Part shown: positions 1-64,000 of the stretch, piece by piece
Layout of the letters: every line of letters begins with the position of its first letter
Position numbering within the stretch: the stretch's first letter is position 1
IMG/VR virus record: IMGVR_UViG_3300046804_004946
Span: 55,840 to 119,839 of that record
Strand: one strand, 5' to 3'
Origin: a virus
DNA: 64,000 nt
The notes under the pieces: generated by a model
What the model saw: the letters and a program-made list of their open reading frames with translations, nothing else
Databases searched by the model: none
Told to the model about the DNA's origin: nothing
Program-made: the position numbers and the translations under genes

Positions 1-740
1 TGAATCTGTTTACTAGTAAAGTAAATGGTAAAGTACTTGAGGAACAGATGAAAAACGTCTTTCGTCTTGCTGCAAGTTTTGGTTATAAATCTTATACCAG
101 GTATAATGTTCCTACTGGTATGAGTCTTTCTGGAACTCCTTTGAATGAGGCGCTTATTTCCATGCACCAAATTCTTCCTAAATTTCAAAAAGAAAACAAA
201 CTACAGAAGGTTCAGTGTGTTGTTCTAACCGATGGTGAAGCTTGCCCTGTTAAGTATCACCGTGAAGTTCATCGCCGTTGGGAAGATGAACCTTATATTG
301 GAACTTCTCATATCGGACCTAGTGCATTCCTTCGTGATCGTAAAACTGGAATGACTTATTCGTGTGATTGTGAATGGCATGAATTTACTAATATTCTTCT
401 TCGCAACTTGAGGGATAAATTTGCGGATATTAATTTTATTGGAATTCGTGTTCTTGAATCTCGTGATGCTGGTAATTTTATTCGCCGTTATTGTGGTTAT
501 TATGGAAGTGAGTATGATAAAGTAATGACTTCTTGGAAAAAGGAAAAAGCATTTTCCATCAAAAGTTCAGGATATCATTCTTATTTTGGTCTTTCTTCTA
601 GTGCTCTTTCTCAAGAATCTGAATTTTCTGTTGCTGAAGATGCTACAAAAGCACAGATTAAAAGTGCATTTGTGAAAAGTTTGAAGACTAAAAAAATGAA
701 TAAGAAAATTCTTGGTGAGTTTGTAGAACTTGTTGCTTGA
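1..740 (+). CDS. VWA-domain protein, 5' end outside window
   Basis: The reading frame is open from the first base, so the N-terminus lies upstream; the first ATG in view (48) is internal. A segment reading SGTPLNEAL (codons just after 120) and a later VVLTDGEA match the second and third metal-binding (MIDAS) motifs of von Willebrand A domains; the first motif, DxSxS, would be upstream. The C-terminal third is basic and low complexity. The cobS-type MoxR AAA+ gene follows, and MoxR/VWA pairs commonly work together as chaperone or metal-insertion machines. A CobT-like role is possible but not shown by the visible part. Confident on the domain, not on the function. Confidence 0.7.
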   Translation, partial: NLFTSKVNGKVLEEQMKNVFRLAASFGYKSYTRYNVPTGMSLSGTPLNEALISMHQILPKFQKENKLQKVQCVVLTDGEACPVKYHREVHRRWEDEPYIGTSHIGPSAFLRDRKTGMTYSCDCEWHEFTNILLRNLRDKFADINFIGIRVLESRDAGNFIRRYCGYYGSEYDKVMTSWKKEKAFSIKSSGYHSYFGLSSSALSQESEFSVAEDATKAQIKSAFVKSLKTKKMNKKILGEFVELVA

Positions 741-747
741 TAAATAA
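739..747 (+). promoter_or_regulatory. Late promoter-like GATAAATAA
   Basis: GATAAATAA overlaps the stop codon of the VWA gene and lies 24 bases before the next ATG (771). It matches the T4-type late promoter core (TATAAATA) in seven of eight positions. Inference from motif and position only. Confidence 0.4.
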
Positions 748-770
748 TTTATAGAATTCTATCGCATCTA

Positions 771-944
771 ATGAGTAGATTTACAGATTTTTTTCAAGAA
801 CCAGCACCTGTAGTAGAATCAGCACCTGTAGTAGAACCAGCACCTGTTGTTGAAGCAGTTTCTGTAGTAGAACCAGCACCTGTTGTTGAAGCAGTTCCTG
901 CTCCTAAAAAACCACTTCCAAAAAAGAAGTTTACTATGGACTGA
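771..944 (+). CDS. Small Pro/Val/Glu repeat protein (57 aa)
   Basis: ATG at 771, stop TGA at 942-944. The protein starts MSRFTDFFQE, continues with four imperfect PAPVVE-type repeats and a VEAV spacer, and ends in a basic KKPLPKKK tail. It has no recognisable enzyme domain; such Pro-Glu repeats are usually extended linkers. The opposite strand over the repeats also has an open Thr/Gly frame, which I treat as a shadow. A hairpin terminator follows. Function unknown; the repeat makes it likely to vary in length between phages. Confidence 0.6.
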   Translation: MSRFTDFFQEPAPVVESAPVVEPAPVVEAVSVVEPAPVVEAVPAPKKPLPKKKFTMD

Positions 945-966
945 CGACCAATTTCTAAACTGTCAC

Positions 967-992
967 AGGGGGCACTTACCTGCCCCCTTTTT
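967..992 (+). terminator. Rho-independent terminator
   Basis: GGGGGCA (968-974), loop CTTACC, TGCCCCC (981-987), then five T. It separates the small Pro-rich gene from cobS. A TATAAT sits at 998-1003 just after the T tract, but no good -35 lies 17 bases before it. Confidence 0.85.
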
Positions 993-1035
993 GCTTGTAT
1001 AATTACTTTGTTGAAACAAATCACCCAACTAAATC

Positions 1036-2166
1036 ATGCCTCGTAAAATTTCTGTGAGCGACGAACAACTGATTGAATCACTCAAAACTCTTTACGGCAC
1101 CGAACTTTCTGCGGGAGACATCCGTGGTTTCTGTGCTTCTCGCAACCTTTCTTATCCTACTGTGACACGCCGTTTGGAACAATTTAAAACTGATCGTGGG
1201 CGCTGGAATCTTGAAGTAACTCAAGAACGTGTAGAAGAAATTGAACGTTCTTTTAGTGCTCCTGCTGCCCTTCCTTCTGTGGAACAAAACCTCATTCCAG
1301 ATAAAGATGATACCTTCGTCAAGTTTGGTAATTTTAACGATCTTAAAAAGATTATTCAGTCCAATCTTTTTTATCCTACGTTCATTACGGGTCTTTCGGG
1401 TAATGGCAAAACGTTCAGTGTTGAGCAAGCTTGTGCTCAACTTAAGCGTGAATTGATTCGTGTAAATATTACGATTGAGACTGATGAAGATGACCTTATT
1501 GGTGGTTTTAGGCTTGTTGATGGGAACACTGCATGGCACAATGGTCCTGTGATTGAGGCACTTGAGCGTGGTGCAATTCTTCTGCTGGATGAGATTGACC
1601 TTGCCTCTAACAAAATCCTCTGTCTTCAATCCGTTCTGGAAGGCAAGGGTGTATTCCTGAAGAAGATTGGTAAGTTCGTAAAACCTGCTGCTGGGTTCAA
1701 CGTGTTCGCCACCGCCAACACCAAGGGTAAGGGTTCTGATGATGGGCGCTTCATCGGCACCAACGTGCTCAATGAGGCATTCCTGGAGCGTTTCCCTGTG
1801 ACTTTTGAACAGTCCTATCCTGCTCCTGCAACCGAGCAGAAGATCCTGGAAGGCATCGCTCTAGACCTTGGCGTGGAAGACCGTGATTTCTGCAAGCGTC
1901 TGGTGGATTGGGCAGATGTAATTCGTAAAACCTTCTATGAAGGTGCCATTGAAGAAATTATCAGCACCCGCCGCCTGACTCATATTATCCGTGCTTACAG
2001 CATCTTTAATGACAAGGCAAAAGCAATTCAAGTTTGCATCAATCGTTTTGATGATGCAACTAAGCAATCTTTTCTTGAACTTTACGACAAGGTTGATGCT
2101 GATTTCCAGATGCCTACTCAACCTGAATTGACGGTTGAATATATTGACCAACCTGCTCCGTTCTGA
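1036..2166 (+). CDS. cobS: CobS-type MoxR-family AAA+ ATPase
   Basis: A 376-residue AAA+ ATPase of the kind annotated as cobS in cyanophages. The N-terminal ~75 residues look like a small helical DNA- or protein-binding region. Walker A is GLSGNGKT at 119-126 and Walker B ILLLDEID at 181-188; a FATANTKG sensor segment follows near 230. In bacteria CobS is a subunit of the CobNST cobalt chelatase of B12 synthesis, but there is no cobN in view. The visible partner is the VWA protein directly upstream, so a general MoxR/VWA machine is as likely as cobalt insertion. Base composition is richer in G+C from about 1560 to 1900 than in the neighbours. Confidence 0.85.
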   Translation: MPRKISVSDEQLIESLKTLYGTELSAGDIRGFCASRNLSYPTVTRRLEQFKTDRGRWNLEVTQERVEEIERSFSAPAALPSVEQNLIPDKDDTFVKFGNFNDLKKIIQSNLFYPTFITGLSGNGKTFSVEQACAQLKRELIRVNITIETDEDDLIGGFRLVDGNTAWHNGPVIEALERGAILLLDEIDLASNKILCLQSVLEGKGVFLKKIGKFVKPAAGFNVFATANTKGKGSDDGRFIGTNVLNEAFLERFPVTFEQSYPAPATEQKILEGIALDLGVEDRDFCKRLVDWADVIRKTFYEGAIEEIISTRRLTHIIRAYSIFNDKAKAIQVCINRFDDATKQSFLELYDKVDADFQMPTQPELTVEYIDQPAPF

Positions 2167-2172
2167 TATAAT
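2144..2172 (+). promoter_or_regulatory. Sigma70-like promoter at the end of cobS
   Basis: TTGACC at 2144-2149, exactly 17 bases, TATAAT at 2167-2172, overlapping the cobS stop. A transcript would begin within the hairpin just downstream. Likely drives the DUF3310 gene and the replication genes behind it. Confidence 0.6.
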
Positions 2173-2173
2173 T

Positions 2174-2209
2174 GGGGAAGGTAAAGATATGCCTTCCCTT
2201 TGTTTTTTT
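2174..2209 (+). terminator. Hairpin terminator after cobS
   Basis: GGGAAGG (2175-2181) pairs with CCTTCCC (2192-2198), followed by TTTG and seven T. It ends just before the ribosome binding site of the next gene. Confidence 0.75.
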
Positions 2210-2222
2210 ACTATGGAGAATT

Positions 2223-2750
2223 ATGACCGCCTCTCAAAATTTTGAAACAAACTATTCAGACTACATTTCCACTGGAAAATCAACCATTTTTGGTGCAAGT
2301 GGATCAGATACCATTTCTTTTTCTGGATCTCATCTTCCTGGTGGAATGGTAGACCATTCCCAAGATTTTTGGAATTATGATGGTATTAGTTTGACTGGTA
2401 ATCCTTTTGCGTCTTCTGATACTTTTTCTTTAAATTCTTATAATATTAAAATGCCTGAAGATACTAACAAAAACGGTTTTTGGAAATACAACGAAGATAA
2501 AATTCTTAAACAACTTGAAGAATATATTGCTAGCACATATAGGCAGCATTATGTGGATCGCACTGGTGGTGGAAAGGAGCAAACTCTTGACAAAATCAAA
2601 CATAATCGCCGCGAAGGATTCTGTGCAGGTAATGTAACCAAGTATATTGATCGCTATGACACCAAGGGCACTCCTCGTGCTGATTTGTTCAAGGTTTTAC
2701 ACTATACTATTCTTCTAATTAATCACCTTAATCTTATTGAAAACAAGTGA
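2223..2750 (+). CDS. DUF3310-domain protein
   Basis: A 175-residue protein. I chose ATG 2223 because GGAG stands seven bases before it; an upstream TTG in frame lies inside the terminator hairpin. The first ~90 residues are Ser/Gly/Asn-rich and unassigned. The C-terminal ~80 residues carry the DUF3310 pattern: helix, GFCAGNVTKYIDRYDTKG, then DLFKVLHYTILL. DUF3310 is common in phages, often next to nucleotide-metabolism or replication genes, and has no settled function. It directly precedes the sliding clamp gene. Confidence 0.65.
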   Translation: MTASQNFETNYSDYISTGKSTIFGASGSDTISFSGSHLPGGMVDHSQDFWNYDGISLTGNPFASSDTFSLNSYNIKMPEDTNKNGFWKYNEDKILKQLEEYIASTYRQHYVDRTGGGKEQTLDKIKHNRREGFCAGNVTKYIDRYDTKGTPRADLFKVLHYTILLINHLNLIENK

Positions 2751-2767
2751 AACTAAAACCAGAAACT

Positions 2768-3433
2768 ATGAAACTTTCCGATAACACGTTGACTATCCTT
2801 AAGAATTTTGCAAGTATTAACAATTCAATTCTTGTAAAAGGAGGAAATCGCCTTCGTACTATTTCCGTGGCAAAAAATATCCTGGCAGAAGCAGAGATTA
2901 CTGAAGAGTTTCCTCGTGATTTTGCCATTTATGATCTTAATCAGTTCTTGAATGGACTTGGACTTCACCAAGATCCAGATCTGGACTTTAAGGAAGAATC
3001 TTATTTGAGCATTCGTGAAGGTAAGAGGCGAGTAAAGTATTTCTTCGCAGATCCTAACGTAATTGTTTCTCCTCCTGAAAAGGATATTCAATTACCTTCA
3101 AAAGATGTTTGCTTTCAACTTGATAGCACATCTCTTGAAAAACTGGTAAAGGCAGCAGCAGTTTATCAACTTCCAGATTTTTCTGCCATTGGTGAGGCGG
3201 GTGTCATTAAACTTGTGGTTCGTGATAAGAAAAATGATACTTCTAATGAATATGCTATCGTTGTTGGTGAAACTGATACCGAGTTTACCTTTAACTTTAA
3301 AGTAGAAAACATCAAGATTATTCCTGGTGCGTATGACGTTGTGGTGTCTTCTAAACTTTTGTCACAATTCACGAACACCAAGTACAATCTGAAGTATTAT
3401 ATTGCTCTGGAACCTGATTCAACCTTCGGATGA
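2768..3433 (+). CDS. 45: Sliding clamp, gp45
   Basis: DNA polymerase processivity clamp of the T4 replisome; three copies form a ring around DNA. The start at ATG 2768 gives MKLSDNTLTILKNFASIN, which aligns with the T4 gp45 start; a GTG at 2747 overlapping the previous stop would add seven residues and is less likely. Further gp45 features are AIYDLNQFL near 55 and the terminal ALEPDST near 215. Length is 221 residues against 228 in T4. It is the first gene of the 45-44-62-regA-43 series; in T4 this clamp also links late transcription to replication. Confidence 0.93.
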   Translation: MKLSDNTLTILKNFASINNSILVKGGNRLRTISVAKNILAEAEITEEFPRDFAIYDLNQFLNGLGLHQDPDLDFKEESYLSIREGKRRVKYFFADPNVIVSPPEKDIQLPSKDVCFQLDSTSLEKLVKAAAVYQLPDFSAIGEAGVIKLVVRDKKNDTSNEYAIVVGETDTEFTFNFKVENIKIIPGAYDVVVSSKLLSQFTNTKYNLKYYIALEPDSTFG

Positions 3434-3942
3434 ACATTTTTGTAACTTCCCCTTGGCCTGCTGAAAGTGCCATTTGCCTTCCTGACAAACACATCGTTAA
3501 GATGCCTCTAGAGTGCTGCCAAATGCTTTCTATTGTGGCATCTGACAAATGGGGTCATGGATATGGTCCTCTACACAAGAGTGATGGCACTCCTTATAAA
3601 ACTGAAAAAGGTGCATTTCGCAATCATCCTTGTACTAAATGGGCGCTGGATAGTATTCATAATGCCTATTGGTTAATTAAACATGGTATGAATCTTGCCG
3701 ATGAATATAATTTGCGATATGGTAAACAACACTCATGTTATAATACTTTGTTGCAAGCATATTATTTGTTTCCTAAGGGGAAGATTACAGAAGTAAGTCC
3801 ATTTGCCCGTGCTATGCCAGATGAGTATAAACTTGACACAAGCATTGACACTTTTACTGCTTACAAGATGTATATCGCATCCAAACCTTGGGTTGCATCT
3901 AATTATCTTCGTATGCCGCAACGAAAACCTGATTGGATCTAA
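3430..3942 (+). CDS. Conserved phage protein of unknown function
   Basis: 170 residues, starting at an ATGA overlap with gp45. The start MNIFVTSPWPAESAICLPDKHIVKM and the His/Trp/Tyr-rich middle (HPCTKW, NAYWLIKHGMNLADEYNLRYGKQH) recall a family I have seen in many T-even and other large phages without a proven activity. Conserved His and Cys residues (LECCQM near 29) suggest a metal site or enzyme. No signal peptide or membrane segment. Its position inside the clamp/clamp-loader group suggests a DNA-related role, which is inference. Confidence 0.6.
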   Translation: MNIFVTSPWPAESAICLPDKHIVKMPLECCQMLSIVASDKWGHGYGPLHKSDGTPYKTEKGAFRNHPCTKWALDSIHNAYWLIKHGMNLADEYNLRYGKQHSCYNTLLQAYYLFPKGKITEVSPFARAMPDEYKLDTSIDTFTAYKMYIASKPWVASNYLRMPQRKPDWI

Positions 3943-3945
3943 ATT

Positions 3946-4890
3946 ATGACAAGTGAATTTCTTTTTGTGGAGAAGTACCGCCCTCAAGTGATTGAGGATT
4001 GTATTCTTCCCGATGATACTAAAAAAACATTCAAGGAGTTTGTGGAGAAGGGTGAGATTCCTAACCTTCTTCTTGCAGGACCTCCTGGTATTGGTAAAAC
4101 TACAATTGCAAAGGCATTATGTAACGAACTAGGAGCAGATTATTATGTCATCAACGGATCCGACGAAGGACGTTTCTTGGATACTGTACGGAACCAAGCA
4201 AAAAACTTTGCTTCGACCGTCTCACTTACGGGATCTTCTAAACACAAAGTCATCATCATCGATGAGGCAGATAACACGGGCAACGACGTACAACTCCTAT
4301 TACGGGCGAATATTGAGGCATTTTATAACAACTGCAGATTCATTTTTACCTGCAACTACAAAAACAAAATTATTGAACCTCTCCATTCCCGATGTGCAGT
4401 TATTGACTTCACAATTAAAGGAAAACAAAAAGCACAACTTGCAGGATCTTTCTTCAAACGTCTCCAAACGATCTTGGATCAGGAAAAAATTGAGTATGAT
4501 CAAAAAGTTCTTGTTGAAATAATCTCCAAGCATTTTCCAGATTTCCGAAGAGTTTTAAATGAATGTCAAAGATATTCAACTGGAGGTAAAATTGATTCTG
4601 GCATTCTTGCATCTTTCTCTGATATTAGTGTAAATGAACTCGTTAAAAATCTCAAAGAAAAAAACTTTTCGGAAGTACGAAAGTGGGTGGTCGGGAACTT
4701 GGACAACGATGCTTCTAGTTTACTTCGTAGGGTGTATGACGCCTGTTACGATTGCCTTTCACCCCAATCTATTCCCGCTGCCGTTCTTGTTATTGCTAAG
4801 TATCAATACCAATGTGCGTTCGTGGCTGACCAAGAAATTAACCTCTTAGCAGCACTAACAGAAATTATGGTGGAGTGTGAATTCAAATGA
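3946..4890 (+). CDS. 44: Clamp loader ATPase subunit, gp44
   Basis: AAA+ subunit of the gp44/gp62 clamp loader that opens gp45 and places it on primed DNA. 314 residues against 319 in T4. VEKYRP near 8 is the family start, Walker A GPPGIGKT is at 45-52, Walker B VIIIDEAD at 102-109, and the SRC arginine-finger motif at 148-150. Helical collar region follows to the end. The gene ends in an ATGA overlap with a small ORF instead of gp62. Confidence 0.95.
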   Translation: MTSEFLFVEKYRPQVIEDCILPDDTKKTFKEFVEKGEIPNLLLAGPPGIGKTTIAKALCNELGADYYVINGSDEGRFLDTVRNQAKNFASTVSLTGSSKHKVIIIDEADNTGNDVQLLLRANIEAFYNNCRFIFTCNYKNKIIEPLHSRCAVIDFTIKGKQKAQLAGSFFKRLQTILDQEKIEYDQKVLVEIISKHFPDFRRVLNECQRYSTGGKIDSGILASFSDISVNELVKNLKEKNFSEVRKWVVGNLDNDASSLLRRVYDACYDCLSPQSIPAAVLVIAKYQYQCAFVADQEINLLAALTEIMVECEFK

Positions 4891-5093
4891 GTTTTTACAA
4901 AATCGATTACAAAACCTTATATGTAGTTCCAGTAAAAACAACTCCTGCAAATGTGCAAGAGGCAAACGAAGGTCTTTTTCGTGCTAAAATGACTTTGCCT
5001 GCTGCTGCTGCCCACTGTGGCATGACGCAGAAGGAAATGAAACTTACTTTTTTTGAATACCTTAAGTATAACAAACCTGATTATGAGTATTGA
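4887..5093 (+). CDS. Small hypothetical protein (68 aa)
   Basis: Starts at ATGA overlapping the gp44 stop. Sequence has a beta-like start (YKTLYVVPVKTTP) and a helical C-terminus with an Ala-rich AAAAHCGMTQKEMKL segment that looks like a helix-turn-helix-sized region (resembling a small DNA-binding fold). No family recognised. It is translationally coupled to gp44 and overlaps the next gene by 11 bases. Confidence 0.6.
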   Translation: MSFYKIDYKTLYVVPVKTTPANVQEANEGLFRAKMTLPAAAAHCGMTQKEMKLTFFEYLKYNKPDYEY

Positions 5094-5655
5094 TTTTTCT
5101 CGCGTTAACTTTGAGCAATTTTTTGGATGGGTAAATGCATCCAATACAAAACAAATGAAAAGTTCCGCATTCAGGGGACTTCGTGCCCATTATACTGAGA
5201 AGTCTTTTTGTAAGTGGTCCGATGATCAATTGGACCATGTGGGACTTTTTCAAACTGGCAGGGATTTTATTCTAAAAGAAACGAAAAAACCTGTTGAAAT
5301 GAAAAGTCAATTTGGTCTGTTTAAAACAGGTAAAGACAAAACTGGTAAAGACTGCCGTGGTGACTGCAGGCCATTTGTATTGAAAAATTTTCATCCTTCT
5401 AGTAAAGATAAAACAGAATGGAAAAAAGAAGATCTAATTAAAACATTTGATTATCTACTTTTAGTTGATACTAAGGCTATGTCTGTGGGTTATACCACAT
5501 GGGATAAAGTTTACGAATGTATTGATGAGAATGCAAAGGACCCCAAATGTGCATTGAAGAAGGGTGATTATACTATGATTGTTGAAAATGTCATTCCTGC
5601 TGAAAAAGACTGTAATGTTGATGATATGTTTTCTTTGATTGAGGAGCACCTTTGA
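5083..5655 (+). CDS. Hypothetical protein, possible PD-(D/E)xK nuclease
   Basis: 190 residues from ATG 5083, which overlaps the previous ORF. A GRDFIL segment followed about ten residues later by PVEMKSQ resembles the D...ExK core of PD-(D/E)xK nucleases, and FDYLLLVDTKAMSVGYTTWDKVYE near 125-150 resembles the C-terminal strand/helix region of small restriction enzymes. Its stop TGA overlaps by one base the ATG of the Dam methylase. Together these suggest a restriction-modification pair, but the catalytic assignment is inference and the region between is Lys/Gly-rich and atypical. Confidence 0.45.
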   Translation: MSIDFSRVNFEQFFGWVNASNTKQMKSSAFRGLRAHYTEKSFCKWSDDQLDHVGLFQTGRDFILKETKKPVEMKSQFGLFKTGKDKTGKDCRGDCRPFVLKNFHPSSKDKTEWKKEDLIKTFDYLLLVDTKAMSVGYTTWDKVYECIDENAKDPKCALKKGDYTMIVENVIPAEKDCNVDDMFSLIEEHL

Positions 5656-6527
5656 TGAAATCTTTAAAAACCCCTCTTCGTTATCCTGGTGGTAAGTCCC
5701 GTGCCTGTGAAAAGATGGCACCTTATTTCCCAGACCTTCGCAATTATGATCAATTCCGCGAACCATTTCTTGGTGGAGGAAGTGTTGCGATTTATATCAC
5801 GAAGAAATATCCTAACCTAGATATTTGGGTAAATGATTTATATGAACCTCTTGTAAATTTCTGGCAGCAACTCCAGATGTTTGGATATGATTTAAAAAGC
5901 GAATTGGTAGATTTAAAGACGGCAAATAATACTCCTGATTTAGCAAGAGAACTTTTTCTCCAGTCAAAGGAGCGGATCAATGACCAAACTGTGTCAAATT
6001 TTGATCGTGCTGTGGCTTTCTATATTGTCAATAAGTGTAGTTTCAGTGGTCTCACAGAGAGTTCATCATTTTCACCACAAGCATCCAACTCCAACTTTAG
6101 TTTGCAGGGAATTCAAAAACTGCCTGGGTATTCTGAGATAATTAAAAATTGGAGTATAACTAATTATTCTTATGATTATTTGATGGATGCAAATATGGGT
6201 GTTTTTATGTATCTTGATCCTCCTTATGACATTAAGGATAATCTCTATGGCAGAAAAGGATCAATGCACAAAGGATTTGATCACGATAAGTTTGCTGCTG
6301 ATTGCGATGCTAATAACATGGATCAATTAGTGAGTTATAATTCTGATCAACTTGTCAAAGATCGCTTTAAGAACTGGAATGCTGCGGAGTTTGATTTGAC
6401 TTATACGATGCGTTCAGTTGGTGAATATATGCGAGATCAAAAAACACGTAAAGAACTACTGCTTTTTAATTATGGAATTGAAGGACTGGTTAAACTCGAT
6501 CAATCAAACGAAACAGAATCTGATTGA
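5655..6527 (+). CDS. dam: DNA adenine-N6 methyltransferase (D12/Dam class)
   Basis: Transfers methyl from S-adenosylmethionine to the N6 of adenine in DNA. Start ATG 5655; LRYPGGKS at 8-15 is the D12-class N-terminal motif, EPFLGGGSVA near 35 is the SAM-binding loop, and YLDPPYD near 185 is the catalytic DPPY motif. 290 residues, close to T4 Dam (259). It lies between gp44 and gp62, genes that are adjacent in T4, and its last 56 bases overlap the start of gp62 in another frame. The likely roles are protection from a host or phage-coded nuclease. Confidence 0.9.
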   Translation: MKSLKTPLRYPGGKSRACEKMAPYFPDLRNYDQFREPFLGGGSVAIYITKKYPNLDIWVNDLYEPLVNFWQQLQMFGYDLKSELVDLKTANNTPDLARELFLQSKERINDQTVSNFDRAVAFYIVNKCSFSGLTESSSFSPQASNSNFSLQGIQKLPGYSEIIKNWSITNYSYDYLMDANMGVFMYLDPPYDIKDNLYGRKGSMHKGFDHDKFAADCDANNMDQLVSYNSDQLVKDRFKNWNAAEFDLTYTMRSVGEYMRDQKTRKELLLFNYGIEGLVKLDQSNETESD

Positions 6528-6852
6528 AGAAGATCCTTCACTTGAGAAGGAATATGCACCTTATATTATCAATCGTTGTTTGTCTGGACATGTTGATTGC
6601 ATTATGTTTGCGAATGAAATGAACCGATATCATTTTCTTCCAAAGAAGATGCAATATGAGTTTTTTATAAATAGTCTGAGGAAAAAGAAGAGATTTTCTC
6701 CCTGGCTCCGACAAGATAAAATCAAAGATCTTGATTATGTCAAACGTTATTATGGGTATAGTAATGAGAAGGCAAAACAAGCTTTGAGGATTCTTACTAC
6801 AGAACAACTTAATTTTATTAAATCAAAATTTGAAACTGGAGGAACAAAATGA
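6472..6852 (+). CDS. 62: Clamp loader small subunit, gp62
   Basis: Non-ATPase subunit of the clamp loader. I chose ATG 6472 (MELKDWLNSINQTKQNL), inside the end of dam, which fits the family start. Conserved parts are YAPYIINRCLSGHVDCIMFANEMN near 30-55 and the C-terminal DYVKRYYGYSNEKAKQAL. 126 residues against 187 in T4; cyanophage versions are shorter. It ends in an ATGA overlap with regA. Confidence 0.85.
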   Translation: MELKDWLNSINQTKQNLIEEDPSLEKEYAPYIINRCLSGHVDCIMFANEMNRYHFLPKKMQYEFFINSLRKKKRFSPWLRQDKIKDLDYVKRYYGYSNEKAKQALRILTTEQLNFIKSKFETGGTK

Positions 6853-7289
6853 GTGTCGTTCAAGAACCTGAAGTGAAGTGGACGCCAAATCAAATGGTTG
6901 AAGTGGTTCTTAATGAACCTGATGACTTTTTGAAAGTGCGTGAAACTTTGACTCGTATCGGAGTCGCTTCAAGAAAGGAAAAGAAAATCTACCAATCTTG
7001 CCATATTTTACATAAGCAAGGTAGATATTATCTAGTTCATTTTAAAGAACTGTTTGCCCTGGATGGCAAACATGCAAACCTTACTGTAAATGATGTTCAG
7101 CGTCGCAATCGTATTGCCCAACTTCTTGCGGATTGGGGTCTAATTACAATTGTAGATCTTGAAAAAATTCAAGATATTGCACCATTAAATCAAATTAAAG
7201 TTCTTTCTTATAAAGATAAGGGAGAATGGATTTTAGAAACAAAATATAATATTGGATCTAAAAAGAAAAGGGTAGAAGAAACCGAATGA
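6849..7289 (+). CDS. regA: RegA translational repressor
   Basis: RegA binds the ribosome-binding regions of early phage mRNAs and stops their translation; in T4 its targets include 44, 45 and 62. After an extra ~17-residue N-terminus the protein matches T4 RegA through DDFLKVRETLTRIGVAS, YQSCHILHKQGRYYLVHFKE and QRRNRIAQLLADWGL. 146 residues against 122 in T4. The start is an ATGA overlap with gp62. A terminator follows. Confidence 0.93.
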   Translation: MSVVQEPEVKWTPNQMVEVVLNEPDDFLKVRETLTRIGVASRKEKKIYQSCHILHKQGRYYLVHFKELFALDGKHANLTVNDVQRRNRIAQLLADWGLITIVDLEKIQDIAPLNQIKVLSYKDKGEWILETKYNIGSKKKRVEETE

Positions 7290-7295
7290 TTTTGT

Positions 7296-7319
7296 AGGGG
7301 GTTCAACACTCCCTTTTTT
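7296..7319 (+). terminator. Terminator after regA
   Basis: AGGGGGT (7296-7302), loop TCAAC, ACTCCCT (7308-7314), then T residues. A TATAAT follows at 7331-7336; its -35 is weak (TTCAAC at 7302 is 23 bases away). Confidence 0.75.
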
Positions 7320-7396
7320 ATTCTTTCTGTTATAATTATATACGGATGCCGAAAGGATCCACAAAACACAAACTCGCTTTTTAAGGAGCTACTATA

Positions 7397-7831
7397 ATGA
7401 CTAACCTCTCAAGGTATACTACTACTGATTTGCCTACTCTTTTAGATAAAATTACTCGTAATAGTATTGGAATGGATGAATATTTTGATCGTCTATTCAA
7501 CCTTCATGAAACTACAACAAATTATCCACCTTACAATCTAGTTCAGGTAAATAATGTAGAATCTCGACTAGAGATTGCACTTGCTGGGTTTAAGAAAAAA
7601 GAAGTTTATGTTTACACACAAGACGGTAAACTCTTTGTGGAGGGCCAAAAGGAAGATAAAGAAACGGAGTCCAACTATCTCCACAAGGGTTTGGCTCAAC
7701 GGAGTTTTAAGAGAGCGTGGACACTCTCTGATGATACGGAAGTACGATCAGTTGATTTTGAGGATGGGCTTCTAACCGTTGTGCTTGGTAGAATTGTTCC
7801 AGAGTATCACAAACGAAAAGATTATCTATAA
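7397..7831 (+). CDS. hsp20: Small heat shock protein Hsp20
   Basis: ATP-independent holdase chaperone with an alpha-crystallin domain at about 44-140: LVQVNNVESRLEIALAGFKKKEVYVY, then GKLFVEGQKE, and a final DGLLTVVLGRIVPEYHK. 144 residues. AAGGAG stands nine bases before the ATG. Hsp20 is a near-universal gene of T4-like cyanophages and could protect phage or photosystem proteins during infection. Confidence 0.92.
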   Translation: MTNLSRYTTTDLPTLLDKITRNSIGMDEYFDRLFNLHETTTNYPPYNLVQVNNVESRLEIALAGFKKKEVYVYTQDGKLFVEGQKEDKETESNYLHKGLAQRSFKRAWTLSDDTEVRSVDFEDGLLTVVLGRIVPEYHKRKDYL

Positions 7832-7863
7832 ATAAAATTGAATATCGTCGGCGCTATGCCACG

Positions 7864-7903
7864 GGAGGTAACTGGCAAAATCCAGTTGACACCTCCTTTT
7901 TTT
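7864..7903 (+). terminator. Terminator containing the next -35 box
   Basis: GGAGGTAACTGG (7864-7875), loop CAAAAT, CCAGTT (7882-7887), a GAC bulge, ACCTCC (7891-7896) and seven T. The TTGACA of the following promoter begins in the 3' arm at 7886. Confidence 0.8.
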
Positions 7904-7914
7904 CTTGCTAAAAT
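7886..7914 (+). promoter_or_regulatory. Sigma70-like promoter overlapping a terminator
   Basis: TTGACA 7886-7891, 17 bases, TAAAAT 7909-7914. The -35 lies in the 3' arm of the hsp20 terminator hairpin. It would drive the two Sm-like genes and gp43. Confidence 0.7.
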
Positions 7915-7937
7915 AGATAGAGGAAACTTTAAAAAAA

Positions 7938-8282
7938 ATGACAGTAAAATTAGTTTTGTTAAAATCTGGTGAAACCGTGATTGCGGATGTTAAAGAAGTT
8001 CACCAGGAAGAAAAACTTTATGGATATTTGTTTACCAATCCCCAAAGAGTTTTTTATGATTCACCAGTTTTAGTTCCCGAAGAGGAAAAAAATTCAAGTG
8101 TTGTAAATGTATCTCTAACCAAATGGATGCTTTTATCTAAAAGTAATCAAATGGTAGTTCCTTTTGATTGGATTGTTACAATTGTAGATCCAATTGATTC
8201 TCTTGCAAAAATGTATGATCCAGAAGGAACTAACAACGAAGACGTGAATGGTCAGGAGACTGAAGATGGAAGCAACAATTAA
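7938..8282 (+). CDS. Small beta-barrel-like hypothetical, copy 1
   Basis: 114 residues. The pattern VKLVLLKSGETVIADVKEV, LYGYLFTNPQRV and MVVPFDWIVTIVDP reads as a string of short beta strands like an Sm/Hfq-type fold, followed by a Glu/Asn-rich tail. The next gene has the same pattern, so the two look like a tandem duplication. Family otherwise unrecognised. Lies between hsp20 and DNA polymerase. Confidence 0.6.
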   Translation: MTVKLVLLKSGETVIADVKEVHQEEKLYGYLFTNPQRVFYDSPVLVPEEEKNSSVVNVSLTKWMLLSKSNQMVVPFDWIVTIVDPIDSLAKMYDPEGTNNEDVNGQETEDGSNN

Positions 8283-8535
8283 GACGATTGTATTTAAAAA
8301 TGGTACAATAGTTATATCTCAAATTGAAGAAGTTGAATCAGAATTAGGAGATCCAAATTGTAAACTAATTAAACCTTGTGAAATAAAAAAAGGAATAACA
8401 GAAGACGTTTACTTACAAAACTGGTTATGTGACTACACAAAACAAGATGAATTTTTAGTCAATTCTGACAGCATCTTAACAATTATCAATCCAAACTCTG
8501 ATATTATTAAAAAATATATTGATATTATTTCCTGA
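8266..8535 (+). CDS. Small beta-barrel-like hypothetical, copy 2
   Basis: 89 residues from ATG 8266, overlapping copy 1 by 17 bases. IKTIVFKNGTIVISQIEEV and LVNSDSILTIINPNSDIIKKY align with the start and end of copy 1. The stop TGA overlaps the gp43 ATG by one base, so it is translationally coupled to polymerase. Function unknown; an RNA- or DNA-binding role would fit a small barrel but is inference. Confidence 0.55.
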   Translation: MEATIKTIVFKNGTIVISQIEEVESELGDPNCKLIKPCEIKKGITEDVYLQNWLCDYTKQDEFLVNSDSILTIINPNSDIIKKYIDIIS

Positions 8536-11036
8536 TGAGATTTTATACTAACGTTCAAATGGTCGGGGACAACTTTCTTGTCCGTGGTTATGAAGATGGA
8601 AAACATTTCATGACCCGTGAAAAGTTTAACCCGACTCTTTTTGTCCCTTCAAATAATAAAACAAAATATAAAACTTTAGGTGGAGAATATGTTGAATCAG
8701 TTCAACCTGGTTCCGTGCGTGATTGTAGGGAATTTGTTAAAAAATATGAGAACGTAGAAAATTTCAAAATCTTTGGAAATACTCAATATATCTACCAATA
8801 TATTTCTGACATTTATCCAGAAGAAGAACTTAAGTTTGATATTAACAAGATTAAAGTAACTACAATTGATATTGAGGTTGCTTCTGAAAATGGATTTCCT
8901 GATGTGGAATCTGCATCGGAAGAAGTTCTTTTGATTACTGTTCAGGATTATTCATCAAAACAAATTCGTACTTGGGGAAAAGGACCATTTCAAAATAATC
9001 AAAAGAACGTTTCTTATCGTTCATTTTCTAATGAATATAATCTTTTGAATGATTTTATTCACTGGTGGATGATTGAAGAAAATATTCCAGAAGTTGTAAC
9101 TGGATGGAATAGTAAACTGTACGATATTCCATATCTTGTTCGGCGTATTGATCGTGTTCTTGGTGAAAAATTAATGAAACGATTGTCTCCTTGGGGGTTG
9201 GTGACTGAAGATAAGGTTTATATTTCTGGGCGTGAACATCTTTGTTATGATATTGGTGGAATCTCACAGTTAGACTATCTTGATCTTTATAAGAAATTTA
9301 CTTACAAGGCACAAGAATCTTATCGCCTAGATTATATTGCCGAGGTTGAACTTAAGCAAAAGAAACTGGATCACTCTGAGTTTGATACGTTCAAGGATTT
9401 CTATACAAAAGGTTGGCAAAAGTTCGTAGAATATAACATCAAGGACGTGGAACTTGTTGACCGTTTGGAAGACAAGATGAAACTAATTGAACTTGCTCTT
9501 ACGATGGCATATGATGCCAAGGCAAACTATGAGGACGTGTTTTCTCAAGTTCGTATGTGGGATACAATCATTTACAATTATCTTAAAAAGAGAAATATTG
9601 TGATTCCCCCTAAAGAGCGTTCTGATAAGGATTCCAAGTATGAAGGTGCCTATGTAAAAGAACCAATTCCTGGAATGTATGATTGGGTGGTGAGTTTTGA
9701 CCTTAACTCCCTATATCCACATTTGATTATGCAATATAACATCTCCCCAGAAACTCTGGTTGAAGAGCGACATCCATCAGTTAATGTTGATAAGATTCTG
9801 AATCAGAGCATTAACTTTGAGATGTATAAGGATTATGCGGTATGTGCAAATGGTGCTATGTATCGTAAGGATATTCGTGGATTTCTACCAGAACTTATGG
9901 AGAAAATCTATAATGAACGTGTGATTTTCAAAAAGAAAATGCTTGAGGCAGAACAAGCATACGAAAAGAAAAAGACAAAGGAGTTGGAAAAAGAGATTGC
10001 TCGGTGCAATAACATCCAAATGGCACGTAAGATTCAATTAAACTCTGCTTATGGTGCAATTGGTAATCAGTATTTCCGATACTTTAAGTTGGCGAATGCA
10101 GAAGCAATCACTCTTTCTGGGCAGGTTTCAATCAATTGGATTATGAATAAGGTAAATGAATACCTAAACAAAATTCTTAAGAGTGGAGATGTAGATTATG
10201 TTATTGCTTCAGATACTGATTCTCTTTACGTTAATATGGGTCCTTTGGTTGAAAGTGTATACAAGGGAAGAGAGAAAACTACTCAAGGCGTTGTTTCGTT
10301 CCTTGATAAGGTCTGTCGGATGGAATTTGAAAAGTATATTGAAAGTTCTTACCAAGAACTGGCTGAGTATGTAAATGCTTATGATCAAAAGATGTTCATG
10401 AAGCGTGAATGTATTGCTGAACGTGGTATTTGGACTGCGAAGAAGCGATACATCTTGAGTGTATGGGATAGTGAAGGTGTTCGTTATGAAGAACCTAAAC
10501 TGAAAATTAAAGGAATTGAAGCAATTAAATCTTCTACTCCTGCTCCCTGTCGCAAGATGTTAAAAGAATCTTTTAACATTATGATGAGCGGATCCGAAAA
10601 TGATATGATTGAATTTATTGATAAGTGCCGCGAAGAGTTTAAGAGTCTTCCGCCAGAACAGATTGCTTTTCCAAGAACTGCCTCCGATGTTCGTAAGTAT
10701 TATTCTTCATCTGACATTTATGCTCCTAAAACACCAATTCAAGTTCGCGGAGCACTCCTTTTTAATTATTATATAAAACAAAAAAAACTTACCAATAAAT
10801 ATTCACTTATTAATAATGGTGAAAAAGTCAAATTTATTTTTCTTAAAAAACCAAACACTATTCAGGAAAATGTAATTTCATTCATTCAACAGTTTCCTAC
10901 TGAACTTGGTCTTGACAAATATATTGACTATGAACTACAATTTGAAAAAGCATTCTTGGATCCACTCAAAACAATTTTGAATATTATTGGGTGGAAAGAA
11001 GAAAAAACTGTAAACCTTGAACTATTTTTTTCCTAA
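8535..11036 (+). CDS. 43: DNA polymerase, gp43
   Basis: Family B replicative polymerase with 3'-5' exonuclease. The exonuclease motif TTIDIEVASENGFP is near 108-121 and EVVTGWNSKLYDIPYL near 190-205. Polymerase motif A is SFDLNSLYPHLIMQY near 388, motif B KIQLNSAYGAIGNQ near 500, and motif C IASDTDSLYVNM near 556. 833 residues against 898 in T4; no intein or frame break. The C-terminus keeps the hydrophobic/Phe-rich end used for clamp contact (NLELFFS). Confidence 0.96.
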   Translation: MRFYTNVQMVGDNFLVRGYEDGKHFMTREKFNPTLFVPSNNKTKYKTLGGEYVESVQPGSVRDCREFVKKYENVENFKIFGNTQYIYQYISDIYPEEELKFDINKIKVTTIDIEVASENGFPDVESASEEVLLITVQDYSSKQIRTWGKGPFQNNQKNVSYRSFSNEYNLLNDFIHWWMIEENIPEVVTGWNSKLYDIPYLVRRIDRVLGEKLMKRLSPWGLVTEDKVYISGREHLCYDIGGISQLDYLDLYKKFTYKAQESYRLDYIAEVELKQKKLDHSEFDTFKDFYTKGWQKFVEYNIKDVELVDRLEDKMKLIELALTMAYDAKANYEDVFSQVRMWDTIIYNYLKKRNIVIPPKERSDKDSKYEGAYVKEPIPGMYDWVVSFDLNSLYPHLIMQYNISPETLVEERHPSVNVDKILNQSINFEMYKDYAVCANGAMYRKDIRGFLPELMEKIYNERVIFKKKMLEAEQAYEKKKTKELEKEIARCNNIQMARKIQLNSAYGAIGNQYFRYFKLANAEAITLSGQVSINWIMNKVNEYLNKILKSGDVDYVIASDTDSLYVNMGPLVESVYKGREKTTQGVVSFLDKVCRMEFEKYIESSYQELAEYVNAYDQKMFMKRECIAERGIWTAKKRYILSVWDSEGVRYEEPKLKIKGIEAIKSSTPAPCRKMLKESFNIMMSGSENDMIEFIDKCREEFKSLPPEQIAFPRTASDVRKYYSSSDIYAPKTPIQVRGALLFNYYIKQKKLTNKYSLINNGEKVKFIFLKKPNTIQENVISFIQQFPTELGLDKYIDYELQFEKAFLDPLKTILNIIGWKEEKTVNLELFFS

Positions 11037-11155
11037 TGATTAAAGTCAAATATCAACTTAAAGAATTTCCAAATACTGTCCTTTTTAAGTTCTTTAAAAC
11101 TAAAGAACAGGTAGAAATTTTTAAATCTCAATATTCACATTATAAGTTTGAGTGA
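11036..11155 (+). CDS. Small hypothetical protein (39 aa)
   Basis: ATG overlaps the last base of the gp43 stop. Product MIKVKYQLKEFPNTVLFKFF and a Lys/Gln-rich tail; the strand-helix pattern and tight coupling support a real gene. Function unknown. Confidence 0.5.
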   Translation: MIKVKYQLKEFPNTVLFKFFKTKEQVEIFKSQYSHYKFE

Positions 11156-11158
11156 TTT

Positions 11159-11323
11159 ATGGATTTGCCTATTAATGATAAAGAACTGAATACTATTGTA
11201 AAAGCACTTGGTTTTGGTGGAGATGCTGCTCTTTATCATAAACTAAAACTTGTAAAAGAACTTAAAGATCAAGGTTTGCCTTATAAAAAAATTCTCCGAG
11301 AAGAATATGGGATAGTTGCATGA
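11159..11323 (+). CDS. Small helical protein (54 aa), tandem copy 1
   Basis: Starts four bases after the previous stop. MDLPINDKELNTIVKAL, then LYHKLKLVKELKD and a basic, Tyr-containing C-terminus. The next ORF has the same N-terminal pattern, so they appear to be a duplicated pair before uvsX. Confidence 0.55.
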   Translation: MDLPINDKELNTIVKALGFGGDAALYHKLKLVKELKDQGLPYKKILREEYGIVA

Positions 11324-11469
11324 TAAAACTTCCTATTAATGAAAAAGAACTAGACATTATTATTGAAACAATAAAGTTTTCTAATCCCAAACTTTATAAT
11401 AAACTTTGGTCTTATAAAATAAACATACTTAAGGTAAAGAAGAATGGATTTTCTAAAGGATATAATTAA
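11320..11469 (+). CDS. Small helical protein (49 aa), tandem copy 2
   Basis: ATGA overlap with copy 1. [18 protein letters not shown] and [14 protein letters not shown] align with LPINDKELNTIVKAL and LYHKLKLVKEL of copy 1. Its 3' end overlaps the uvsX start by 26 bases, placing it in the same operon. Function unknown; could be small accessory factors of recombination. Confidence 0.55.
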
Positions 11470-12451
11470 AGAGGTTGGGGGAGAATATGCTTCTCTCGCT
11501 TCTGATATAGATGAGACTGAAACTTATGTTGACACAGGTTCGTACATTTTTAATGCACTGGTTTCAGGTAGCATATTTGGTGGTGTATCTGGGAATAAGA
11601 TTACTGCTATTGCTGGAGAGTCTTCTACTGGAAAAACTTTTTTCTCTATCGCTGTGGTTAAGAATTTTCTTGATACTCACCCCGATGGTTATTGTCTCTA
11701 CTTTGATACTGAAGCTGCCATTACTAAATCACTCTTGGAGTCACGCGGCATCGACACATCTCGTCTTGTCGTGGTTAATGTTGTCACCGTAGAAGAGTTT
11801 CGTGGTAAGGCACTAAAGGCAGTTGATATTTACTTAAAGAAACCTGCAGAAGAACGCAAACCCTGTATGTTTGTGTTAGACTCTTTAGGTATGCTTTCAA
11901 CTGAAAAGGAGATTACTGATGCTCTTAATGATAAGCAAGTTCGTGACATGACTAAATCACAACTTGTAAAAGGTGCCTTCCGTATGCTTACACTCAAGTT
12001 GGGGCAGGCAAACATTCCTATGATTGTAACTAATCACACCTATGATGTTATTGGTGCTTATGTTCCAACAAAAGAAATGGGTGGTGGAAGTGGTTTAAAA
12101 TATGCTGCTTCTAGCATTATCTATCTTTCCAAGAAAAAGGAAAAAGACGGAACTGAAGTTATTGGGAATATTATCAAAGCAAAAACTGCTAAATCACGTT
12201 TAAGTAAGGAAAATAAAGATGTTGAAGTACGCCTTTATTACGATCATCGTGGTCTTGATAGATATTATGGTCTTCTTGAACTCGGTGAAATTGGCGGACT
12301 TTGGAAAAACGTAGCAGGGCGTTACGAAATTGACGGTAAGAAAATCTATGGAAAGCAAATTCTTGCGAATCCAGAAGATTACTTTACCGAAGAAGTAATG
12401 CAAAAACTTGACGAAATTGCAAAACAAGAATTCTCTTATGGAACGAATTGA
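11444..12451 (+). CDS. uvsX: RecA-like recombinase UvsX
   Basis: Forms filaments on single-stranded DNA and drives strand exchange for recombination-dependent replication and repair. Walker A GESSTGKT is at 58-65, an acidic [10 protein letters not shown] segment near 91, and the Walker B strand [11 protein letters not shown] near 140. [12 protein letters not shown] near 197 is a further RecA-core segment. 335 residues against 391 in T4. Confidence 0.94.
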
Positions 12452-13814
12452 AACTACTATTCTGCGAAACCTTGTATTTAATGAAAATTATTCTAGGAAA
12501 GTAATTCCTTTTATTCAACCAAATTATTTTGAACAAAGAACAGAAAAAGTAGTTTTTCAAGAAGTTGTAAATTTTATCGTTAAATATGGTTCCTCAATTA
12601 CACTTGAGGCACTTAATATTGAAATTGAAAATCGTACAGATTTATCAGATAGTGAAGTCAAAGAAATTAGAGAAATTTCTAAATCACTTCACGATTCTAT
12701 TGTAGATGAAAGATGGTTGCTTGATACTACTGAAAAGTGGTGTCGTGATCGTGCAATCTATCTCGCTCTTATGGAATCAATCCATATTGCAGATGGTAAT
12801 GATGAAAAGAAGAATAGAGATGCTATTCCAAGCATTCTTTCAAATGCTCTAGCAGTATCTTTTGATAATCATATTGGTCATGATTACTTACAAGATTATG
12901 AGGAACGATATGAGTCTTATCACAGAAAAGAAAATCGTATTCCGTTTGATTTGGAATATTTTAACAAAATTACGAAAGGTGGTCTTCCTAACAAGACTCT
13001 TAACATCGCTCTTGCTGGGACAGGTGTTGGTAAGTCTCTTTTCATGTGTCATATGGCTAGCTCCTGTGTGCTTGACGGACGTAATGTGCTTTACATTACA
13101 CTGGAGATGGCAGAGGAGAAAATTGCTGAACGTATTGATGCAAACCTTTTAAATGTTCCAATTCAACAATTAGTAGAACTTCCTCGCCAGATGTTTGAAA
13201 ACAAGGTTACAAATCTTGCAAAGAAAACACAAGGAACTCTTATAATTAAAGAATATCCTACAGCATCTGCACATAGTGGACACTTTAAATCACTTCTTAA
13301 TGAACTTGCACTTAAGAAGTCATTTAGACCTGATATTATTTTCATTGATTACCTTAATATTTGTGCTTCCAGCAGGTATAAGTCAAACCTTTCTGTCAAT
13401 TCATATTCGTATATTAAAGCAATTGCTGAAGAGTTACGGGGACTTGCAGTTGAGTTCAACGTACCAATCGTATCTGCTACTCAAACCACTCGTTCAGGTT
13501 ATGGCAATAGCGATGTTGAACTTACTGATACTAGCGAGTCCTTTGGTCTCCCTGCTACTGCTGATCTTATGTTTGCCCTTATTAGTACTGAAGAGTTGGA
13601 AGGACTTGGGCAGATTATGGTAAAACAACTTAAAAATCGTTATAATGACCCCACAATTTATAAACGATTTATTGTTGGTATTGACCGTGCTAAAATGAGA
13701 CTGTATGATTGTGAGCAAACTGCACAAAAAGATATACTTGACTCTGGACAAGATGAAGAGTATAATTATGAAGAACAGAAACCTAAAAAGTCGTTTGAAG
13801 GATTTAAATTTTAA
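12438..13814 (+). CDS. 41: Replicative DNA helicase, gp41
   Basis: DnaB-type hexameric helicase that unwinds the fork 5'-3' and works with primase gp61. ATG 12438 lies inside the end of uvsX. The N-terminal helical domain spans 1-150, Walker A AGTGVGKS is at 193-200, [10 protein letters not shown] follows near 220, and the Walker B strand IIFIDYLNI is near 300. 458 residues against 475 in T4. The C-terminus ends in an acidic then basic tail. Confidence 0.94.
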
Positions 13815-14230
13815 TGGAAACTGCAAAACACGTTGATTTTAATAAGTACGCAGAGTTTGTAGATGCTGTAACTTCTGATGCATCTAAAGACTTTCTTTCT
13901 CTTTCTGATCGCCTAGTTGCTCTTGATGAGAAAGGTGCAAATATTGAACGTCTTCTAACTTCTGCTGTTGGTATTAATGCCGAAGGTGGTGAGTTTATGG
14001 AGATTGTTAAAAAAATGATTTTCCAGGGCAAACCTTTTAATGAAGATAATCGTGAACATTTGATTATTGAACTTGGTGATATTATGTGGTATGTTGCTCA
14101 AGCCTGTATGGCACTTGAAGTAACTCTTGATGATGTAGTTGCTCGTAATGTTCAAAAACTTCTGAAGCGTTATCCTGAAGGTGCTTTTGATGTTTACTTC
14201 TCCGAAAACCGTGCTGCTGACGACCGATGA
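13814..14230 (+). CDS. mazG: MazG nucleotide pyrophosphohydrolase
   Basis: All-alpha NTP pyrophosphohydrolase fold with the metal-binding pattern EGGEFMEIVKK (ExxE) near 57-67 and ELGDIMWYVAQ (ExxD) near 90-100. 138 residues. MazG hydrolyses nucleoside triphosphates and was proposed to lower ppGpp; work on a cyanophage MazG has favoured dGTP/dCTP as substrates. Starts at the gp41 stop and is part of the recombination operon. Confidence 0.9.
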   Translation: METAKHVDFNKYAEFVDAVTSDASKDFLSLSDRLVALDEKGANIERLLTSAVGINAEGGEFMEIVKKMIFQGKPFNEDNREHLIIELGDIMWYVAQACMALEVTLDDVVARNVQKLLKRYPEGAFDVYFSENRAADDR

Positions 14231-14409
14231 CTAAAGAAAAACAAGTAACAATTAAAATGGATGTTCGTTCTGCTGCTGCAGTTCGGCAAATTCTTTTTGA
14301 TGCACAAAAAAGATATACCTATGATGAGGTAAGTGTTCCTCCTAGGATTTCTGATATTCGTGCTGTAATTTATAATCTAGATTCTGAAATTGAAAAGCAA
14401 GTACAATGA
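14227..14409 (+). CDS. Small hypothetical protein (60 aa)
   Basis: ATGA overlap with mazG. One amphipathic helix (DVRSAAAVRQILFDAQKRY) and a Pro/Arg-containing middle (PPRISDIRAVIYNLDSEI). No family recognised. Confidence 0.6.
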   Translation: MTKEKQVTIKMDVRSAAAVRQILFDAQKRYTYDEVSVPPRISDIRAVIYNLDSEIEKQVQ

Positions 14410-14921
14410 AAATTTACGAAGAAGTTTTATCTGATCGTCTTTTTAATGCCTGTAGGAATGATGTTATAGAAAAAACAAAAAAATCGTGTTGGAGATCTAA
14501 TCATTTTTTTTGGGAAGAGAATATAATGGTTAATGTTGATGGTGTTTGTACTGTGACACCATTAGATAATAAACAAATATTAGAAGATCTTAAAATTGAA
14601 TTAAGTTCAATATTTAAAGAGTTTTCTTATGACGAACTACTATTTCAATATTATATTTGGCACCCATATTCCGCAATTTCATCGCACTCTGATGCCAAAT
14701 ATAAATTTGGAGCAACTTTATATTTGAATACTCCTAGTTCTACTAGTGATGGTGGTTTATTTGTTTGGAAAGATGATGAGTGCCCAGAAAATTTTTTCAA
14801 AGCAATTCTTCCAAAACAAAATATGCTAGTTTTAAATGATGAAACTCAAGAACATTTTGTAACTCAAGTATCTCCACATTGTGAAGATATGAGATGTACT
14901 ATTCAAATTTGGGGAAAATAA
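14406..14921 (+). CDS. 2-oxoglutarate/Fe(II) oxygenase, first of six
   Basis: Double-stranded beta-helix dioxygenase of the prolyl hydroxylase type. ISSHSDAKYKFGATLYLN (HxD near 96-98), then a distal His in HFVTQVSPHCEDMRCTIQIW with the 2-oxoglutarate Arg. 171 residues. Begins at an ATGA overlap. Substrate unknown. Confidence 0.75.
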   Translation: MKIYEEVLSDRLFNACRNDVIEKTKKSCWRSNHFFWEENIMVNVDGVCTVTPLDNKQILEDLKIELSSIFKEFSYDELLFQYYIWHPYSAISSHSDAKYKFGATLYLNTPSSTSDGGLFVWKDDECPENFFKAILPKQNMLVLNDETQEHFVTQVSPHCEDMRCTIQIWGK

Positions 14922-14941
14922 ATAAATAACCCTTCGGGGTT
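14921..14941 (+). promoter_or_regulatory. Late promoter-like box and UUCG hairpin
   Basis: AATAAATA at 14921-14928 runs straight into AACCC-TTCG-GGGTT (14928-14941), a stable UUCG hairpin without a T tract. It stands just before tRNA-Ala and may protect or process the tRNA transcript's 5' end. Confidence 0.4.
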
Positions 14942-14945
14942 TACT

Positions 14946-15016
14946 GGGGAATTAGTTAAACGGTATAACGGGTGCTTTGCAAGCACTTATTAGGAGTTCG
15001 ATTCTCCTATTCTCCA
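14946..15016 (+). tRNA. tRNA-Ala (TGC)
   Basis: Acceptor GGGGAAT pairs with ATTCTCC; the anticodon loop is TTTGCAA flanked by GGTGC/GCACT; T-arm GGAG-TTCGATT-CTCC. CCA is not encoded. Confidence 0.9.
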
Positions 15017-15019
15017 TTT

Positions 15020-15092
15020 GCCCGTGTACTCCAACGGTAGAGAGGGTGGACTTAGAATCCATACAGTGGAAGTTCAAATCTTCTCACGGGCA
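15020..15092 (+). tRNA. tRNA with TAG anticodon (Leu), short variable loop
   Basis: Acceptor GCCCGTG/CACGGGC; anticodon arm GTGGA-CTTAGAA-TCCAT gives TAG, which reads the Leu codon CUA; T-arm GGAAG-TTCAAAT-CTTCT. The variable loop is only about five bases, whereas bacterial tRNA-Leu normally has a long variable arm. The gene is clear, the identity less so. Confidence 0.8.
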
Positions 15093-15116
15093 CTAAATAA
15101 AAATAAAAAGTTTGAT

Positions 15117-15347
15117 ATGAATTCAATAATTTCGGACATTATTAATTCATTTGAAACTAAATCTAAAACGTCTACAGCAAAATATAAAGATTTTATTACT
15201 CACGTTTATAAAACTTTTGACGATAAAATAAAAACTTGCAAGACAGAAAAAATAAAGAATAAATATAAAAAGATGAGGTTTGGTGTTTTAGAATACATAA
15301 TGGCAAATGAAAAAGTAATAACCTCTAAAATTTGTAAACATAAGTAA
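15117..15347 (+). CDS. Lys-rich hypothetical protein (76 aa)
   Basis: ATG 15117; an earlier in-frame start would lie inside the tRNA. Strongly basic and helical (repeated KYKDF, KTCKTEKIKNKYKKM), ending SKICKHK. AT-rich late-type sequence lies before it (CTAAATAAAAATAAAA). TAATG overlap with the next gene. Unrecognised. Confidence 0.6.
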   Translation: MNSIISDIINSFETKSKTSTAKYKDFITHVYKTFDDKIKTCKTEKIKNKYKKMRFGVLEYIMANEKVITSKICKHK

Positions 15348-15784
15348 TGAAAAGTTTTTCTCAATTTTTAGAAGAAGCATCTCTAGCATCTTTTCATGCA
15401 AAAAGATTAGGTCTTGTTGGAAATGGGCATGGGGATTGGCATAATAACAAAACAGGAGAATTTGAAGCAAAAACTATAGGTGGTAGACTACAGTTTTATA
15501 ATAAAAGGCAACGGTTTGGGCAGCAAGACCCTAGACAAACATCCAAAGAAAAAAATTTATCAATAAAAACTTCTCAAAATTCTCCAGTAATTGGTGAACA
15601 GGAATTGAGAGAAAAGTATATTAGTGGCGAAATATTTAAAGAGGGTGATTTTGTACAAAGTTTAATTACTGGGATGACTGGAAAAATAATTCGCAGAGGA
15701 ACAAATCATTTAATCTGTGTAACTGAAGATAGTGTTATGTTTAAATCATGGATCAAAGATGTTATTGAAACAACTGGTAATTAA
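15347..15784 (+). CDS. Structural-type protein, FSQFLEEA start and KOW-like end
   Basis: 145 residues starting MKSFSQFLEEA, a start shared by many cyanophage proteins of unknown function. The C-terminal ~45 residues (FKEGDFVQSLITGMTGKIIRRGTNHLICV with VMFKSWIKDV) have a barrel-like strand pattern resembling KOW/Tudor folds and recur in cyanophage virion-associated proteins as I recall. Possible head or prohead-core protein. Confidence 0.6.
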   Translation: MKSFSQFLEEASLASFHAKRLGLVGNGHGDWHNNKTGEFEAKTIGGRLQFYNKRQRFGQQDPRQTSKEKNLSIKTSQNSPVIGEQELREKYISGEIFKEGDFVQSLITGMTGKIIRRGTNHLICVTEDSVMFKSWIKDVIETTGN

Positions 15785-15790
15785 TAAATA
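15783..15790 (+). promoter_or_regulatory. Late promoter AATAAATA
   Basis: AATAAATA overlaps the stop of the previous gene and precedes the ATG at 15822 by 31 bases. Confidence 0.55.
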
Positions 15791-15821
15791 AGTATAGAAA
15801 AAAGTAAATTACAAAAATTCC

Positions 15822-17105
15822 ATGGCTGTAAATATAGGTGGTCCTCATCGTGGACATGCTGCTGGAGATACTGATGTTGAGAAGCAGGCATCGCAGTTAG
15901 CATCTGATGTTAAACTTAAAGTTAAAGAAAAAATGGGTTCACATACAGACATGAATCCTGCTCAAGTTGCACAGGCATATGAGAGGCAACTTGCTTCATC
16001 GCCAGCACCATCAACAGTAAAAGCACTTGCAAGAAAAAAACTTAAAATTGGTGTTTCGGAACAATATGGAATTCCTGAACTTGCAAGAAAATCTACAGTA
16101 AATGCTCTTGTTAAAGTGTTTGTTGAGGGTGTTAATTCTGAAGAAACCGAAGATATAACCGAAGGTGATGAAAAGCAATATTGGGTAGTTGTTACTGATA
16201 AGAAAACTGGAAATACTTATCGTCGTAAAGCAACTCGTGCAAAAATGGCAGAGCTTCGCTCAAATCCAAATATTAGAAGAGTTGAAATGACTGGGTATCA
16301 TCCAAAAGAAAATAAGGATGATACTAAAGGACAAAAAACTGCAAAAGTAAAAGCAGGTAAAGGATTAGATCCTGTTGGTAAAGAAGATCCAAAGGGTGAT
16401 CTTGATAATGATGGTATTCCAGCAAGTAGAGATAAAAATGATAAGTATCTTCTAAAGCGTCGTGCTGCAATAGGTAATGCTATTAAAAAAAGAGGAACTG
16501 TTTCTGCTTCTTATGAATTAGAAGGTGAAATGCTTGATGAGAAGAAGAAAAGTAAAGTAAAACCTAAAGTAAAAAGATGGTGGGATGATGATGGTGATGG
16601 TATTGGTTGGGAAAAAGGAGAAGTAAAAAAAGAAGAATATATTGGTGAAGCAAAAAAAGCAAAGAAAAAAAATTCTAGCGATGCTATTACTGGTGAAGGA
16701 GTTAATAATTCAAAATACATTAATACAAAACCAACGATGGAGCAGGCTGAACCTCCAGTTGCTACAAAAAAACCAGAAGATGAAGAAGCAAAGAAAAAAC
16801 TCAAATTAAGACAGCAGCAAGTTCAAATGGCACTCACTCGCCAGCGTCAAACGATGCAATTGCAAAGATCTGGTAGACTTCCTTTAAATTATTCTGAAGA
16901 TAATACTCAAGAGGGTGATGATATTCAGGAAGTTGCTCCTCCAGGATTTGAAGGAACTGTTAAAGCGATGAAGAAGTATCCCGAACTTTCTAAAGGAAAA
17001 ACTTCAGAAGGTAAAGATAAGAACATTTATGCTCTTGCTTGGTTTATGAAAAATAAAGGATATAAGAGTCACAAAACCAAGAGCGGTGCTGATAAAGGAG
17101 TTTAA
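15822..17105 (+). CDS. Lys-rich virion-associated protein
   Basis: 427 residues, high in Lys, Glu and Asp. N-terminus MAVNIGGPHRGHAAGD; a WVVVTDKKTGNTYRRKAT segment near 120; two calcium-site-like Asp loops (GDLDNDGIP near 190 and WDDDGDGIGW near 255); a terminal APPGFEGTVKAMKKYPELSK module near 370-427. The module and late promoter are typical of cyanophage virion or prohead-core proteins. Function not known. Confidence 0.65.
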   Translation: MAVNIGGPHRGHAAGDTDVEKQASQLASDVKLKVKEKMGSHTDMNPAQVAQAYERQLASSPAPSTVKALARKKLKIGVSEQYGIPELARKSTVNALVKVFVEGVNSEETEDITEGDEKQYWVVVTDKKTGNTYRRKATRAKMAELRSNPNIRRVEMTGYHPKENKDDTKGQKTAKVKAGKGLDPVGKEDPKGDLDNDGIPASRDKNDKYLLKRRAAIGNAIKKRGTVSASYELEGEMLDEKKKSKVKPKVKRWWDDDGDGIGWEKGEVKKEEYIGEAKKAKKKNSSDAITGEGVNNSKYINTKPTMEQAEPPVATKKPEDEEAKKKLKLRQQQVQMALTRQRQTMQLQRSGRLPLNYSEDNTQEGDDIQEVAPPGFEGTVKAMKKYPELSKGKTSEGKDKNIYALAWFMKNKGYKSHKTKSGADKGV

Positions 17106-17132
17106 AAATCTCATTAGAAAACCAAAAACATG

Positions 17133-17160
17133 GGAGACCAGACAAAGGTCTCCTTTTTTT
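17133..17160 (+). terminator. Terminator
   Basis: GGAGACC (17133-17139), loop AGACAAA, GGTCTCC (17147-17153), seven T. Confidence 0.9.
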
Positions 17161-17167
17161 ATAAATA
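17160..17167 (+). promoter_or_regulatory. Late promoter TATAAATA
   Basis: Perfect TATAAATA begins on the last T of the terminator and drives the virion-type gene at 17198. Confidence 0.7.
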
Positions 17168-17197
17168 TCAATAGAAAAAGAATTATAGGTAAGGCAC

Positions 17198-17797
17198 ATG
17201 GCTCTTTGGGGCAATAAAGATCTAGTCGGAAATGGTGGAACTGTTTGGATAAACCTTTCTTCAGAAGTTGTTACTGGAACTGGAACTACTTTTTCAACCT
17301 CTGGATTTGAAGTTAATGAGGGTGATGTTATTGTTGTTGGCGCTGGTGCCACTTATGGTCATGCAGTAATATCATCGGTTACTAGTAATACAGTTGCATC
17401 TGTTGCTACTACTCAATATCTAATTCCACATCCAACAACTGGAATTATTACTGCAGCATCTTATTATATTACACAAAGACCAATTTCTTCACTGGAAAAC
17501 GTTACATACCAGGCACCAGAAGTAAGAACATCTGGTTTCTCTGCAAATCCTTTAACAAGAACTGTTTTTGGTGTTGATACTGCAGAAGCAGATGTTGCTA
17601 GAACCACAACTTTTGGTGGTAAAGCAGGTGCTTTTGGTGTTGGACATGCTGGTTGGGTTGGTGTAACAACTTATGTTGATTGTCATGGTAATTTGAGAGT
17701 TAAGTCTGAAACTCTAGTTGCTATGGGCAAAGATTCTGCTGGAAATGGTGGAATTCAAAATGATAATGTAGACGACGCTAGATTCCCAGATACTTGA
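17198..17797 (+). CDS. Virion structural protein candidate
   Basis: 199 residues, Gly/Thr/Val-rich with alternating strand pattern throughout and no signal peptide. Starts MALWGNKDLVGNGGTVWINL, has a GTTFSTSGFEVNEGDVIVVG segment near 30-50 and a GHAGWVGVTTYVDCHGNLRVK end. Sole perfect late promoter upstream. I believe this MALWGNKD family is common in T4-like cyanophages; its position in the virion is unknown. Confidence 0.65.
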   Translation: MALWGNKDLVGNGGTVWINLSSEVVTGTGTTFSTSGFEVNEGDVIVVGAGATYGHAVISSVTSNTVASVATTQYLIPHPTTGIITAASYYITQRPISSLENVTYQAPEVRTSGFSANPLTRTVFGVDTAEADVARTTTFGGKAGAFGVGHAGWVGVTTYVDCHGNLRVKSETLVAMGKDSAGNGGIQNDNVDDARFPDT

Positions 17798-17803
17798 TAA
17801 TAT

Positions 17804-18175
17804 ATGAGATTTGATGAGTTGAATGAGAGTAATTATTTACTCTTTGCTATAAAATTTTATAACAATCCCCAAGCGGTGACCAAGGAAGATTTTGATGAAG
17901 ATTTGAAAAGAATTCGCTATATCAAAAAGTTGTTGAGAAAATATAAAAAAGATGGGATTCTAAAATCTCATCTTTTACTAAATCACCTAACAGTTCTTTT
18001 TAATGTTTTTGATGATGCTGCTGTTCCTCTTTTGTTTTATAATTTAGAAAAAGATCTTTGGCCTTCTTTAAAAAGTTTTTTGATATTTTTAAATAGAATT
18101 CCAGAATATCCTAAAACTAGACTTAATGAAGTAGATGAAGATGAATATTGTAGTTCTGTTTTAAATTACATCTAA
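17804..18175 (+). CDS. Hypothetical helical protein (123 aa)
   Basis: All-helical, starting MRFDELNESNYLLFAIKFYNN, with a basic KRIRYIKKLLRKYKKD segment near 45 and hydrophobic AVPLLFYNLEKDLWPSLKSF near 80. Located between virion-type genes; likely late. No function known. Confidence 0.65.
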   Translation: MRFDELNESNYLLFAIKFYNNPQAVTKEDFDEDLKRIRYIKKLLRKYKKDGILKSHLLLNHLTVLFNVFDDAAVPLLFYNLEKDLWPSLKSFLIFLNRIPEYPKTRLNEVDEDEYCSSVLNYI

Positions 18176-18408
18176 TGGACATAGAAAGAATTATAAAAAT
18201 AATTAGAGAATTAAAAGAAGATGCAGTTGTTGGTGGAATGACAACTGGAAGTTCTGGCCCTATTGCTGGATATAGTGAAAAATCACCAGCACAAGGACCA
18301 AATGCAGGTATCACTCCAAAACTTGGAAAAACTCAACGTAGAGGAAATTATGCTACAGGTGGATATAGGTCTAGAAAACCCTGGTTAGATTTCTTAAAGG
18401 GGAAATAA
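18175..18408 (+). CDS. Gly-rich small protein (77 aa)
   Basis: TAATG overlap with the previous gene. Short helix (IERIIKIIRELKED), then a Gly/Ser/Pro-rich linker and an Arg/Gly end (TQRRGNYATGGYRSRKPW). No known domain. Confidence 0.6.
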   Translation: MDIERIIKIIRELKEDAVVGGMTTGSSGPIAGYSEKSPAQGPNAGITPKLGKTQRRGNYATGGYRSRKPWLDFLKGK

Positions 18409-18409
18409 A

Positions 18410-18766
18410 ATGTTCAGCAACGAATCTAAAATACAACTAGCGGTGTTGCAAGAAAGATTTAAAGCTCATGAACAGATTATTGAAAAGGTTGATACTGCAA
18501 TTCAAACCTTAAGTGAAACTAATCAAAATATTTGTAAAATGCTTGCTGTACATGATGAAAGAATAGATCAATGTGGTAAAGATGATGGAGATCTTTGTAA
18601 GAAAGTAGAAGATATAGAAGGTAAAGTAGATGGTTTATATAAATTTAGATGGCAAGCTGGAGGAGTAATTGCAGTAATTGTTGCTCTGATTGGAATTATA
18701 AATGCATTTGTTCCCAGGATGTTGACCAACGTTCCAAGCTCTGCTACAATAGAGCGCACGAAGTGA
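18410..18766 (+). CDS. Coiled coil plus C-terminal membrane protein, XhlA-like
   Basis: 118 residues. An N-terminal heptad-rich helix (residues ~8-80) is followed by one membrane segment, WQAGGVIAVIVALIGIINAF, and a short tail. This layout (coiled coil then one C-terminal span) matches XhlA-type haemolysin/holin accessory proteins, though the sequence alone does not prove it. GGGGAAA precedes the ATG. Confidence 0.55.
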   Translation: MFSNESKIQLAVLQERFKAHEQIIEKVDTAIQTLSETNQNICKMLAVHDERIDQCGKDDGDLCKKVEDIEGKVDGLYKFRWQAGGVIAVIVALIGIINAFVPRMLTNVPSSATIERTK

Positions 18767-18776
18767 TTTTCTGATA

Positions 18777-19775
18777 ATGGATTTTATTGATTCCAAGTAC
18801 ATTGGTCTTGTTTCGTCGCGTTTACAAAAATTCAAAAGAGTTAAGGCAGATCTCTACAACTTCCGATGCCCTCTTTGTGGTGACTCTCAAAAGAACAAAA
18901 ACAAAACCAGGGGATATATTTACCCTGTAAAGAACAACACAAACTTTAAGTGTCATAATTGTGGAGCAAGTTTATCTTTTAATAATTTTTTAAAAGAGTT
19001 AGATTCTGAACTGCATAAACAATATACGTTAGAAAAATTTAAAGAAGGACATACGGGCAGAAACTTTGTAGTTGAAGAACCCAAGTTTAATTTTCAAAAA
19101 CCAGACTTTTTCACAAAACGTGAAAATTCCAAAAACCTGAAAAAGTTAGACTTGCCCAAAGCATCAGAAGTTCCAGTTGCCAAAGAATATTTGGAAAAGA
19201 GAAAATTAAATCCTGAAAAGTTTTACTTTGCTCACAAATTTAAAGAATGGACAAATACTCAAAAATTAACATTTGATACTATTCATAAAGATGAAAGTCG
19301 CATTATTATACCGATGTATGATGAGGAAAATAATTTAATAGGATTTCAAGGAAGAGCACTTGGTCCTTCGGCAAATAAATACATCACCGTAATGCTTTAT
19401 GATGATGTACCAAAAATTTACGGATTGAACACAGTAAAGAAAAATGAAACAGTCTACATTACAGAAGGACCATTCGACTCCACGTTCATTTGCAACTCAA
19501 TTGCTATGTGCGGAGCTGATGTTGATATTAGTAACTGGAATTTTTACGATCCTGTTTGGGTTTATGATAACGAACCACGCAACAAACAAATCGTCGAGCG
19601 TATTGCTAAAACCATACGACAAAACCATAAGGTAATTATTTGGCCAAATAACATTCAGCAAAAAGACATTAATGATATGGTTCTTGCTGGACTTAATGTT
19701 ATGGATATGTTAAAATCAAATACATACACAGGTTTAGAAGCAAAAATTAAGTTTAACAATTGGAAGAAGGTATGA
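18777..19775 (+). CDS. 61: DNA primase, gp61
   Basis: Primase that makes RNA primers for lagging-strand synthesis with gp41. A zinc ribbon CPLCGD ... CHNC lies at 31-34 and 59-62, and TOPRIM motifs follow with ITEGPFDS near 225-232 and VYDNEPRNK near 263. 332 residues against 342 in T4. Ends in an ATGA overlap with nrdA. Confidence 0.92.
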   Translation: MDFIDSKYIGLVSSRLQKFKRVKADLYNFRCPLCGDSQKNKNKTRGYIYPVKNNTNFKCHNCGASLSFNNFLKELDSELHKQYTLEKFKEGHTGRNFVVEEPKFNFQKPDFFTKRENSKNLKKLDLPKASEVPVAKEYLEKRKLNPEKFYFAHKFKEWTNTQKLTFDTIHKDESRIIIPMYDEENNLIGFQGRALGPSANKYITVMLYDDVPKIYGLNTVKKNETVYITEGPFDSTFICNSIAMCGADVDISNWNFYDPVWVYDNEPRNKQIVERIAKTIRQNHKVIIWPNNIQQKDINDMVLAGLNVMDMLKSNTYTGLEAKIKFNNWKKV

Positions 19776-22069
19776 GTAACGGAACAAAAGTTTTTAAGAG
19801 AAATGGCAAAACCGAATCTCTTGATTTGAATAAATTGCATGTTATGGTTGAAGAAGCTTGCAAAGACCTAGCAGGTGTATCAGCATCTCAAGTAGAAATG
19901 CAATCGGGTATTCAATTTTATGATGGTATTACTACAGCAGAAATTCAAGAGATTTTGATTCGTTCTGCTTCAGATTTGATTGATCTTGATCATCCAAACT
20001 ATCAGTTTGTTGCTGCTCGTTTGCTTTTGTTTGCTCTTCGTAAGCAGTTGTTTGGGCGTATGCATGATTGCCCTACAGTTAAACAACACGTACTTCGTGC
20101 CGTTGGTAGAGGTGTTTATGACTCCGAAATTCTCACACTTTATACCGATGAAGAGTTTGATAAACTTGAGTCGTTTGTTGATCATAGTCGTGACTATTTG
20201 TTCACTTACGCAGGTCTACGTCAAGTCGTTGATAAGTACCTCGTGCAAGATAGAAGCACTGGTGAACTTTACGAAACGCCACAGTTTATGTACCTTCTGA
20301 TTGCGGCAACTATCTTCTCCAAGTATCCAAAAGAAACACGTTTAGATTACGTGAGGAAGTACTACGATGCAATCTCAAAGCACAAAATCAACATTCCTAC
20401 GCCAATCATGGCAGGTGTTAGAACCCCACTTCGTCAATATGCGAGTTGCGTTCTTGTTGATGTTGATGACACCCTTGATAGCATCTTCAGCTCTGATATG
20501 GCAATTGGTCGCTATGTTGCACAAAGAGCAGGAATTGGTATCAACGCAGGTCGAATCAGGGGCATCAACAGTAAAATCAGAGGTGGAGAAGTTCAACATA
20601 CAGGTGTTGTCCCTTTCCTCAAGAAGTTTGAGGCGACTGTCCGATGCTGCACACAAAATGGCATTAGAGGTGGAAGCGCAACTGTCCACTTCCCCATCTG
20701 GCACCAAGAAATAGAAGATATCCTAGTATTAAAAAATAACAAAGGAACCGAAGATAATCGTGTTCGTAAGTTAGACTATTCTATCCAAATCTCTAAACTC
20801 TTCTATGAACGCTTCATCCGCAACGAGGAGATTTCACTCTTCTCTCCCCACTCCGTTCCTGGTTTGTATGATGCTTTTGGCACTGATCGATTTGACGAGT
20901 TGTATGTATCTTATGAACGAGATGAGTCTATTCCAAGAAAAACTATCGGTGCTCAAGAACTCTTTTTGGACCTCCTGAAAGAACGTGCAGAAACTGGTCG
21001 TATTTACATTATGAATATTGATCATTGTAATTCGCACTCATCTTTTATGGATAAAGTAGAGATGAGTAATCTGTGTCAAGAAATTACTCTACCAACTAAA
21101 CCTATTCAACATATTGACGATCCTGATGGTGAAATTGCTCTCTGCATTCTTTCTGCTATTAACGTTGGAAAAATTAGGGATAACGAAGATCTTCAAGTTC
21201 TTTGTGATCTTGCTGTTAGGAGTCTTGATGAACTCATTGATTTTCAGGGATACCCCGTCAAAGCAGCAGAAATTGCCACCAGAGCACGTCGTTCGCTTGG
21301 AGTAGGATTTATTGGTTTAGCACACTACCTTGCCAAACATGGGCAAAATTATGATGATTCTGGTGCTTGGAAATTGGTTCATGATCTTACTGAAGCATTT
21401 CAATATTATCTAATTCAAGCAACGGTTGATCTTGCTCAAGAAAAAGGTGCATGTGAATATTCGCATAGAACCAAATATGGACATGGTATTCTTCCTATAG
21501 ATACTTACAAGAAAGATGTAGACGAAATTGTACCTAATACACTCAAGTATGATTGGGAAGCACTTCGTGAGCGTGTCAAGCAATATGGAGTACGGAACAG
21601 CACGTTGTCCGCACAAATGCCTTCGGAGAGCAGTTCCGTTGTGTCAAATGCCACAAACGGAATTGAACCGCCTAGAGGGTACTTGTCCATTAAAAAATCA
21701 AAGAAAGGACCGCTTAAGCAAGTTGTTCCCCAGTATCAAACACTTAAGAACAATTACACGCTTCTGTGGGATATGCCTAGCAATCGTGGGTATATTAATA
21801 TTGTTGCAGTTATGCAAAAGTTCTTCGATCAAGCGATTTCTGGAAACTGGTCCTATAATCCAGAAAATTATCCAGATAATGAAGTTCCTACTTCAATAAT
21901 GGCACAGGACCTATTGACTACATATAAGTACGGCTGGAAAACCAGCTATTATCAGAATACACACGACATGAAGAATGATGAGGTTGAAGAAACCCGTCAG
22001 TCTCTTGAAGATTTAATTTCTCAACTAGAACAAGCAGAGGAGGAAGATTGTGAGTCTTGTAAGATTTAA
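19772..22069 (+). CDS. nrdA: Ribonucleotide reductase alpha subunit, NrdA
   Basis: Class Ia catalytic subunit that reduces ribonucleoside diphosphates. N-terminal ATP-cone region (VFKRNGKTESLDLNKLH at 6-22), then ASCVLVDVDDTLDSIF near 220, GGSATVHFPIWHQEIEDIL near 305 and NLCQEITLP near 435. The end, EEDCESCKI, holds the CxxC-type redox pair. 765 residues, full-length. It supplies deoxynucleotides together with NrdB. Confidence 0.95.
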   Translation: MSNGTKVFKRNGKTESLDLNKLHVMVEEACKDLAGVSASQVEMQSGIQFYDGITTAEIQEILIRSASDLIDLDHPNYQFVAARLLLFALRKQLFGRMHDCPTVKQHVLRAVGRGVYDSEILTLYTDEEFDKLESFVDHSRDYLFTYAGLRQVVDKYLVQDRSTGELYETPQFMYLLIAATIFSKYPKETRLDYVRKYYDAISKHKINIPTPIMAGVRTPLRQYASCVLVDVDDTLDSIFSSDMAIGRYVAQRAGIGINAGRIRGINSKIRGGEVQHTGVVPFLKKFEATVRCCTQNGIRGGSATVHFPIWHQEIEDILVLKNNKGTEDNRVRKLDYSIQISKLFYERFIRNEEISLFSPHSVPGLYDAFGTDRFDELYVSYERDESIPRKTIGAQELFLDLLKERAETGRIYIMNIDHCNSHSSFMDKVEMSNLCQEITLPTKPIQHIDDPDGEIALCILSAINVGKIRDNEDLQVLCDLAVRSLDELIDFQGYPVKAAEIATRARRSLGVGFIGLAHYLAKHGQNYDDSGAWKLVHDLTEAFQYYLIQATVDLAQEKGACEYSHRTKYGHGILPIDTYKKDVDEIVPNTLKYDWEALRERVKQYGVRNSTLSAQMPSESSSVVSNATNGIEPPRGYLSIKKSKKGPLKQVVPQYQTLKNNYTLLWDMPSNRGYINIVAVMQKFFDQAISGNWSYNPENYPDNEVPTSIMAQDLLTTYKYGWKTSYYQNTHDMKNDEVEETRQSLEDLISQLEQAEEEDCESCKI

Positions 22070-22091
22070 AACAGGTTTAGAGGATAAAAAA

Positions 22092-23234
22092 ATGGTTGAA
22101 TCCATGACCGTTTTTAATTCCAGTGAAGTAGATACCAAAAAGCAACCAATGTTTTTTGGACAACCATTAGGAATACAAAGATATGATTCTTACAAGTATC
22201 CAATTTTTGATAAATTAACAACACAGCAACTGGGTTATTTCTGGAGACCCGAAGAAGTTTCTCTTCAAAAAGACCGTAGCGATTATCATATGCTACGCCC
22301 AGAGCAAAAACACATCTTCACCAGTAACCTGAAGTATCAGGTTATGCTTGACTCCGTTCAAGGAAGAGGTCCTGGTATGGCGTTCGCGCCTTACTGCTCT
22401 CTTCCTGAACTGGAAGCGTGTATGAAGGTATGGGAATTTATGGAGATGATTCATTCTCGCTCCTATACCTATATCATCAAAAACGTCTATTCAGATCCCT
22501 CTGAAGTCTTTGATACGATTCTAAAAGAGGATCGTATTATGGAACGTGCTGTGAGTGTAACTCAAGCATATAACGACTTCATCAATAGTGCTCATCATTA
22601 TGATAATTCTAATGAATGGATTCATGCGTTAGAACAAGTCCCATACGCACAAGAGGCAAGGTATGAACTCAAGCGCAAACTTTTCAGAGCAGTTGCAAAC
22701 GTTAATATTCTTGAAGGTATTCGCTTTTACGTGTCATTTGCTTGCAGTTTTGCTTTTGGCGAACTCAAACTTATGGAAGGAAGTGCAAAAATCATCTCAC
22801 TAATTGCCCGTGATGAGAATCAGCACTTAGTCATTACCCAGAACATTATGAATAAATGGAAAGAAGGTGATGACCCCGAGATGGCACGTATTGCTAGGGA
22901 AGAAGAGCAGTGGGTTTATAAAACATTTGAAACTGCTGTAAACCAAGAAAAACTTTGGGCAGAGTATCTGTTCAAGGATGGTTCTATGATTGGTCTAAAT
23001 GACAAACTGTTGCAGCAGTATGTTGAATGGATTGCTAATCGTAGAATGAAAGCGATTGGACTGAAACCTCTTTATGATATTTCTGCAAAGAACAATCCTC
23101 TTCCCTGGACTGAACATTGGATTTCTTCAAAAGGACTTCAAGTTGCTCCACAAGAAACCGAAGTTGAGTCCTACATAGTAGGTGGGATTAAGCAAGATGT
23201 TACCAAAGATACTTTCTCAGGATTCCAACTATGA
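22092..23234 (+). CDS. nrdB: Ribonucleotide reductase beta subunit, NrdB
   Basis: Di-iron tyrosyl-radical subunit. I chose ATG 22092, with AGAGGAT upstream; a GTG at 22050 and an ATG at 22104 are alternatives, the latter giving the common start MTVFNSSEVD. The ferritin-like core includes LPELEACMKVWEFMEMIHSRSYTY and IARDENQHLVITQNI, which contain the Glu/His iron ligands. About 380 residues against 388 in T4. The C-terminus DTFSGFQL is the interaction tail for NrdA. Confidence 0.93.
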   Translation: MVESMTVFNSSEVDTKKQPMFFGQPLGIQRYDSYKYPIFDKLTTQQLGYFWRPEEVSLQKDRSDYHMLRPEQKHIFTSNLKYQVMLDSVQGRGPGMAFAPYCSLPELEACMKVWEFMEMIHSRSYTYIIKNVYSDPSEVFDTILKEDRIMERAVSVTQAYNDFINSAHHYDNSNEWIHALEQVPYAQEARYELKRKLFRAVANVNILEGIRFYVSFACSFAFGELKLMEGSAKIISLIARDENQHLVITQNIMNKWKEGDDPEMARIAREEEQWVYKTFETAVNQEKLWAEYLFKDGSMIGLNDKLLQQYVEWIANRRMKAIGLKPLYDISAKNNPLPWTEHWISSKGLQVAPQETEVESYIVGGIKQDVTKDTFSGFQL

Positions 23235-23358
23235 TGAATGGGTGGAACAAGAAATTTTAAATGCTTATAGAGAAGCAGCAGAATGCGATGATTTCTTGTT
23301 TGGTGATTATGATTATGAAAAAGAGTGGTTAGGTAAAAAAAATGATGATGTAACATGA
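23197..23358 (+). CDS. Small acidic protein (53 aa) overlapping nrdB
   Basis: ATG 23197 lies inside nrdB, in the +1 frame; stop at 23356-23358 is inside the terminator. The product is Asp/Glu/Tyr-rich (NYDEWVEQEILNAYREAAE, then DDFLFGDYDYEKEW). Acid-rich and coupled to nrdB; function unknown. The opposite-strand frame here is a His-rich shadow. Confidence 0.5.
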   Translation: MLPKILSQDSNYDEWVEQEILNAYREAAECDDFLFGDYDYEKEWLGKKNDDVT

Positions 23359-23381
23359 GGGTCCTAGGACCCTCTTTTTTT
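23357..23381 (+). terminator. Terminator after nrd genes
   Basis: GAGGGTC (23357-23363), loop CTAG, GACCCTC (23368-23374), seven T. Confidence 0.9.
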
Positions 23382-23388
23382 ATAAATA
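23381..23388 (+). promoter_or_regulatory. Late promoter TATAAATA
   Basis: Perfect TATAAATA on the terminator's T tract, 26 bases before the ATG of the Ala/Lys-rich structural gene. Confidence 0.7.
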
Positions 23389-23413
23389 ACTAGAAAGGTA
23401 TTTTGTAGAGACA

Positions 23414-24427
23414 ATGTTATTACCATCACAGCATAGAGAACTTACCGAAACTTACAGACAGGTATATCTTGGAGAAGTTGACGATATTACCGATGTAATG
23501 ATTGAAGAAGTTGTAGAAGAACTTATTGAAGAATTTGTAGAATTTGGTTACGAACTTGATGAAGCAGCAGAGGCTGTAGAAGAAGCAGCAACTGAATATC
23601 TGATGGAACTCAATCCATATGCTCCAGCAGGTTCAAAAGAAGCAAGAGCATATCAAAAATCAACTACCTCCACAAAGCGTGGAGAGGCACGTAAAGCTGC
23701 CGTAAAAGGCGCTGTAGAGCGTGTTAAGGCAAAGGCAAAGAGTGTTAAGGCAGCTGCTGGTATCGCTGGTTCTATTGCCAAGGACGAGGCAAGAAGAGCA
23801 GGACGTGCTGCCGCTCACGGCGTTCAAAAGGCAGCATCTGCCGTTCATGCTGCTGCAAGCGCCAAGAAGGCAGAAGTAAAGAAAGGCGTTAAGAGCTTGC
23901 TCGGAAAGGGTTTACGCAAGGCAGCAGGCGCTGCTGGTGCAGTTGCTCAAAAGGCACGTAAGGCAGGTGCTGCTGCTGGTAGAGCTGCTGAAAGACTTGG
24001 AGAAGAGGCAGATCTTTTTGATTACATTCTTGAGTACTTGGTTGCTGAAGGGTATGCAGATACTAATGAAGCAGCACTCGTCATTATGACAAATATGAGT
24101 GAAGAGTGGAGAAATGAAATTGTTGAAGAAACTCTAACTGAAAAACTTGCTAAAGGAACAAAGGGAGTTTCATTTTCAACTGGCAGACATGCTGGTGGAT
24201 TCGATCAAGCAATGACTGAAAAAAATCCTAGAACTGGTAGACAGAGAAAAACTTCCCCAGAATTGAAAGCAATTGGTGCTCACTCAAAAGCAAAATCTGC
24301 TCAGTGGAAAGCTGAACGTGAAGGAGATCATGAAACGGCGAACAGAAACAGAAGAAGAAGAGAAAAAATTGCTCATGTAGTTTACAATAAAACTAATAGA
24401 ATTATTGATAGAGCTGACAACGATTGA
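23414..24427 (+). CDS. Ala/Lys-rich virion protein with histone H1-like core
   Basis: 337 residues. The N-terminal ~70 residues are strongly acidic (MIEEVVEELIEEFVEFGYE). Residues ~85-195 are an Ala/Lys/Arg/Gly-rich stretch like histone H1 or Hc1 tails (KAAVKGAVERVKAKAKSVKA and similar). A AEGYADTNEAALVIMTNMSEEWRNEIVE module follows near 210-238, as in other cyanophage head-type proteins, then a basic C-terminus. A DNA-condensing head protein is plausible. Codons in the Lys/Ala part are richer in G+C. Confidence 0.65.
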   Translation: MLLPSQHRELTETYRQVYLGEVDDITDVMIEEVVEELIEEFVEFGYELDEAAEAVEEAATEYLMELNPYAPAGSKEARAYQKSTTSTKRGEARKAAVKGAVERVKAKAKSVKAAAGIAGSIAKDEARRAGRAAAHGVQKAASAVHAAASAKKAEVKKGVKSLLGKGLRKAAGAAGAVAQKARKAGAAAGRAAERLGEEADLFDYILEYLVAEGYADTNEAALVIMTNMSEEWRNEIVEETLTEKLAKGTKGVSFSTGRHAGGFDQAMTEKNPRTGRQRKTSPELKAIGAHSKAKSAQWKAEREGDHETANRNRRRREKIAHVVYNKTNRIIDRADND

Positions 24428-24449
24428 ATTTGATTTTAATTTGATGCAA

Positions 24450-24473
24450 GGGGGTTGACAAACCCCCTTTTTT
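24450..24473 (+). terminator. Terminator with -35 box in its loop
   Basis: GGGGGTT (24450-24456), loop GACA, AACCCCC (24461-24467), six T. Confidence 0.85.
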
Positions 24474-24484
24474 ATTGCTAGAAT
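24455..24484 (+). promoter_or_regulatory. Sigma70-like promoter inside terminator
   Basis: TTGACA 24455-24460 spans the hairpin arm and loop; 18 bases on is TAGAAT (24479-24484). Confidence 0.6.
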
Positions 24485-24503
24485 CGCTTTGCTAGGGTTG
24501 AAA

Positions 24504-24511
24504 GATAAATA
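24504..24511 (+). promoter_or_regulatory. Late promoter-like GATAAATA
   Basis: GATAAATA 22 bases before the ATG of the GIY-YIG-like gene. Confidence 0.5.
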
Positions 24512-24532
24512 ATAGCTCTTAAAGATTACTAT

Positions 24533-24982
24533 ATGAGCTATGAGAACCCTTGGAAATATAATGGTGAAGTATTCGACTCTAATGATATTAACGAATACTT
24601 TGGATTTGTTTATTTGATTACTAATATAGTTACAGGAAGAAAGTATATTGGTAGAAAATATTTTTGGTCTTATAGAACTCCTCCAGGTAAAAAAAGAAGA
24701 GTAAAGCAAGAATCTGATTGGAAAAAGTATTATGGTTCTTGTCCAGAGTTAAAGGAAGATTATAAGAAATGTAATAAAGATATTTTCAATAGAGAGATAT
24801 TGTCTCTTCATAAAACAAAAGGAGATTGTAACTACGAAGAAACAAAACAACTTTTTTTGAATAATGTATTAAAAGAAGCACTTGACGACGGAACACCAGC
24901 ATACTACAATAGTAATATTCTAGGACGCTATATGCGAAAAGATTATGGTAACTTTGGAGCAAACACTTCGCCAAACTCATGA
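24533..24982 (+). CDS. GIY-YIG-like nuclease domain protein
   Basis: 149 residues. YFGFVYLITNIVTGRKYIGRK near 22-42 fits the two strands of the GIY-YIG core (FVYLI ... KYIGRK), and RTPPGKKRRVKQESDWKKYYGS follows with basic residues expected of the catalytic Arg helix. Free-standing, not inside an intron. Homing or host-DNA nuclease roles are possible. Catalytic Glu not placed. Confidence 0.6.
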   Translation: MSYENPWKYNGEVFDSNDINEYFGFVYLITNIVTGRKYIGRKYFWSYRTPPGKKRRVKQESDWKKYYGSCPELKEDYKKCNKDIFNREILSLHKTKGDCNYEETKQLFLNNVLKEALDDGTPAYYNSNILGRYMRKDYGNFGANTSPNS

Positions 24983-25121
24983 TTGGGCAGTTGATAGGAT
25001 TCATACACTATCTGAACAAGATCTTGAAAATGCTCGTGCTATTCAATTAGAGTTTAGTGAATGGTTGAATCCTGATATTGAGGATCATGATATATACTCT
25101 TTAGAATATATCGGAGAATAA
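24945..25121 (+). CDS. Small acidic helical protein (58 aa)
   Basis: ATG 24945 overlaps the previous gene by 38 bases in another frame. MVTLEQTLRQTHDWAVDRI and NPDIEDHDIYSLEYIGE; a single helix then an acidic tail. Function unknown. Confidence 0.5.
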   Translation: MVTLEQTLRQTHDWAVDRIHTLSEQDLENARAIQLEFSEWLNPDIEDHDIYSLEYIGE

Positions 25122-25130
25122 AATAAATTT

Positions 25131-25859
25131 ATGTTTTATAATAAATCTTTTCCCGTAACTATTATTGATAATTTTTATCCAGATCCATATGAAGTAAGAA
25201 ATTACGCTTTATCTCAAAATTTTTATCCTAATAAAACTGGTAGGTGGCCTGGAGCAAGAACAAACCACATTAATAAAATTGATGAGCAAGGATTAATAAT
25301 GACAAAATTTATGATTAAAAAAATTTTGTCATTATTTTATAGTGAACATGATATAAAAAGTATTTCTATAGATACTCATTTCCAACACATTAAACCTTTT
25401 AATAAAGATAAAAATCATCCACATAATCGTGGATATATTCATAGTGATTCAACAGTATTTGGTGGAGTTATTTACTTGGATCCAAATTCAGAAGAAGGAA
25501 CTGGAACTTCAATATATTCTATCAAAAATAAACTGCAAACTGATGATTATCTTAATGGATATGTTAATGAATTAAAATTTAAATATCATAACAATAATTT
25601 AGATTTAAGTGAAAAAGAAATTAATACTTGGAATACACATAGAGAAAGATATCTAGAATCTGTTAGGATTGAGAATATTTTTAATAGATGTATATTATTT
25701 GATGGATATGAAGAGCATGGTGTTCCAAGTTTTGGGACAAAAGAAAGATTAACTCAAGTTTTTTTTGTTCATAGTTTAGAATTTAATGACCATGATCTAA
25801 GACTTCCATTACAGAAAGGATGTATTGGGGATTTTCAAATAAAATCCACATCGGGTTGA
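25131..25859 (+). CDS. DUF6445-like 2OG/Fe(II) oxygenase fold
   Basis: 242 residues. The start FPVTIIDNFYPDPYEVRNYAL is typical of DUF6445/2OG-FeII families. IHSDSTVFGGVIYLDP holds the HxD pair near 105; YEEHGVPSFGTKERLTQVFF near 200 gives the distal His and Arg. Gene is AT-rich like its neighbours. Substrate unknown. Confidence 0.65.
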   Translation: MFYNKSFPVTIIDNFYPDPYEVRNYALSQNFYPNKTGRWPGARTNHINKIDEQGLIMTKFMIKKILSLFYSEHDIKSISIDTHFQHIKPFNKDKNHPHNRGYIHSDSTVFGGVIYLDPNSEEGTGTSIYSIKNKLQTDDYLNGYVNELKFKYHNNNLDLSEKEINTWNTHRERYLESVRIENIFNRCILFDGYEEHGVPSFGTKERLTQVFFVHSLEFNDHDLRLPLQKGCIGDFQIKSTSG

Positions 25860-25884
25860 CAAACGATAAATAATCACTTATTAT
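25856..25884 (+). promoter_or_regulatory. Sigma70-like promoter with late box in spacer
   Basis: TTGACA 25856-25861, 17 bases, TATTAT 25879-25884, over the end of the DUF6445 gene. GATAAATAA lies within the spacer, so early and late boxes overlap. Confidence 0.55.
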
Positions 25885-25898
25885 GTAAAATCCCTATT

Positions 25899-26007
25899 AT
25901 GAGTAGGGTAAACATCATGAGATTTTGATGTGACAATTAGAGCCGTGGGCACTGCCCCTGAGAAGGGGAACTACTCCTTTGCCTATACGGATGTAGAGTT
26001 CAATTAA
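25899..26007 (+). pseudogene. Split short ORF, possible +1 frameshift or indel
   Basis: ATG 25899 opens MSRVNIMRF and stops at TGA 25926-25928. In the +1 frame the same stretch continues DVTIRAVGTAPEKGNYSF and on to a stop at 26005. Joined, this reads as one 35-residue beta-type peptide. The junction is TTT-TGA, a known type of +1 slippery stop. Could also be a real one-base T indel or a sequencing error. A GTG start at 25930 would give the second part alone. Confidence 0.35.
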
Positions 26008-26012
26008 TTTTA

Positions 26013-26636
26013 ATGCAACAATTCCTTACAGTAGCCTTGCCCCTTCTGGCAACGGTTACAACCATTTCGGCAACACTGCCATCATCTGCTAGTGCTCCTT
26101 CATATTCTATTATCAAGGAGTTTGAACCAGAGAAGACAGCGATCCTAGAGGTTGCTCCACCGAAGCCAAAAGAAAAAAGGTTAATTTGTAAAGGGTGTAA
26201 TGAAAATGAAAATGTTGCCCTGAGTTATTTTCAGGACATTGGAATTAAAGACAGAAACGCCCTTGCTACTATCATGGGCAATATTAGGCAAGAATCTACG
26301 TTCGTGCCTAATATTTGCGAAGGTGGTAGTATCAGAGCATATCATTCCTGCTGGGGTGGTTATGGTCTGATTCAATGGACATCTGCCAACCGTTATTATG
26401 GATTGGGTGATTTTGCTAAGAAGTTTGGTGGCTCACCATCATCGCTTCACACGCAACTTCGTTATCTAACAAATGAAGTCCAATGGAAAGAGATTGAAGA
26501 TAGGATGAAAATTCCTGGTAAATCTATCAATCGTTACATGGACTATGCGTATAGTTGGATTGGTTGGGGGCATCATGGTGCCCGTACATCTTATGCACAT
26601 GATTATGCCAACCGACTGATCACGGTAGAAGTTTGA
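26013..26636 (+). CDS. Exported lysozyme-like protein (phage tail lysozyme domain)
   Basis: 207 residues. A signal peptide or anchor comes first (FLTVALPLLATVTTISATLP, then SSASA), then a Pro/Lys linker with a CKGC motif near 58-61. The domain IMGNIRQESTFVPNI with GGYGLIQWTSANRYYGL near 88-130 fits the phage-tail-lysozyme family, with Glu in RQES as the likely catalytic acid. Cleaves peptidoglycan from the periplasmic side, by inference. Could be a SAR-type endolysin. Confidence 0.75.
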   Translation: MQQFLTVALPLLATVTTISATLPSSASAPSYSIIKEFEPEKTAILEVAPPKPKEKRLICKGCNENENVALSYFQDIGIKDRNALATIMGNIRQESTFVPNICEGGSIRAYHSCWGGYGLIQWTSANRYYGLGDFAKKFGGSPSSLHTQLRYLTNEVQWKEIEDRMKIPGKSINRYMDYAYSWIGWGHHGARTSYAHDYANRLITVEV

Positions 26637-26644
26637 TACAATAG

Positions 26645-26652
26645 AATAAATA
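26645..26652 (+). promoter_or_regulatory. Late promoter-like AATAAATA
   Basis: AATAAATA directly before the hairpin that ends the lysozyme gene; it precedes the ATG at 26691 by 38 bases. Confidence 0.4.
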
Positions 26653-26674
26653 AGGGGGAGCATACTCCCCCTTT
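26653..26674 (+). terminator. Terminator, weak T tract
   Basis: AGGGGGAG (26653-26660), loop CATA, CTCCCCCT (26665-26672), then TTTAG. Confidence 0.7.
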
Positions 26675-26690
26675 AGTTGATAATTAATTT

Positions 26691-27218
26691 ATGGATTTTA
26701 AAATATATAAGTCTGATTTTATTATTGAAAATCAAAAAGAATTAATAAATCAAATTCATCACTGCCACCAGTTACATCAACAATACTTTAACGGTAAAGA
26801 TTCAACTTGGACATATTCTCAATATAATTTTTTTGCTTTATCTTCACCTTCAATTTTATTCAATAATTTATTTCAGGAATTAAAAAATATTATAACTGAA
26901 TATGTACCAAACGAAACAAAATGGATGCAAAGTTGGTTGAATTATCATCATTCAAATCAAGTTTTAGATTGGCATGATCATTATTGGGATTATCATGGAT
27001 ATATTTGCATTGATCCTAAAAAAACAAGAACAATCTTTGAAAATTATGAAATAATTAATGAGGTTGGAAATATTTACATAGGACCTGGATATAGAAAACA
27101 TAAAGTAATTGTTGATGAAGAGTATGAAGAACCAAGAATTACTCTAGGGTTTGATGTTCAAGTTTCTATAACTGATAATCAACAACCAAATAGTATGTTA
27201 AGTTTAATTCCAATATAA
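26691..27218 (+). CDS. 2OG/Fe(II) oxygenase-like protein
   Basis: 175 residues, AT-rich. LDWHDHYWDYHGYICIDP near 95-112 supplies an HxH/HxD-like first metal pair, VGNIYIGPGYRKHKV near 125 the distal His, and EPRITLGFDVQVS the Arg. A double-stranded beta-helix fold is likely. The metal pair is H-D-H, so the exact ligands are uncertain. Substrate unknown. Confidence 0.6.
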   Translation: MDFKIYKSDFIIENQKELINQIHHCHQLHQQYFNGKDSTWTYSQYNFFALSSPSILFNNLFQELKNIITEYVPNETKWMQSWLNYHHSNQVLDWHDHYWDYHGYICIDPKKTRTIFENYEIINEVGNIYIGPGYRKHKVIVDEEYEEPRITLGFDVQVSITDNQQPNSMLSLIPI

Positions 27219-27302
27219 TTAAGTTTACTTTAAATTTAAATTTTTCAAGACACTAAAATAAAAGTGTGCTATATAGATATATCTTATTTTTTGGAGATTA
27301 TT

Positions 27303-27494
27303 ATGTCACAAAGTATTCAAGAACTTACCACTTTGTTTGCAACATGGCAAACTGAAGATGAAAAGTTTGTAAACGGTAATAATGCTGCTGGAACTAGAGC
27401 ACGTAAAGCATTGCAAGAAATTTCTAAACTTGTTAAAACTCGTAGGTTAGAAATTTCTCAAGAAAAAAATATCAGAAAAGAAAATAAAAATTAA
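27303..27494 (+). CDS. Hc1-like histone H1 homologue (63 aa)
   Basis: From ATG 27303 with GGAGATTATT upstream. LTTLFATWQTEDEKFVNGNN followed by AAGTRARKALQEISKLVKTRR matches the bacterial Hc1-type pattern (acid helix, GNxAAxxR, basic helix). The tail is Lys/Asn/Glu. Such proteins bind DNA nonspecifically in Chlamydia; here it could help host-nucleoid or head packing. Recognition is by pattern only. Confidence 0.65.
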   Translation: MSQSIQELTTLFATWQTEDEKFVNGNNAAGTRARKALQEISKLVKTRRLEISQEKNIRKENKN

Positions 27495-27545
27495 ATTTAA
27501 TTTAAGATTGATGTAATTTTTTTAAATATCTTGTGAGTTTATTTT

Positions 27546-28115
27546 ATGGGAGATAAACCTATTTTAGGGCATTATTATATACCTTCTCAAATGAGTAAGG
27601 ATGTATGTGATCTCATTGTAAAAGATTTTTATGATGAAAGACTTTTGAAACCATCATTATTACATTCTAAAAACAACAATTTAAATACAAAAATTAGAAA
27701 GTCTAATCAACGTTGGCTTGACAAAGATACATGGGTTGCTTCTATGCTTTCCCATTTTATCAGATCAGCAAATATAGAATATTATCATTTTAATTTGACT
27801 GATTGGAAAGATCAAATACAGTTTACTGTATATGAACCACCAGATGGTCATTATAGATGGCACATTGACATGTTAGATTCAAATGGATTTAATGAAATTA
27901 GAAAATTAAGTATTGTTATGTGTTTAAGTTCTCAAAATGATTATGGGGGAGGAGAATTAGAATTGTTTCATCCAACAAAAAAAACGATTAGTTTTAAATT
28001 AGACGCTGGTGACGTTGTTATTTTTCCTTCAATAGTTTCTCATAGGGTAAAAAAAACAACTTGGGGAAGAAGAATTTCTTTAGTTGGGTGGTATGGTGGG
28101 CCACCTTTTGCATAA
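27546..28115 (+). CDS. PKHD-type 2OG/Fe(II) hydroxylase
   Basis: 189 residues. YRWHIDMLD near 105 gives the HxD motif, IVMCLSSQNDYGGGELEL near 126 is the hydroxylase core, and VIFPSIVSHRVKKTTWGRRISLVGWYGGPPF holds the distal His and Arg. Very close to the PKHD/PiuC hydroxylase class and the clearest of the oxygenases in this window. ATG at 27546 following TTTATTTT. Confidence 0.85.
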   Translation: MGDKPILGHYYIPSQMSKDVCDLIVKDFYDERLLKPSLLHSKNNNLNTKIRKSNQRWLDKDTWVASMLSHFIRSANIEYYHFNLTDWKDQIQFTVYEPPDGHYRWHIDMLDSNGFNEIRKLSIVMCLSSQNDYGGGELELFHPTKKTISFKLDAGDVVIFPSIVSHRVKKTTWGRRISLVGWYGGPPFA

Positions 28116-28814
28116 ATGAAAATACCAAAAATAATTCATCAAACTGCTCCAGATCATGAAAAAGATTGGCATCCTATTTGGAAAGAGTGCCAAAAATCTT
28201 GGAAAACTAAATTTAAAGATTTTGAGTACATAATGTGGAGTGATGATGATCTTAGAAATCTTGTTAAAGTTGAGTATTCTGAATTTTTAGAATACTATGA
28301 TTCTTGGCCATATCATATTATGAGAGTTGATTTTGCACGATTTTGCATTCTTCATAAGTATGGGGGAATATATGCAGATATGGATATGTATTGTTACTCT
28401 AATTTTTATAATTTTTTACAATACAAAAGTGTTTATCTCATAGAGTCTTGGCCTAATTGGGGAGAAAAAATTTCTAATTGTTTGATGGCATCTGTCAGAA
28501 AACATAATTTTTGGGAAACCTGTATGAAAAATAGTATTATAAATTTTGATATTATTGAAAATTCAAATTTGTCTTTTAATAAAGTTGATTTTATTTTAAA
28601 TTCTTTTGGACCAAAATATATGTCCAAATTAATTACTGATGAAATTGGAATTTTACCAAAAGAGAGATTTTATCAAGTTCCAAAATATCAATTTAATAAT
28701 GCTGGAAGTGATTATACTTCTAAAAAGTATAAAGAAATATTAGATGAATTTTATACTTTAATTGAAACTAACACTCAATTTTTTACTCGCCATTGCTTAA
28801 CTAGCGTTTGGTAA
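28116..28814 (+). CDS. Glycosyltransferase with DxD sugar-binding motif
   Basis: 232 residues. IPKIIHQTAP near the start, MRVDFARFCILHKYGGIYADMDM near 70-93 with the DxD, and SWPNWGEKISNCLM follow the Gly_transf_sug (OCH1/mannosyltransferase-type) pattern. Likely transfers a hexose to a glycan or protein. It follows the hydroxylase directly (TAA-ATG), so the two may act in series. Confidence 0.8.
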   Translation: MKIPKIIHQTAPDHEKDWHPIWKECQKSWKTKFKDFEYIMWSDDDLRNLVKVEYSEFLEYYDSWPYHIMRVDFARFCILHKYGGIYADMDMYCYSNFYNFLQYKSVYLIESWPNWGEKISNCLMASVRKHNFWETCMKNSIINFDIIENSNLSFNKVDFILNSFGPKYMSKLITDEIGILPKERFYQVPKYQFNNAGSDYTSKKYKEILDEFYTLIETNTQFFTRHCLTSVW

Positions 28815-28820
28815 GGACCC

Positions 28821-28849
28821 TTGACAACCTTACTACCATCCCTTATAAT
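28821..28849 (+). promoter_or_regulatory. Sigma70-like promoter for tRNA operon
   Basis: TTGACA 28821-28826, 17 bases, TATAAT 28844-28849, both consensus. About 85 bases of leader precede the first tRNA, with GGGTT/AACCC and CCTCTC/GAGAGG inverted repeats. Confidence 0.85.
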
Positions 28850-28936
28850 ACTCTTATGGGCAGCGGGGTTCCAACCCTCGCATAAGACCCGCCCCTCTCA
28901 TGCCTCTTAACAATGCACAAACAGAGAGGTCCCTAT

Positions 28937-29008
28937 GGGACTGTTGCTTATTGGTTAAAGCCCACTGCTTATAACGGTGTGAACAGAGTTCAATTCTCTG
29001 CAGTCCTA
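28937..29008 (+). tRNA. tRNA-Ile (TAT)
   Basis: Acceptor GGGACTG/CAGTCCT, D-stem GCTT/AAGC, anticodon arm CACTG-CTTATAA-CGGTG with TAT for codon AUA, T-arm CAGAG-TTCAATT-CTCTG. Confidence 0.85.
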
Positions 29009-29034
29009 TTTGGAAGAATTTGCTCTTCCACAAT

Positions 29035-29108
<74 letters not shown>

Positions 29109-29264
29109 TTGGAGAATTATTCTCCATATATAAAAGTGATAGAGGGTAAGTCCCTGTTATATCCTTATGAGGTATATCACACTTACTCCATCAAATGTAG
29201 GAAGTGCAACACCTCTCGCTGGTTTAGACTGGATGATGTGAAAGGTGATTCTGTCGGCACATAG
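29109..29264 (+). CDS. Possible small Cys-containing protein in tRNA spacer
   Basis: An open frame starting straight after tRNA-Arg runs to TAG 29262-29264. It reads ENYSPYIKVIEGKSLLYPYE and then VYHTYSIKCRKCNTSRWF plus RLDDVKGDSVGT, which looks like real protein with a CxxC motif. There is no ATG: TTG 29109 (51 aa) or GTG 29136 (42 aa) would be the start. No clear ribosome binding site. It may equally be an RNA-processing spacer; a TGGAGAA/TTCTCCA hairpin overlaps its first codons. Confidence 0.35.
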   Translation: MENYSPYIKVIEGKSLLYPYEVYHTYSIKCRKCNTSRWFRLDDVKGDSVGT

Positions 29265-29283
29265 AAATCCCTCCTACCATTAT

Positions 29284-29356
29284 TCCCTTATAGCTCAATT
29301 GGCAGAGCACGGAGCTGTTAACTCTGGGGTTCCTGGTTCGAGTCCAGGTGGGGGAG
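29284..29356 (+). tRNA. tRNA-Asn (GTT)
   Basis: Acceptor TCCCTTA/TGGGGGA, D-stem GCTC/GAGC, anticodon arm CGGAG-CTGTTAA-CTCTG with GTT, T-arm CCTGG-TTCGAGT-CCAGG. Confidence 0.9.
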
Positions 29357-29461
29357 TTGATAGGGTTGGAAATGTTCGATTCTATCATATTTTCACTGCC
29401 CTCTAATGCAGTGAAACTTGCAGAAAGTGTCTTCTGCGGGTGATGGGCACTCATCACCTTT
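29357..29461 (+). ncRNA. Four-hairpin spacer RNA between tRNAs
   Basis: Four inverted repeats in a row: TGATAG/CTATCA, TTTCACTGC/GCAGTGAAA, GCAGAA/TTCTGC and GGTGAT/ATCACC. They fill almost all of the 105-base spacer. It is not tRNA-like. Could be a stable RNA like T4 species C or D, or a set of processing signals. Inference from pairing only. Confidence 0.45.
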
Positions 29462-29462
29462 C

Positions 29463-29534
29463 GCCTCTGTAGCTCAGTGGTAGAGCAACGGTTTTGTAAA
29501 CCGTTGGTCGCTGGTTCAAATCCAGTCGGGGGCT
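29463..29534 (+). tRNA. tRNA-Thr (TGT)
   Basis: Acceptor GCCTCTG/CGGGGGC (with G-T pairs), anticodon arm ACGGT-TTTGTAA-ACCGT with TGT, T-arm CTGG-TTCAAAT-CCAG. Confidence 0.93.
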
Positions 29535-29550
29535 TCTAAAAAAAATTGAT

Positions 29551-30120
29551 ATGATCAGAATAATAGATAACGTTATACCAAAAGATTACCAAGATAAATT
29601 AGAAACCTATTTTTTAGGAACAAATTTTCCTTGGTTTTTTACTTCTGATATAGTTGGTGGTGGGGAATTTTCTGGAGTAGGATTTTCTCATTCTTTGATT
29701 ACTTTGGATAAAAAAAATAAGAGTCCAGCATATGAGCATGTAATTTCTTTAGTTAATCAAATTTCTAATAAAATAAAAATTAATATTTCCGCAATACATG
29801 GTAGAAGTTTTTTACAGATACCATCACGTTCTTCTAAATATAATGACTTATTTCATGTTGATATTGATGAACCACATTTAGTTTATTTGTATTATGTAAA
29901 TAATTCTGATGGAAATACTATTATTTCTAAAGAAAAATTTGAAAAAAATAAATGTTTAATTAAACCAAAAGATTATAAACCAAAAATATTGCAAGAAGTA
30001 TGTCCAAAAAAAGGTAGAGTCGTTGTTTTTGATGGATCTTTATATCATGCTGCAGGAATTCCTAAAAAAAATCCAAGATGTATTTTAAATTTTTCTGTAG
30101 TTGCAAACGACTTGACATAA
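29551..30120 (+). CDS. 2OG/Fe(II) oxygenase-like protein
   Basis: 189 residues. Start MIRIIDNVIPKDYQDKLETYF; FHVDIDEPHLVYLYYVNNSD near 110 gives HxD; VVFDGSLYHAAGIPKKNPRC near 160 gives the distal His and Arg. Lies between two tRNA genes and shares their AT-rich surroundings. Substrate unknown. Confidence 0.7.
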   Translation: MIRIIDNVIPKDYQDKLETYFLGTNFPWFFTSDIVGGGEFSGVGFSHSLITLDKKNKSPAYEHVISLVNQISNKIKINISAIHGRSFLQIPSRSSKYNDLFHVDIDEPHLVYLYYVNNSDGNTIISKEKFEKNKCLIKPKDYKPKILQEVCPKKGRVVVFDGSLYHAAGIPKKNPRCILNFSVVANDLT

Positions 30121-30140
30121 TTTAAAAATTACTATATAAT
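30112..30140 (+). promoter_or_regulatory. Sigma70-like promoter for tRNA-Gly
   Basis: TTGACA 30112-30117 overlaps the oxygenase stop; 17 bases; TATAAT 30135-30140. Confidence 0.85.
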
Positions 30141-30187
30141 ATTCCTATCCGTGTGAAGGAAATGTGCTGGGAGATTTCTCCCATTTT

Positions 30188-30259
30188 GCGGGGTTAGTTC
30201 AGCGGTAGAACGCTATCCTTCCAAGTTAGATGTCGTCGGTTCGATTCCGATACCCCGCT
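30188..30259 (+). tRNA. tRNA-Gly (TCC)
   Basis: Acceptor GCGGGGT/ACCCCGC, D-stem GTTC/GAAC, anticodon loop CTTCCAA with TCC, T-arm TCGG-TTCGATT-CCGA. The anticodon stem has one T-T mismatch. Confidence 0.88.
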
Positions 30260-30286
30260 CTTTTAAAAGTACGGTTTTCCCCCCAC

Positions 30287-30321
30287 TTGACATGATCCCA
30301 AAGAGAATGTTAAAATAAATA
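30287..30321 (+). promoter_or_regulatory. Early promoter with overlapping late box
   Basis: TTGACA 30287-30292, 18 bases, TAAAAT 30311-30316, and AATAAATA at 30314-30321. The overlap would allow both early and late transcription of the beta-barrel gene. Confidence 0.65.
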
Positions 30322-30369
30322 TGTTCAGGTGATGAGACCTCAAATACTCGTTGACTCACTGAAATAAAC

Positions 30370-30412
30370 GGAGTTTGTCGAAACTCCTTACATCCGCAGG
30401 TATTACTCTGCG
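30370..30412 (+). promoter_or_regulatory. Leader hairpins before the beta-barrel gene
   Basis: GGAGTTT-GTCG-AAACTCC (30370-30387) and CGCAG/CTGCG (30395-30412) in a leader of about 110 bases. No T tract, so they look like mRNA-stabilising or regulatory stems. Confidence 0.5.
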
Positions 30413-30433
30413 AGAAACTATAGAGGTACTATT

Positions 30434-30805
30434 ATGTTTAAACCCGCTATCGCAGCTGTTGCTGCATCTCCTTTCCTTGCTTCGGCTGCGTTTGCTGGCC
30501 CTTATGTAGAAAGCAAGACTACCACTGCTCTTGTTGACGGTGATTACACTGGCGCTCAAACCGAACTTCGTGTTGGTTATGAGCAAAAAGTTAGCACTAA
30601 TGGTGTAACTGTGTTTGGTGAAATTGGTCCTGGTTATGAGTGGCGTAATGGTCAAGATGGTCAAGGCGTTGCTGTTGGTGAAGTCGGTATCAACTTCCCT
30701 ATTGCTAATCAACTGACTGGCAAATTCAAAGTTGCTGGTGAGTATGGTTTTGATTCCGAAGTGTTTGGACTCGGTGGCGAACTGAAAGTTCGTTATGCTT
30801 TCTGA
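30434..30805 (+). CDS. Exported outer-membrane beta-barrel-like protein
   Basis: 123 residues. A signal peptide (MFKPAIAAVAASPFLASAAF with cleavage after AFA, before GPYVES) is followed by alternating strands (TELRVGYEQKV, VTVFGEIGPGYEW, GEVGINFPIA, KFKVAGEYGF, ELKVRYAF). The final Phe fits the signature of outer-membrane proteins. Probably sits in the host envelope. Structured leader and strong-looking promoter suggest high expression. Confidence 0.7.
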   Translation: MFKPAIAAVAASPFLASAAFAGPYVESKTTTALVDGDYTGAQTELRVGYEQKVSTNGVTVFGEIGPGYEWRNGQDGQGVAVGEVGINFPIANQLTGKFKVAGEYGFDSEVFGLGGELKVRYAF

Positions 30806-30829
30806 TACTTAACCTTATAAGGTAAGATT

Positions 30830-30854
30830 GGGGAGTTGACAAACTCCCCTTTTT
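30830..30854 (+). terminator. Terminator with -35 box in its loop
   Basis: GGGGAGTT (30830-30837), loop GACA, AACTCCCC (30842-30849), five T. Confidence 0.88.
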
Positions 30855-30864
30855 AATGTATCCT
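30836..30864 (+). promoter_or_regulatory. Promoter inside terminator
   Basis: TTGACA 30836-30841 across arm and loop, 17 bases, TATCCT 30859-30864 (weak -10); a TATATA sits a few bases on. Confidence 0.5.
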
Positions 30865-30886
30865 ATATAAGGAAAGAGAGAAATGA

Positions 30887-31051
30887 ATGAAAATTAATCT
30901 TTGGTATTGCAAAGATATGAAGCAGTGGCGTTGGACTTTAACCGACGATCATCGACCAATCATTAAACAAGAATCTGGACAAAGAGAAAATTTACGCGAT
31001 GCCATGAATGATGTGGCAAATACCGTAGAATATATGATGGACAAAAATTAA
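30887..31051 (+). CDS. Small Trp-rich hypothetical protein (54 aa)
   Basis: ATG 30887 with GAGAG upstream. MKINLWYCKDMKQWRWTLTD then a helix (RENLRDAMNDVANTVEYMM). Compact strand-strand-helix form. Unknown function. Confidence 0.65.
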   Translation: MKINLWYCKDMKQWRWTLTDDHRPIIKQESGQRENLRDAMNDVANTVEYMMDKN

Positions 31052-31059
31052 TTTTTTAT

Positions 31060-31131
31060 GGGCGATTAGCGCAGCGGTAGCGCAGCTGCTTTACACGCAG
31101 TTGGTCATTGGTTCGAATCCGATATTGCCCA
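31060..31131 (+). tRNA. tRNA-Val (TAC)
   Basis: Acceptor GGGCGAT/ATTGCCC, D-stem GCGC/GCGC, anticodon arm GCTGC-TTTACAC-GCAGT with TAC, T-arm TTGG-TTCGAAT-CCGA. Confidence 0.92.
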
Positions 31132-31134
31132 CTT

Positions 31135-31142
31135 TATAAATA
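31135..31142 (+). promoter_or_regulatory. Late promoter TATAAATA
   Basis: Perfect TATAAATA between tRNA-Val and the Dps-like gene. Confidence 0.65.
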
Positions 31143-31158
31143 CCTAAAAAATGGTATA

Positions 31159-31692
31159 ATGGAAACACTGTTTAAACTGTTAAGTGATGCCCAGGCATCT
31201 CTTTTCGTTCTATTTCATAAAACTTGGGTTTATCACTGGAATGTTGTTGGACAAGATTTTCAACAACTTCATACTCTTTTTGGTGGTCAATATGAGACCA
31301 TGTTTGAAGAGATAGATAGATTATCAGAACATATGAGATACTTGAATGTAAAACCTTTGAGTAGTTTAAATCGTGTTCTTGAAGTTTCTAAAATCAAAGA
31401 AGCATCAAGTTCTGCAAATGCGGAAAATATGATTTCCGATCTTCTTCAATCAAATATTGATTTTTGTGATATGATGTCTAAAATATCCGAAGAATCTGAA
31501 CAACAAAAATCATATGCGACTGCAAATCTAGTTCAAGATTTAATGGAGTCTCATGGTAAATTTGTATGGATGCTTCGTTCATTCTCTGATTCTGGATCCA
31601 AAAAAGTTCAAGAAGAAGTAGAAGAAGAAGTAATAGAAGAAATTATTGAAGAGCAAATAAAAGAAAATACTGAAGAACAAATAGAAGAATAG
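31159..31692 (+). CDS. Dps-like ferritin with acidic tail
   Basis: 177 residues from ATG 31159. HKTWVYHWNVVGQDFQQLHT near 20-40 and MFEEIDRLSEHMR near 48-60 match the Dps ferroxidase helix pair (His-26, His-38, Asp-52/53 region). The fold is four-helix bundle to about residue 150. The last ~27 residues are almost all Glu/Ile/Val/Gln (EEVEEEVIEEIIEEQ). Dps proteins bind DNA and take up iron with peroxide; the acid tail is not typical and would repel DNA. Confidence 0.8.
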   Translation: METLFKLLSDAQASLFVLFHKTWVYHWNVVGQDFQQLHTLFGGQYETMFEEIDRLSEHMRYLNVKPLSSLNRVLEVSKIKEASSSANAENMISDLLQSNIDFCDMMSKISEESEQQKSYATANLVQDLMESHGKFVWMLRSFSDSGSKKVQEEVEEEVIEEIIEEQIKENTEEQIEE

Positions 31693-31700
31693 ATGGTATC

Positions 31701-31958
31701 ATGGAAAATTTAAGAATCAGATGTCGCTCCTGTGGTAGGGAGTTAGAGGGGCATCCTACTAAAACTGTAACATGTGGTTGTCCTAATATGGCAACAATTC
31801 GTGGAGGAGTTATCTCAGCAGTTGACTTATCACAAATTGTTATGCTAAACTCTATAAATAATAAATCTAAAAAAGGTGTTCTTACAAATGAAGATATTGC
31901 CTGGCAAGAGGCACGTCGTCAACGTAAAGTAAGACGTTTAGATTTTGAAGTTCGTTGA
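31701..31958 (+). CDS. Zinc-ribbon-like small protein (85 aa)
   Basis: ATG 31701. IRCRSCGRELEGHP and TVTCGCPNMA give CxxC ... CxC, a likely zinc site in the first 30 residues; the C-terminus is helical and basic (WQEARRQRKVRRLDF). Unknown role. Just precedes tRNA-Ser. Confidence 0.65.
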   Translation: MENLRIRCRSCGRELEGHPTKTVTCGCPNMATIRGGVISAVDLSQIVMLNSINNKSKKGVLTNEDIAWQEARRQRKVRRLDFEVR

Positions 31959-31967
31959 GGACTTTTT

Positions 31968-32051
31968 GGAAGTGTGACCGAGTGGTTTAAGGTACTTGTC
32001 TTGAAAACAAGCGTGTTAATAGCACCGTTGGTTCGAATCCAACCACTTCCG
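31968..32051 (+). tRNA. tRNA-Ser (TGA)
   Basis: Acceptor GGAAGTG/CACTTCC, anticodon arm CTTGT-CTTGAAA-ACAAG with TGA, a long variable arm as expected for class II, T-arm GTTGG-TTCGAAT-CCAAC. Confidence 0.93.
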
Positions 32052-32099
32052 TTTTAAATTTAATAATTTCTTAATCACTTTCTTGAAACCAACACATAG

Positions 32100-32127
32100 T
32101 TGACAAGTTGAAACTACTGACTAGACT
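32100..32127 (+). promoter_or_regulatory. Promoter-like TTGACA/TAGACT
   Basis: TTGACA 32100-32105, 16 bases, TAGACT 32122-32127. Confidence 0.45.
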
Positions 32128-32154
32128 AACTAGTAGTATTCAACTTAAAATCCT

Positions 32155-32310
32155 ATGGATCAGCACACCTATGATAATTGGGTGAAGATCAAGGCAACAT
32201 TTGAAGAGTCTGGTAATACGGACAATATGTTTTATAAAAGAGCAGTGGAAATTGTAAAAACCCGCAGAGATCCCCTTGCAAAATTCTTGGAGATGAGAAA
32301 TGATGTATGA
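32155..32310 (+). CDS. Small hypothetical protein (51 aa)
   Basis: ATG 32155. MDQHTYDNWVKIKATFEESG then a helix with RAVEIVKTRRDPLAKFLEM. Overlaps the next gene by 11 bases. Helical, soluble, unknown. Confidence 0.6.
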   Translation: MDQHTYDNWVKIKATFEESGNTDNMFYKRAVEIVKTRRDPLAKFLEMRNDV

Positions 32311-32503
32311 GCAGGAAGAGTTTATTACACGTTCTGAAGTTCAGGAGATGATTGATGCAGCAATACGACGACACAACCGTAATGCTTCTATCATTAGTAT
32401 GTGCGTCGGTTGGGTGGTTCTTGCTTTATTTGCTGAAGGACTTTTAAGGTTAGTAGGTGTTATTCCTCCGCTTTTACCATGGCTCAACATTACCCTGAAA
32501 TAA
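32300..32503 (+). CDS. Small membrane protein (67 aa)
   Basis: An acidic N-terminal helix (EEFITRSEVQEMIDAAIRRH) then one membrane span (IISMCVGWVVLALFAEGLL). First of four tiny single-span proteins in a row with overlapping starts and stops. ATG 32303 is an equal start. Confidence 0.6.
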   Translation: MMYEQEEFITRSEVQEMIDAAIRRHNRNASIISMCVGWVVLALFAEGLLRLVGVIPPLLPWLNITLK

Positions 32504-32679
32504 TTGGTATTGTATTGTTGTTGGTATTTGCAGCAACAATGTTTTATCAAGGTACATGTATTTTAAGAAATCAACGTGGTTATTCTTTACGCGATTACAT
32601 GAAGCAAGATAGCAATAACATGAGAAAAAGATTAGAAGAACTATTAAAAGATAAAATAATTAAAGAGGAAGATGACTAA
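32479..32679 (+). CDS. Small membrane protein (66 aa)
   Basis: One N-terminal span (IIGIVLLLVFAATMFYQG) then a charged cytoplasmic helix (RDYMKQDSNNMRKRLEELL). Overlaps both neighbours. Confidence 0.6.
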   Translation: MAQHYPEIIGIVLLLVFAATMFYQGTCILRNQRGYSLRDYMKQDSNNMRKRLEELLKDKIIKEEDD

Positions 32680-32764
32680 AACACTTTTGATTTCTACGCT
32701 GATTTATGCTATACTTATTGGGTCTTGGATTTATTGGGGTCTTACACATGCTTATCCACGATGA
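32672..32764 (+). CDS. Single-span micro-protein (30 aa)
   Basis: ATG 32672 overlaps the previous stop. MTKTLLISTLIYAILIGSWI and a short Trp-Gly-Leu-Thr-His end; almost all membrane span. Confidence 0.45.
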   Translation: MTKTLLISTLIYAILIGSWIYWGLTHAYPR

Positions 32765-32877
32765 TTTTTCACATAGTAGAAACACTTGCAAATAGTCCAA
32801 TTTGGTTAGGACTTTGTGGATTTGGTATAATTGTAGTTCCTATTATGGGAATTGCATATATACATAATAGAAAATAA
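32761..32877 (+). CDS. Single-span micro-protein (38 aa)
   Basis: ATGA overlap at 32761. PIWLGLCGFGIIVVPIMGIA forms one span, then YIHNRK. Continues the cassette of tiny membrane proteins. Confidence 0.45.
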   Translation: MIFHIVETLANSPIWLGLCGFGIIVVPIMGIAYIHNRK

Positions 32878-32890
32878 GTTTAAATAAAAC

Positions 32891-33415
32891 ATGGCAAATG
32901 TAACTTTTGAAATCACTTCAGTAAGTGGTGCTGAAATATTAGAAGGTGGACAGGGAATGAGTGGTGGAGTTTTTTTAGGATGGACGGGAACATTACTTAA
33001 TATTGATCCTGATCTTCCAGCAATTTCTGCTCGCCCTGCTGATATAGATGTTGTTGTTTCTGGTCAAACTTATACATTTAGTCCTGATTCCACAAATGGA
33101 GTTAAAAATTGGCCAGCAGGAGAAACTTGGTATGATATTGCTTTAGATGATAATCCTTATTATAATTATATAACATATAAGAGTCAAAATAGTTCTAATC
33201 AATATCCAACTTCTGGAAAAAGTTTTGATATTTGGTCTGGAGGACTTTGGAAAGAAATTAATTTTTCTGGACAAAGTTGGAGAGATATACATGTTCAAGA
33301 TCCTTTTAAACTAAGTACATCAAAATATACTTTAGTTTATGATTATACTTCTGGTAGTCCAACTGCCCATTGTTGGGTTAAAGGGGGGCAAATTAATTTC
33401 ACTCTTGTGGAATGA
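32891..33415 (+). CDS. Beta-rich hypothetical protein (174 aa)
   Basis: MANVTFEITSVSGAEILEGG, a GGVFLGWTGTLLNIDPDLPA segment and several WxD/YxxY-type strands; no signal peptide. It resembles small carbohydrate-binding or virion decoration folds, without a recognised family. Confidence 0.55.
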   Translation: MANVTFEITSVSGAEILEGGQGMSGGVFLGWTGTLLNIDPDLPAISARPADIDVVVSGQTYTFSPDSTNGVKNWPAGETWYDIALDDNPYYNYITYKSQNSSNQYPTSGKSFDIWSGGLWKEINFSGQSWRDIHVQDPFKLSTSKYTLVYDYTSGSPTAHCWVKGGQINFTLVE

Positions 33416-33420
33416 TTAAA

Positions 33421-33494
33421 CGGGATGTAGCTCAGTTTGGTAGAGCACTCGCTTTGGGAGCGAGGGGCCGTAGGTTCAAATCCTATCATCCCGA
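33421..33494 (+). tRNA. tRNA-Pro (TGG)
   Basis: Acceptor CGGGATG/CATCCCG, anticodon arm CTCGC-TTTGGGA-GCGAG with TGG, T-arm TAGG-TTCAAAT-CCTA. Confidence 0.93.
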
Positions 33495-33519
33495 CTGTCC
33501 AGTTTCTTAATTGGACCAC

Positions 33520-33548
33520 TTGACTAAAACGTTTTTAACTTTTATAAT
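33520..33548 (+). promoter_or_regulatory. Sigma70-like promoter
   Basis: TTGACT 33520-33525, 17 bases, TATAAT 33543-33548, before the 72-residue gene. A GTCCA/TGGAC inverted repeat lies just upstream. Confidence 0.75.
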
Positions 33549-33571
33549 ACTAGGGTAAACAATTCAAAACA

Positions 33572-33790
33572 ATGTCTCTGATTCAAAAATTCAAGAAAGA
33601 TGTAAACACTCTTCGCCTTGCTGCTAATGGCGAAATCTACCTTGATGTAAAAAGTCCAAAACTTTATAAGAAAGTTCGTCGTTTTTATGAAAATGAAGGC
33701 GTAGTATTTTCGGGAGATCCCTTGGATGATTATGAGATGCTCATGGAATACTTGTATCAAGATCTTGAATCTATTGAAGTAGCATCTTGA
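33572..33790 (+). CDS. Conserved hypothetical protein (72 aa)
   Basis: MSLIQKFKKDVNTLRLAANG, a basic strand region (VKSPKLYKKVRRFYENEG), then an acidic end (DPLDDYEMLMEYLYQDLE). Stands alone behind a strong promoter, which suggests an early host-directed function. Unrecognised. Confidence 0.65.
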   Translation: MSLIQKFKKDVNTLRLAANGEIYLDVKSPKLYKKVRRFYENEGVVFSGDPLDDYEMLMEYLYQDLESIEVAS

Positions 33791-33791
33791 T

Positions 33792-34463
33792 ATGATTGAT
33801 AATAAGGTTATTTTTAATTCCCAAACTTCAAGTACTGATTTATGTAAACTTGGTGCTATCTTTGAAGCAGATAAATCTCCATATAATCCAAGAAAGTGGC
33901 AACATGCTTACACTCCCTTTTATGATTTAATTTTTTCTCCAATTAGATATAAACCAATAGTTTTTGGTGAAATAGGAATTTTTAAAAATACTTCCATGCA
34001 AATGTGGAGAAAATATTTTCCAAATGCTATTCTTTACGGGTGGGACCACTCTGAAGAATTTTTACAGTATGCTAAAAATCAACAATTAGAAAACGTTCAT
34101 TATGATTATATGAACGTTAAGGAAGAAACATCAATTAACGAATCTTTTCAAAAAACTAATGTTAAATTTGATGTTATTATTGATGATTCTAGTCATGAAT
34201 TTTGGGATCAAATTAAAATAATTAGAAATGCTCATAAGTATTTAAATCCTGGAGGATATCTTATTATTGAAGATATTGATAGATTTAAAAACGAAGATGA
34301 TTATTCAAGTCAAATTTGGATGTATAATCATATGTTATATTATAATCACATCTCATTTGTAGAAACTGAACATAAAAATAAATTTACAGAACCTTTTGAT
34401 AATGACAAACTTTTAGTAATGGTTAGAAATAATACTCCACCATTTGATAATCCAAATTTATAA
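33792..34463 (+). CDS. SAM-dependent methyltransferase (CmcI-like), glycan locus
   Basis: 223 residues. VFGEIGIFKNTSMQMWRKYF near 57-76 is the SAM-binding GxG-type loop; VKFDVIIDDSSHEFWDQIKI near 128 and NPGGYLIIEDIDRF near 152 are the later strands. Pattern matches CmcI/rhamnosyl O-methyltransferase-type enzymes. Placed just before gmd, so it may methylate a sugar. Confidence 0.7.
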   Translation: MIDNKVIFNSQTSSTDLCKLGAIFEADKSPYNPRKWQHAYTPFYDLIFSPIRYKPIVFGEIGIFKNTSMQMWRKYFPNAILYGWDHSEEFLQYAKNQQLENVHYDYMNVKEETSINESFQKTNVKFDVIIDDSSHEFWDQIKIIRNAHKYLNPGGYLIIEDIDRFKNEDDYSSQIWMYNHMLYYNHISFVETEHKNKFTEPFDNDKLLVMVRNNTPPFDNPNL

Positions 34464-34470
34464 TGTTTAA

Positions 34471-34498
34471 AGATGAGTTGCATAAACTCATCTTTTTT
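34471..34498 (+). terminator. Terminator with -35 box in arm and loop
   Basis: AGATGAGTT (34471-34479), loop GCATA, AACTCATCT (34485-34493), T tract to 34498. Confidence 0.85.
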
Positions 34499-34506
34499 AG
34501 TATAAT
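34478..34506 (+). promoter_or_regulatory. Promoter for the glycan locus inside a terminator
   Basis: TTGCAT 34478-34483, 17 bases, TATAAT 34501-34506, before gmd. Confidence 0.65.
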
Positions 34507-34526
34507 GTTGAAAAGTACTTTGCTTT

Positions 34527-35528
34527 ATGAAAGTAGCATTAATAACAGGAATTACTGGACAAGACGGATCTTATCTTGCTGAACTTCTTTTAGAAAAAGG
34601 ATATGAAGTTCATGGTATTGTTCGTCGAGCATCTTTGATTAATACCTATCGGATTGATCATATTTACGATCAAATTAAACTTCACTACGGTGATCTTACT
34701 GATTCTACAAATCTTGTAAGAGTGATTCAGCAAGTTCAACCAGATGAAATATATAATCTTGGCGCTCAAAGTCATGTAAAAGTGTCTTTTGAGATACCTG
34801 AATATACGGGTATGGTTGATGGCCTTGGAACTCTTCGTATTCTTGAGGCAGTTCGTCTTCTGGGAATGGAGAAAAAAACAAGAATCTATCAGGCATCAAC
34901 GTCTGAAATGTTTGGTAAGGTTCAAGAAATTCCTCAATCAGAAACTACACCTTTTTATCCTCGTTCACCTTATGGAGTTGCAAAAGTTTATGGATACTGG
35001 ATCGTCAAAAACTACAGAGAGTCTTATGGACTACATGCAAGTTCTGGAATTCTTTTCAATCACGAATCCTCTCGCAGAGGAGAAACTTTTGTCACAAGAA
35101 AAATCACTCGCGGACTATCACGAATTTCAACTGGGCAACAGGACGTATTATATCTCGGAAATTTAAACGCCAAACGTGACTGGGGACACGCTAAAGACTT
35201 CGTAGAGGCAATGTGGTTGATGCTTCAGCAGGATGAACCTGATGATTATGTGATTGCCACAGGGGAGCAATATTCCGTTCGCGCATTTGTTGAAACTGCT
35301 GCTCCTTATTTTGGTATGAACATCATTTGGAGAGGTGAAGGATTGGATGAAGTTGGTATTGATAAACACACCAAAAGAGAGGTTATTAGGGTGAGCCCTA
35401 AATATTTTAGACCTGCTGAAGTAGAGACCTTATTAGGTGATGCCACTAAGGCAAAAGAAAAATTAGGTTGGCAACCTAAGATTTCATTTAATCAATTAGT
35501 TGAGGACATGTGCATTTATGGACAGTGA
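34527..35528 (+). CDS. gmd: GDP-mannose 4,6-dehydratase
   Basis: Converts GDP-D-mannose to GDP-4-keto-6-deoxy-D-mannose using bound [24 protein letters not shown] at 7-26 is the Rossmann loop, ASTSEMFG near 122 and [10 protein letters not shown] near 150 hold the Ser and Tyr/Lys catalytic set. [19 protein letters not shown] and the final [15 protein letters not shown] are family parts. 333 residues, slightly shorter than E. coli Gmd (373). Codons are host-like in places. Confidence 0.95.
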
Positions 35529-36441
35529 TTCTAGAGTATTAGTTTGTGGTGCCAATGGAATGGTTGGTTCTGCAATCGTGAGAAACCTTGAACAAAAAGG
35601 ATATACAAACATTATTAAAGCAACTCGTAAATATGTAGACTTTACGGATGAATTAATAACTGATGAGTATATTCAATCCGTAGAACCTGATTATGTTTTT
35701 GTTGCCGCTGCTAAGGTTGGCGGCATTATGGCAAACAATAACTATAAAGCAGATTTCCTGACTGAAAATCTTCGCATCCAAACCAACATTATTGATTCTT
35801 CTTATCGTTGGGGTGTAAAGAAACTTCTGTTCCTTGGTTCATCCTGCATCTATCCTAAGATGGCAACACAACCAATTACTGAAGATCAGTTGATGACTGG
35901 TCCTTTAGAACCAACTAATGAAGGATATGCTCTTGCAAAAATAGTTGGTGTGAAGATGTGTGAAGCATATCGTCAGCAATATGGATTTAATGCCATTTCT
36001 CTGATGCCTACAAATCTTTATGGTCCGAATGACAACTTTGATCTGGAGTCATCCCATGTGCTTCCTGCGATGATTAGGAAGTTTCATGATGCTGTTCCTG
36101 GAGAAAGTGTCACTCTTTGGGGTGATGGTTCTGCTATGAGAGAGTTTCTACACGTTGATGATCTTGCAGAGGCGTGTTATGTTTGTATGCAGAAATATGA
36201 TGAAGCAGGACATATTAATATTGGAACTGGTGAAGATGTAACGATTAAAGAACTTGCCAAAACAATTGTTAATGTTGTTAAGTTTATGGGAAATATTAAA
36301 TGGGATAAAACAAAACCAAATGGAACTCCTCGTAAAGTTTTGAATGTGGATAAGATCAAGGCACTTGGATGGGAACCAAAGATTGGTCTTCGTGATGGTA
36401 TTGAAACAACTTACAAATGGTATAAAGAAAATGCAATTTAA
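35518..36441 (+). CDS. fcl: GDP-fucose synthase or ColC-like reductase/epimerase
   Basis: ATG 35518, overlapping the gmd stop. [20 protein letters not shown] near 12-31 is the NADP loop; GSSCIYP near 108 and [12 protein letters not shown] near 141 hold the Ser and YxxxK catalytic residues. WcaG/Fcl epimerises and reduces GDP-4-keto-6-deoxymannose to GDP-L-fucose; ColC does the same chemistry on the 3-deoxy sugar for GDP-L-colitose, and the two are similar. 307 residues. Which product forms depends on the ColD-like gene next door. Confidence 0.9.
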
Positions 36442-37594
36442 ATGGCCTTTGATGAAAAATAATATCACTTTTAGTGATAGATTTAATCTTGCTAAATTTG
36501 TTTTAACTTCTGATCGTTTTACTAATGGTAAAATGGTTAAAAAGTTTGAAAGTGAATGGAGTAAATGGTTAGGTTCAAAATACTCTTTGTATGTTTCTTC
36601 TGGAAGTACTGCTAATTATTTACTTCTTTCTGCAGTAAAAGAACTGTATAATTTAAAAGATGGTGATAAGGTTTTAGTTCCTTCTTGTACGTGGGTAACT
36701 AATATTGGTCCAGTTATTCAATTGGGATTTACTCCCATCTTTTGCGATATTAATATAAACAATTTTAGTTTTTGTGAAGAAGATCTTCAATATATTGCAG
36801 AAAAACATCCCGATATTAAATTGATATTTGTTACTCATCTGATTGGATTTTCTGCTAATACTGAAAGATATCGTAGTCTTTTTCCAAATGCTTTAATTTT
36901 GGATGATATTTGCGAATCTCATGGATGCAAATCTCCAGATGGATCTAAAAGAGGATCTGACAGTTTAGGTGCAACTTTTAGTTTTTACTTTGGGCATCAT
37001 ATCTCAACAGTTGAAGGTGGAATGGTATCTACAAATAATTATGAACTGTATGACTTGATGAAGATGAAAAGAAGTCATGGTTTAGCAAGGGAATCTACCA
37101 GATATAAAGAGTATGTTGAAAAATATCCAGATATTTCTGATCAATTTCTTTTTGTGACAGATGGATATAATTTTAGGAATCATGAACTTGGTGCTGTTTT
37201 AGGATTATCTCAACTTAAAAGATTAGATAATTATATTGAAATAAGAAATAAAAATTATTTAAATTTTATAAATCTTGTAAAAAATTATTCAGATAAATTT
37301 ATTATTCCAAAATATTATCCAACGTGTAGTAATTTTTGTTTTCCTCTAATTTGTAAGACTAAAGATATTGCAGATAGACTTAAAAAATTGTTTGCTGAAA
37401 ATGGTGTAGAGCATAGACCTATAATTAGTGGAAATTTATTAAAACAACCATTCTTGGAAGGATATAAAATAATATCAAATAAAGATCAACTTAATGTTGA
37501 TTTAATTCATGAGAATGGAATTTATCTCGGAAATAATCATTTTATTGGTGATAAAGAAATTAATTTGCTTAAAAATATTTTAGAAAAATTATGA
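36431..37594 (+). CDS. ColD-like PLP 3-dehydratase (DegT family)
   Basis: 387 residues from ATG 36431. DegT/DnrJ/EryC1 aminotransferase fold: VSSGSTANYLLLSAV near 57-71, LDDICESHGCKSPDGSKRG near 157, and FSFYFGHHISTVEGGMVSTN near 182-201. Aminotransferases of this family have Lys where this sequence has His (GHHISTVEGG). GDP-4-keto-6-deoxy-D-mannose 3-dehydratase (ColD) is known for just this His replacement, so the predicted step is removal of the 3-hydroxyl for colitose synthesis. Other 3-dehydratases remain possible. Confidence 0.75.
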   Translation: MQFKWPLMKNNITFSDRFNLAKFVLTSDRFTNGKMVKKFESEWSKWLGSKYSLYVSSGSTANYLLLSAVKELYNLKDGDKVLVPSCTWVTNIGPVIQLGFTPIFCDININNFSFCEEDLQYIAEKHPDIKLIFVTHLIGFSANTERYRSLFPNALILDDICESHGCKSPDGSKRGSDSLGATFSFYFGHHISTVEGGMVSTNNYELYDLMKMKRSHGLARESTRYKEYVEKYPDISDQFLFVTDGYNFRNHELGAVLGLSQLKRLDNYIEIRNKNYLNFINLVKNYSDKFIIPKYYPTCSNFCFPLICKTKDIADRLKKLFAENGVEHRPIISGNLLKQPFLEGYKIISNKDQLNVDLIHENGIYLGNNHFIGDKEINLLKNILEKL

Positions 37595-38379
37595 CTTTTT
37601 CTTTTAATCAGTTAGGTAATAATGGGCATTTAGGAAATCAAATGTTTCAATATGCCTTCATTAAAGCAGTTGCAAAAAAGTATAATACAACTTTTTGCAT
37701 ACCTCCAAAAGAAATTTTTGGTAAGTATTATTATCAAAGACTCTTTAGTAATATTGATGATTGTTTTGATATTAAATGTGATAGAGAACTAAAACAATAT
37801 TCTTCTATTCATGAAAAATTTTTTCATTATGATAGTGATTTAGTTGAAAATATTAGTGGTAATTGCAATTTTGTTGGGTATTTTCAATCAGAAAAATATT
37901 TTAAAAGTATAGAAGACGAATTACGTTCTGTTGATTTTGTTTTTAAAAATAATATTCAAGAAGATTGTCAAGAAATAGTTGAAGAATATACGGGATCAAT
38001 AGCACTTCATATACGACGAAATGATTATGTAACAAATCCAAGTCATCCTTTACAAAATAATCAATATTATAGTGATGCTCTTGAACAGTTTCCTCAAGAT
38101 TTACCAGTTCTTGTTTTTTCGGATGATATTGAATGGTGTAAAAAACAAGAACTGTTTTCTGAAGATAGATTTTTAATTTCAGAAACTGAAAATCCTTACT
38201 TTGATTTGTATATTATGAGTCAGTGTGCTTATCATATTATTTGTAATAGCACTTTTAGTTGGTGGGGAGCATGGTTGGCGAATAGTAAAAATGTGATTGC
38301 TCCTAAAAATTGGTTTTCTGGGGATTGTATTAATCACAATACTAAAGATTTGTATTTGCCTCACTGGAAAATTTTATGA
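37591..38379 (+). CDS. GT11 alpha-1,2-fucosyl/colitosyltransferase
   Basis: 262 residues, ATGA overlap with the previous gene. GHLGNQMFQYAFIKAVAKKY near 10-30, SIALHIRRNDYV near 137-148 (HxRRxDY) and CNSTFSWWGAWLA near 222-234 are the three GT11 motifs. GT11 enzymes move L-fucose or colitose onto galactose in alpha-1,2 linkage (the H-antigen reaction). Confidence 0.88.
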   Translation: MTFSFNQLGNNGHLGNQMFQYAFIKAVAKKYNTTFCIPPKEIFGKYYYQRLFSNIDDCFDIKCDRELKQYSSIHEKFFHYDSDLVENISGNCNFVGYFQSEKYFKSIEDELRSVDFVFKNNIQEDCQEIVEEYTGSIALHIRRNDYVTNPSHPLQNNQYYSDALEQFPQDLPVLVFSDDIEWCKKQELFSEDRFLISETENPYFDLYIMSQCAYHIICNSTFSWWGAWLANSKNVIAPKNWFSGDCINHNTKDLYLPHWKIL

Positions 38380-39659
38380 AAAATATAAATCAATATAATT
38401 GTGTTTATTATTGTTTTTATGGTGATTTTAGATATAAAGAATTGTTAGAATTGTCTGTTAATTCTTTAAATAAATTTATTAGTAAAGAAAATATTTTTGT
38501 TTTTAGTGAGTATGATATTCCAGAATTGCAAATTTATTGTAATGTAATTAAAACAGAGTTTCCACAAACTCACGCTAAGCGTATGGCATATCGCTTAATT
38601 TTGGGTAAAGAACTATTGAAAAATTATGATAGAGTTCTTCATTTAGATGTAGACACTCTTGTTCTTGATAATATTGATGACATTTTTATATCTTTTGAGG
38701 ATGGAAAATTATCATTCGCAACAGAAGATTTAGAAAATCCGCATAAAATTACTGGAAGTTTTTGGGCAGGACCTTTATTAAATGAAGATGAACTAGTAAA
38801 ATATTCTAATGTGAATAGTATATGTTGTGGTGTTTTTGGATTTAATAAAAGCGCATATAAAATTTTAGAAGATATTTATAAGTTTATTGTTGAGTGTGAA
38901 GACTCTGGATTTTATGGATCTCATGTTGATCAACATGGGTTTGTAACTTATGTGCTACGAAATAATTTATATAATTATAATCTTCAACAACATGTTTCTC
39001 ATTTTCCAAGCTCTATCTTAGATAAAACTAAGTTTAAAATTTATCATTTTGCTGGTGGTGTAGTATCGGATAATAAGTATAATTATATGAAAAAATTTTT
39101 AATTCAAACTATAGATAATAGAAATAATCTTTTGGACTTTCTTCCAAAAAATTTAAAAATAGCAGAACTTGGTATTTTTAAAGGTGATTTTTCTAAAATT
39201 ATTTTAGAAAAATTATTACCCTCTGAATTATTTCTTGTTGATATATTTCCAGAAAATATGTGTTCTGGTGACAAAGATGGAAATAATATTGTTTTTCTTA
39301 ATCTTAGTGAAATGTATGATCAAATTTTGAAAGAATTTAAAGATTTTGATAACGTAAAAATAGTTAGATCATATACTTTAGATTTTCTAAATTCTCTAGA
39401 AGATGAATATTTAGATGCAGTTTATATTGATGCCGACCATACTTATGAAGCAGTAAAAAAAGATTTAGAATTATCTTTTAGAAAAGTTAAAACTGGTGGG
39501 ATAATTATGGGACACGACTATAGCGATATTATGTTTCCTGACGTTGTAAAAGCTGTAGATGAATTTTGTAATAATATGGGATTGCAAATAAGTTATTTGA
39601 CAAATGATGGGTGCCCAACATATTTAATATATAAAACATTAAATGATAAAACTTTATGA
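38376..39659 (+). CDS. GT8-like glycosyltransferase fused to methyltransferase
   Basis: 427 residues. The N-terminal ~245 residues are GT8-like: RVLHLDVDTLVLDNIDDIF near 87-105 (DxD) and IYHFAGGVVS near 225. From ~260, IAELGIFKGDFSKIILEKLL, YLDAVYIDADHTYEAVKKDL and VKTGGIIMGHDYSD form a class I methyltransferase (Methyltransf_24 type). A single enzyme that both adds and methylates a sugar would explain the fusion. AT-rich, phage-like. Confidence 0.75.
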   Translation: MKNINQYNCVYYCFYGDFRYKELLELSVNSLNKFISKENIFVFSEYDIPELQIYCNVIKTEFPQTHAKRMAYRLILGKELLKNYDRVLHLDVDTLVLDNIDDIFISFEDGKLSFATEDLENPHKITGSFWAGPLLNEDELVKYSNVNSICCGVFGFNKSAYKILEDIYKFIVECEDSGFYGSHVDQHGFVTYVLRNNLYNYNLQQHVSHFPSSILDKTKFKIYHFAGGVVSDNKYNYMKKFLIQTIDNRNNLLDFLPKNLKIAELGIFKGDFSKIILEKLLPSELFLVDIFPENMCSGDKDGNNIVFLNLSEMYDQILKEFKDFDNVKIVRSYTLDFLNSLEDEYLDAVYIDADHTYEAVKKDLELSFRKVKTGGIIMGHDYSDIMFPDVVKAVDEFCNNMGLQISYLTNDGCPTYLIYKTLNDKTL

Positions 39660-39754
39660 ATTTGTATGTTTATTTAATCAAATAGAATTACCCCTCAAAA
39701 ATGCTGTATAGATAATATTGAACATAACGTAATATTAGATAATTTGATAAAAAT

Positions 39755-40450
39755 ATGAAAATCTGTATCCTGTGTATTGCTACAAATAAGTACATTCGGT
39801 TTGTTGAAAGACTCCTTGATAATATTGAAGAAAACTTTCTTAATGGACATGAGATTGAGTGTTTACTGTTTACTGACCATGAAGTAGAAACATCTGATAA
39901 CGTAAGAGTTTGTCAGATTGATCACGAACCTTGGCCAATGCCTACCCTGAAAAGGTACAACTACTTCATAAAAGAGAAGGAGTTTATCTCCCAGTTTGAT
40001 TATTGTTTCTACTTCGACGTGGATATGGGTTTGGTAGATAAGGTCGGTGATGAGGTTCTAAGCGATCTAGTTGCCACTCAGCATCCCTACCAGTCCTTCT
40101 ATCCAAAGGAACAGAGGACTTACGATAGAAACCCACAGTCGCTCGCATACGTGCCTGTGGGTCAGGAAGGGGAGAACTATTATGCTGGTGGGTTCAATGG
40201 TGGTTCTACCAAACGGTTTCTTGAGATGTCAGAAGTGATTGCTGAAAAAGTAAAAAAAGATCTTGAAAATGAAGTGATTGCTCTTTGGCATGATGAATCT
40301 CATATGAATCGTTATTTGATTGACAATCCCCCAACATTAAGTTTAACACCTTCATATTGTTTTGCTGAAGAGCAACTTGACAATCTAAATTATCCATTTC
40401 ATGCTAAAATTATTGCATTAAAGAAAAATCATCAAGAACTTAGAAATTAA
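39755..40450 (+). CDS. GT6 (ABO-type) glycosyltransferase 1
   Basis: 231 residues. EPWPMPTLKRYNYF near 52, YFDVDMGLVDKVGDEVLSDL near 89 (DxD), ATQHPYQSFYPKEQRTYDRN near 109, YYAGGFNGGSTKRFLEM near 141 and WHDESHMNRYLIDNPPTLSL near 177 are the GT6 motifs shared with vertebrate ABO transferases. Transfers Gal or GalNAc in alpha-1,3 linkage. The first ~470 bases are richer in G+C and use different codons from the AT-rich last third, a sign of transfer or recombination. Upstream 95 bases hold no gene. Confidence 0.88.
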   Translation: MKICILCIATNKYIRFVERLLDNIEENFLNGHEIECLLFTDHEVETSDNVRVCQIDHEPWPMPTLKRYNYFIKEKEFISQFDYCFYFDVDMGLVDKVGDEVLSDLVATQHPYQSFYPKEQRTYDRNPQSLAYVPVGQEGENYYAGGFNGGSTKRFLEMSEVIAEKVKKDLENEVIALWHDESHMNRYLIDNPPTLSLTPSYCFAEEQLDNLNYPFHAKIIALKKNHQELRN

Positions 40451-40452
40451 TA

Positions 40453-41184
40453 ATGAAAAATATTGCTATTATTTTTATTGGAACTGGAAAGTATGCAGAT
40501 TTCTTTCCAAAATATTATGAAAATTGTGAAAAATATTTTTTAACAAATTCTGAAAAAACATATTTTTGTTTTACCGATGCTGATTTTGGAGGAGAAATTC
40601 CTAATAATATTAAAATAATTGAAACCCAACTTGAGAAATGGCCATTACCAACTTTACATAGATTTAAAACTATTTTAAAAGAAAAAAATAATTTACTTAA
40701 TTACGATTATTTGATTTATCTAGATGCTGATATGTTAGTAAATCAAAAAATTTTGGAGGAAGAAATTTTAACAGAAAAAGATTTCATAGGAGTTTATCAC
40801 CCAGGATTCTATAAAAAGTCTCAAGGAATTCCTTATGAAAAAAGAAGAATTTCTCAAGCATATGTTGAAGAAGATACTGGTAGGTATTGGCAAGGATCTC
40901 TATGGGGTGGAAGAGTTCCTTATGTGTTTGAAATGATTCAAAAACTTCATCAACAAATTCAAATAGATTTGGAAAAAAATATAATTGCAGAATGGCATGA
41001 TGAAAGTCATATTAATAAGTTTTTCTTGGAAAATAGTGAAAGGGTTTATACTCTTGGACCAGAATATTCTTTTCCAGAAGTTTATGATATTGATCCGAAT
41101 AAAGATCTAAATTATCCTAATATTGATCCAACCCAAAGAAAAATAATTCATTTATTAAAAAATCATTCTGAAATTAGAAAATAA
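40453..41184 (+). CDS. GT6-like glycosyltransferase 2
   Basis: 243 residues, two bases after GT6 copy 1. EKWPLPTLHRFKTI near 58, DYLIYLDADMLVNQ near 93 (DAD), RRISQAYVEEDTGRYWQGSL near 136 and EWHDESHINKFFLENSERVY near 180 match GT6 motifs, with lower similarity to copy 1. AT-rich throughout, unlike copy 1. Likely adds a second alpha-linked sugar or has a different donor. Confidence 0.83.
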   Translation: MKNIAIIFIGTGKYADFFPKYYENCEKYFLTNSEKTYFCFTDADFGGEIPNNIKIIETQLEKWPLPTLHRFKTILKEKNNLLNYDYLIYLDADMLVNQKILEEEILTEKDFIGVYHPGFYKKSQGIPYEKRRISQAYVEEDTGRYWQGSLWGGRVPYVFEMIQKLHQQIQIDLEKNIIAEWHDESHINKFFLENSERVYTLGPEYSFPEVYDIDPNKDLNYPNIDPTQRKIIHLLKNHSEIRK

Positions 41185-41185
41185 T

Positions 41186-41824
41186 ATGAAACTTAATTTA
41201 TTGGAAATTCCAGTTTACTATATCAATATGGAAAAAGATATTGATAAAAATAAAAAAATAAAAAAAATAATATCTGATTGTGGATTTACAAATTCTACTA
41301 GAGTTGAGGGGTTGGAGCATAAAAATCCCATGTCTGGATGTGCAGCATCCCACTACACGATATTAAGTTCTTTTGAACCACCTTATATAATTTTGGAAGA
41401 TGATTGTGACATTAAAAATTTTCATCCAATTATAGAAGTTCCTGATGATTCTGATATAATTTATCTTGGAATATCTTCTTGGGGAAGAATGAATTCGCAT
41501 TCTGGACCGTGTGTGAAATATGATATTTTAGATAATGGGTTATTGAAAATATATAATATGCTTAGTACACATGCTATGCTATTTCTTACAGAAGAATATT
41601 GTTCTATATGTAAAAATATAGCAAAATATTTTTATCAAATAGGAGATCATCTTGATATCGGATTTGCTGAAATTCAAAAATATTATAATGCTTATGCGTT
41701 TGATGATCCTATGTTTTATCAAACAAGTTCAAATGGAACTGATATGAAATTAAGTTCTTATCCTAGTGTTGATTTTTTTAACTTAAATAGAAATTTTTGG
41801 AAACCTTTGGAGATTAAAAAATGA
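41186..41824 (+). CDS. GT25-like glycosyltransferase
   Basis: 212 residues. IPVYYINMEKDIDKNKKI near 8, SGCAASHYTILSSFEPPYII near 50 and LEDDCDIKNF near 70 are GT25 (LPS/collagen galactosyltransferase) motifs. The C-terminal half is reduced compared with LgtB-type enzymes. Ends in an ATG overlap with the epimerase. Confidence 0.7.
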   Translation: MKLNLLEIPVYYINMEKDIDKNKKIKKIISDCGFTNSTRVEGLEHKNPMSGCAASHYTILSSFEPPYIILEDDCDIKNFHPIIEVPDDSDIIYLGISSWGRMNSHSGPCVKYDILDNGLLKIYNMLSTHAMLFLTEEYCSICKNIAKYFYQIGDHLDIGFAEIQKYYNAYAFDDPMFYQTSSNGTDMKLSSYPSVDFFNLNRNFWKPLEIKK

Positions 41825-42717
41825 AGAGTTTAGTAACTGGTGGTGCTGGATTTATCGGATCAAATCTTGTAGATCGTCTTATTGATTTGGGGCACGAAGT
41901 AATTGTAATTGATAATGAATATTCTGATGTTCATGAACACTTTTATTGGAATGACAGGGCACAAAATTACAAGTATGATATTCGTGACTATGAAAATACA
42001 CGACCTCTTTACGATGGTGTAGATTATGTTTTTCATCTTGCTGCGGAAGCACGTATTCAACCTGCTATTTTAAATCCAATTGAAGCAGTTAGTATCAACT
42101 CTGTAGGAACTTGTACTGTTCTTCAATGTGCTAGAGAAGCGGGAGTGAAAAGAGTAATGTATTCTTCTACTTCTTCTGGATATGGAATGAATGAACCACC
42201 TAATATAGAAACTCAACCCGACGATTGTTTAAATCCATATTCGGTTTCAAAAGTAAATGGTGAAAAATTATGTAAAATGTATACGAAACTCTATGGTCTT
42301 CAAACTATATGCTTTAGGTATTTTAATGTTTATGGTGAAAGACAACCACTTCGTGGTCAATATGCTCCCGTAATTGGTATTTTCTTACGTCAACGTGCAG
42401 CAGGTGAAGAATTGACTATTGTTGGTGATGGAAATCAAAGAAGAGATTTTACTTATGTTGGTGATGTTGTGAATGCAAATATCCTTGCTGCAACAACCAA
42501 TGTTGATTCAGAGGCATTTGGGCAAGTTTATAATGTTGGAACTGGCAATAATTATTCCATTAATCAAATTGCTAGGATGATTGGACATCCTTCAATAAAT
42601 ATTTCTCCTCGTCCTGGAGAAGCAAGAGTAAGTCTTGCCAATAATCAAAAACTTCGCAAAACTTTTGGTTGGGAACCAACTGTAAAACTTGAAGAATGGA
42701 TTAATTCTCAACTCTAA
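41821..42717 (+). CDS. NAD sugar epimerase, GalE/WbpP-like
   Basis: 298 residues. TGGAGFIGSNLVDRLIDLGH at 6-25 is the NAD loop, FHLAAEARIQPAI near 71, SSTSSGYG near 112 and YSVSKVNGEKLC near 138 form the SDR catalytic set. Interconverts UDP-Glc/Gal or the N-acetyl forms. This would supply UDP-Gal(NAc) for the GT6 enzymes and UDP-Gal for the mutase downstream. Confidence 0.85.
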   Translation: MKSLVTGGAGFIGSNLVDRLIDLGHEVIVIDNEYSDVHEHFYWNDRAQNYKYDIRDYENTRPLYDGVDYVFHLAAEARIQPAILNPIEAVSINSVGTCTVLQCAREAGVKRVMYSSTSSGYGMNEPPNIETQPDDCLNPYSVSKVNGEKLCKMYTKLYGLQTICFRYFNVYGERQPLRGQYAPVIGIFLRQRAAGEELTIVGDGNQRRDFTYVGDVVNANILAATTNVDSEAFGQVYNVGTGNNYSINQIARMIGHPSINISPRPGEARVSLANNQKLRKTFGWEPTVKLEEWINSQL

Positions 42718-42729
42718 TATTTTAATAAC

Positions 42730-44169
42730 ATGAAAATAAAAATTTTTTCTTTCGTTTTTAATAGACCAGATATTTTACAACATCAAATAAACTCTATTAA
42801 AAAGTTTTTAATTGGTGATTGTGAAATTAATGTAGTTTATGATACTAGAGATAATGAATATTATGAGCAGTTTAAAAATATATGTCAAAATAATGATGTA
42901 AATTTTTATTGCCATGTATCTGAACCAGGTCAAACACCAAGTTTTTATAATGGACAGGTAATTAGTTGGATTTATGAAAATCAGATCTTAAAAGATGATG
43001 ATGATTATATGGTTATTTTTTTAGATCATGATATGTTTTTAATTAGTGATTTTAATCCATATCTTGAAGTTGGTGAATATGATGTATTTGGATTATTGCA
43101 AACCCGTAAAAATATTCAATATGTTTGGCCTGGACTTTGTGGATTTAAAAAATCTTCTGTAAAAAATATTGAATTTGATTTTTATCCAAAAATTGTAGAT
43201 GGACAATCTTTAGACACAGGTGGTGGGACATATTCTTTATTAAGTAATCAAAAAATTAAATTTTTTGATAGTGGAGTTGAATATCCAGATGAATACTGTG
43301 GGTTAAATTTAAAAGATAAATCTTTAACCAATGGATATAATTATGAACTTCATTTTAAAGGTAAATTTTTACATTTTAGAAATGCTTGTAGTTGGCATAA
43401 TGAATATCAAGTAAATGATATTGAAAAAACAAACCTTTTATTTAAAATTTTATCTGATGTTATAGAAGATAATGATAAAAAATATTTTGAAATAGTTGTT
43501 GCCAGATATAATGAAAATATTGAATGGACAAAAAATTATTTAAATTATATCACTCTTTATAATAAAGGGGATGATATAATTGATAATGCAATTCCTTTAA
43601 AAAATATTGGTAGAGAACCTCATACATACCTGCATCATATTATTAATAATTATGATAATCTAGCAAATTATACTATATTTCTTCAGGGAAATCCTTTTGA
43701 TCACATTTACCCTCATCAGGATCAACAAGAAAGACTTTTTAATCTTTTAAATGATATCATTTTTAATGATAAACAAATTGGAGATTTTTATAAAATACTT
43801 GCATGTGTTATAACTGGTGATTATGAATATATAAGAGAACCGTATCATATGGAGTGTCCAAATATAGTGGATGCTTATGTTAAAGTGTTTGATCGTTTAC
43901 CTGCAGAAGGGGAAACGTATACTTATGCATCTGGTGCTCAATTTGTCGTATCAAAAAAAGCAATACATTCAAGACCAATAGAGTTTTATAAGAATATACT
44001 TAAAATATTTGAATACGATCCAAGTGTTGATGGATATGATGAAGTAAATGAAAAACTACTTCAAGTTAATGAAAGATATTTTGATGGTAAAAATAGATAT
44101 AATCCAAATAATCCACAAATGGCATATCATGTTGAAAGATTTTGGAGATTAATATTTAATGAAATATGA
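42730..44169 (+). CDS. Glycosyltransferase-like domain fused to DUF3431
   Basis: 479 residues. N-terminal ~230 residues are GT-A-like (KIKIFSFVFNRPDILQHQIN, MVIFLDHDMFLISDFNPYL with DHD). From ~250 DUF3431 begins: FEIVVARYNENIEWTKNYLN, NIGREPHTYLHHIINNYDNL and YTIFLQGNPFDHIYPHQ. DUF3431 proteins cluster with glycan genes; this one may be a bifunctional transferase. AT-rich. Confidence 0.7.
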   Translation: MKIKIFSFVFNRPDILQHQINSIKKFLIGDCEINVVYDTRDNEYYEQFKNICQNNDVNFYCHVSEPGQTPSFYNGQVISWIYENQILKDDDDYMVIFLDHDMFLISDFNPYLEVGEYDVFGLLQTRKNIQYVWPGLCGFKKSSVKNIEFDFYPKIVDGQSLDTGGGTYSLLSNQKIKFFDSGVEYPDEYCGLNLKDKSLTNGYNYELHFKGKFLHFRNACSWHNEYQVNDIEKTNLLFKILSDVIEDNDKKYFEIVVARYNENIEWTKNYLNYITLYNKGDDIIDNAIPLKNIGREPHTYLHHIINNYDNLANYTIFLQGNPFDHIYPHQDQQERLFNLLNDIIFNDKQIGDFYKILACVITGDYEYIREPYHMECPNIVDAYVKVFDRLPAEGETYTYASGAQFVVSKKAIHSRPIEFYKNILKIFEYDPSVDGYDEVNEKLLQVNERYFDGKNRYNPNNPQMAYHVERFWRLIFNEI

Positions 44170-45244
44170 TTATTTAATAATTGGTTGTGGTTTGTTCGGA
44201 TCTACATTTGCAAGACTTGCCGTAGATAATGGCAAGTCTTGTTTAATTATAGATAAGAGAAATCATATTGCTGGAAATTGCTATACTAAAAATATTGAAG
44301 GGATAAATGTTCATGAATATGGTCCACATATATTTCATACTAGTAACAAACTAGTTTGGAATTTTGTAAATAGATTTGCTGAATTTAACAATTATATACA
44401 TTCTCCTAAAGCATGGCATAAGAATAAATTATATTCTTTGCCATTTAATATGAATACTTTTTATGAATTGTGGAATACTAAAGATCCTCAACAGGTAAAA
44501 ACAATAATAGAATCTCAAAAATTTAAGGGAACTGTTGGAAATCTTGAAGAACAGGCGCTGGCTCTTGTTGGTGAGGATATATACAACACTTTAATTAAAG
44601 GATATACTGAAAAACATTGGGGAAGATCTGCAAAGGATCTTCCCTCCTTTATAATTAAAAGACTTCCTTTAAGATTTACTTTTGATAATAATTATTTCAA
44701 TGATAGATATCAAGGTATTCCAGTAGGTGGATATACTAAAATGTTTGAAAACATGCTTGAGGGAATACCAATTCAACTAGGTGTTGATTATTTTTCTGAC
44801 AAAAATTATTACAATTCCTTGGCAAAAACTATAGTATATACTGGATGTATAGATGAATTTTTTGATTATGAGTATGGAAATTTACAGTATCGGTCATTAA
44901 AATTTGATACTGAAATTATTAATTCAGATAATTATCAAGCAGTTTCTCAAATGAATTATACTTGTGATACTAAAAAATGGACTAGAATTGTAGAGCATAA
45001 GCACTTTGAAAACGTAAACACAAAAAATACTATCATTACTAAAGAATATTCTATAGAATATAGGATTGGATTAACACCATATTATCCAATAAACGATTTT
45101 TATAACCAAAATATTTTTAATAAGTATAAAGAAAAATCTAAATTATTGACAAATACTATATTTGGGGGTAGACTATCTGAATATAAGTATATGGATATGC
45201 ATGTTGTGATTGAATCTGCATTTAATAAATTTAAGAAACAATGA
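44159..45244 (+). CDS. glf: UDP-galactopyranose mutase
   Basis: Flavoenzyme that converts UDP-galactopyranose to the furanose form. DYLIIGCGLFGSTFARLAVD at 4-23 is the FAD loop; NCYTKNIEGINVHEYGPHIF near 40, KGYTEKHWGRSAKDLPSFII near 147 and GGYTKMFENMLEG near 188 are mutase motifs. 361 residues, typical length. Start overlaps the previous stop. Confidence 0.93.
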   Translation: MKYDYLIIGCGLFGSTFARLAVDNGKSCLIIDKRNHIAGNCYTKNIEGINVHEYGPHIFHTSNKLVWNFVNRFAEFNNYIHSPKAWHKNKLYSLPFNMNTFYELWNTKDPQQVKTIIESQKFKGTVGNLEEQALALVGEDIYNTLIKGYTEKHWGRSAKDLPSFIIKRLPLRFTFDNNYFNDRYQGIPVGGYTKMFENMLEGIPIQLGVDYFSDKNYYNSLAKTIVYTGCIDEFFDYEYGNLQYRSLKFDTEIINSDNYQAVSQMNYTCDTKKWTRIVEHKHFENVNTKNTIITKEYSIEYRIGLTPYYPINDFYNQNIFNKYKEKSKLLTNTIFGGRLSEYKYMDMHVVIESAFNKFKKQ

Positions 45245-45951
45245 GTATAAGTAGAAGAATTGTAGTCACAAATCATTCTAGTCATGATTTAGAATGGTTA
45301 AAAGATCTTGAAGATCATGGAATAACCTCAGAACATATTTACATTTATGATAGAAGTGGAAATGGAGTAGATCAATACAAACATTTGGGAAAAGTATTTG
45401 AGTCACCAAATGTTGGATCTAACATATATGATTATGGTAGATATATTGTCGAAAATTATGATGATCTTGCTGATATTAATATTTTAATTAAAGGTAATAT
45501 AACTTGGAGAACTTATACTAATCGGGAAAGATTAATTTATGCTTTGAATGCAAATTGGTTTGTCCCAATAGATAACGATCCAATAGGAACTGGAGAAAAA
45601 AATTATTTTGAACCATGGGGAGAAGGATTTTATGTAAATGATTCTTCTCACTTGGAAAAAACTGAAAGATTTATGGGAGATAATAAAGATTTAAAAGTTT
45701 ATCCCAGAATAAAAAATATAAAAGATTTTTTGGAAGATTTATTCATTATAAAACAAATTCCAGAATATTTGTCATTCTGCCCAGGTGCAAATTTTGTTGT
45801 CCCCAAACAGAATATTTTAAAGTACACTAAAAAGTTTTATCAAAAAATGATAGATTATACTGATTATGATCCAAATCCTATGGAATCTCATTTCTTTGAA
45901 AGAGTTTTACCACTTGCTTGGCAAGGTTGTTTATTAGAAAATTTAGATTGA
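45241..45951 (+). CDS. Stand-alone DUF3431 protein
   Basis: 236 residues. RRIVVTNHSSHDLEWLKDL near 5, VGSNIYDYGRYIVENYDDLA near 59, INILIKGNITWRTY near 81 and SFCPGANFVVPKQNILKYTK near 177 follow the same order as the DUF3431 half of the 42730 gene. Probably an active glycan-modifying enzyme. Starts at an ATGA overlap. Confidence 0.65.
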   Translation: MSISRRIVVTNHSSHDLEWLKDLEDHGITSEHIYIYDRSGNGVDQYKHLGKVFESPNVGSNIYDYGRYIVENYDDLADINILIKGNITWRTYTNRERLIYALNANWFVPIDNDPIGTGEKNYFEPWGEGFYVNDSSHLEKTERFMGDNKDLKVYPRIKNIKDFLEDLFIIKQIPEYLSFCPGANFVVPKQNILKYTKKFYQKMIDYTDYDPNPMESHFFERVLPLAWQGCLLENLD

Positions 45952-45952
45952 T

Positions 45953-46744
45953 ATGGATAAAAATAAATCTGCATATAAACTTAAGGGTCTTCCACACATC
46001 TATTATATTAATTTAGATGATAAACAAGAACGTGCCAAATACATGGAGGAACAATTTAAATATTGGCAAATAGAAAATTATACTCGTATATCTGCTTATG
46101 ATGGTAGAGATGATGATCTTGGACATTTGCTTAAAGGAAGATATCCAGATATGATGAATTCTGGAGAAGTAGGGTGCGTTACTTCACATTTAAAAGCATT
46201 AAAGCATTTTTTAGAATTTTCTAATGAACAAGTTGCTTTAATTATGGAAGATGATTGTGATTTAGATACTGTAAAACATTGGCCATTTAATTGGAAAGAC
46301 TTTTATTGTAAGATTCCTTATGATTATGATGTAATACAATTAGCGATTATTAATCCATCTCAAATACATATGAGACTTCATCGTAGATTTGTTAATGATT
46401 TTTCTACGGCATGTTATTTAATAACTCGTCATCATGCACAAAAACTTATCAATCTTCATTGTAGGGAAGATAAGTATAAACTTGATAACGGAGTAAAACC
46501 AAGAGCAGTAGCAGATGATTTAATTTACAATTCTGGAAATACTTTTGCAATGCCTTTGTTTATGTATAAAATTGAGTTGGGATCCGATATTCATGATGAC
46601 CATATAGATAGTTTTCATAGAAGTAGTTATGAGGGTCTGTGGCAATTTTGGAGAAATGAAGCAGTTGATATTTCAGATTGGAACTTTATATTTGATTATG
46701 ATGCTTATGCTAACAGAATACCAATTGTTAAATCGTCTGAGTAA
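45953..46744 (+). CDS. GT25 family glycosyltransferase
   Basis: 263 residues. IYYINLDDKQERAKYMEEQF near 16, SGEVGCVTSHLKALKHFLEF near 70 and ALIMEDDCDLDTVKHWP near 96 are the GT25 motifs (YYINLD, EVGCxxSH, EDD). Last gene of the glycan locus. Confidence 0.82.
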   Translation: MDKNKSAYKLKGLPHIYYINLDDKQERAKYMEEQFKYWQIENYTRISAYDGRDDDLGHLLKGRYPDMMNSGEVGCVTSHLKALKHFLEFSNEQVALIMEDDCDLDTVKHWPFNWKDFYCKIPYDYDVIQLAIINPSQIHMRLHRRFVNDFSTACYLITRHHAQKLINLHCREDKYKLDNGVKPRAVADDLIYNSGNTFAMPLFMYKIELGSDIHDDHIDSFHRSSYEGLWQFWRNEAVDISDWNFIFDYDAYANRIPIVKSSE

Positions 46745-46775
46745 ATATACTTATTGTGTTAGGATATCCGAACAA

Positions 46776-46800
46776 AGAGGGTCTTGACCCCTCTTTATTT
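46776..46800 (+). terminator. Terminator of the glycan locus
   Basis: AGAGGGTC (46776-46783), loop TT, GACCCCTCT (46786-46794, one bulged base) and TTATTTTT. Confidence 0.75.
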
Positions 46801-46812
46801 TTGCTATATAAT
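46784..46812 (+). promoter_or_regulatory. hli promoter overlapping the terminator
   Basis: TTGACC 46784-46789 sits in the hairpin; 17 bases on, TATAAT 46807-46812. It drives hli. Confidence 0.75.
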
Positions 46813-46839
46813 ATTGTAACAGTTCTTTACAAAACTACA

Positions 46840-47043
46840 ATGACTGTAACAACTAATGAGTACGGACAACAAAACATGTGGGCCAAAGAGCCTGAAATGG
46901 TTTATCAAGAATACAAACGTAAAGGTCTTCTGACCCCCATGCAAACTACGGAGATGTATAATGGGCGCTGGGCAATGGTCGGGATTTTTGCTGGTGCTAT
47001 TTCTTATTTTATCACTGGCAAACTCTTCTTCGGGATCTTCTGA
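46840..47043 (+). CDS. hli: High-light-inducible protein (Hli)
   Basis: 67 residues from ATG 46840. TEMYNGRWAMVGIFAGAISY holds the chlorophyll-binding ExxNGRxAM motif in one membrane helix, followed by FITGKLFFGIF. Hli proteins bind pigment and protect photosystems from excess light. N-terminal 35 residues are soluble. Confidence 0.93.
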   Translation: MTVTTNEYGQQNMWAKEPEMVYQEYKRKGLLTPMQTTEMYNGRWAMVGIFAGAISYFITGKLFFGIF

Positions 47044-47051
47044 TTAGGGGC

Positions 47052-47080
47052 TTGACAATGACTTCAACTATCTTTACAAT
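47052..47080 (+). promoter_or_regulatory. Promoter for ferredoxin
   Basis: TTGACA 47052-47057, 17 bases, TACAAT 47075-47080, inside the start of the 28-residue ORF. Confidence 0.55.
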
Positions 47081-47144
47081 TACTAGTGTTGCTTTCTTTG
47101 TTTTACTGGCAGCATCTGTAGAAAAAATTTGTGAGACTTATTAA
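47058..47144 (+). CDS. Single-span micro-protein (28 aa)
   Basis: ATG 47058 to TAA 47142-47144, the last base being the A of the ferredoxin [23 protein letters not shown] then VEKICETY: one span, like small photosystem or cytochrome b6f subunits in size. No family recognised. Confidence 0.45.
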
Positions 47145-47434
47145 TGGCATTTAACATTACCCTCCAATCTCCCGATGGAACTGAAACTACCATTCAGTGT
47201 CCTGAAGATCAATATATTATGGACGCTGCTGAAGAGGCAGGCGTAGATCTTCCTTCCAGTTGCCGTGCTGGTGCTTGTTCCGCTTGTGCTGGTAAACTTA
47301 TCAGTGGTACAGTAGATAATGAGGATCAATCTTTTCTTGATGATGAACAAGTTGCAGATGGTTGGGTGCTAACCTGTGTAGCATACCCCACTAGCGATTG
47401 TGTGATCCTTACTGAACAGGAAGAGAATCTGTGA
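47144..47434 (+). CDS. petF: 2Fe-2S ferredoxin PetF
   Basis: 96 residues, plant-type. Cys 40, 45, 48 and 78 ([15 protein letters not shown] ... LTCVAYP) bind the cluster. Carries electrons from photosystem I; in phage-infected cells it may feed bilin reductases or NrdAB. Starts overlapping the micro-protein stop. Confidence 0.95.
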
Positions 47435-47643
47435 GTGCAAACATGCTTGGGCAATTTAATCTTGCCCTTCAAGAGTTAATTAATACTGGTGCCTGGGACA
47501 AAAATGCAGAACTAGAAGTTAAAATTGCAGGCACTCTTAAAAGTGATAAGTTTATTGTGATTAAACCTATCAAACAAAAACTGGTTTGTAATCCAAACCC
47601 AGACCTTAAACAAAAACACTCTTATCAAGGAGAAAACAAATGA
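47431..47643 (+). CDS. Small hypothetical protein (70 aa)
   Basis: GTGA overlap with petF (GTG 47431; ATG 47443 is an alternative). [20 protein letters not shown] then [20 protein letters not shown]; a helix then strands. Function unknown. Confidence 0.55.
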
Positions 47644-47759
47644 AATTTGGATTTACCCCCGAAGCAGAAATTCTTAATGCTCGTTTTGCGATGATTGGAT
47701 TTGTTGCTGGAGTTGCTTCTTATCTTACCACTGGTCAAATTATTCCTGGTATTTTTTAA
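47640..47759 (+). CDS. hli: Very short Hli (39 aa)
   Basis: ATG 47640 overlaps the previous stop. EAEILNARFAMIGFVAGVAS has the chlorophyll-binding ExxNxRxAMxGF motif and one span; the end is YLTTGQIIPGIF. It lacks nearly all of the N-terminal region of the first Hli. Probably pairs with another Hli or a photosystem core protein. Confidence 0.85.
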   Translation: MKFGFTPEAEILNARFAMIGFVAGVASYLTTGQIIPGIF

Positions 47760-47802
47760 ATAATATGATATGATATAGAGAACATATTATATCATAATTA
47801 GA

Positions 47803-48324
47803 ATGAAACTTCCTTCTTTATATGAATTTAAAATTAATGATGAATCTCTAAATTTTTTATTAGATAAATTGGAGTTTTATAAAAAAAATTCAATTTATTG
47901 GAGGAATGAAGAAAACTATTCTCCAGCGAATAAAGTTGTTACTGAAAATGGAGATCATACTGATAATTTATTAGATTATGATGATGACCTAGTTAATTTT
48001 TTAGAATCTATAAAACAAGATTTTGAAAAAAAATTTGAACAAAAATTTGAATTATTTTGGTCTCATATTATACATTATTATCCTGGAGGATATCAAAAAT
48101 TTCATAAGCATGATCATAATGAAGATTTTGGGTTTTTAATTTATTTAAATGATTGTGATGGTGGGGAAACTGTATTTACTTTAAATGAAAAAAGAAAAAC
48201 AATAAAATCAATTAAACCTAGAAAAGGAAATGGAATCTTTTTTCTTGCTTCATTAGGACATTATGGTGATGTGTGTAAAACAGAAAAAAAAGTTCTTTTT
48301 TGTGGATTAAAATTAAAAAACTAA
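47803..48324 (+). CDS. 2OG/Fe(II) oxygenase-like protein
   Basis: 173 residues, AT-rich. YQKFHKHDHNEDFGFLIYLN near 98-117 gives HxD, GGETVFTLNEKRKTIKS follows, and GIFFLASLGHYGDV has the distal His. Sixth oxygenase of this fold in the window. The Arg is replaced by Lys-rich sequence, so activity is less certain. Confidence 0.7.
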   Translation: MKLPSLYEFKINDESLNFLLDKLEFYKKNSIYWRNEENYSPANKVVTENGDHTDNLLDYDDDLVNFLESIKQDFEKKFEQKFELFWSHIIHYYPGGYQKFHKHDHNEDFGFLIYLNDCDGGETVFTLNEKRKTIKSIKPRKGNGIFFLASLGHYGDVCKTEKKVLFCGLKLKN

Positions 48325-48346
48325 TAAAAAAATTATGGAGGTTAAA

Positions 48347-48874
48347 ATGCGTAGCGAAGGATATACTATTCCTGAAGTTCAATTTTTATTCAGGGAAAAT
48401 GGAGAATTTGTAAATCGTACAACATCAGAACTGTTTAATGATAAACGTGTGGTCATTTTTAGTTTGCCTGGTGCTTTCACTCCTACTTGCAGTGCCTATC
48501 AGTTACCTGGATTCGAAGAGAAATACGACGACTTTATTGGTCTTGGCATCGACGATATTTATTGCATCTCTGTTAATGATGGGTTTGTGATGAATGCCTG
48601 GGCAAAGGACCAAAATATTGAAAAGATTACTTTAATTCCAGATGGTAATGCATATTTCACACGCTCTATGGGTATGCTTGTGAATAAATCAAATCTTGGT
48701 TTTGGTAATCGTTCTTGGCGATATGCTGCTGTTGTAGATAACGGAATTATTGAAAAACTTTTTGTTGAAGAGGGTTTACGTGATAATGGGGATACCGATC
48801 CTTATGAAGAAACAACTCCAGATAAAGTTCTTGAATATGTTTCTGCAAATGTAAAAGTTGGTGCCACTGTTTGA
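48347..48874 (+). CDS. Prx5-type peroxiredoxin
   Basis: 175 residues from ATG 48347 with GGAGG upstream. VVIFSLPGAFTPTCSAYQLP at 35-54 holds the peroxidatic Cys-48; WRYAAVVDNGIIEKLFVEEG near 125 is a later family segment. Detoxifies peroxides using a thiol donor, useful in a photosynthetic cell under stress. No resolving Cys is seen nearby. Confidence 0.85.
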   Translation: MRSEGYTIPEVQFLFRENGEFVNRTTSELFNDKRVVIFSLPGAFTPTCSAYQLPGFEEKYDDFIGLGIDDIYCISVNDGFVMNAWAKDQNIEKITLIPDGNAYFTRSMGMLVNKSNLGFGNRSWRYAAVVDNGIIEKLFVEEGLRDNGDTDPYEETTPDKVLEYVSANVKVGATV

Positions 48875-48896
48875 AATAATAAGTAATATTATTTGA

Positions 48897-48928
48897 CTCT
48901 GTTGCTAAATAAGCAGCAGAGTTTTTTT
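48897..48928 (+). terminator. Terminator, T tract touches next ATG
   Basis: CTCTGTTGCT (48897-48906), loop AAATA, AGCAGCAGAG (48912-48921), seven T, and then ATG at 48929. Confidence 0.88.
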
Positions 48929-49099
48929 ATGTCTATGCCACGCGGACAACTGACTAGGGATATTATAAAGTGTGAAGTTCTTAAAATTAAAAGAGATTTG
49001 GATAGAGAATGGATGGATAAATCTAGTTATGATCCAAAATGGTTAGCACATCAATACCTTAATAAAGTATTAGATAAGATTGAAGAATACTCATATTAA
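48929..49099 (+). CDS. Small basic protein (56 aa) starting at a terminator
   Basis: ATG 48929 comes immediately after the T tract. MSMPRGQLTRDIIKCEVLKI then RDLDREWMDKSSYDPKWLA; helical and basic. Either leaderless or translated from a read-through transcript. Unknown function. Confidence 0.6.
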   Translation: MSMPRGQLTRDIIKCEVLKIKRDLDREWMDKSSYDPKWLAHQYLNKVLDKIEEYSY

Positions 49100-49105
49100 T
49101 AAATA
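49098..49105 (+). promoter_or_regulatory. Late promoter AATAAATA
   Basis: AATAAATA before the peptidase gene (ATG 49131), consistent with late expression of the peptidoglycan cassette. Confidence 0.6.
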
Positions 49106-49130
49106 CTTTAGTTGCATTCGGGAGAAAGGC

Positions 49131-49802
49131 ATGACATTAGATCTTCATAATTTTTTCAAATATTATGATGATGGTAATGCGAACCATGTGGCGGCAGTTC
49201 AGTGGTTGGAAGATAACCTTCCTGCTCAATTCCTTGATGATTCGGAAACAGAATGGATTGGAATTTTTAGAACTAAACCACCTACACCAGAAGTTCTTGC
49301 AGTTCCATACTTCAATCAAGTAGACAATTATAGAGATGCACATAGAACTTGCAACTCTTCATCGTGCGCTATGTGCCTTGCTTTCCTCAAGCCAGGAAGC
49401 ATTAAAGGTGATGACGAATACGTTAAGAAAGTATTTGCAATTGGTGATACAACTGACCATGCGGTACAGACGAAAGTTCTGGCAGGTTATGGTGTTAAGT
49501 CACACTTTAGTTACAATTTATCTTTTGCTGATATTGATAAAAGTTTGGACGCTGGAAAGCCCGTTGTTATTGGCATACTCCATAGGGGTTCTCTTTCTGC
49601 ACCTACTGGTGGGCACATGTGTGTTGTAATTGGTAAGACCCCAGATGGTAAAGGATACTATGTAAATGATCCTTATGGTTCACTTAATGACAACTACACG
49701 GGTCCAGTAACAAATGGCAAGAAAACCATTTACACCAAAGCAGTTCTTAAGCACCGTTGGTGTCCAGGAGGCAACGATGGATGGGGAAGAATCTTCGACT
49801 AA
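49131..49802 (+). CDS. C39-like peptidase with shared N-terminal module
   Basis: 223 residues from ATG 49131, GGAGAAAGG upstream. Residues 1-32 (LDLHNFFKYYDDGNANHVAA then VQWLEDNLP) repeat at the start of the lysozyme gene below. The catalytic domain has Cys-79 (TCNSSSCAMCLAF), His in GGHMCVVIG near 163-171 and Asn/Asp in YVNDPYG. Likely cuts peptide bonds in peptidoglycan or a phage protein. Possible endolysin or tail-associated enzyme. Confidence 0.75.
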   Translation: MTLDLHNFFKYYDDGNANHVAAVQWLEDNLPAQFLDDSETEWIGIFRTKPPTPEVLAVPYFNQVDNYRDAHRTCNSSSCAMCLAFLKPGSIKGDDEYVKKVFAIGDTTDHAVQTKVLAGYGVKSHFSYNLSFADIDKSLDAGKPVVIGILHRGSLSAPTGGHMCVVIGKTPDGKGYYVNDPYGSLNDNYTGPVTNGKKTIYTKAVLKHRWCPGGNDGWGRIFD

Positions 49803-49914
49803 TTTTAAAAGAAAGATGCTTAAAGTGATTAAGGATCTTACAAATAACGGTAGGCATAAGGAAGCAAACGAACTTTATCAAAGGTATTTCGGAGGACAAA
49901 ATGGCAAGAATTGA
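49777..49914 (+). CDS. Small helical protein (45 aa)
   Basis: ATG 49777 inside the peptidase end, behind AGGAGG. MDGEESSTNFKRKMLKVIKD then NNGRHKEANELYQRYFGG. Overlaps both neighbours, so co-translated with them. Unknown. Confidence 0.6.
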   Translation: MDGEESSTNFKRKMLKVIKDLTNNGRHKEANELYQRYFGGQNGKN

Positions 49915-50569
49915 TTTACATAACTTCTTCAAGTTTTATGACGAGAAGAATCCTAATCACGTTAAAGCTGTACAGTGGTTAGAAGATAATCTGCCAGTCA
50001 AGTATCTAGAAGATAATATTGATTGGGCGGAGATTTATAGGGGAAAAAAGGGTAATGCTGCACCAGCACCCACTGCTGCTGCAGCTCCTGTAGCAGGTGG
50101 TGATGATGTTCCACAAATGGGAATCAAATTAGTGAAAGAGTTTGAAGGATGTAGATTGAATGCTTATCCAGATCCTCTCTCAGGTAATCTTCCAATCACT
50201 ATTGGTTGGGGATGCACTCGTAAGAAGGATGGATCACCATTCAAGATGGGAGATACGATTACTCAAGCAGAAGCAGATGAGCTACTGATTGATGAAGCGA
50301 AGAAACATTTCCTACCAGCACTTCGTAAAATTCCATATTGGAATGAAATGAGTGATGGCAAAAGAGGTGCCCTTCTATCCTTCGCTTATAATTTGGGCGC
50401 TGGGTTTTATGGTGGCGATAATTTTAATACTATTACTCGTGTCTTAAAAAATAAAGAATGGGATAAGGTGCCCGATGCGCTTTACCTCTACAGAAATCCT
50501 GGTTCTAATGTAGAAGCAGGACTAGCACGTAGAAGAAAAGCAGAAGGTGAAGCTTGGAAAAAAGGTTAA
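49901..50569 (+). CDS. GH24 lysozyme with shared N-terminal module
   Basis: 222 residues. The module at 1-32 (IDLHNFFKFYDEKNPNHVKA, then VQWLEDNLP) is followed by an Ala/Pro linker (~50-68) and a T4-lysozyme-type domain: Glu-82 in KEFEGCRLNAYPD, Asp-91, Thr-100 in ITIGWG. Cleaves the glycan strand of peptidoglycan. The shared module could fix the enzyme to the virion or cell wall. Confidence 0.85.
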   Translation: MARIDLHNFFKFYDEKNPNHVKAVQWLEDNLPVKYLEDNIDWAEIYRGKKGNAAPAPTAAAAPVAGGDDVPQMGIKLVKEFEGCRLNAYPDPLSGNLPITIGWGCTRKKDGSPFKMGDTITQAEADELLIDEAKKHFLPALRKIPYWNEMSDGKRGALLSFAYNLGAGFYGGDNFNTITRVLKNKEWDKVPDALYLYRNPGSNVEAGLARRRKAEGEAWKKG

Positions 50570-50586
50570 CTTCACACTAAGGACAA

Positions 50587-50940
50587 ATGGAAAACACAAA
50601 AAGAGAAAAATGTATGGGACAAGTTATTCGTATTGCCATTCTGGGATGGTCTGCTGCCCTTCTCACCGCTAGTTATGCTGGTGCCCTATCCAAGATGGAC
50701 CCAACCTTTATTGCTACGGTCTTCACGGCTTCTGCTGCTACCTTTGGTATTAATACTATGAAAAAAGGTGGAGATGATGATGAAAAAAAAGATCAACCAC
50801 GTAGAGAAGAATTTGTAGAAGCGCCACCAGAACCACCAGCAGTTTTAGAAACATCAGTAACTCTTGAAGAAAGAGTTGAAGCACTTGAAACTAAAGTTGA
50901 TGATACTGAAGGATATGTTCAACCCCGCACAGGAGTCTAA
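50587..50940 (+). CDS. Holin candidate with two membrane spans
   Basis: 117 residues. IRIAILGWSAALLTASYAGA and FIATVFTASAATFGIN are two spans close together near the N-terminus; then acid and Pro-rich tail (EEFVEAPPEPPA) and a coiled coil. The gene directly follows the lysozyme, the usual holin position, but no sequence proof of pore formation. ATG 50614 is an alternative start. Confidence 0.6.
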   Translation: MENTKREKCMGQVIRIAILGWSAALLTASYAGALSKMDPTFIATVFTASAATFGINTMKKGGDDDEKKDQPRREEFVEAPPEPPAVLETSVTLEERVEALETKVDDTEGYVQPRTGV

Positions 50941-51047
50941 TGTCTAAATCTCCAAATAAAGGTAAAAAAGGATCTGCTAATAATAAAAAGCAGAATTGTG
51001 GAAATGCCACTGCCAAAAAGGCAAAAAATGGGGGTAAAAAGAAGTAA
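50940..51047 (+). CDS. Lys-rich micro-protein (35 aa)
   Basis: TAATG overlap at both ends. MSKSPNKGKKGSANNKKQNC then a Lys/Gly/Asn end; charge about +13 and no hydrophobic residues. RNA- or DNA-binding, or a lysis helper, are all guesses. Confidence 0.5.
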   Translation: MSKSPNKGKKGSANNKKQNCGNATAKKAKNGGKKK

Positions 51048-51220
51048 TGTTAGTTGAAGTTTTGATTGCTGGTAATGTTATGATTGGTCCTAATTTATGC
51101 CAAGCAGATTTGATTTATAAAAACCAACTTTATACAGTTGAATACAAATGCCCAGAGAATGGAACACTCCAAAGAGGGAGTGTTGGAATGCTCCAATCCA
51201 CCAAATACTTAAAGCTATAG
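51047..51220 (+). CDS. Small beta-type protein (57 aa)
   Basis: ATG 51047 to TAG 51218. MLVEVLIAGNVMIGPNLCQA then DLIYKNQLYTVEYKCPENGT; two Cys. It shares 73 bases with the next ORF in a different frame, and both frames look coding. Confidence 0.5.
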   Translation: MLVEVLIAGNVMIGPNLCQADLIYKNQLYTVEYKCPENGTLQRGSVGMLQSTKYLKL

Positions 51221-51348
51221 ATAATCACACCCGTCTCTTTATGGAAACGGGTGATTTTTGGCATGAAGAGCAAGCAAACATATTAAGAAAATATGTAAAA
51301 GATTTAAAAGTCTGGATACATAAACAGGAGGGATGGTGGAATGAATGA
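51148..51348 (+). CDS. Small Trp-rich helical protein (66 aa)
   Basis: ATG 51148, inside the previous ORF. LKAIDNHTRLFMETGDFWHE and ANILRKYVKDLKVWIHKQEG, conserved-looking in form. Unknown function. Confidence 0.6.
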   Translation: MPREWNTPKRECWNAPIHQILKAIDNHTRLFMETGDFWHEEQANILRKYVKDLKVWIHKQEGWWNE

Positions 51349-51493
51349 TTTTCCTTGGGGAGTTGTAATAATATTATCTTGTGGTCTTTTATTTACATTA
51401 TATTGCATTTACTACATATTAAAATTAGCAAACGAGGAAATGAAAGATGAAACATCTAGCACTCATTCTGTCCATCACAAGTCTGACAATTAG
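51341..51493 (+). CDS. Single-span protein (50 aa)
   Basis: ATG 51341 overlaps the previous stop. WGVVIILSCGLLFTLYCIYYI is one span, then a His/Ser/Glu-rich tail. Overlaps the next gene by 47 bases. Confidence 0.55.
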   Translation: MNDFPWGVVIILSCGLLFTLYCIYYILKLANEEMKDETSSTHSVHHKSDN

Positions 51494-51659
51494 TGGAGCA
51501 CTATGTTATGGTGCTTATGTAACTTATAAAAAAGCAGAATCAATTCTCAATAACCCAGAAGAGTTTGTTGGAAAAGTTGTTGAGAATCAAGTGAATAAAG
51601 CATTTGAAAAACTACCTATTCCTAAACTAAATACTGGGAGTATTAAGTTTCCTTTCTAA
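51447..51659 (+). CDS. Small membrane protein (70 aa)
   Basis: MKHLALILSITSLTISGALC is an N-terminal span or signal; then YVTYKKAESILNNPEEFVGK and LPIPKLNTGSIKFPF. No lipobox proven, though ALC could be one. Unknown. Confidence 0.6.
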   Translation: MKHLALILSITSLTISGALCYGAYVTYKKAESILNNPEEFVGKVVENQVNKAFEKLPIPKLNTGSIKFPF

Positions 51660-52087
51660 TGGCAGATAAAGACCCATACATATATCGGATCCGCGAAGTT
51701 CATAAGGTAGTCGATGGAGATACTATTGACGCTGATATTGACCTGGGGTTTGATATTTCTCTCACTAAACGTATTCGCCTCGCTGGTGTGGATACTCCTG
51801 AAAGTCGTACCACTGATGCGTATGAAAAAAAACTTGGACTTGAAGTCAAAGATTGGCTCAAGCATAGATTAGAGTTTGCTAAAGATATTATAATCAAAAC
51901 AGAATTGCCCGATAGTACGGAAAAGTATGGACGTATTATTGGGCATTTGTTTATAAATGGAGAATCAACTTCAATTAACAATCAAATGGTTTCTGAAGGA
52001 TATGCTTGGGAATATGATGGTGGTACAAAGAAAAAAGATTTTGCTTTATTGGAGGCAAAACGAAATGCAAGCAAAAAGTCTATCTGA
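51659..52087 (+). CDS. Staphylococcal-type thermonuclease
   Basis: 142 residues. VHKVVDGDTIDADIDLGFDI near 14-33, RIRLAGVDTPESR near 38-50 (Arg, Asp and Glu of the active site) and EKYGRIIGHLFING near 88 (second Arg) are SNase motifs. Calcium-dependent DNA/RNA hydrolysis. No signal peptide, so intracellular host-DNA breakdown is likely. Confidence 0.88.
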   Translation: MADKDPYIYRIREVHKVVDGDTIDADIDLGFDISLTKRIRLAGVDTPESRTTDAYEKKLGLEVKDWLKHRLEFAKDIIIKTELPDSTEKYGRIIGHLFINGESTSINNQMVSEGYAWEYDGGTKKKDFALLEAKRNASKKSI

Positions 52088-52220
52088 AGAAGAACAGAAA
52101 GAAAAACTTCAAAAAAAGTCATCTAAATTTGATAACGTATTGCTTGATGCACTTTATAATATAATTGCTTATATTCCAGCAGCAATTATTACTTGGTTTA
52201 TTTCAAACTTTGAACTTTAG
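52065..52220 (+). CDS. Small membrane protein (51 aa)
   Basis: ATG 52065 overlaps the nuclease end. Charged N-terminus (MQAKSLSEEEQKEKLQKKSS) then LYNIIAYIPAAIITWFISNF, one span. Its stop overlaps the end of the minus-strand gene by four bases (tail to tail). Confidence 0.6.
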   Translation: MQAKSLSEEEQKEKLQKKSSKFDNVLLDALYNIIAYIPAAIITWFISNFEL

Positions 52221-53098
52221 AATGATAATCTAGCTGCTAATTTTTTAGCAATCTTTTGTGGTGGGGCATAGAGAGATTTAAATCTTTCTTGCCCTTCTTT
52301 TGTGAATTTGTCTTTTATTACATCATCAATAATAATTTTATTGTCTATTTCATAAAGAGAATTTGTATCTACTTGGTCACGTATGTATTGCTCTACATTA
52401 TCAGTTTGTGTTATTAAACGTGTTCCCTCTGATGAATATTCAAATATATCAACATGCCCTTCTTCTGCCATAACATAATGGAGAACAGGTTTGACTTGTT
52501 TGATTTTAATTTTAAATTTGTTTTTTGTTGCTTCTCTTATTACTGGTTCTGCCGCATTTTTAACTACGTTTAATACTTGTGTGGCAATCATCGTAGAAGC
52601 TGTAGTAACTACTGCGACAGCACCAGCCGTAGCAACAAGAGAAGGATCAGGTAAATTAATATTGATTCCACCGACAGTAAAGGTTGGAGTAGTGTTTGGT
52701 TTGTCTGCTGGTATTTCAGCAATTGGCGTTTGAACGGGGGGGGTTTGAACAACCTGTGGCAGTTGAGGGGCAGGAGTAGGTGTTGAGGGAAGTCCTCTAG
52801 TTTTTTCTTGTTTTTCTGCTTCTTGTTTTTCACGTTCTGCCTTTACTGCCGCATCAAATTCTGCTTGAGTTGGAACATTAATAACTGGGTAGTTTATTGT
52901 AGTATTTGGAGCATTAATTATAGGAATGGATAATCCACGAACAACGGGTTGTTCAACATCATAAATTGTTGGTTTTTCTATAGTTGAAATTATAGATGGA
53001 CCAGTAATTTTATTAATGTTTGAATTTGGTATATTGATCGGATTATTTCCGATTATTGGTTTTAAATTTGGATTATCAATTTGTGCGATTGGATCCAT
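52217..53098 (-). CDS. Pro/Ile-rich protein with membrane-like segment
   Basis: 293 residues on the minus strand. Residues 1-90 are Pro/Asn/Ile-rich strands (NPNLKPIIGNNPINIPN), followed by a Lys/Glu helix and Pro/Gln linker, a hydrophobic LVATAGAVAVVTTASTMIAT near 150-170, then a charged mixed region to the end. No family recognised. It is the last gene of a minus-strand operon whose other members look exported. Confidence 0.65.
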   Translation of the reverse strand: MDPIAQIDNPNLKPIIGNNPINIPNSNINKITGPSIISTIEKPTIYDVEQPVVRGLSIPIINAPNTTINYPVINVPTQAEFDAAVKAEREKQEAEKQEKTRGLPSTPTPAPQLPQVVQTPPVQTPIAEIPADKPNTTPTFTVGGININLPDPSLVATAGAVAVVTTASTMIATQVLNVVKNAAEPVIREATKNKFKIKIKQVKPVLHYVMAEEGHVDIFEYSSEGTRLITQTDNVEQYIRDQVDTNSLYEIDNKIIIDDVIKDKFTKEGQERFKSLYAPPQKIAKKLAARLSF

Positions 53099-53663
53099 TA
53101 ACTACATCCTCAACTTTTGGATATTTGACAACAACATCGGCACATATTTTGTAGTAAGGACTATCAGGATGAAACATAACTCCATTTTTATATGCTTCAC
53201 CACATTTTAATAATCTAACTAATTCAAAATCTAATCTTGCTTTGTCTGCTTCTGCTTGTTGTCTAGCAATTTCTGTTCTTGCTCTTTCTTTACACAGTTC
53301 ACTTAAACTTCCATCTAACGGAAAATTAAATCCCATACTGACACCAGCGTTGCCACTATAGGATTTAAATGTTTCTGGATCATCACTTCCATTTCCTGTT
53401 GTTAAAACAAACGGAGCAAAACTCATCGTCGGTCCTTGACAGGATACACCACCACCGTATGTGTTGACGGCATAAGGACCTTGTAATACTTGGACAGCCT
53501 GGTTTGTAACGTTACCAGTAGCACTGGCACTAGGACCAGCGATGTTAGTGTTTGACGGAGCAGTTTGAGCTGCTGTGGATCCACAAAGTAAGGCACTAGT
53601 TACTGTGTAAAGACAGATATTGATGTAGTGGTTGATTGGGTTTCTGTGGTGCGATCTATCCAT
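53076..53663 (-). CDS. Exported protein with coiled coil
   Basis: 195 residues. A hydrophobic signal-type segment (INICLYTVTSALLCGSTAAQ) is preceded by a His-rich N-terminus. Residues ~40-110 are Gly/Ser/Asn-rich strands; 120-155 a long helix (CKERARTEIARQQAEADKAR). Cys residues in SCQGP, LCKER, KCGEA and KICAD suggest disulphides. Overlaps the genes on both sides. Confidence 0.65.
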   Translation of the reverse strand: MDRSHHRNPINHYINICLYTVTSALLCGSTAAQTAPSNTNIAGPSASATGNVTNQAVQVLQGPYAVNTYGGGVSCQGPTMSFAPFVLTTGNGSDDPETFKSYSGNAGVSMGFNFPLDGSLSELCKERARTEIARQQAEADKARLDFELVRLLKCGEAYKNGVMFHPDSPYYKICADVVVKYPKVEDVVNGSNRTN

Positions 53664-53959
53664 GTTTCTTTTGCCACTCCAGGGCCGAGATAGGTTTCGC
53701 TGAACTGGAATGGAGCACCTTGTGTCATAATGGAATAATTAGCACCTCTTTGTGGAATGCTAGGAATGTTGATGTTTGTTCCAGTTACAGTATAAGATTC
53801 ACCAGTTGTATATTCAACTTGGCGGATTGTTTCTATAATCTTTGTAGTCGATTCGGTTGTTGCGTTGATTGTACCTCTAGTAAAATTAGGCACAACACTT
53901 TCAGCTAGGGCAGGACAAGAAAACCCTAGCAGGAACAACCCTGCTAGGATATGTCTCAT
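53600..53959 (-). CDS. Exported beta protein, paralogue of its upstream neighbour
   Basis: 119 residues. Signal peptide MRHILAGLFLLGFSCPALA, then SYTVTGTNINIPSIPQRGAN, ANYSIMTQGAPFQFSETYLG and the end TTTSISVFTQ. These align with the matching segments of the 53956-54447 product, so the two are paralogues. Mature protein all beta, no Cys. Unknown. Confidence 0.68.
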   Translation of the reverse strand: MRHILAGLFLLGFSCPALAESVVPNFTRGTINATTESTTKIIETIRQVEYTTGESYTVTGTNINIPSIPQRGANYSIMTQGAPFQFSETYLGPGVAKETWIDRTTETQSTTTSISVFTQ

Positions 53960-54447
53960 TTGAATACGCTCAACTCAATACTACGTTGTGCTGTTGCTGT
54001 GGTTCCAGCACCACCTGCAGTAACAGTAGGAACACCTGTAGTTGAAAGAGTACCAGCAAGAGAACCTTTGTCACCTCCAGGTTGTGTAATCGTATCTCCA
54101 TAAAGATTTGGAGAACCAACAACACCGTTAGTAACAGTTTGATTGGTTACTGGAACATCACCAACAATAGCAGTTTCTGAAAATGTAAATGCTTGACCGT
54201 TAGTATTAATACCATAGGTTCCATCAGTAATAGAAGCGGGTGCTGTTGTGGAACCAGTTGATAATCCACCAAGGGTGGTTACATCTATATTTGAACCTGA
54301 AGCGGAGTATGAACTACCAATTCGTGTTGATTGAATCGCGGCACCATCAACTTTCAATTGAACGGAATCAGTAATTCTTGATGTGATTTCAGCAGCATTA
54401 ACTGGAATAGTGAAGAATAACGAAAAAACTAATAGAAGTCTTTTCAT
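53956..54447 (-). CDS. Exported beta protein, first of minus-strand operon
   Basis: 163 residues. Signal peptide MKRLLLVFSLFFTIPVNA, cleavage before AEITSR. Thr/Ser/Gly-rich beta protein: SYSASGSNIDVTTLGGLSTG, YGINTNGQAFTFSETAIVGD, ending RSIELSVFK. AT-rich, with a CCTAAATA late-like box upstream on the minus strand (about 54475-54485). Divergent from psbA. Confidence 0.68.
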   Translation of the reverse strand: MKRLLLVFSLFFTIPVNAAEITSRITDSVQLKVDGAAIQSTRIGSSYSASGSNIDVTTLGGLSTGSTTAPASITDGTYGINTNGQAFTFSETAIVGDVPVTNQTVTNGVVGSPNLYGDTITQPGGDKGSLAGTLSTTGVPTVTAGGAGTTATAQRSIELSVFK

Positions 54448-54504
54448 TTTCTTATGTTGTGATAAACACTATTTTTATTTAGGAACAAGTTTTCGTTTGG
54501 GGGC

Positions 54505-54533
54505 TTGACAGGGACGGGAAACCGTAGTATGAT
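54505..54533 (+). promoter_or_regulatory. psbA promoter with late box
   Basis: TTGACA 54505-54510, 17 bases, TATGAT 54528-54533; GATAAATAG begins at 54531. Early and late boxes overlap by three bases. Confidence 0.8.
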
Positions 54534-54539
54534 AAATAG

Positions 54540-54700
54540 GTAAACAAATGTTACAAGATCTTAATCTTTTGTAACAAGTTCCTCTTTCAACCGAGACCTA
54601 TGGGGAGGTTAAACACAGTCTCTCATATCCCCGCTGAGGGTGCGGGGAGCATAGTATCACCACCATTTCCCTGATGGTCCTACTATTCTTTTAAACGATT
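54540..54700 (+). promoter_or_regulatory. Structured psbA leader
   Basis: About 160 bases without an ORF. Inverted repeats include GTTACAAGAT near 54549 with ATCTTTTGTAAC, and CCCCGC/GCGGGG near 54630-54648. No T tract follows, so these are mRNA structures, perhaps for stability or light-linked control. Confidence 0.5.
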
Positions 54701-55780
54701 ATGACTGCTTCAATTGCTCAACAACGATCTACTTCCACTTGGGAATCTTTTTGCCAGTGGGTTACTTCAACGAACAACCGCCTGTATGTGGGTTGGTTCG
54801 GAGTCCTGATGATTCCTACTCTGCTCGCTGCAGCAACGTGTTTCATCATCGCCTTCATCGGTGCTCCCCCTGTGGACATCGACGGCATTCGTGAACCTGT
54901 TTCTGGTTCACTAATGTGGGGAAACAACATCATCTCAGGTGCTGTAGTTCCTTCAAGCAACGCTATTGGATTGCACTTTTATCCCATTTGGGAAGCCGCA
55001 TCTCTTGATGAATGGCTCTATAATGGTGGTCCTTTCCAACTGATTGTGTTCCACTTCCTGATTGGTATTTACGCCTATATGGGTCGTGAGTGGGAACTTT
55101 CCTACCGTCTTGGTATGCGTCCTTGGATCTGTGTTGCATACTCTGCACCTGTTGCTGCTGCTTCTGCAGTGTTCCTGGTCTATCCTTTCGGTCAAGGTTC
55201 TTTCTCTGATGCGATGCCTCTGGGTATCTCTGGCACCTTCAACTATATGCTTGTGTTCCAGGCAGAGCACAACATCCTGATGCACCCCTTCCACATGCTT
55301 GGAGTTGCTGGTGTGTTCGGTGGTTCTCTGTTCAGTGCGATGCATGGTTCTCTGGTTACTTCCTCGCTGGTTCGTGAAACCACCGAAACCGAATCTCAAA
55401 ACTACGGTTACAAGTTCGGTCAAGAAGAAGAGACTTATAACATCGTTGCTGCACACGGTTATTTTGGTCGCCTGATCTTCCAATATGCTTCGTTCAACAA
55501 TTCTCGTTCGCTACACTTTTTCCTTGCTGCTTGGCCTGTTGTCGGTATCTGGTTTGCTGCCCTGGGCGTTTCAACAATGGCGTTCAACCTCAACGGATTC
55601 AACTTCAACCAATCTCTGCTTGATAGTTCCAATCGCGTAATTCCTACTTGGGCTGACGTTCTCAACCGTGCCAATCTTGGTTTTGAAGTGATGCACGAGC
55701 GCAACGCTCACAACTTCCCTCTTGACCTTGCTGCTGCAGATGTAACCCCTGTTGCTCTGACTGCACCTGCAATCGGTTGA
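54701..55780 (+). CDS. psbA: Photosystem II D1 protein PsbA
   Basis: 359 residues, five membrane helices, same length as cyanobacterial D1. Residue 130 is Glu ([10 protein letters not shown]), the high-light D1 type. The end NFPLDLAA is the processing site; a C-terminal extension follows ([14 protein letters not shown]). G+C and codon use are much more host-like than the surroundings. The phage copy replaces damaged host D1 so that light energy continues to support replication. No intron or frame break. Confidence 0.97.
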
Positions 55781-55805
55781 TATAAAACTGAATAACTGAT
55801 ATAAT
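55777..55805 (+). promoter_or_regulatory. Promoter overlapping the psbA stop
   Basis: TTGATA 55777-55782 (overlaps psbA TGA), 17 bases, TATAAT 55800-55805. RNA would start close to the hairpin below. Confidence 0.6.
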
Positions 55806-55807
55806 TA

Positions 55808-55833
55808 AGAGGGTATAACAACCCTCTTTTTTT
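55808..55833 (+). terminator. psbA terminator ending at an ATG
   Basis: AGAGGGT (55808-55814), loop ATAACA, ACCCTCT (55821-55827), T tract to 55833, next base begins ATG 55834. Confidence 0.85.
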
Positions 55834-55953
55834 ATGTCTCATAAACCCCAACATGAACCTATGGAACCCTGGGTAGTCTGGGCAGGTGTAGGAATTATGA
55901 TGTTTACAGTTATTATATTTCTCATATTTACTCTCAGTTTAATGTATTTTTAG
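55834..55953 (+). CDS. Single-span micro-protein (39 aa) after psbA
   Basis: ATG touches the terminator T tract. MSHKPQHEPMEPWVVWAGVG then MMFTVIIFLIFTLSLMYF: a short polar start and one span, like small photosystem or cytochrome subunits in size. No family assigned. Confidence 0.55.
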   Translation: MSHKPQHEPMEPWVVWAGVGIMMFTVIIFLIFTLSLMYF

Positions 55954-55980
55954 TAAATATGTTCAATTCATAACAATTTA

Positions 55981-56032
55981 AAGACACTCAAACAAGAACT
56001 CCGTATAATTACTTAGGAGTTCTTTTTCTTTT
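55981..56032 (+). promoter_or_regulatory. talC promoter with -10 in a hairpin loop
   Basis: AAGACA 55981-55986, 17 bases, TATAAT 56004-56009. AAGAACTCC (55994-56002) pairs with GGAGTTCTT (56016-56024); the TATAAT is in the loop. GGAG in the 3' arm could be the talC ribosome site, and a T tract touches the ATG (56033). Confidence 0.6.
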
Positions 56033-56695
56033 ATGAAGATCTTTTTAGACACGGCAGATGTTGATATGATTGGTCCAGCATATGATACTGGACTATTGGA
56101 TGGAGTCACTACAAATCCCACCCTCATTCTCAAAAGTGGAAAGCAATTAAAAGAAGTTATTGAAAACATATCACAATCATTTCCAAATTTAACAAGCATT
56201 TCTGCAGAAGTTGTTGCAGATTCTCATGAAGAAATGCTTTCACAGGCACAAAAGTATTACTCAATTTCCCCAACAGTTACAATTAAAGTTCCCTGCACGG
56301 TAGAAGGACTTAAGGCTTGTAAGTTTCTTTCTGATAAAGGAATTCAAGTCAATGTAACTTTGGTTTTCTCAGTTGCACAAGCAATTCTCGCATCTAAGGC
56401 TGGTGCAACATTCATCTCTCCTTTTGTTGGTAGATGGATGGATAATTCAATTGATGGTATTGAACTTATCAGAAACATTCGTAGGGCATTTGATTATTCT
56501 GGAACATTTACACAAATTCTTGCCGCATCTCTTCGTGATGTTAGGCAAGTAGAACAATCGGCACTAAATGGAGCAGATGTTGCTACAATACCACCAGTTG
56601 TTTTTTGGGGAATGTATAAGAACATTATGACTGAGAAGGGATTGGATTTATTCCAAAAAGATTGGGATGAAGTTATTAAGAGTAAAGGTGAATAA
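56033..56695 (+). CDS. talC: Transaldolase TalC
   Basis: 220 residues, short TalC/fructose-6-phosphate aldolase type. GVTTNPTLILKSGKQLKE near 24-41, VTIKVPCTVEGLKA near 82-95 with Lys-85 as Schiff-base residue, and FISPFVGRWMD near 131. Transfers a dihydroxyacetone unit in the pentose phosphate path. First gene of talC-zwf-gnd; stop overlaps the zwf ATG. Confidence 0.93.
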   Translation: MKIFLDTADVDMIGPAYDTGLLDGVTTNPTLILKSGKQLKEVIENISQSFPNLTSISAEVVADSHEEMLSQAQKYYSISPTVTIKVPCTVEGLKACKFLSDKGIQVNVTLVFSVAQAILASKAGATFISPFVGRWMDNSIDGIELIRNIRRAFDYSGTFTQILAASLRDVRQVEQSALNGADVATIPPVVFWGMYKNIMTEKGLDLFQKDWDEVIKSKGE

Positions 56696-58026
56696 TGAAA
56701 GGTCTAGTTATATTTGGTGCAACTGGAGATCTCTGTAAGAAGAAACTAATTCCAGCACTTTATACTCTTCATAAGAAAGGTCTCTTACCAAAGGACCTGA
56801 AGATTATTGGTGCATCTAGGACACAACATTCTAAAGATAGTTGGGTAGAAGTTCTTGGCAATTATTCCCAAGAGTTTATTAAGAGACTTGAATATGTTCC
56901 TTGTGATTTGAGTGATGCAGAGTCTCTTAAGTCACTGGATTCTTCTGATGATACGACTTATTTTCTTTCTGTTCCACCAGAAAGATATGCTGATGCAGTT
57001 ACAAACCTCAAAGAAGCAGGTAAGGTAGATGACGCAGAAAAATCACGAGTTATTATTGAGAAGCCTTTTGGCACCGATCTTCAATCTGCTAATTATTTAC
57101 AATCTGTGGTGGCTGGGTATTTACGCGAAAAACAAGTATATCGCATTGACCATTATCTCGGTAAAGATACTGTTAATAATATCCTTGCCACCCGCTTTAG
57201 CAATATACTTCTGGAGCCACTCTGGAACAGGAACTTCATAGAAGAGGTTCAGATCTTTGCTACTGAAACAATCGGTTGTGAAGGTCGTGCCCAGTATTAT
57301 GATACCGCTGGTGCCGTGAGAGACATGCTTCAGAATCATATGCTCCAGGTGCTTGCTCTGATTGCAATGGAACCACCTTGTAGAAATGATGCTAAAGAGA
57401 TTCGTAGAGAGAAAGTTAAAGTTCTTGCTGCGACAAGACTTGGTGATAATGTGGTTCTTGGACAATATGATGGATACAAGAATGAAGAAGGTGTAAAACC
57501 CGAATCACAGACACCAACATTTGTTGCTGGTGAGTTGTATGTTGATAACTGGAGATGGAAAGGAGTTCCTTTTTACTTTATGACTGGTAAAAAAATGCCA
57601 GTTGGTTGTGTTGAAGTTGTGATTAAATTTAAAGCACCTCCACAACAATTGTTTGAAGGGCATGAATGTAATGATAGAATAGTAATGAGACTGCAACCAG
57701 ACCCACATCTGGATATGCGGATTGATATTAAGTCTCCTGGACTAAATGATAATGTAGAACCAGCACTTCTTCAGTATCATTATCCAGTGGAAAAAGCAAT
57801 TGATGGTTATGTAAAACTTTTTTATGATGCGATTAATGAAGATCAGTCACACTTTGTTCATGCAGATGAAGTGTTGGAGTCTTGGAGAATTGTTGATGAT
57901 CTTCTTTGCACTGGAGATCAATGCCGCATTATGACATTACCATATCTTTATGATGGTGGAAATTGGGGACCAATAACTAAAACAGAACTTATTACAAAGT
58001 GGGATTATCCACTTAAACTCAAGTAG
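56695..58026 (+). CDS. zwf: Glucose-6-phosphate dehydrogenase Zwf
   Basis: 443 residues. IFGATGDLCKKKLIPALYTL at 6-25 is the NADP loop; YRIDHYLGKDTVNNILATRF near 148 is the substrate motif with catalytic Lys/His; FYFMTGKKMP near 290. Oxidises glucose 6-phosphate, giving NADPH. Start by overlap with talC. Confidence 0.94.
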   Translation: MKGLVIFGATGDLCKKKLIPALYTLHKKGLLPKDLKIIGASRTQHSKDSWVEVLGNYSQEFIKRLEYVPCDLSDAESLKSLDSSDDTTYFLSVPPERYADAVTNLKEAGKVDDAEKSRVIIEKPFGTDLQSANYLQSVVAGYLREKQVYRIDHYLGKDTVNNILATRFSNILLEPLWNRNFIEEVQIFATETIGCEGRAQYYDTAGAVRDMLQNHMLQVLALIAMEPPCRNDAKEIRREKVKVLAATRLGDNVVLGQYDGYKNEEGVKPESQTPTFVAGELYVDNWRWKGVPFYFMTGKKMPVGCVEVVIKFKAPPQQLFEGHECNDRIVMRLQPDPHLDMRIDIKSPGLNDNVEPALLQYHYPVEKAIDGYVKLFYDAINEDQSHFVHADEVLESWRIVDDLLCTGDQCRIMTLPYLYDGGNWGPITKTELITKWDYPLKLK

Positions 58027-58035
58027 GAGAAAGAG

Positions 58036-59061
58036 ATGAAAGTAGGACTAATTGGACTCGGACGAATGGGAGAAGGAATGTCCCGTCGTATGATGAAAGC
58101 AGGCATAGAAGTTTGGGGTTATAGAAGAAATTATGAAAAAGCACAAGAAGCATACGAAAACGGATATGTTAATGGTGTTACAACTTCTATACAAAGCCTT
58201 GTTCAAGTAGTTAAAAGTTGTGGAACGCAACCAGGAATTTTCCAAATGGTGGTTCCTGCCGAAACAGTAGAGGAGACGATCAATGAGTTACTACGATATT
58301 GTGGTGAAGGAGATATTATTATTGATCATGGCAATAGCAATTTTAAAGACAGTCGGAAAAGAGCAGAACGCTTGGCAAAACTTGGTATCCAATATATTGA
58401 TTGTGGCACTAGCGGTGGCGTTTACGGTTTGGATCGTGGATACTGTCTTATGGTTGGTGGCGGAAATACTGCGGTCGCCACTTGTGCAAGAATTTTTGAT
58501 GCCCTCGCACCAGGCATCGCATCTGCCCCCAGAACTAACTTTGACTCGGACATAACATCAGCAGAACACGGTTGGTTACATTGTGGTGGTCCTGGTGCTG
58601 GTCACTTTGTAAAGATGGTGCATAATGGCATTGAGTATGGTATTATGCAAGCATATGCTGAAGGATTCAATATCATCAAGAACGCTAATGCAGGTGCCAA
58701 GTATGTCAGAGAAGGAGACGCAGAGGTTGCCCCTATGGCAGATCCAGAAAGTTACTGCTATGATATTGACGTTGCTGAGGTTGCTGAGTTATGGCGTCGT
58801 GGTAGCGTTGTTGGTAGCTGGTTACTTGACCTTACTGCTGATGTGTTGCGCCGCAGCCCACATCTTTCTAACTTCTCTGGAGGAGTATCCGACAGTGGTG
58901 AAGGTAGGTGGACGGTTAATGCTGCTGTGGATTTGGGGGTTCCCGCTCCTGTCATCACCACTGCTCTTTATGAAAGATTTAATTCACGCAATCTGGGCAC
59001 TTTCGCTGCCAAGATTTTAAATGGTATGAGATTTATGTTTGGAGGACATCACGTCCGATGA
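58036..59061 (+). CDS. gnd: 6-phosphogluconate dehydrogenase Gnd
   Basis: 341 residues, the short decarboxylating form. GLIGLGRMGEGMSRRMMKAG at 4-23 is the NADP loop; GTSGGVYGLDRGYCLMVGG near 128 and GPGAGHFVKMVHNGIEYGIM near 182 are active-site motifs with Lys and Asn. Makes ribulose 5-phosphate and NADPH. Completes the oxidative pentose phosphate arm; no cp12 is visible here. Confidence 0.93.
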   Translation: MKVGLIGLGRMGEGMSRRMMKAGIEVWGYRRNYEKAQEAYENGYVNGVTTSIQSLVQVVKSCGTQPGIFQMVVPAETVEETINELLRYCGEGDIIIDHGNSNFKDSRKRAERLAKLGIQYIDCGTSGGVYGLDRGYCLMVGGGNTAVATCARIFDALAPGIASAPRTNFDSDITSAEHGWLHCGGPGAGHFVKMVHNGIEYGIMQAYAEGFNIIKNANAGAKYVREGDAEVAPMADPESYCYDIDVAEVAELWRRGSVVGSWLLDLTADVLRRSPHLSNFSGGVSDSGEGRWTVNAAVDLGVPAPVITTALYERFNSRNLGTFAAKILNGMRFMFGGHHVR

Positions 59062-59183
59062 TTACTTCAGAAACTCCATATAAACTTGCGGAAATTATTA
59101 GAGACACTTGGCCTGGTCTTTACAGGAAACCTCATGTGTCCTATAATAATCAAAAGACTTCTAAAAATGAAAAGATACAATGA
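59058..59183 (+). CDS. Small protein (41 aa) after gnd
   Basis: ATGA overlap with gnd. MITSETPYKLAEIIRDTWPG then a basic end. Overlaps the next ORF by 17 bases. Unknown. Confidence 0.5.
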   Translation: MITSETPYKLAEIIRDTWPGLYRKPHVSYNNQKTSKNEKIQ

Positions 59184-59475
59184 AGAATATTTTTCAGTAT
59201 TAAATAAAAAAACTGGAAAAAAACTTTTAGATTGTGGTGACGAACAAGATGCTCTTGCAATGGTTTCTATGGATCCAGAGAATAGAATTTATACTCGTAA
59301 TAAGTTCTTAATGGGTCCTGTTGTGGACATTGAAATTCCAAAGGCACTTCCAACAACCGAAATTGTTGCTGTTCACACGGTGCCTTCGGAAAAATTTGAT
59401 GAGTATATTGATAACTTACTTGAACCTAGGAAATTAAAACTTCCAGAGGGTCAAGGGAAACCAGTTGTTGTATGA
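59167..59475 (+). CDS. Hypothetical protein (102 aa)
   Basis: ATG 59167. MKRYNEEYFSVLNKKTGKKL, DEQDALAMVSMDPENRIYTR and a middle of strands (FLMGPVVDIEIPKALPTTEI), Lys/Pro-rich end. Likely soluble. Unrecognised. Confidence 0.6.
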   Translation: MKRYNEEYFSVLNKKTGKKLLDCGDEQDALAMVSMDPENRIYTRNKFLMGPVVDIEIPKALPTTEIVAVHTVPSEKFDEYIDNLLEPRKLKLPEGQGKPVVV

Positions 59476-59657
59476 ACCATCGTAAACGTAAACGAGAACA
59501 AAATCAAAAAAATAGAATGTATACGCCAGAAGGATATAATGCAGATCCTCCAGATGCAGTATGTCCTTATTGTGGAAAAAAACAAAGATCTTGTTCTTAT
59601 GTAAATAGTTTAAGTCGTGCTTGGGCAAGGAGTGCTTGTGCTAAAAAATATAGATAG
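59472..59657 (+). CDS. Small zinc-finger-like protein (61 aa)
   Basis: ATGA overlap with the previous gene. Basic Asn/Lys/Arg start (MNHRKRKREQNQKNRM), then VCPYCGKKQRSCSYVN, a CxxC plus distal Cys pattern. Overlaps the start of the halogenase-like gene by 20 bases. Confidence 0.6.
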   Translation: MNHRKRKREQNQKNRMYTPEGYNADPPDAVCPYCGKKQRSCSYVNSLSRAWARSACAKKYR

Positions 59658-60768
59658 AAAAAAGAAAATTGCAATTGTTGGTGCTGGTAATGCTGCTTCC
59701 GCAACAGCACTTTGTCTTTATCGACATGCTTCCGATTTAATTGATAGTATAACAATATATTATGATCCTTCTATACCTATAGAAAAAGTTGGACAAGGAA
59801 CTACCTTAGATTTTCCAGATTATATTTTTACAGTTCTTGGAATTAATTGGCATGAAAATGATAATTTGATAAAGGCAACATATAAAAGTGGAATTCTTTA
59901 TGAGAATTGGGGAAATAAAAAAGAAAAAATATTTCATCCATTTCCTTTAGATACTACTGGAATTCATTTTGTTCCTCATTTATTATCTAAAGTAATTTTA
60001 GAATGTGGATTGTTTAATGTAGTTGAAAAAAATATAGTTGATCCGGAAAAAGAAATTGATGCAGATTATATTTTTGATTGTAGGGGTAAAAATAATAGAA
60101 ATCCAGAATTATATGATAAATTAATTAATCCACTCAATCACGTGATTGTTGGTAAAAAGTTAAAACCAGATTTAAAATTAAATTATACTAGAACTGTAGC
60201 AACTCCTGATGGGTGGACTTTTGTTATTCCAAATCAAGACAGTGTATCTTATGGATATCTGTTTAATGATAATATAACTAATTTTGAAGAAGCATCAAAT
60301 AATTTTTTTAATATGTTTAATGTTGATTTAGATTTTGATTTTAAATTTGAAAATTATATTGCTAAAAATTGTTTTTGTGGTGAAAAAACAATTTTGAATG
60401 GGAATAGATTGTGTTTTTTGGAACCATTAGAAGCATCTTCCATGACTTATTATTTGTCTGTTGTTAGAATTTGTTTAGATTATATTTTTAATAATAAAAG
60501 TAAAGAACAATGCAACACAGAAATTAGAAATGAAATGTATAAAATTCAAAATTTTATACTATGGCATTACCAATATGGGTCAAAATATGATACGACATTT
60601 TGGAAATATGCAAAATCATTAAAATTTGAACCTGATTGTCAATTTAAATTTGCGTTAGATTATGCGAAAAATAATACGTTTTTTGATTGTATAACAAAAA
60701 GTAAAGGTTTTAGTCAATGGGGATCTGCTAGCATTAAAAACTGGATTGATGGTGTAGAATATGATTAA
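59638..60768 (+). CDS. Flavin-dependent halogenase-like protein
   Basis: 376 residues from GTG 59638 (GGAG seven bases upstream); GTG 59632 or TTG 59617 are alternatives. IAIVGAGNAASATALCLYRH near 12 is the FAD loop, GQGTTLDFPDYIFTVLGIN near 51, ATYKSGILYENW near 80 keeps the Lys position of tryptophan halogenases, and FLEPLEASSMTYYLS near 262 is the family flavin motif. The usual WxWxIP block reads GWTFVIP, so W-to-F. Could be a halogenase or a related monooxygenase. Confidence 0.75.
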   Translation: MLKNIDRKKKIAIVGAGNAASATALCLYRHASDLIDSITIYYDPSIPIEKVGQGTTLDFPDYIFTVLGINWHENDNLIKATYKSGILYENWGNKKEKIFHPFPLDTTGIHFVPHLLSKVILECGLFNVVEKNIVDPEKEIDADYIFDCRGKNNRNPELYDKLINPLNHVIVGKKLKPDLKLNYTRTVATPDGWTFVIPNQDSVSYGYLFNDNITNFEEASNNFFNMFNVDLDFDFKFENYIAKNCFCGEKTILNGNRLCFLEPLEASSMTYYLSVVRICLDYIFNNKSKEQCNTEIRNEMYKIQNFILWHYQYGSKYDTTFWKYAKSLKFEPDCQFKFALDYAKNNTFFDCITKSKGFSQWGSASIKNWIDGVEYD

Positions 60769-61726
60769 CGTATTATTTTTTTCCAGAAATTGTAGGGAAG
60801 AAGTGTGGGAATATGATTTCATTATGAATAGTATTTTACCAAAAGAAATTGAAAAAAGTATATATTTTTTAGATTTAGAACAAGTTAGAAATTCGGAAAA
60901 ACAATTTGATGTTTTTGTTTATAGTTGTAGAGATCCTAAAAAATATGAATGGGGATATATGCCAACATATGAAGAAACCTTGGAATGTGTTTTAAAAATA
61001 AAACCTAAGGTTATAATTCAATTGTCTGACGAATATTCTCACGAAAATTTGGAGATACATAATAGTCTTTCTTTGCACTGCAATTTAATGTTAAGGCAGC
61101 ATAATCATAGTGAATTTAGAAATGTTCAATTTGGAACAGGTATCCCAAAATTTGAAAATTTAATTCACATGCCTCTTGGATATTTAAATGATACTCATAT
61201 TAACAAAAATGATATAATACCTATGTGTAATAGAAAGTTAAATTGGTCTTTTGTTGGTGCTATAAAAGACTATCAATTTTATTATTATGATTTTACGTAT
61301 GAAAAATGGCTTCCAACAACTGATAGGGGGAAGATGATTGATATATTTTCATCTAATGTTGACAATTATATTTTTAAAGAAAGTGGAGTAAGTAAAAAAC
61401 AGTTGGTTGATCTCTATAATAATTCTATATTTGTTCCGTGTGGGAGAGGTAATACATCATTAAATTGTTTTAGGAATTATGAATGTACTATTTGTGGAGC
61501 AATACCTGTTGTTGTTGAAAGATTTCCAAATGAAATATCAATCGTATTTAACTTTTTAGAACATCCTCCTTGGTTATATGCAAGTTCTTGGGAAGATGCT
61601 GTAGTTAAATGTAATAACCTATTAAAATATCCTGAAAAATTGCAAGAAATGCAAGAAAAAAATTTAAATTGGTGGAACAATTTAATGAATCAAATTGCAA
61701 ATAAAGTTAAAGATGCATTATTATAA
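60761..61726 (+). CDS. Exostosin-like (GT47-type) glycosyltransferase
   Basis: 321 residues, AT-rich. NSIFVPCGRGNTSLNCFRNY and CTICGAIPVVVERFPN near 225-260 match the exostosin C-terminal motif (PxGxxxxxxRxxE ... GxIPVVV). Start by ATGA-type overlap with the halogenase-like gene, so the two may act on one molecule. Cys-rich near the motif. Confidence 0.7.
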   Translation: MINVLFFSRNCREEVWEYDFIMNSILPKEIEKSIYFLDLEQVRNSEKQFDVFVYSCRDPKKYEWGYMPTYEETLECVLKIKPKVIIQLSDEYSHENLEIHNSLSLHCNLMLRQHNHSEFRNVQFGTGIPKFENLIHMPLGYLNDTHINKNDIIPMCNRKLNWSFVGAIKDYQFYYYDFTYEKWLPTTDRGKMIDIFSSNVDNYIFKESGVSKKQLVDLYNNSIFVPCGRGNTSLNCFRNYECTICGAIPVVVERFPNEISIVFNFLEHPPWLYASSWEDAVVKCNNLLKYPEKLQEMQEKNLNWWNNLMNQIANKVKDALL

Positions 61727-61850
61727 AAAATATATTCAAAATTTTAAATTTTTTTTAGAAAGAGATTCTGACATTACTTATTATGAAGAGTTTCATTATA
61801 TTTTTATAACTCTAAAAGAAACTGCAAAAATACTATTAAAGATTAAATAA
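61713..61850 (+). CDS. Small Lys/Tyr-rich protein (45 aa)
   Basis: ATG 61713 overlaps the previous stop. MHYYKKYIQNFKFFLERDSD then a helix TLKETAKILLKIK. Function unknown. Confidence 0.5.
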   Translation: MHYYKKYIQNFKFFLERDSDITYYEEFHYIFITLKETAKILLKIK

Positions 61851-61853
61851 ATA
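61846..61853 (+). promoter_or_regulatory. Late promoter AATAAATA
   Basis: AATAAATA before the HNH gene (ATG 61875). Confidence 0.55.
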
Positions 61854-61874
61854 AGTATAAGTTATATTTTCTTT

Positions 61875-62246
61875 ATGGAATTGTTTCATTCTTCCGAATG
61901 TTATTTGTACAATCTTGAAACTACTTCATCAAATAAAGCAAAAAAAATTTGGAAAGAAGCAATAAAAGAAAAATGGAATTATGAGTGTGCTTATTGTGGA
62001 TCTAAAACTGATATTACATTAGATCATGTAATTCCTCAATCGTTTGGTGGACTTGACGTTTCAACTAATATTGTTTGTTGTTGTAAAACTTGTAATCATG
62101 ATAAAGGACATAAAAAATGGGATGAATGGTTTTTTAAAAAAGAGTTTTTTTCGGAGAACAAATATAATAAAATAAGTGATTGGATTACTAAAAAACAAGT
62201 AAAAGAATTGTATCCATATAGATTGAGGAGGAATAATTGTACTTAA
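61875..62246 (+). CDS. HNH endonuclease
   Basis: 123 residues. YECAYCGSKTDITLDHVIPQ and SFGGLDVSTNIVCCCKTCNH with DKG hold the two CxxC zinc pairs, the LDH metal site and the HNH Asn/His. Free-standing. HNH genes beside fibre genes are often homing elements; a packaging role is also possible. Confidence 0.85.
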   Translation: MELFHSSECYLYNLETTSSNKAKKIWKEAIKEKWNYECAYCGSKTDITLDHVIPQSFGGLDVSTNIVCCCKTCNHDKGHKKWDEWFFKKEFFSENKYNKISDWITKKQVKELYPYRLRRNNCT

Positions 62247-62253
62247 ATAAATA
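62246..62253 (+). promoter_or_regulatory. Late promoter AATAAATA
   Basis: AATAAATA before the collagen-like fibre gene (ATG 62300), overlapping the HNH stop. Confidence 0.6.
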
Positions 62254-62299
62254 TACATAACAGAGAATTTTTTGATTTATCAGCGAGAGAAATCATCTA

Positions 62300-64000
62300 A
62301 TGGCAGACATACGGGTTCGTGTAAATTCTGGAAATCAACCAACCGTTAGGGTCGGCCAAGAAAATGCTGTAAAAATAGTTGCCAGTAGTTCTGGTGCTCA
62401 AGGCACTCAAGGATTGCAGGGACAAAAAGGATCTGATGGATCTATTGGTGAACAGGGAACTCAAGGTTTATCTGGAGGATTTGTTGGTAAAGGTGACCAA
62501 GGAATCCAAGGTCTTCAAGGTGAACAAGGTATTCAAGGATTATCTGGTGAATTTGCAGGTCAAGGCGTTCAAGGAACACAAGGACTCCAAGGTGAGCAAG
62601 GTGTTCAAGGATTTAGTGGTGGGCAAGGAACTCAAGGAACTCAAGGAACTCAAGGAAATCAAGGAACACAAGGACTCCAAGGTGAGCAAGGTGTTCAAGG
62701 TGTTCAAGGATTTAGTGGTGGGCAAGGAACTCAAGGAACCCAAGGTTTACAAGGAACACAAGGAACTCAAGGATTGCAGGGAGTTCAAGGAACTCAAGGA
62801 CTCCAGGGTGATCAAGGAGTTCAGGGAATTCAAGGTTTAAGTAATCAAGGTGTTCAAGGAACACAAGGACTTCAAGGTGATCAAGGAATACAGGGAACTC
62901 AAGGTACTCAAGGTACTCAAGGTTTACAGGGAGTTCAAGGATCCGGTAATCAAGGAGTTCAGGGAACTCAAGGACTTCAGGGTAATCAAGGAACTCAAGG
63001 ACTTCAGGGTAATCAAGGAACTCAAGGACTTCAGGGTAATCAAGGAATCCAAGGTCTTCAAGGTGAACAAGGTATTCAAGGGATTCAAGGTTTACAAGGA
63101 ACTCAAAGTACTCAAGGAACACAAGGAACTCAAGGACTTCAGGGTGATCAAGGAGTTCAAGGAACACAGGGTAATCAAGGAACTCAAGGTACTCAAGGAC
63201 TTCAGGGTGATCAAGGAATTCAAGGTGTTCAAGGTACTCAAGGACTTCAAGGTGTTCAAGGAACTCAAGGAACACAAGGACTTCAGGGTAATCAAGGAAT
63301 TCAAGGTGTTCAAGGTTTAAGTAATCAAGGAGTTCAAGGACTTCAAGGAATACAAGGAATTTTAGGGCAAAAAGGTGATAAAGGTGACACAGGAACATCC
63401 GTTAAAATTATTGGATCAGTACCTTCAAAAACTACTTCTATTGGATCATCTACTTTAACTAATAATGATACTGTTTATTCTTGGTATCCTGCTTCAACTG
63501 GTGATGGTGTTATTGCTTCAGATACTGGAAATTTGTGGGTATATGATTCAACAACACCAGTTTGGAATGATGTTGGAAATATTAGAGGTCCGCAAGGTAC
63601 TCAAGGATTACAAGGTTTAAGTAATCAAGGAGTTCAAGGTATTCAAGGACTTCAGGGGGATCAAGGAGTTCAAGGTACTCAAGGACTCCAAGGAAATCAA
63701 GGAGTTCAAGGAACTCAGGGATTACAAGGAATTCAAGGAACTCAAGGTACTCAAGGACTTCAGGGTGATCAAGGAGTTCAAGGAACACAAGGATTACAAG
63801 GAACCCAAGGATTACAAGGTACTCAAGGACTTCAGGGTAATCAAGGTGTTCAAGGTACTCAAGGACTCCAAGGAAATCAAGGAGTTCAAGGAACTCAAGG
63901 AACCCAAGGTTTACAAGGAACACAAGGAACTCAAGGATTGCAGGGAGTTCAAGGAACTCAAGGACTCCAGGGTGATCAAGGAGTTCAGGGAATTCAAGGT
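62300..64000 (+). CDS. Collagen-like fibre protein, 3' end outside window
   Basis: ATG 62300, open in one frame to the window end (567 codons so far). The start [20 protein letters not shown] is a short beta head, then Gly-X-Gln triplets ([18 protein letters not shown]) for hundreds of residues. A non-collagen island near residues 364-430 ([20 protein letters not shown], then [20 protein letters not shown]) splits the collagen into two blocks. Likely a host-contact fibre with a triple-helix shaft. Frames on the other strand and in +1 are shadows of the repeat. Confidence 0.88.
62723..62836 (+). repeat. Direct repeat copy 1 in collagen gene
   Basis: 114 bases identical to 63887-64000; the distance is 1164 bases, a multiple of three (388 codons). 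Allows in-frame deletion or duplication by recombination. Confidence 0.9.
63887..64000 (+). repeat. Direct repeat copy 2 in collagen gene
   Basis: Matches 62723-62836 base for base to the window end; the true repeat may be longer downstream. Confidence 0.9.

Follow-up and report, generated by a model that had tools for sequence, protein, structure and literature searches.

The 14 tightly packed plus-strand genes at 33792-46744 of the window (the whole stretch of 64,000 nucleotides analysed) belong to a Kyanoviridae-type cyanophage record and raise the question of whether a phage-made glycan would end up on the virion or at the host surface. The role of the cyanophage "LPS" islands has so far been unsettled, and the accessible part of PMC3037559 names "stuffer DNA" as one option. 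When the ORFs were rechecked, the coordinates, gene order and strand given in the original prediction were all correct. A Pfam match was obtained for 13 of the 14 ORFs, and the remaining one (41186) had a PHROG match only; with 14 intact adjacent ORFs matching Pfam or PHROG families, a chance arrangement was ruled out. A tRNA-Pro (33421-33495) lies to the left of the island, and the terminal GT25 is directly followed by hli and petF (46840-47434, plus strand; the hli start at 46840 is our own reading), the usual right-hand neighbours of the cyanophage LPS-island slot. Terminator-like hairpins were found on the plus strand between the first-gene methyltransferase and Gmd (34469-34495) and 3' of the island (46774-46796).

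Three genes may account for the deoxy-sugar supply. Gmd, the GDP-mannose 4,6-dehydratase (34527-35528), scored 563 bits with TIGR01472 (cut-off 415), in agreement with its predicted label; among the 80 matches listed, its best bacterial relatives were 64-72% identical and mostly proteobacterial, and two were cyanobacterial (69% and 68%). The next protein (35518-36441; called from TTG 35500, ATG 35518 being the likelier start from the translation) had been described as Fcl/ColC-like. It is an Fcl/ColC-type epimerase-reductase, which matched GDP-fucose synthases in the PDB and kept the SSCIYP and YxxxK motifs. However, its 458 bits (NF047922) fell below the GDPFucSyn equivalog cut-off of 500, and therefore Fcl and ColC were not distinguished; no ColC chain was among the 60 PDB matches listed. 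The third protein, a ColD-type PLP 3-dehydratase (36431-37594; the ORF runs from 36344, and the translation makes ATG 36431 the likelier start), matched the ColD/WbdK chains best in the PDB (2gms; 184.5 bits, compared to 107.9 for CDP-sugar 3-dehydrase). It carries His-His (FGHH motif) where aminotransferases carry the PLP Lys, a replacement which we take to be a ColD feature, and the ColD-like label was thus borne out. This His-His was kept in 16 of 17 matched loci, the window and its identical twin counted, and the one locus without it was a non-orthologue of 23% identity.

The GDP-colitose pathway is accordingly represented by a Gmd above its cut-off and a ColD with His at the PLP Lys position. 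Since ColD is present and looks intact, colitose is a likelier product than fucose alone, though GDP-fucose might be formed by the Fcl-like enzyme as well. That the 6-deoxy sugar is L-fucose, or fucose and colitose both, rather than colitose alone appears rather unlikely: the Fcl enzyme does score as a GDP-fucose synthase, though under the cut-off, and its two motifs also occur in phages without island ColD (P-SSM2, S-SCSM1), but ColD lies between Fcl and GT11 and its His-His is widely kept. The titles and abstract openings of the open-licence papers listed, largely on cyanophages, contained no colitose in phage. The set of Gmd, ColD and Fcl/ColC is shared with the E. coli colitose pathway (ColD/WbdK); the island differs from it in that no GDP-mannose supply gene was recognised by Pfam among its 14 genes.

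The GT11 alpha-1,2-fucosyl/colitosyltransferase (37591-38379) scored 108.8 bits with PF01531 (cut-off 23.9) and has the HxRRxD motif as HIRRND; a PDB sequence search with it gave no match at E up to 1. Both GT6 proteins are of the DXD type and matched PF03414 (cut-off 25). GT6a (39755-40450; 141.3 bits) has the donor-site residues YYAGG as in B. ovatus BoGT6a, with BoGT6a and the human ABO transferases as PDB matches, and GT6b (40453-41184; 114 bits) has DAD and BoGT6a as PDB match. The three labels were upheld by scores far above the cut-offs, and loss of the active site, which the original prediction had named as evidence against itself, was not seen in GT11 or GT6, with HIRRND and the GT6 catalytic motifs kept. 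The vertebrate and bacterial H and ABO transferases are of the same families, with WHDES and DXD in GT6; their linkages and the meaning of the GT6 donor-site residues are assumed here as commonly understood. Unlike the phage GT6, with metal-type DXD, most bacterial GT6 carry NXN according to the consulted part of PMC3961637.

In the 19 phage records searched, GT6 occurred only together with GT11 (12 of 12 GT6 records), GT11 was accompanied by GT6 in 12 of 14 records and was without it in 2, and the two genes overlapped directly in 7 phages; as the phages compared are kin, these counts are not independent. The families, the active-site motifs and this association support the proposal that the island holds the parts of an ABO/H-like pathway. 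Among 300 cyanobacterial genomes the rule did not hold, 0 of 3 GT6 genomes carrying GT11. GT11 is not obligate with ColD: in the available stretch of loci L013 and L016-L018, Gmd, Fcl and ColD are present but GT11 had no match.

The first gene (33792-34463) encodes a general SAM methyltransferase (PF13847, 45.6 bits), a relative of which (51% identity) adjoins Gmd in locus L014; it had been called CmcI-like, of which the methyltransferase stood and CmcI did not, only general methyltransferase families being matched. For the proposed GT8-methyltransferase fusion (38376-39659), the C-terminal Methyltransf_24 domain was found (52 bits), whereas the possible GT8-like domain, with 21.2 bits, was below its cut-off of 24.3. 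The GT25 label was weak for the protein at 41186-41824, a conserved cyanophage protein that is possibly distantly GT25-like. It had no Pfam match; with phrog_24091, whose function is unknown, it scored 250 bits, and with the GT25 PHROG (phrog_2835) 21.6 bits. The shared EDD was found in 8 of 8 sequences, and EDDC in 6 of 8. Structure models of this protein and of the one at 42730 were of low quality (mean pLDDT 55 and 52, respectively). The UDP-sugar 4-epimerase-like protein (41821-42717) passed none of the NCBIfam equivalog cut-offs shown, and PDB matches, nearest to T. maritima GalE (4zrm, 181 bits) and then to WbpP (150 bits), confirmed it as a GalE/WbpP relative.

The UDP-galactopyranose mutase Glf (44159-45244) was likewise confirmed, with 404.2 bits for TIGR00031 (cut-off 303.75) and 1i8t as the best PDB match (471 bits). 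The mutase of the galactofuranose pathway is thus present, and no Galf transferase was recognised by Pfam among the island proteins. Both predicted DUF3431 proteins matched PF11913 (cut-off 25). One (42730-44169) combines an unclassified N-terminal domain with a DHD motif, which occurs alone in loci L012 and L020, with DUF3431 at 255-427 (55 bits); the other (45241-45951) scored 48.2 bits. It may be guessed that they act as Galf transferases. The GT25 closing the island (45953-46744) kept its label, with 47.1 bits for PF01755 (cut-off 24) and 421 bits for phrog_2835. No membrane segment was predicted in any of the 14 proteins.

The island is an addition to the known cyanophage "LPS" islands; its type, its slot and most of its genes have already been published or deposited, and the novelty implied earlier did not hold. 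The "LPS" cluster of P-SSM2 near hli03 (PSSM2_257-271; also S-SM2 and S-SSM7) occupies the same slot upstream of hli/petF and shares Gmd, Fcl, GT11, the epimerase and GT25, and its GT6 is 78% identical to GT6a. The core genes T4-GC 260 (GT11), 265 (epimerase) and 266 (GT25) are present in the window with 46%, 59% and 72% identity to P-SSM2. Nevertheless, the P-SSM2 stretch has a single GT6; ColD, Glf, DUF3431 and the GT8-methyltransferase all lacked a match in it, and GT2 and GT1 genes are annotated there instead. Synechococcus phages ACG-2014f and S-CAM7 already carry Gmd-Fcl-ColD-GT11 in the order of the window, with GT25 last; ACG-2014f also has GT6 and the epimerase, whereas S-CAM7 lacks GT6. 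Their ColD proteins are just 55-56% identical to that of the window, a sulfotransferase is annotated in ACG-2014f and an adenylylsulfate kinase in S-CAM7, and neither has a Glf or DUF3431 match. The island is also followed by hli and petF in P-SSM2, S-SCSM1, ACG-2014f, DSL-LC02 and DSL-LC03, and by hli in S-CAM9; in S-CAM7 a fibre gene takes this place. tRNAs are annotated to the left of the slot in S-SCSM1, S-CAM9, SynMITS9220M01 and B23.

The variation of gene content from phage to phage would fit packaging filler without function. However, the pooled pN/pS over 13 genes (12 island genes and petF) of 7 ACG-2014f isolates was 0.09, a mark of purifying selection, and no frame was broken; the active-site motifs are kept, and the core and slot are common to several genera. 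We therefore consider stuffer DNA very improbable, and the constraint suggests that the genes are functional. The dN/dS pairs listed were the five lowest-pN pairs per gene, with GT25 pairs not included, and an "Epim" pair (L016-L017) was left out as probably a Gmd match.

Of 300 genomes sampled from the cyanobacterial family, 3 had GT6, which makes the "host-like" character first ascribed to the glycan doubtful and leaves a host origin of GT6 unsupported. The sample was centred on the Vulcanococcus-titled genome behind L070, and the family presumably includes marine Synechococcus and Prochlorococcus. A host origin of ColD was not supported either: a DegT match occurred in 281 of the 300 genomes, at 39% identity at best, and the top cyanobacterial matches had His-His in 10 of 10.

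A candidate acceptor is the giant collagen-like fibre of about 3100 codons, the gene of which starts in the window (62300-64000, plus strand) and continues in record G301. The fibre matched PF01391 with 943.6 bits, has Peptidase_S74 near its C terminus, and is Thr/Gln-rich with Thr-rich Gly-X-Y repeats; BclA-type glycosylation of Thr is known. A possible glycosyltransferase lies beside it (60761-61726, plus strand; its RXYLT1_C score of 21.3 bits does not reach the cut-off of 27), and a second locus past the fibre in the same phage has methyltransferase, GT17-like, GT2 and GT25 domains. A collagen domain was found in 8 of 12 island-bearing cyanophages, compared to 0 of 5 control cyanophages; since 4 of the 12 have no collagen match, collagen cannot be the sole acceptor. 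All 12 island phages had the GT25 PHROG and none of the 5 controls did, a contrast that is partly built in because the controls were classed as island-less when GT11, GT6 and GT25 were all missing. P-SSM4 and S-PM2 are phages in which these three gave no match. In S-CAM7, the island leads directly into a collagen-like tail-fibre gene.

In other phages, a GT25-GT_PLOD gene was seen close to collagen-like frames of the Gly-X-Lys type, an arrangement reminiscent of how animals glycosylate collagen; S-CAM9 and S-PRM1 have such repeats. This pairing makes fibre glycosylation by GT25-type phage enzymes plausible. The window's fibre is nearly free of Lys at Y (5 of 697 triplets), and the collagen-lysine chemistry suggested for the relatives is therefore inapplicable to it; GT_PLOD, the mark of PLOD-type collagen glycosylation, was absent from record G301. 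The titles and abstract openings of the open-licence papers listed made no mention of hydroxylysine glycosylation of phage fibres. A broader scheme, in which the collagen-like tail fibres of large cyanophages receive a coat of glycans made by the phage itself, the window's Thr/Gln-rich 3100-residue fibre with A/B-like (GalNAc/Gal)-(colitose) caps and sister phages on hydroxylysine through an animal-like module of 2OG oxygenase and GT25-GT_PLOD, is conceivable but on balance improbable.

We propose, with not quite even confidence, that the island is functional and that its glycan is placed on the phage's own virion fibre, the identities of the sugars, the linkages and the acceptor being inferred. 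The island would be a cytoplasmic glycan-assembly locus, in which Gmd, ColD and Fcl/ColC would convert GDP-mannose to GDP-colitose, possibly GDP-fucose as well, the epimerase and Glf would provide UDP-Gal/GalNAc and UDP-Galf, and GT25 with other transferases would assemble a short oligosaccharide. GT11 would attach the 6-deoxy sugar alpha-1,2 to galactose, and GT6a and GT6b would add a GalNAc/Gal cap to the H-type unit. The likeliest acceptor would be a virion protein, foremost the fibre starting at 62300, and progeny would bear a glycosylated fibre coat.

The island might instead remodel the LPS or another surface glycan of the host during infection, for example to hide receptors from co-infecting phage or to keep progeny from re-adsorbing to debris, a reading that we hold to be a serious though less probable one. 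It is the published view of such genes in the consulted part of PMC9602691, and LPS biosynthesis is the annotation given to these families. As GT6 is almost missing from the sampled genomes of the host family, the cap would be foreign to the host and could serve as a mask; the ACG-2014f and S-CAM7 islands also adjoin annotated tail-fibre genes. Immediately upstream of the island no TATAAATA was found, and a sigma70-like candidate lies there instead (33520-33548, plus strand; 11/12, a consensus match only), which could mean early expression and would better fit host remodelling. The promoter evidence is weak, because TATAAATA (7 in the window, 7.7 expected) and the looser MTAAATA (31, 50 expected) are not above chance; sigma70-like matches barely exceeded those in shuffles (120 versus 103.5). 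A late-promoter argument was dropped on the same TATAAATA count.

Host remodelling is opposed by the lack of a Wzx-type flippase match (PF13440, 0 of the 2 records G000 and G301), by the collagen-fibre links, and by the lack of a polymerase, ligase or initiating transferase in the island family matches, although those of the host could serve. A lytic cycle leaves little time for rewriting the host surface, which also counts against host remodelling. In G000 and G301, the only frames with at least 4 predicted membrane segments were a giant one and some that lie antisense to the collagen gene. As a point against the virion reading, the island might rely on host lipid-linked machinery. Because of the missing flippase match, the giant collagen-like fibre and the second glycosyltransferase locus, we lean towards virion-fibre glycosylation.

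The gene constraint, the GT6-with-GT11 association and the collagen-fibre link make the placement of the glycan, on virion or host, a testable question. If it is on the virion, phages would be added to chloroviruses and mimivirus among the viruses that glycosylate themselves with elaborate sugars, with possible effects on host range, on grazing and on how phages persist in the sea. Those giant viruses encode sugar supply and transferases as the window does, and collagen-like proteins along with enzymes that modify collagen occur in mimivirus too (PMC9546862 and PMC9614988, in the parts consulted); unlike them, the present virus is a cyanobacterial phage, and its glycan acceptor is a candidate only. 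The longer record of the window's phage also encodes a RubisCO-family protein.

The record holding the window comprises 119,839 bases, and a longer IMG/VR record (L008, here also G301; 177,187 bases) was 100% identical across the overlap and extends past the window's right end. Its hli and petF genes, its tRNAs, and the phages closest to it place the window's phage with the Kyanoviridae. The tRNA-Pro and hli/petF genes bracket fourteen plus-strand island ORFs (33792-46744), most of which overlap or are separated by a few bases. The G+C content was 27-30% across 36001-46000, 34.6% in the Gmd-Fcl portion, and 33-38% in 2-kb bins on either side (30001-34000 and 46001-52000). Two strong terminator-like hairpins (44210-44242 and 44619-44645) were observed within the Glf gene.

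The curated cut-offs were passed by Gmd, GT11, both GT6 proteins, both DUF3431 proteins, the UDP-galactopyranose mutase, and the terminal GT25. Among the families assigned in the original prediction, the labels "CmcI-like", "GT8", and "GT25" for the ORF starting at 41186 were weak; apart from these three labels, the observation on the island is sound. The nearest solved structure to the DegT-family protein was ColD, and the protein retains His-His at the position of the aminotransferase PLP lysine. Fcl and ColC were not separated by the scores and structures compared for the Fcl-like enzyme. The ORF starting at 42730 is a fusion, whose N-terminal domain occurs alone in two related phages. GT6a (39755..40450) carries DXD and WHDES as well as the YYAGG found at the donor site of Bacteroides ovatus BoGT6a, and it was similar both to this enzyme and to the human ABO transferases. 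Since BoGT6a is a GalNAc enzyme (PMC3961637), the shared donor-site motif suggests UDP-GalNAc as the putative donor of GT6a. GT6b (40453..41184) retained DAD and WHDES, and its donor site differs.

The island had also been interpreted as an ABO/H-antigen-like pathway, in which GT6 would act on the product of GT11, and this was supported in part. We searched 19 records, namely 12 island-bearing cyanophages (G301, P-SSM2, S-SCSM1, DSL-LC03, ACG-2014f, S-CAM7, S-CAM9, SynMITS9220M01, DSL-LC02, B23, S-8S55, and S-PRM1), 5 control T4-like cyanophages from the genome list in PMC3037559 (S-PM2, P-SSM4, syn9, P-HM2, and S-RSM4), and 2 huge uncultured phages. In this non-random sample, whose island phages were chosen via GT6, ColD or Gmd hits and are in several cases closely related, GT6 was found in 12 records, each also with GT11, and GT11 in 14, S-SCSM1 and S-CAM7 being without GT6; neither was found in the five controls. 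Such a one-way association is the prediction of "GT11 first, GT6 second". The end of the GT11 gene runs into GT6 or lies directly against it in seven phages (S-CAM9, SynMITS9220M01, DSL-LC02, DSL-LC03, B23, S-8S55, and S-PRM1), and approximately 700 bases separate the two genes in AG-345-E15. Among 300 genomes of the cyanobacterial family assumed to include the hosts, however, GT6 occurred in 3 and GT11 in 32 with no overlap, so the rule fails there; DUF3431 occurred in 4. Of the three host-family GT6 matches (L101-L103), the two full-length ones carry DXD, whereas most bacterial GT6 are reported to be of the NXN type (PMC3961637).

By megablast, no record spanned most of the island, and the matches were confined to Gmd/Fcl (73-79% identity, 11 records). 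Protein relatives were found in 78 phage records for ColD (best 56%; 54 named Synechococcus), 102 for GT11, and 71 for GT6. P-SSM2 shares Gmd, Fcl, GT11, GT6 (78% to GT6a), the epimerase, and GT25 in the same slot, and ACG-2014f and S-CAM7 have Gmd-Fcl-ColD-GT11 in the same order as the window. ColD was matched in thirteen IMG/VR loci, one being the identical twin. Five of the other twelve (L009-L012 and L019; L009 and L010 alike) carry Gmd-Fcl-ColD-GT11, and L014 and L020 hold these genes in a different order. Gmd, Fcl, and ColD were present in L013 and L016-L018, with GT11 unmatched within the fetched stretch; L015 ends inside ColD. The right block, GT6a-41186-epimerase-...-GT25-hli, was whole in L012 and L020 and partly visible in L009-L011 and L019; L014 has epimerase-GT25-hli. 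The island middle differs between loci. Such clusters near hli03 and tRNAs have been described, including the co-occurrence of T4-GC 260, 265, and 266 in P-SSM2, S-SM2, and S-SSM7 (PMC3037559), and the window holds these three gene clusters; the novelty of the island itself is modest. Outside the Kyanoviridae, a parallel cluster was observed in the 642-kb uncultured phage LR756502.1 (L131:6612-20074), with Fcl, ColD, a GT2-GT6 fusion, a second DegT enzyme, DUF3431, and GT11 in 14 kb.

That such clusters are "stuffer DNA" is left as a possibility in PMC3037559. In seven of the 45 ACG-2014f records listed, all 13 genes examined (12 island genes and petF) were intact, with a pooled pN/pS of 0.09. 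The dN/dS of IMG/VR relative pairs (five lowest-pN pairs per gene, GT25 pairs left out) was mostly ≤0.2, the outliers being Fcl in L012-L020 (0.31) and 41186 in L012-window (0.45). With the window and its twin counted, 16 of the 17 loci matched kept the ColD His-His, the remaining one being a non-orthologue at 23%. The GT11 HxRRxD was kept in 14 of 15 (the exception truncated by the record end), and the GT6 DXD and WHDE in 11 of 12 (neither was found in L014). These values and the motif retention argue for selection acting on enzyme function in the relatives, to which the constraint applies, the window's sole comparison being its identical twin.

Where the glycan would go was then considered. 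A simple hydropathy rule predicted no membrane segment in the 14 island proteins, and neither record of this phage gave a PF13440 flippase match; therefore, assembly looks cytoplasmic unless host carriers serve. A collagen-like fibre gene starts at 62300 (window 62300-64000; L143:5660-14974, minus), and its 3105-codon frame scores 943.6 bits for collagen over 27 stretches, contains 37 Gly-X-Y runs at least four repeats long, and has a Peptidase_S74 chaperone near the C terminus. A possible glycosyltransferase (60761-61726) lies upstream. Just upstream of both, a tryptophan-halogenase-family protein (59617-60768, 114 bits) was observed, and the G+C content of 60001-62000 was only 25.5%. Past the fibre, G301 has Ser/Thr-rich giant frames and a second glycan-type locus (L142 and L141). 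This locus encodes a 1071-aa protein that combines GT17-like and methyltransferase domains and gives a weak GT1-type match, a 746-aa methyltransferase, a GT2, and a 1014-aa GT2/double-GT25 protein. G301 also encodes a RubisCO large-chain family protein (L141:14154-15392, minus; PF00016, 148.7 bits; best PDB 2cwx, 147 bits) with KPKTG and GGVDFIKEDE.

The island of S-CAM7 leads directly into a collagen-like tail-fibre gene. The collagen domain was found in 8/12 island-bearing cyanophages, 0/5 controls, and 1/2 huge phages, and GT25 in 12/12, 0/5, and 0/2, in small samples of related phages where absent GT25 helped define the controls as island-less. Because of the fibre, the second locus, the S-CAM7 layout, and these counts, we tentatively favor virion-fibre glycosylation, at somewhat under even chances. 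The four island phages without collagen matches speak against it, as does the promoter candidate of the island, which is sigma70-like rather than of the late type. Rewriting of the host surface by the island is a somewhat less likely alternative.

Fibre glycosylation was also considered in relatives. Of the 19 records, three gave a GT_PLOD match (S-CAM9, S-8S55, and S-PRM1). Two 2OG-Fe(II) oxygenases (Pfam match in S-8S55; 62-63% identity in S-CAM9) and a GT25-GT_PLOD protein (PF25342, 164 and 160 bits) come after the collagen-like fibre in S-8S55 and S-CAM9. Loci with a GT25-GT_PLOD gene were L156:1412-9185, L157:399-9258, and L161-L228. An IMG/VR scan with the GT25-GT_PLOD protein gave 68 loci, with a collagen-like frame in 49 of the 68 fetched stretches and in 0/68 shuffles; 13 of the 19 loci with no such frame were stretches <8 kb, and an oxygenase was matched in 27/68 with the queries used. 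In each of the 36 distinct frames near GT25-GT_PLOD, between 16% and 67% of the Y positions were Lys (16-67%). Control frames were collected with a Gly-codon spacing pattern; among the 80 loci listed, 79 distinct collagen frames were obtained, and 10 of the 77 without a GT25-GT_PLOD gene in the fetched stretch reached 16% (36/36 vs 10/77, Mann-Whitney p ~2e-14, relatedness uncorrected); the two with a hit had 24% Lys where the match was full-length and 13% where it was weak and partial. Such a gene arrangement would be expected if collagen lysines were hydroxylated and glycosylated, modifications that among viruses are known from mimivirus (PMC9546862), and it looks like collagen-lysine glycosylation by phages. 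GT_PLOD was not found in G301 and Lys occupies 5 of 697 Y positions of its fibre, so the fibre chemistry would differ in the window's phage. The Roseobacter phage CRP-6 also encodes a GT25-GT_PLOD enzyme.
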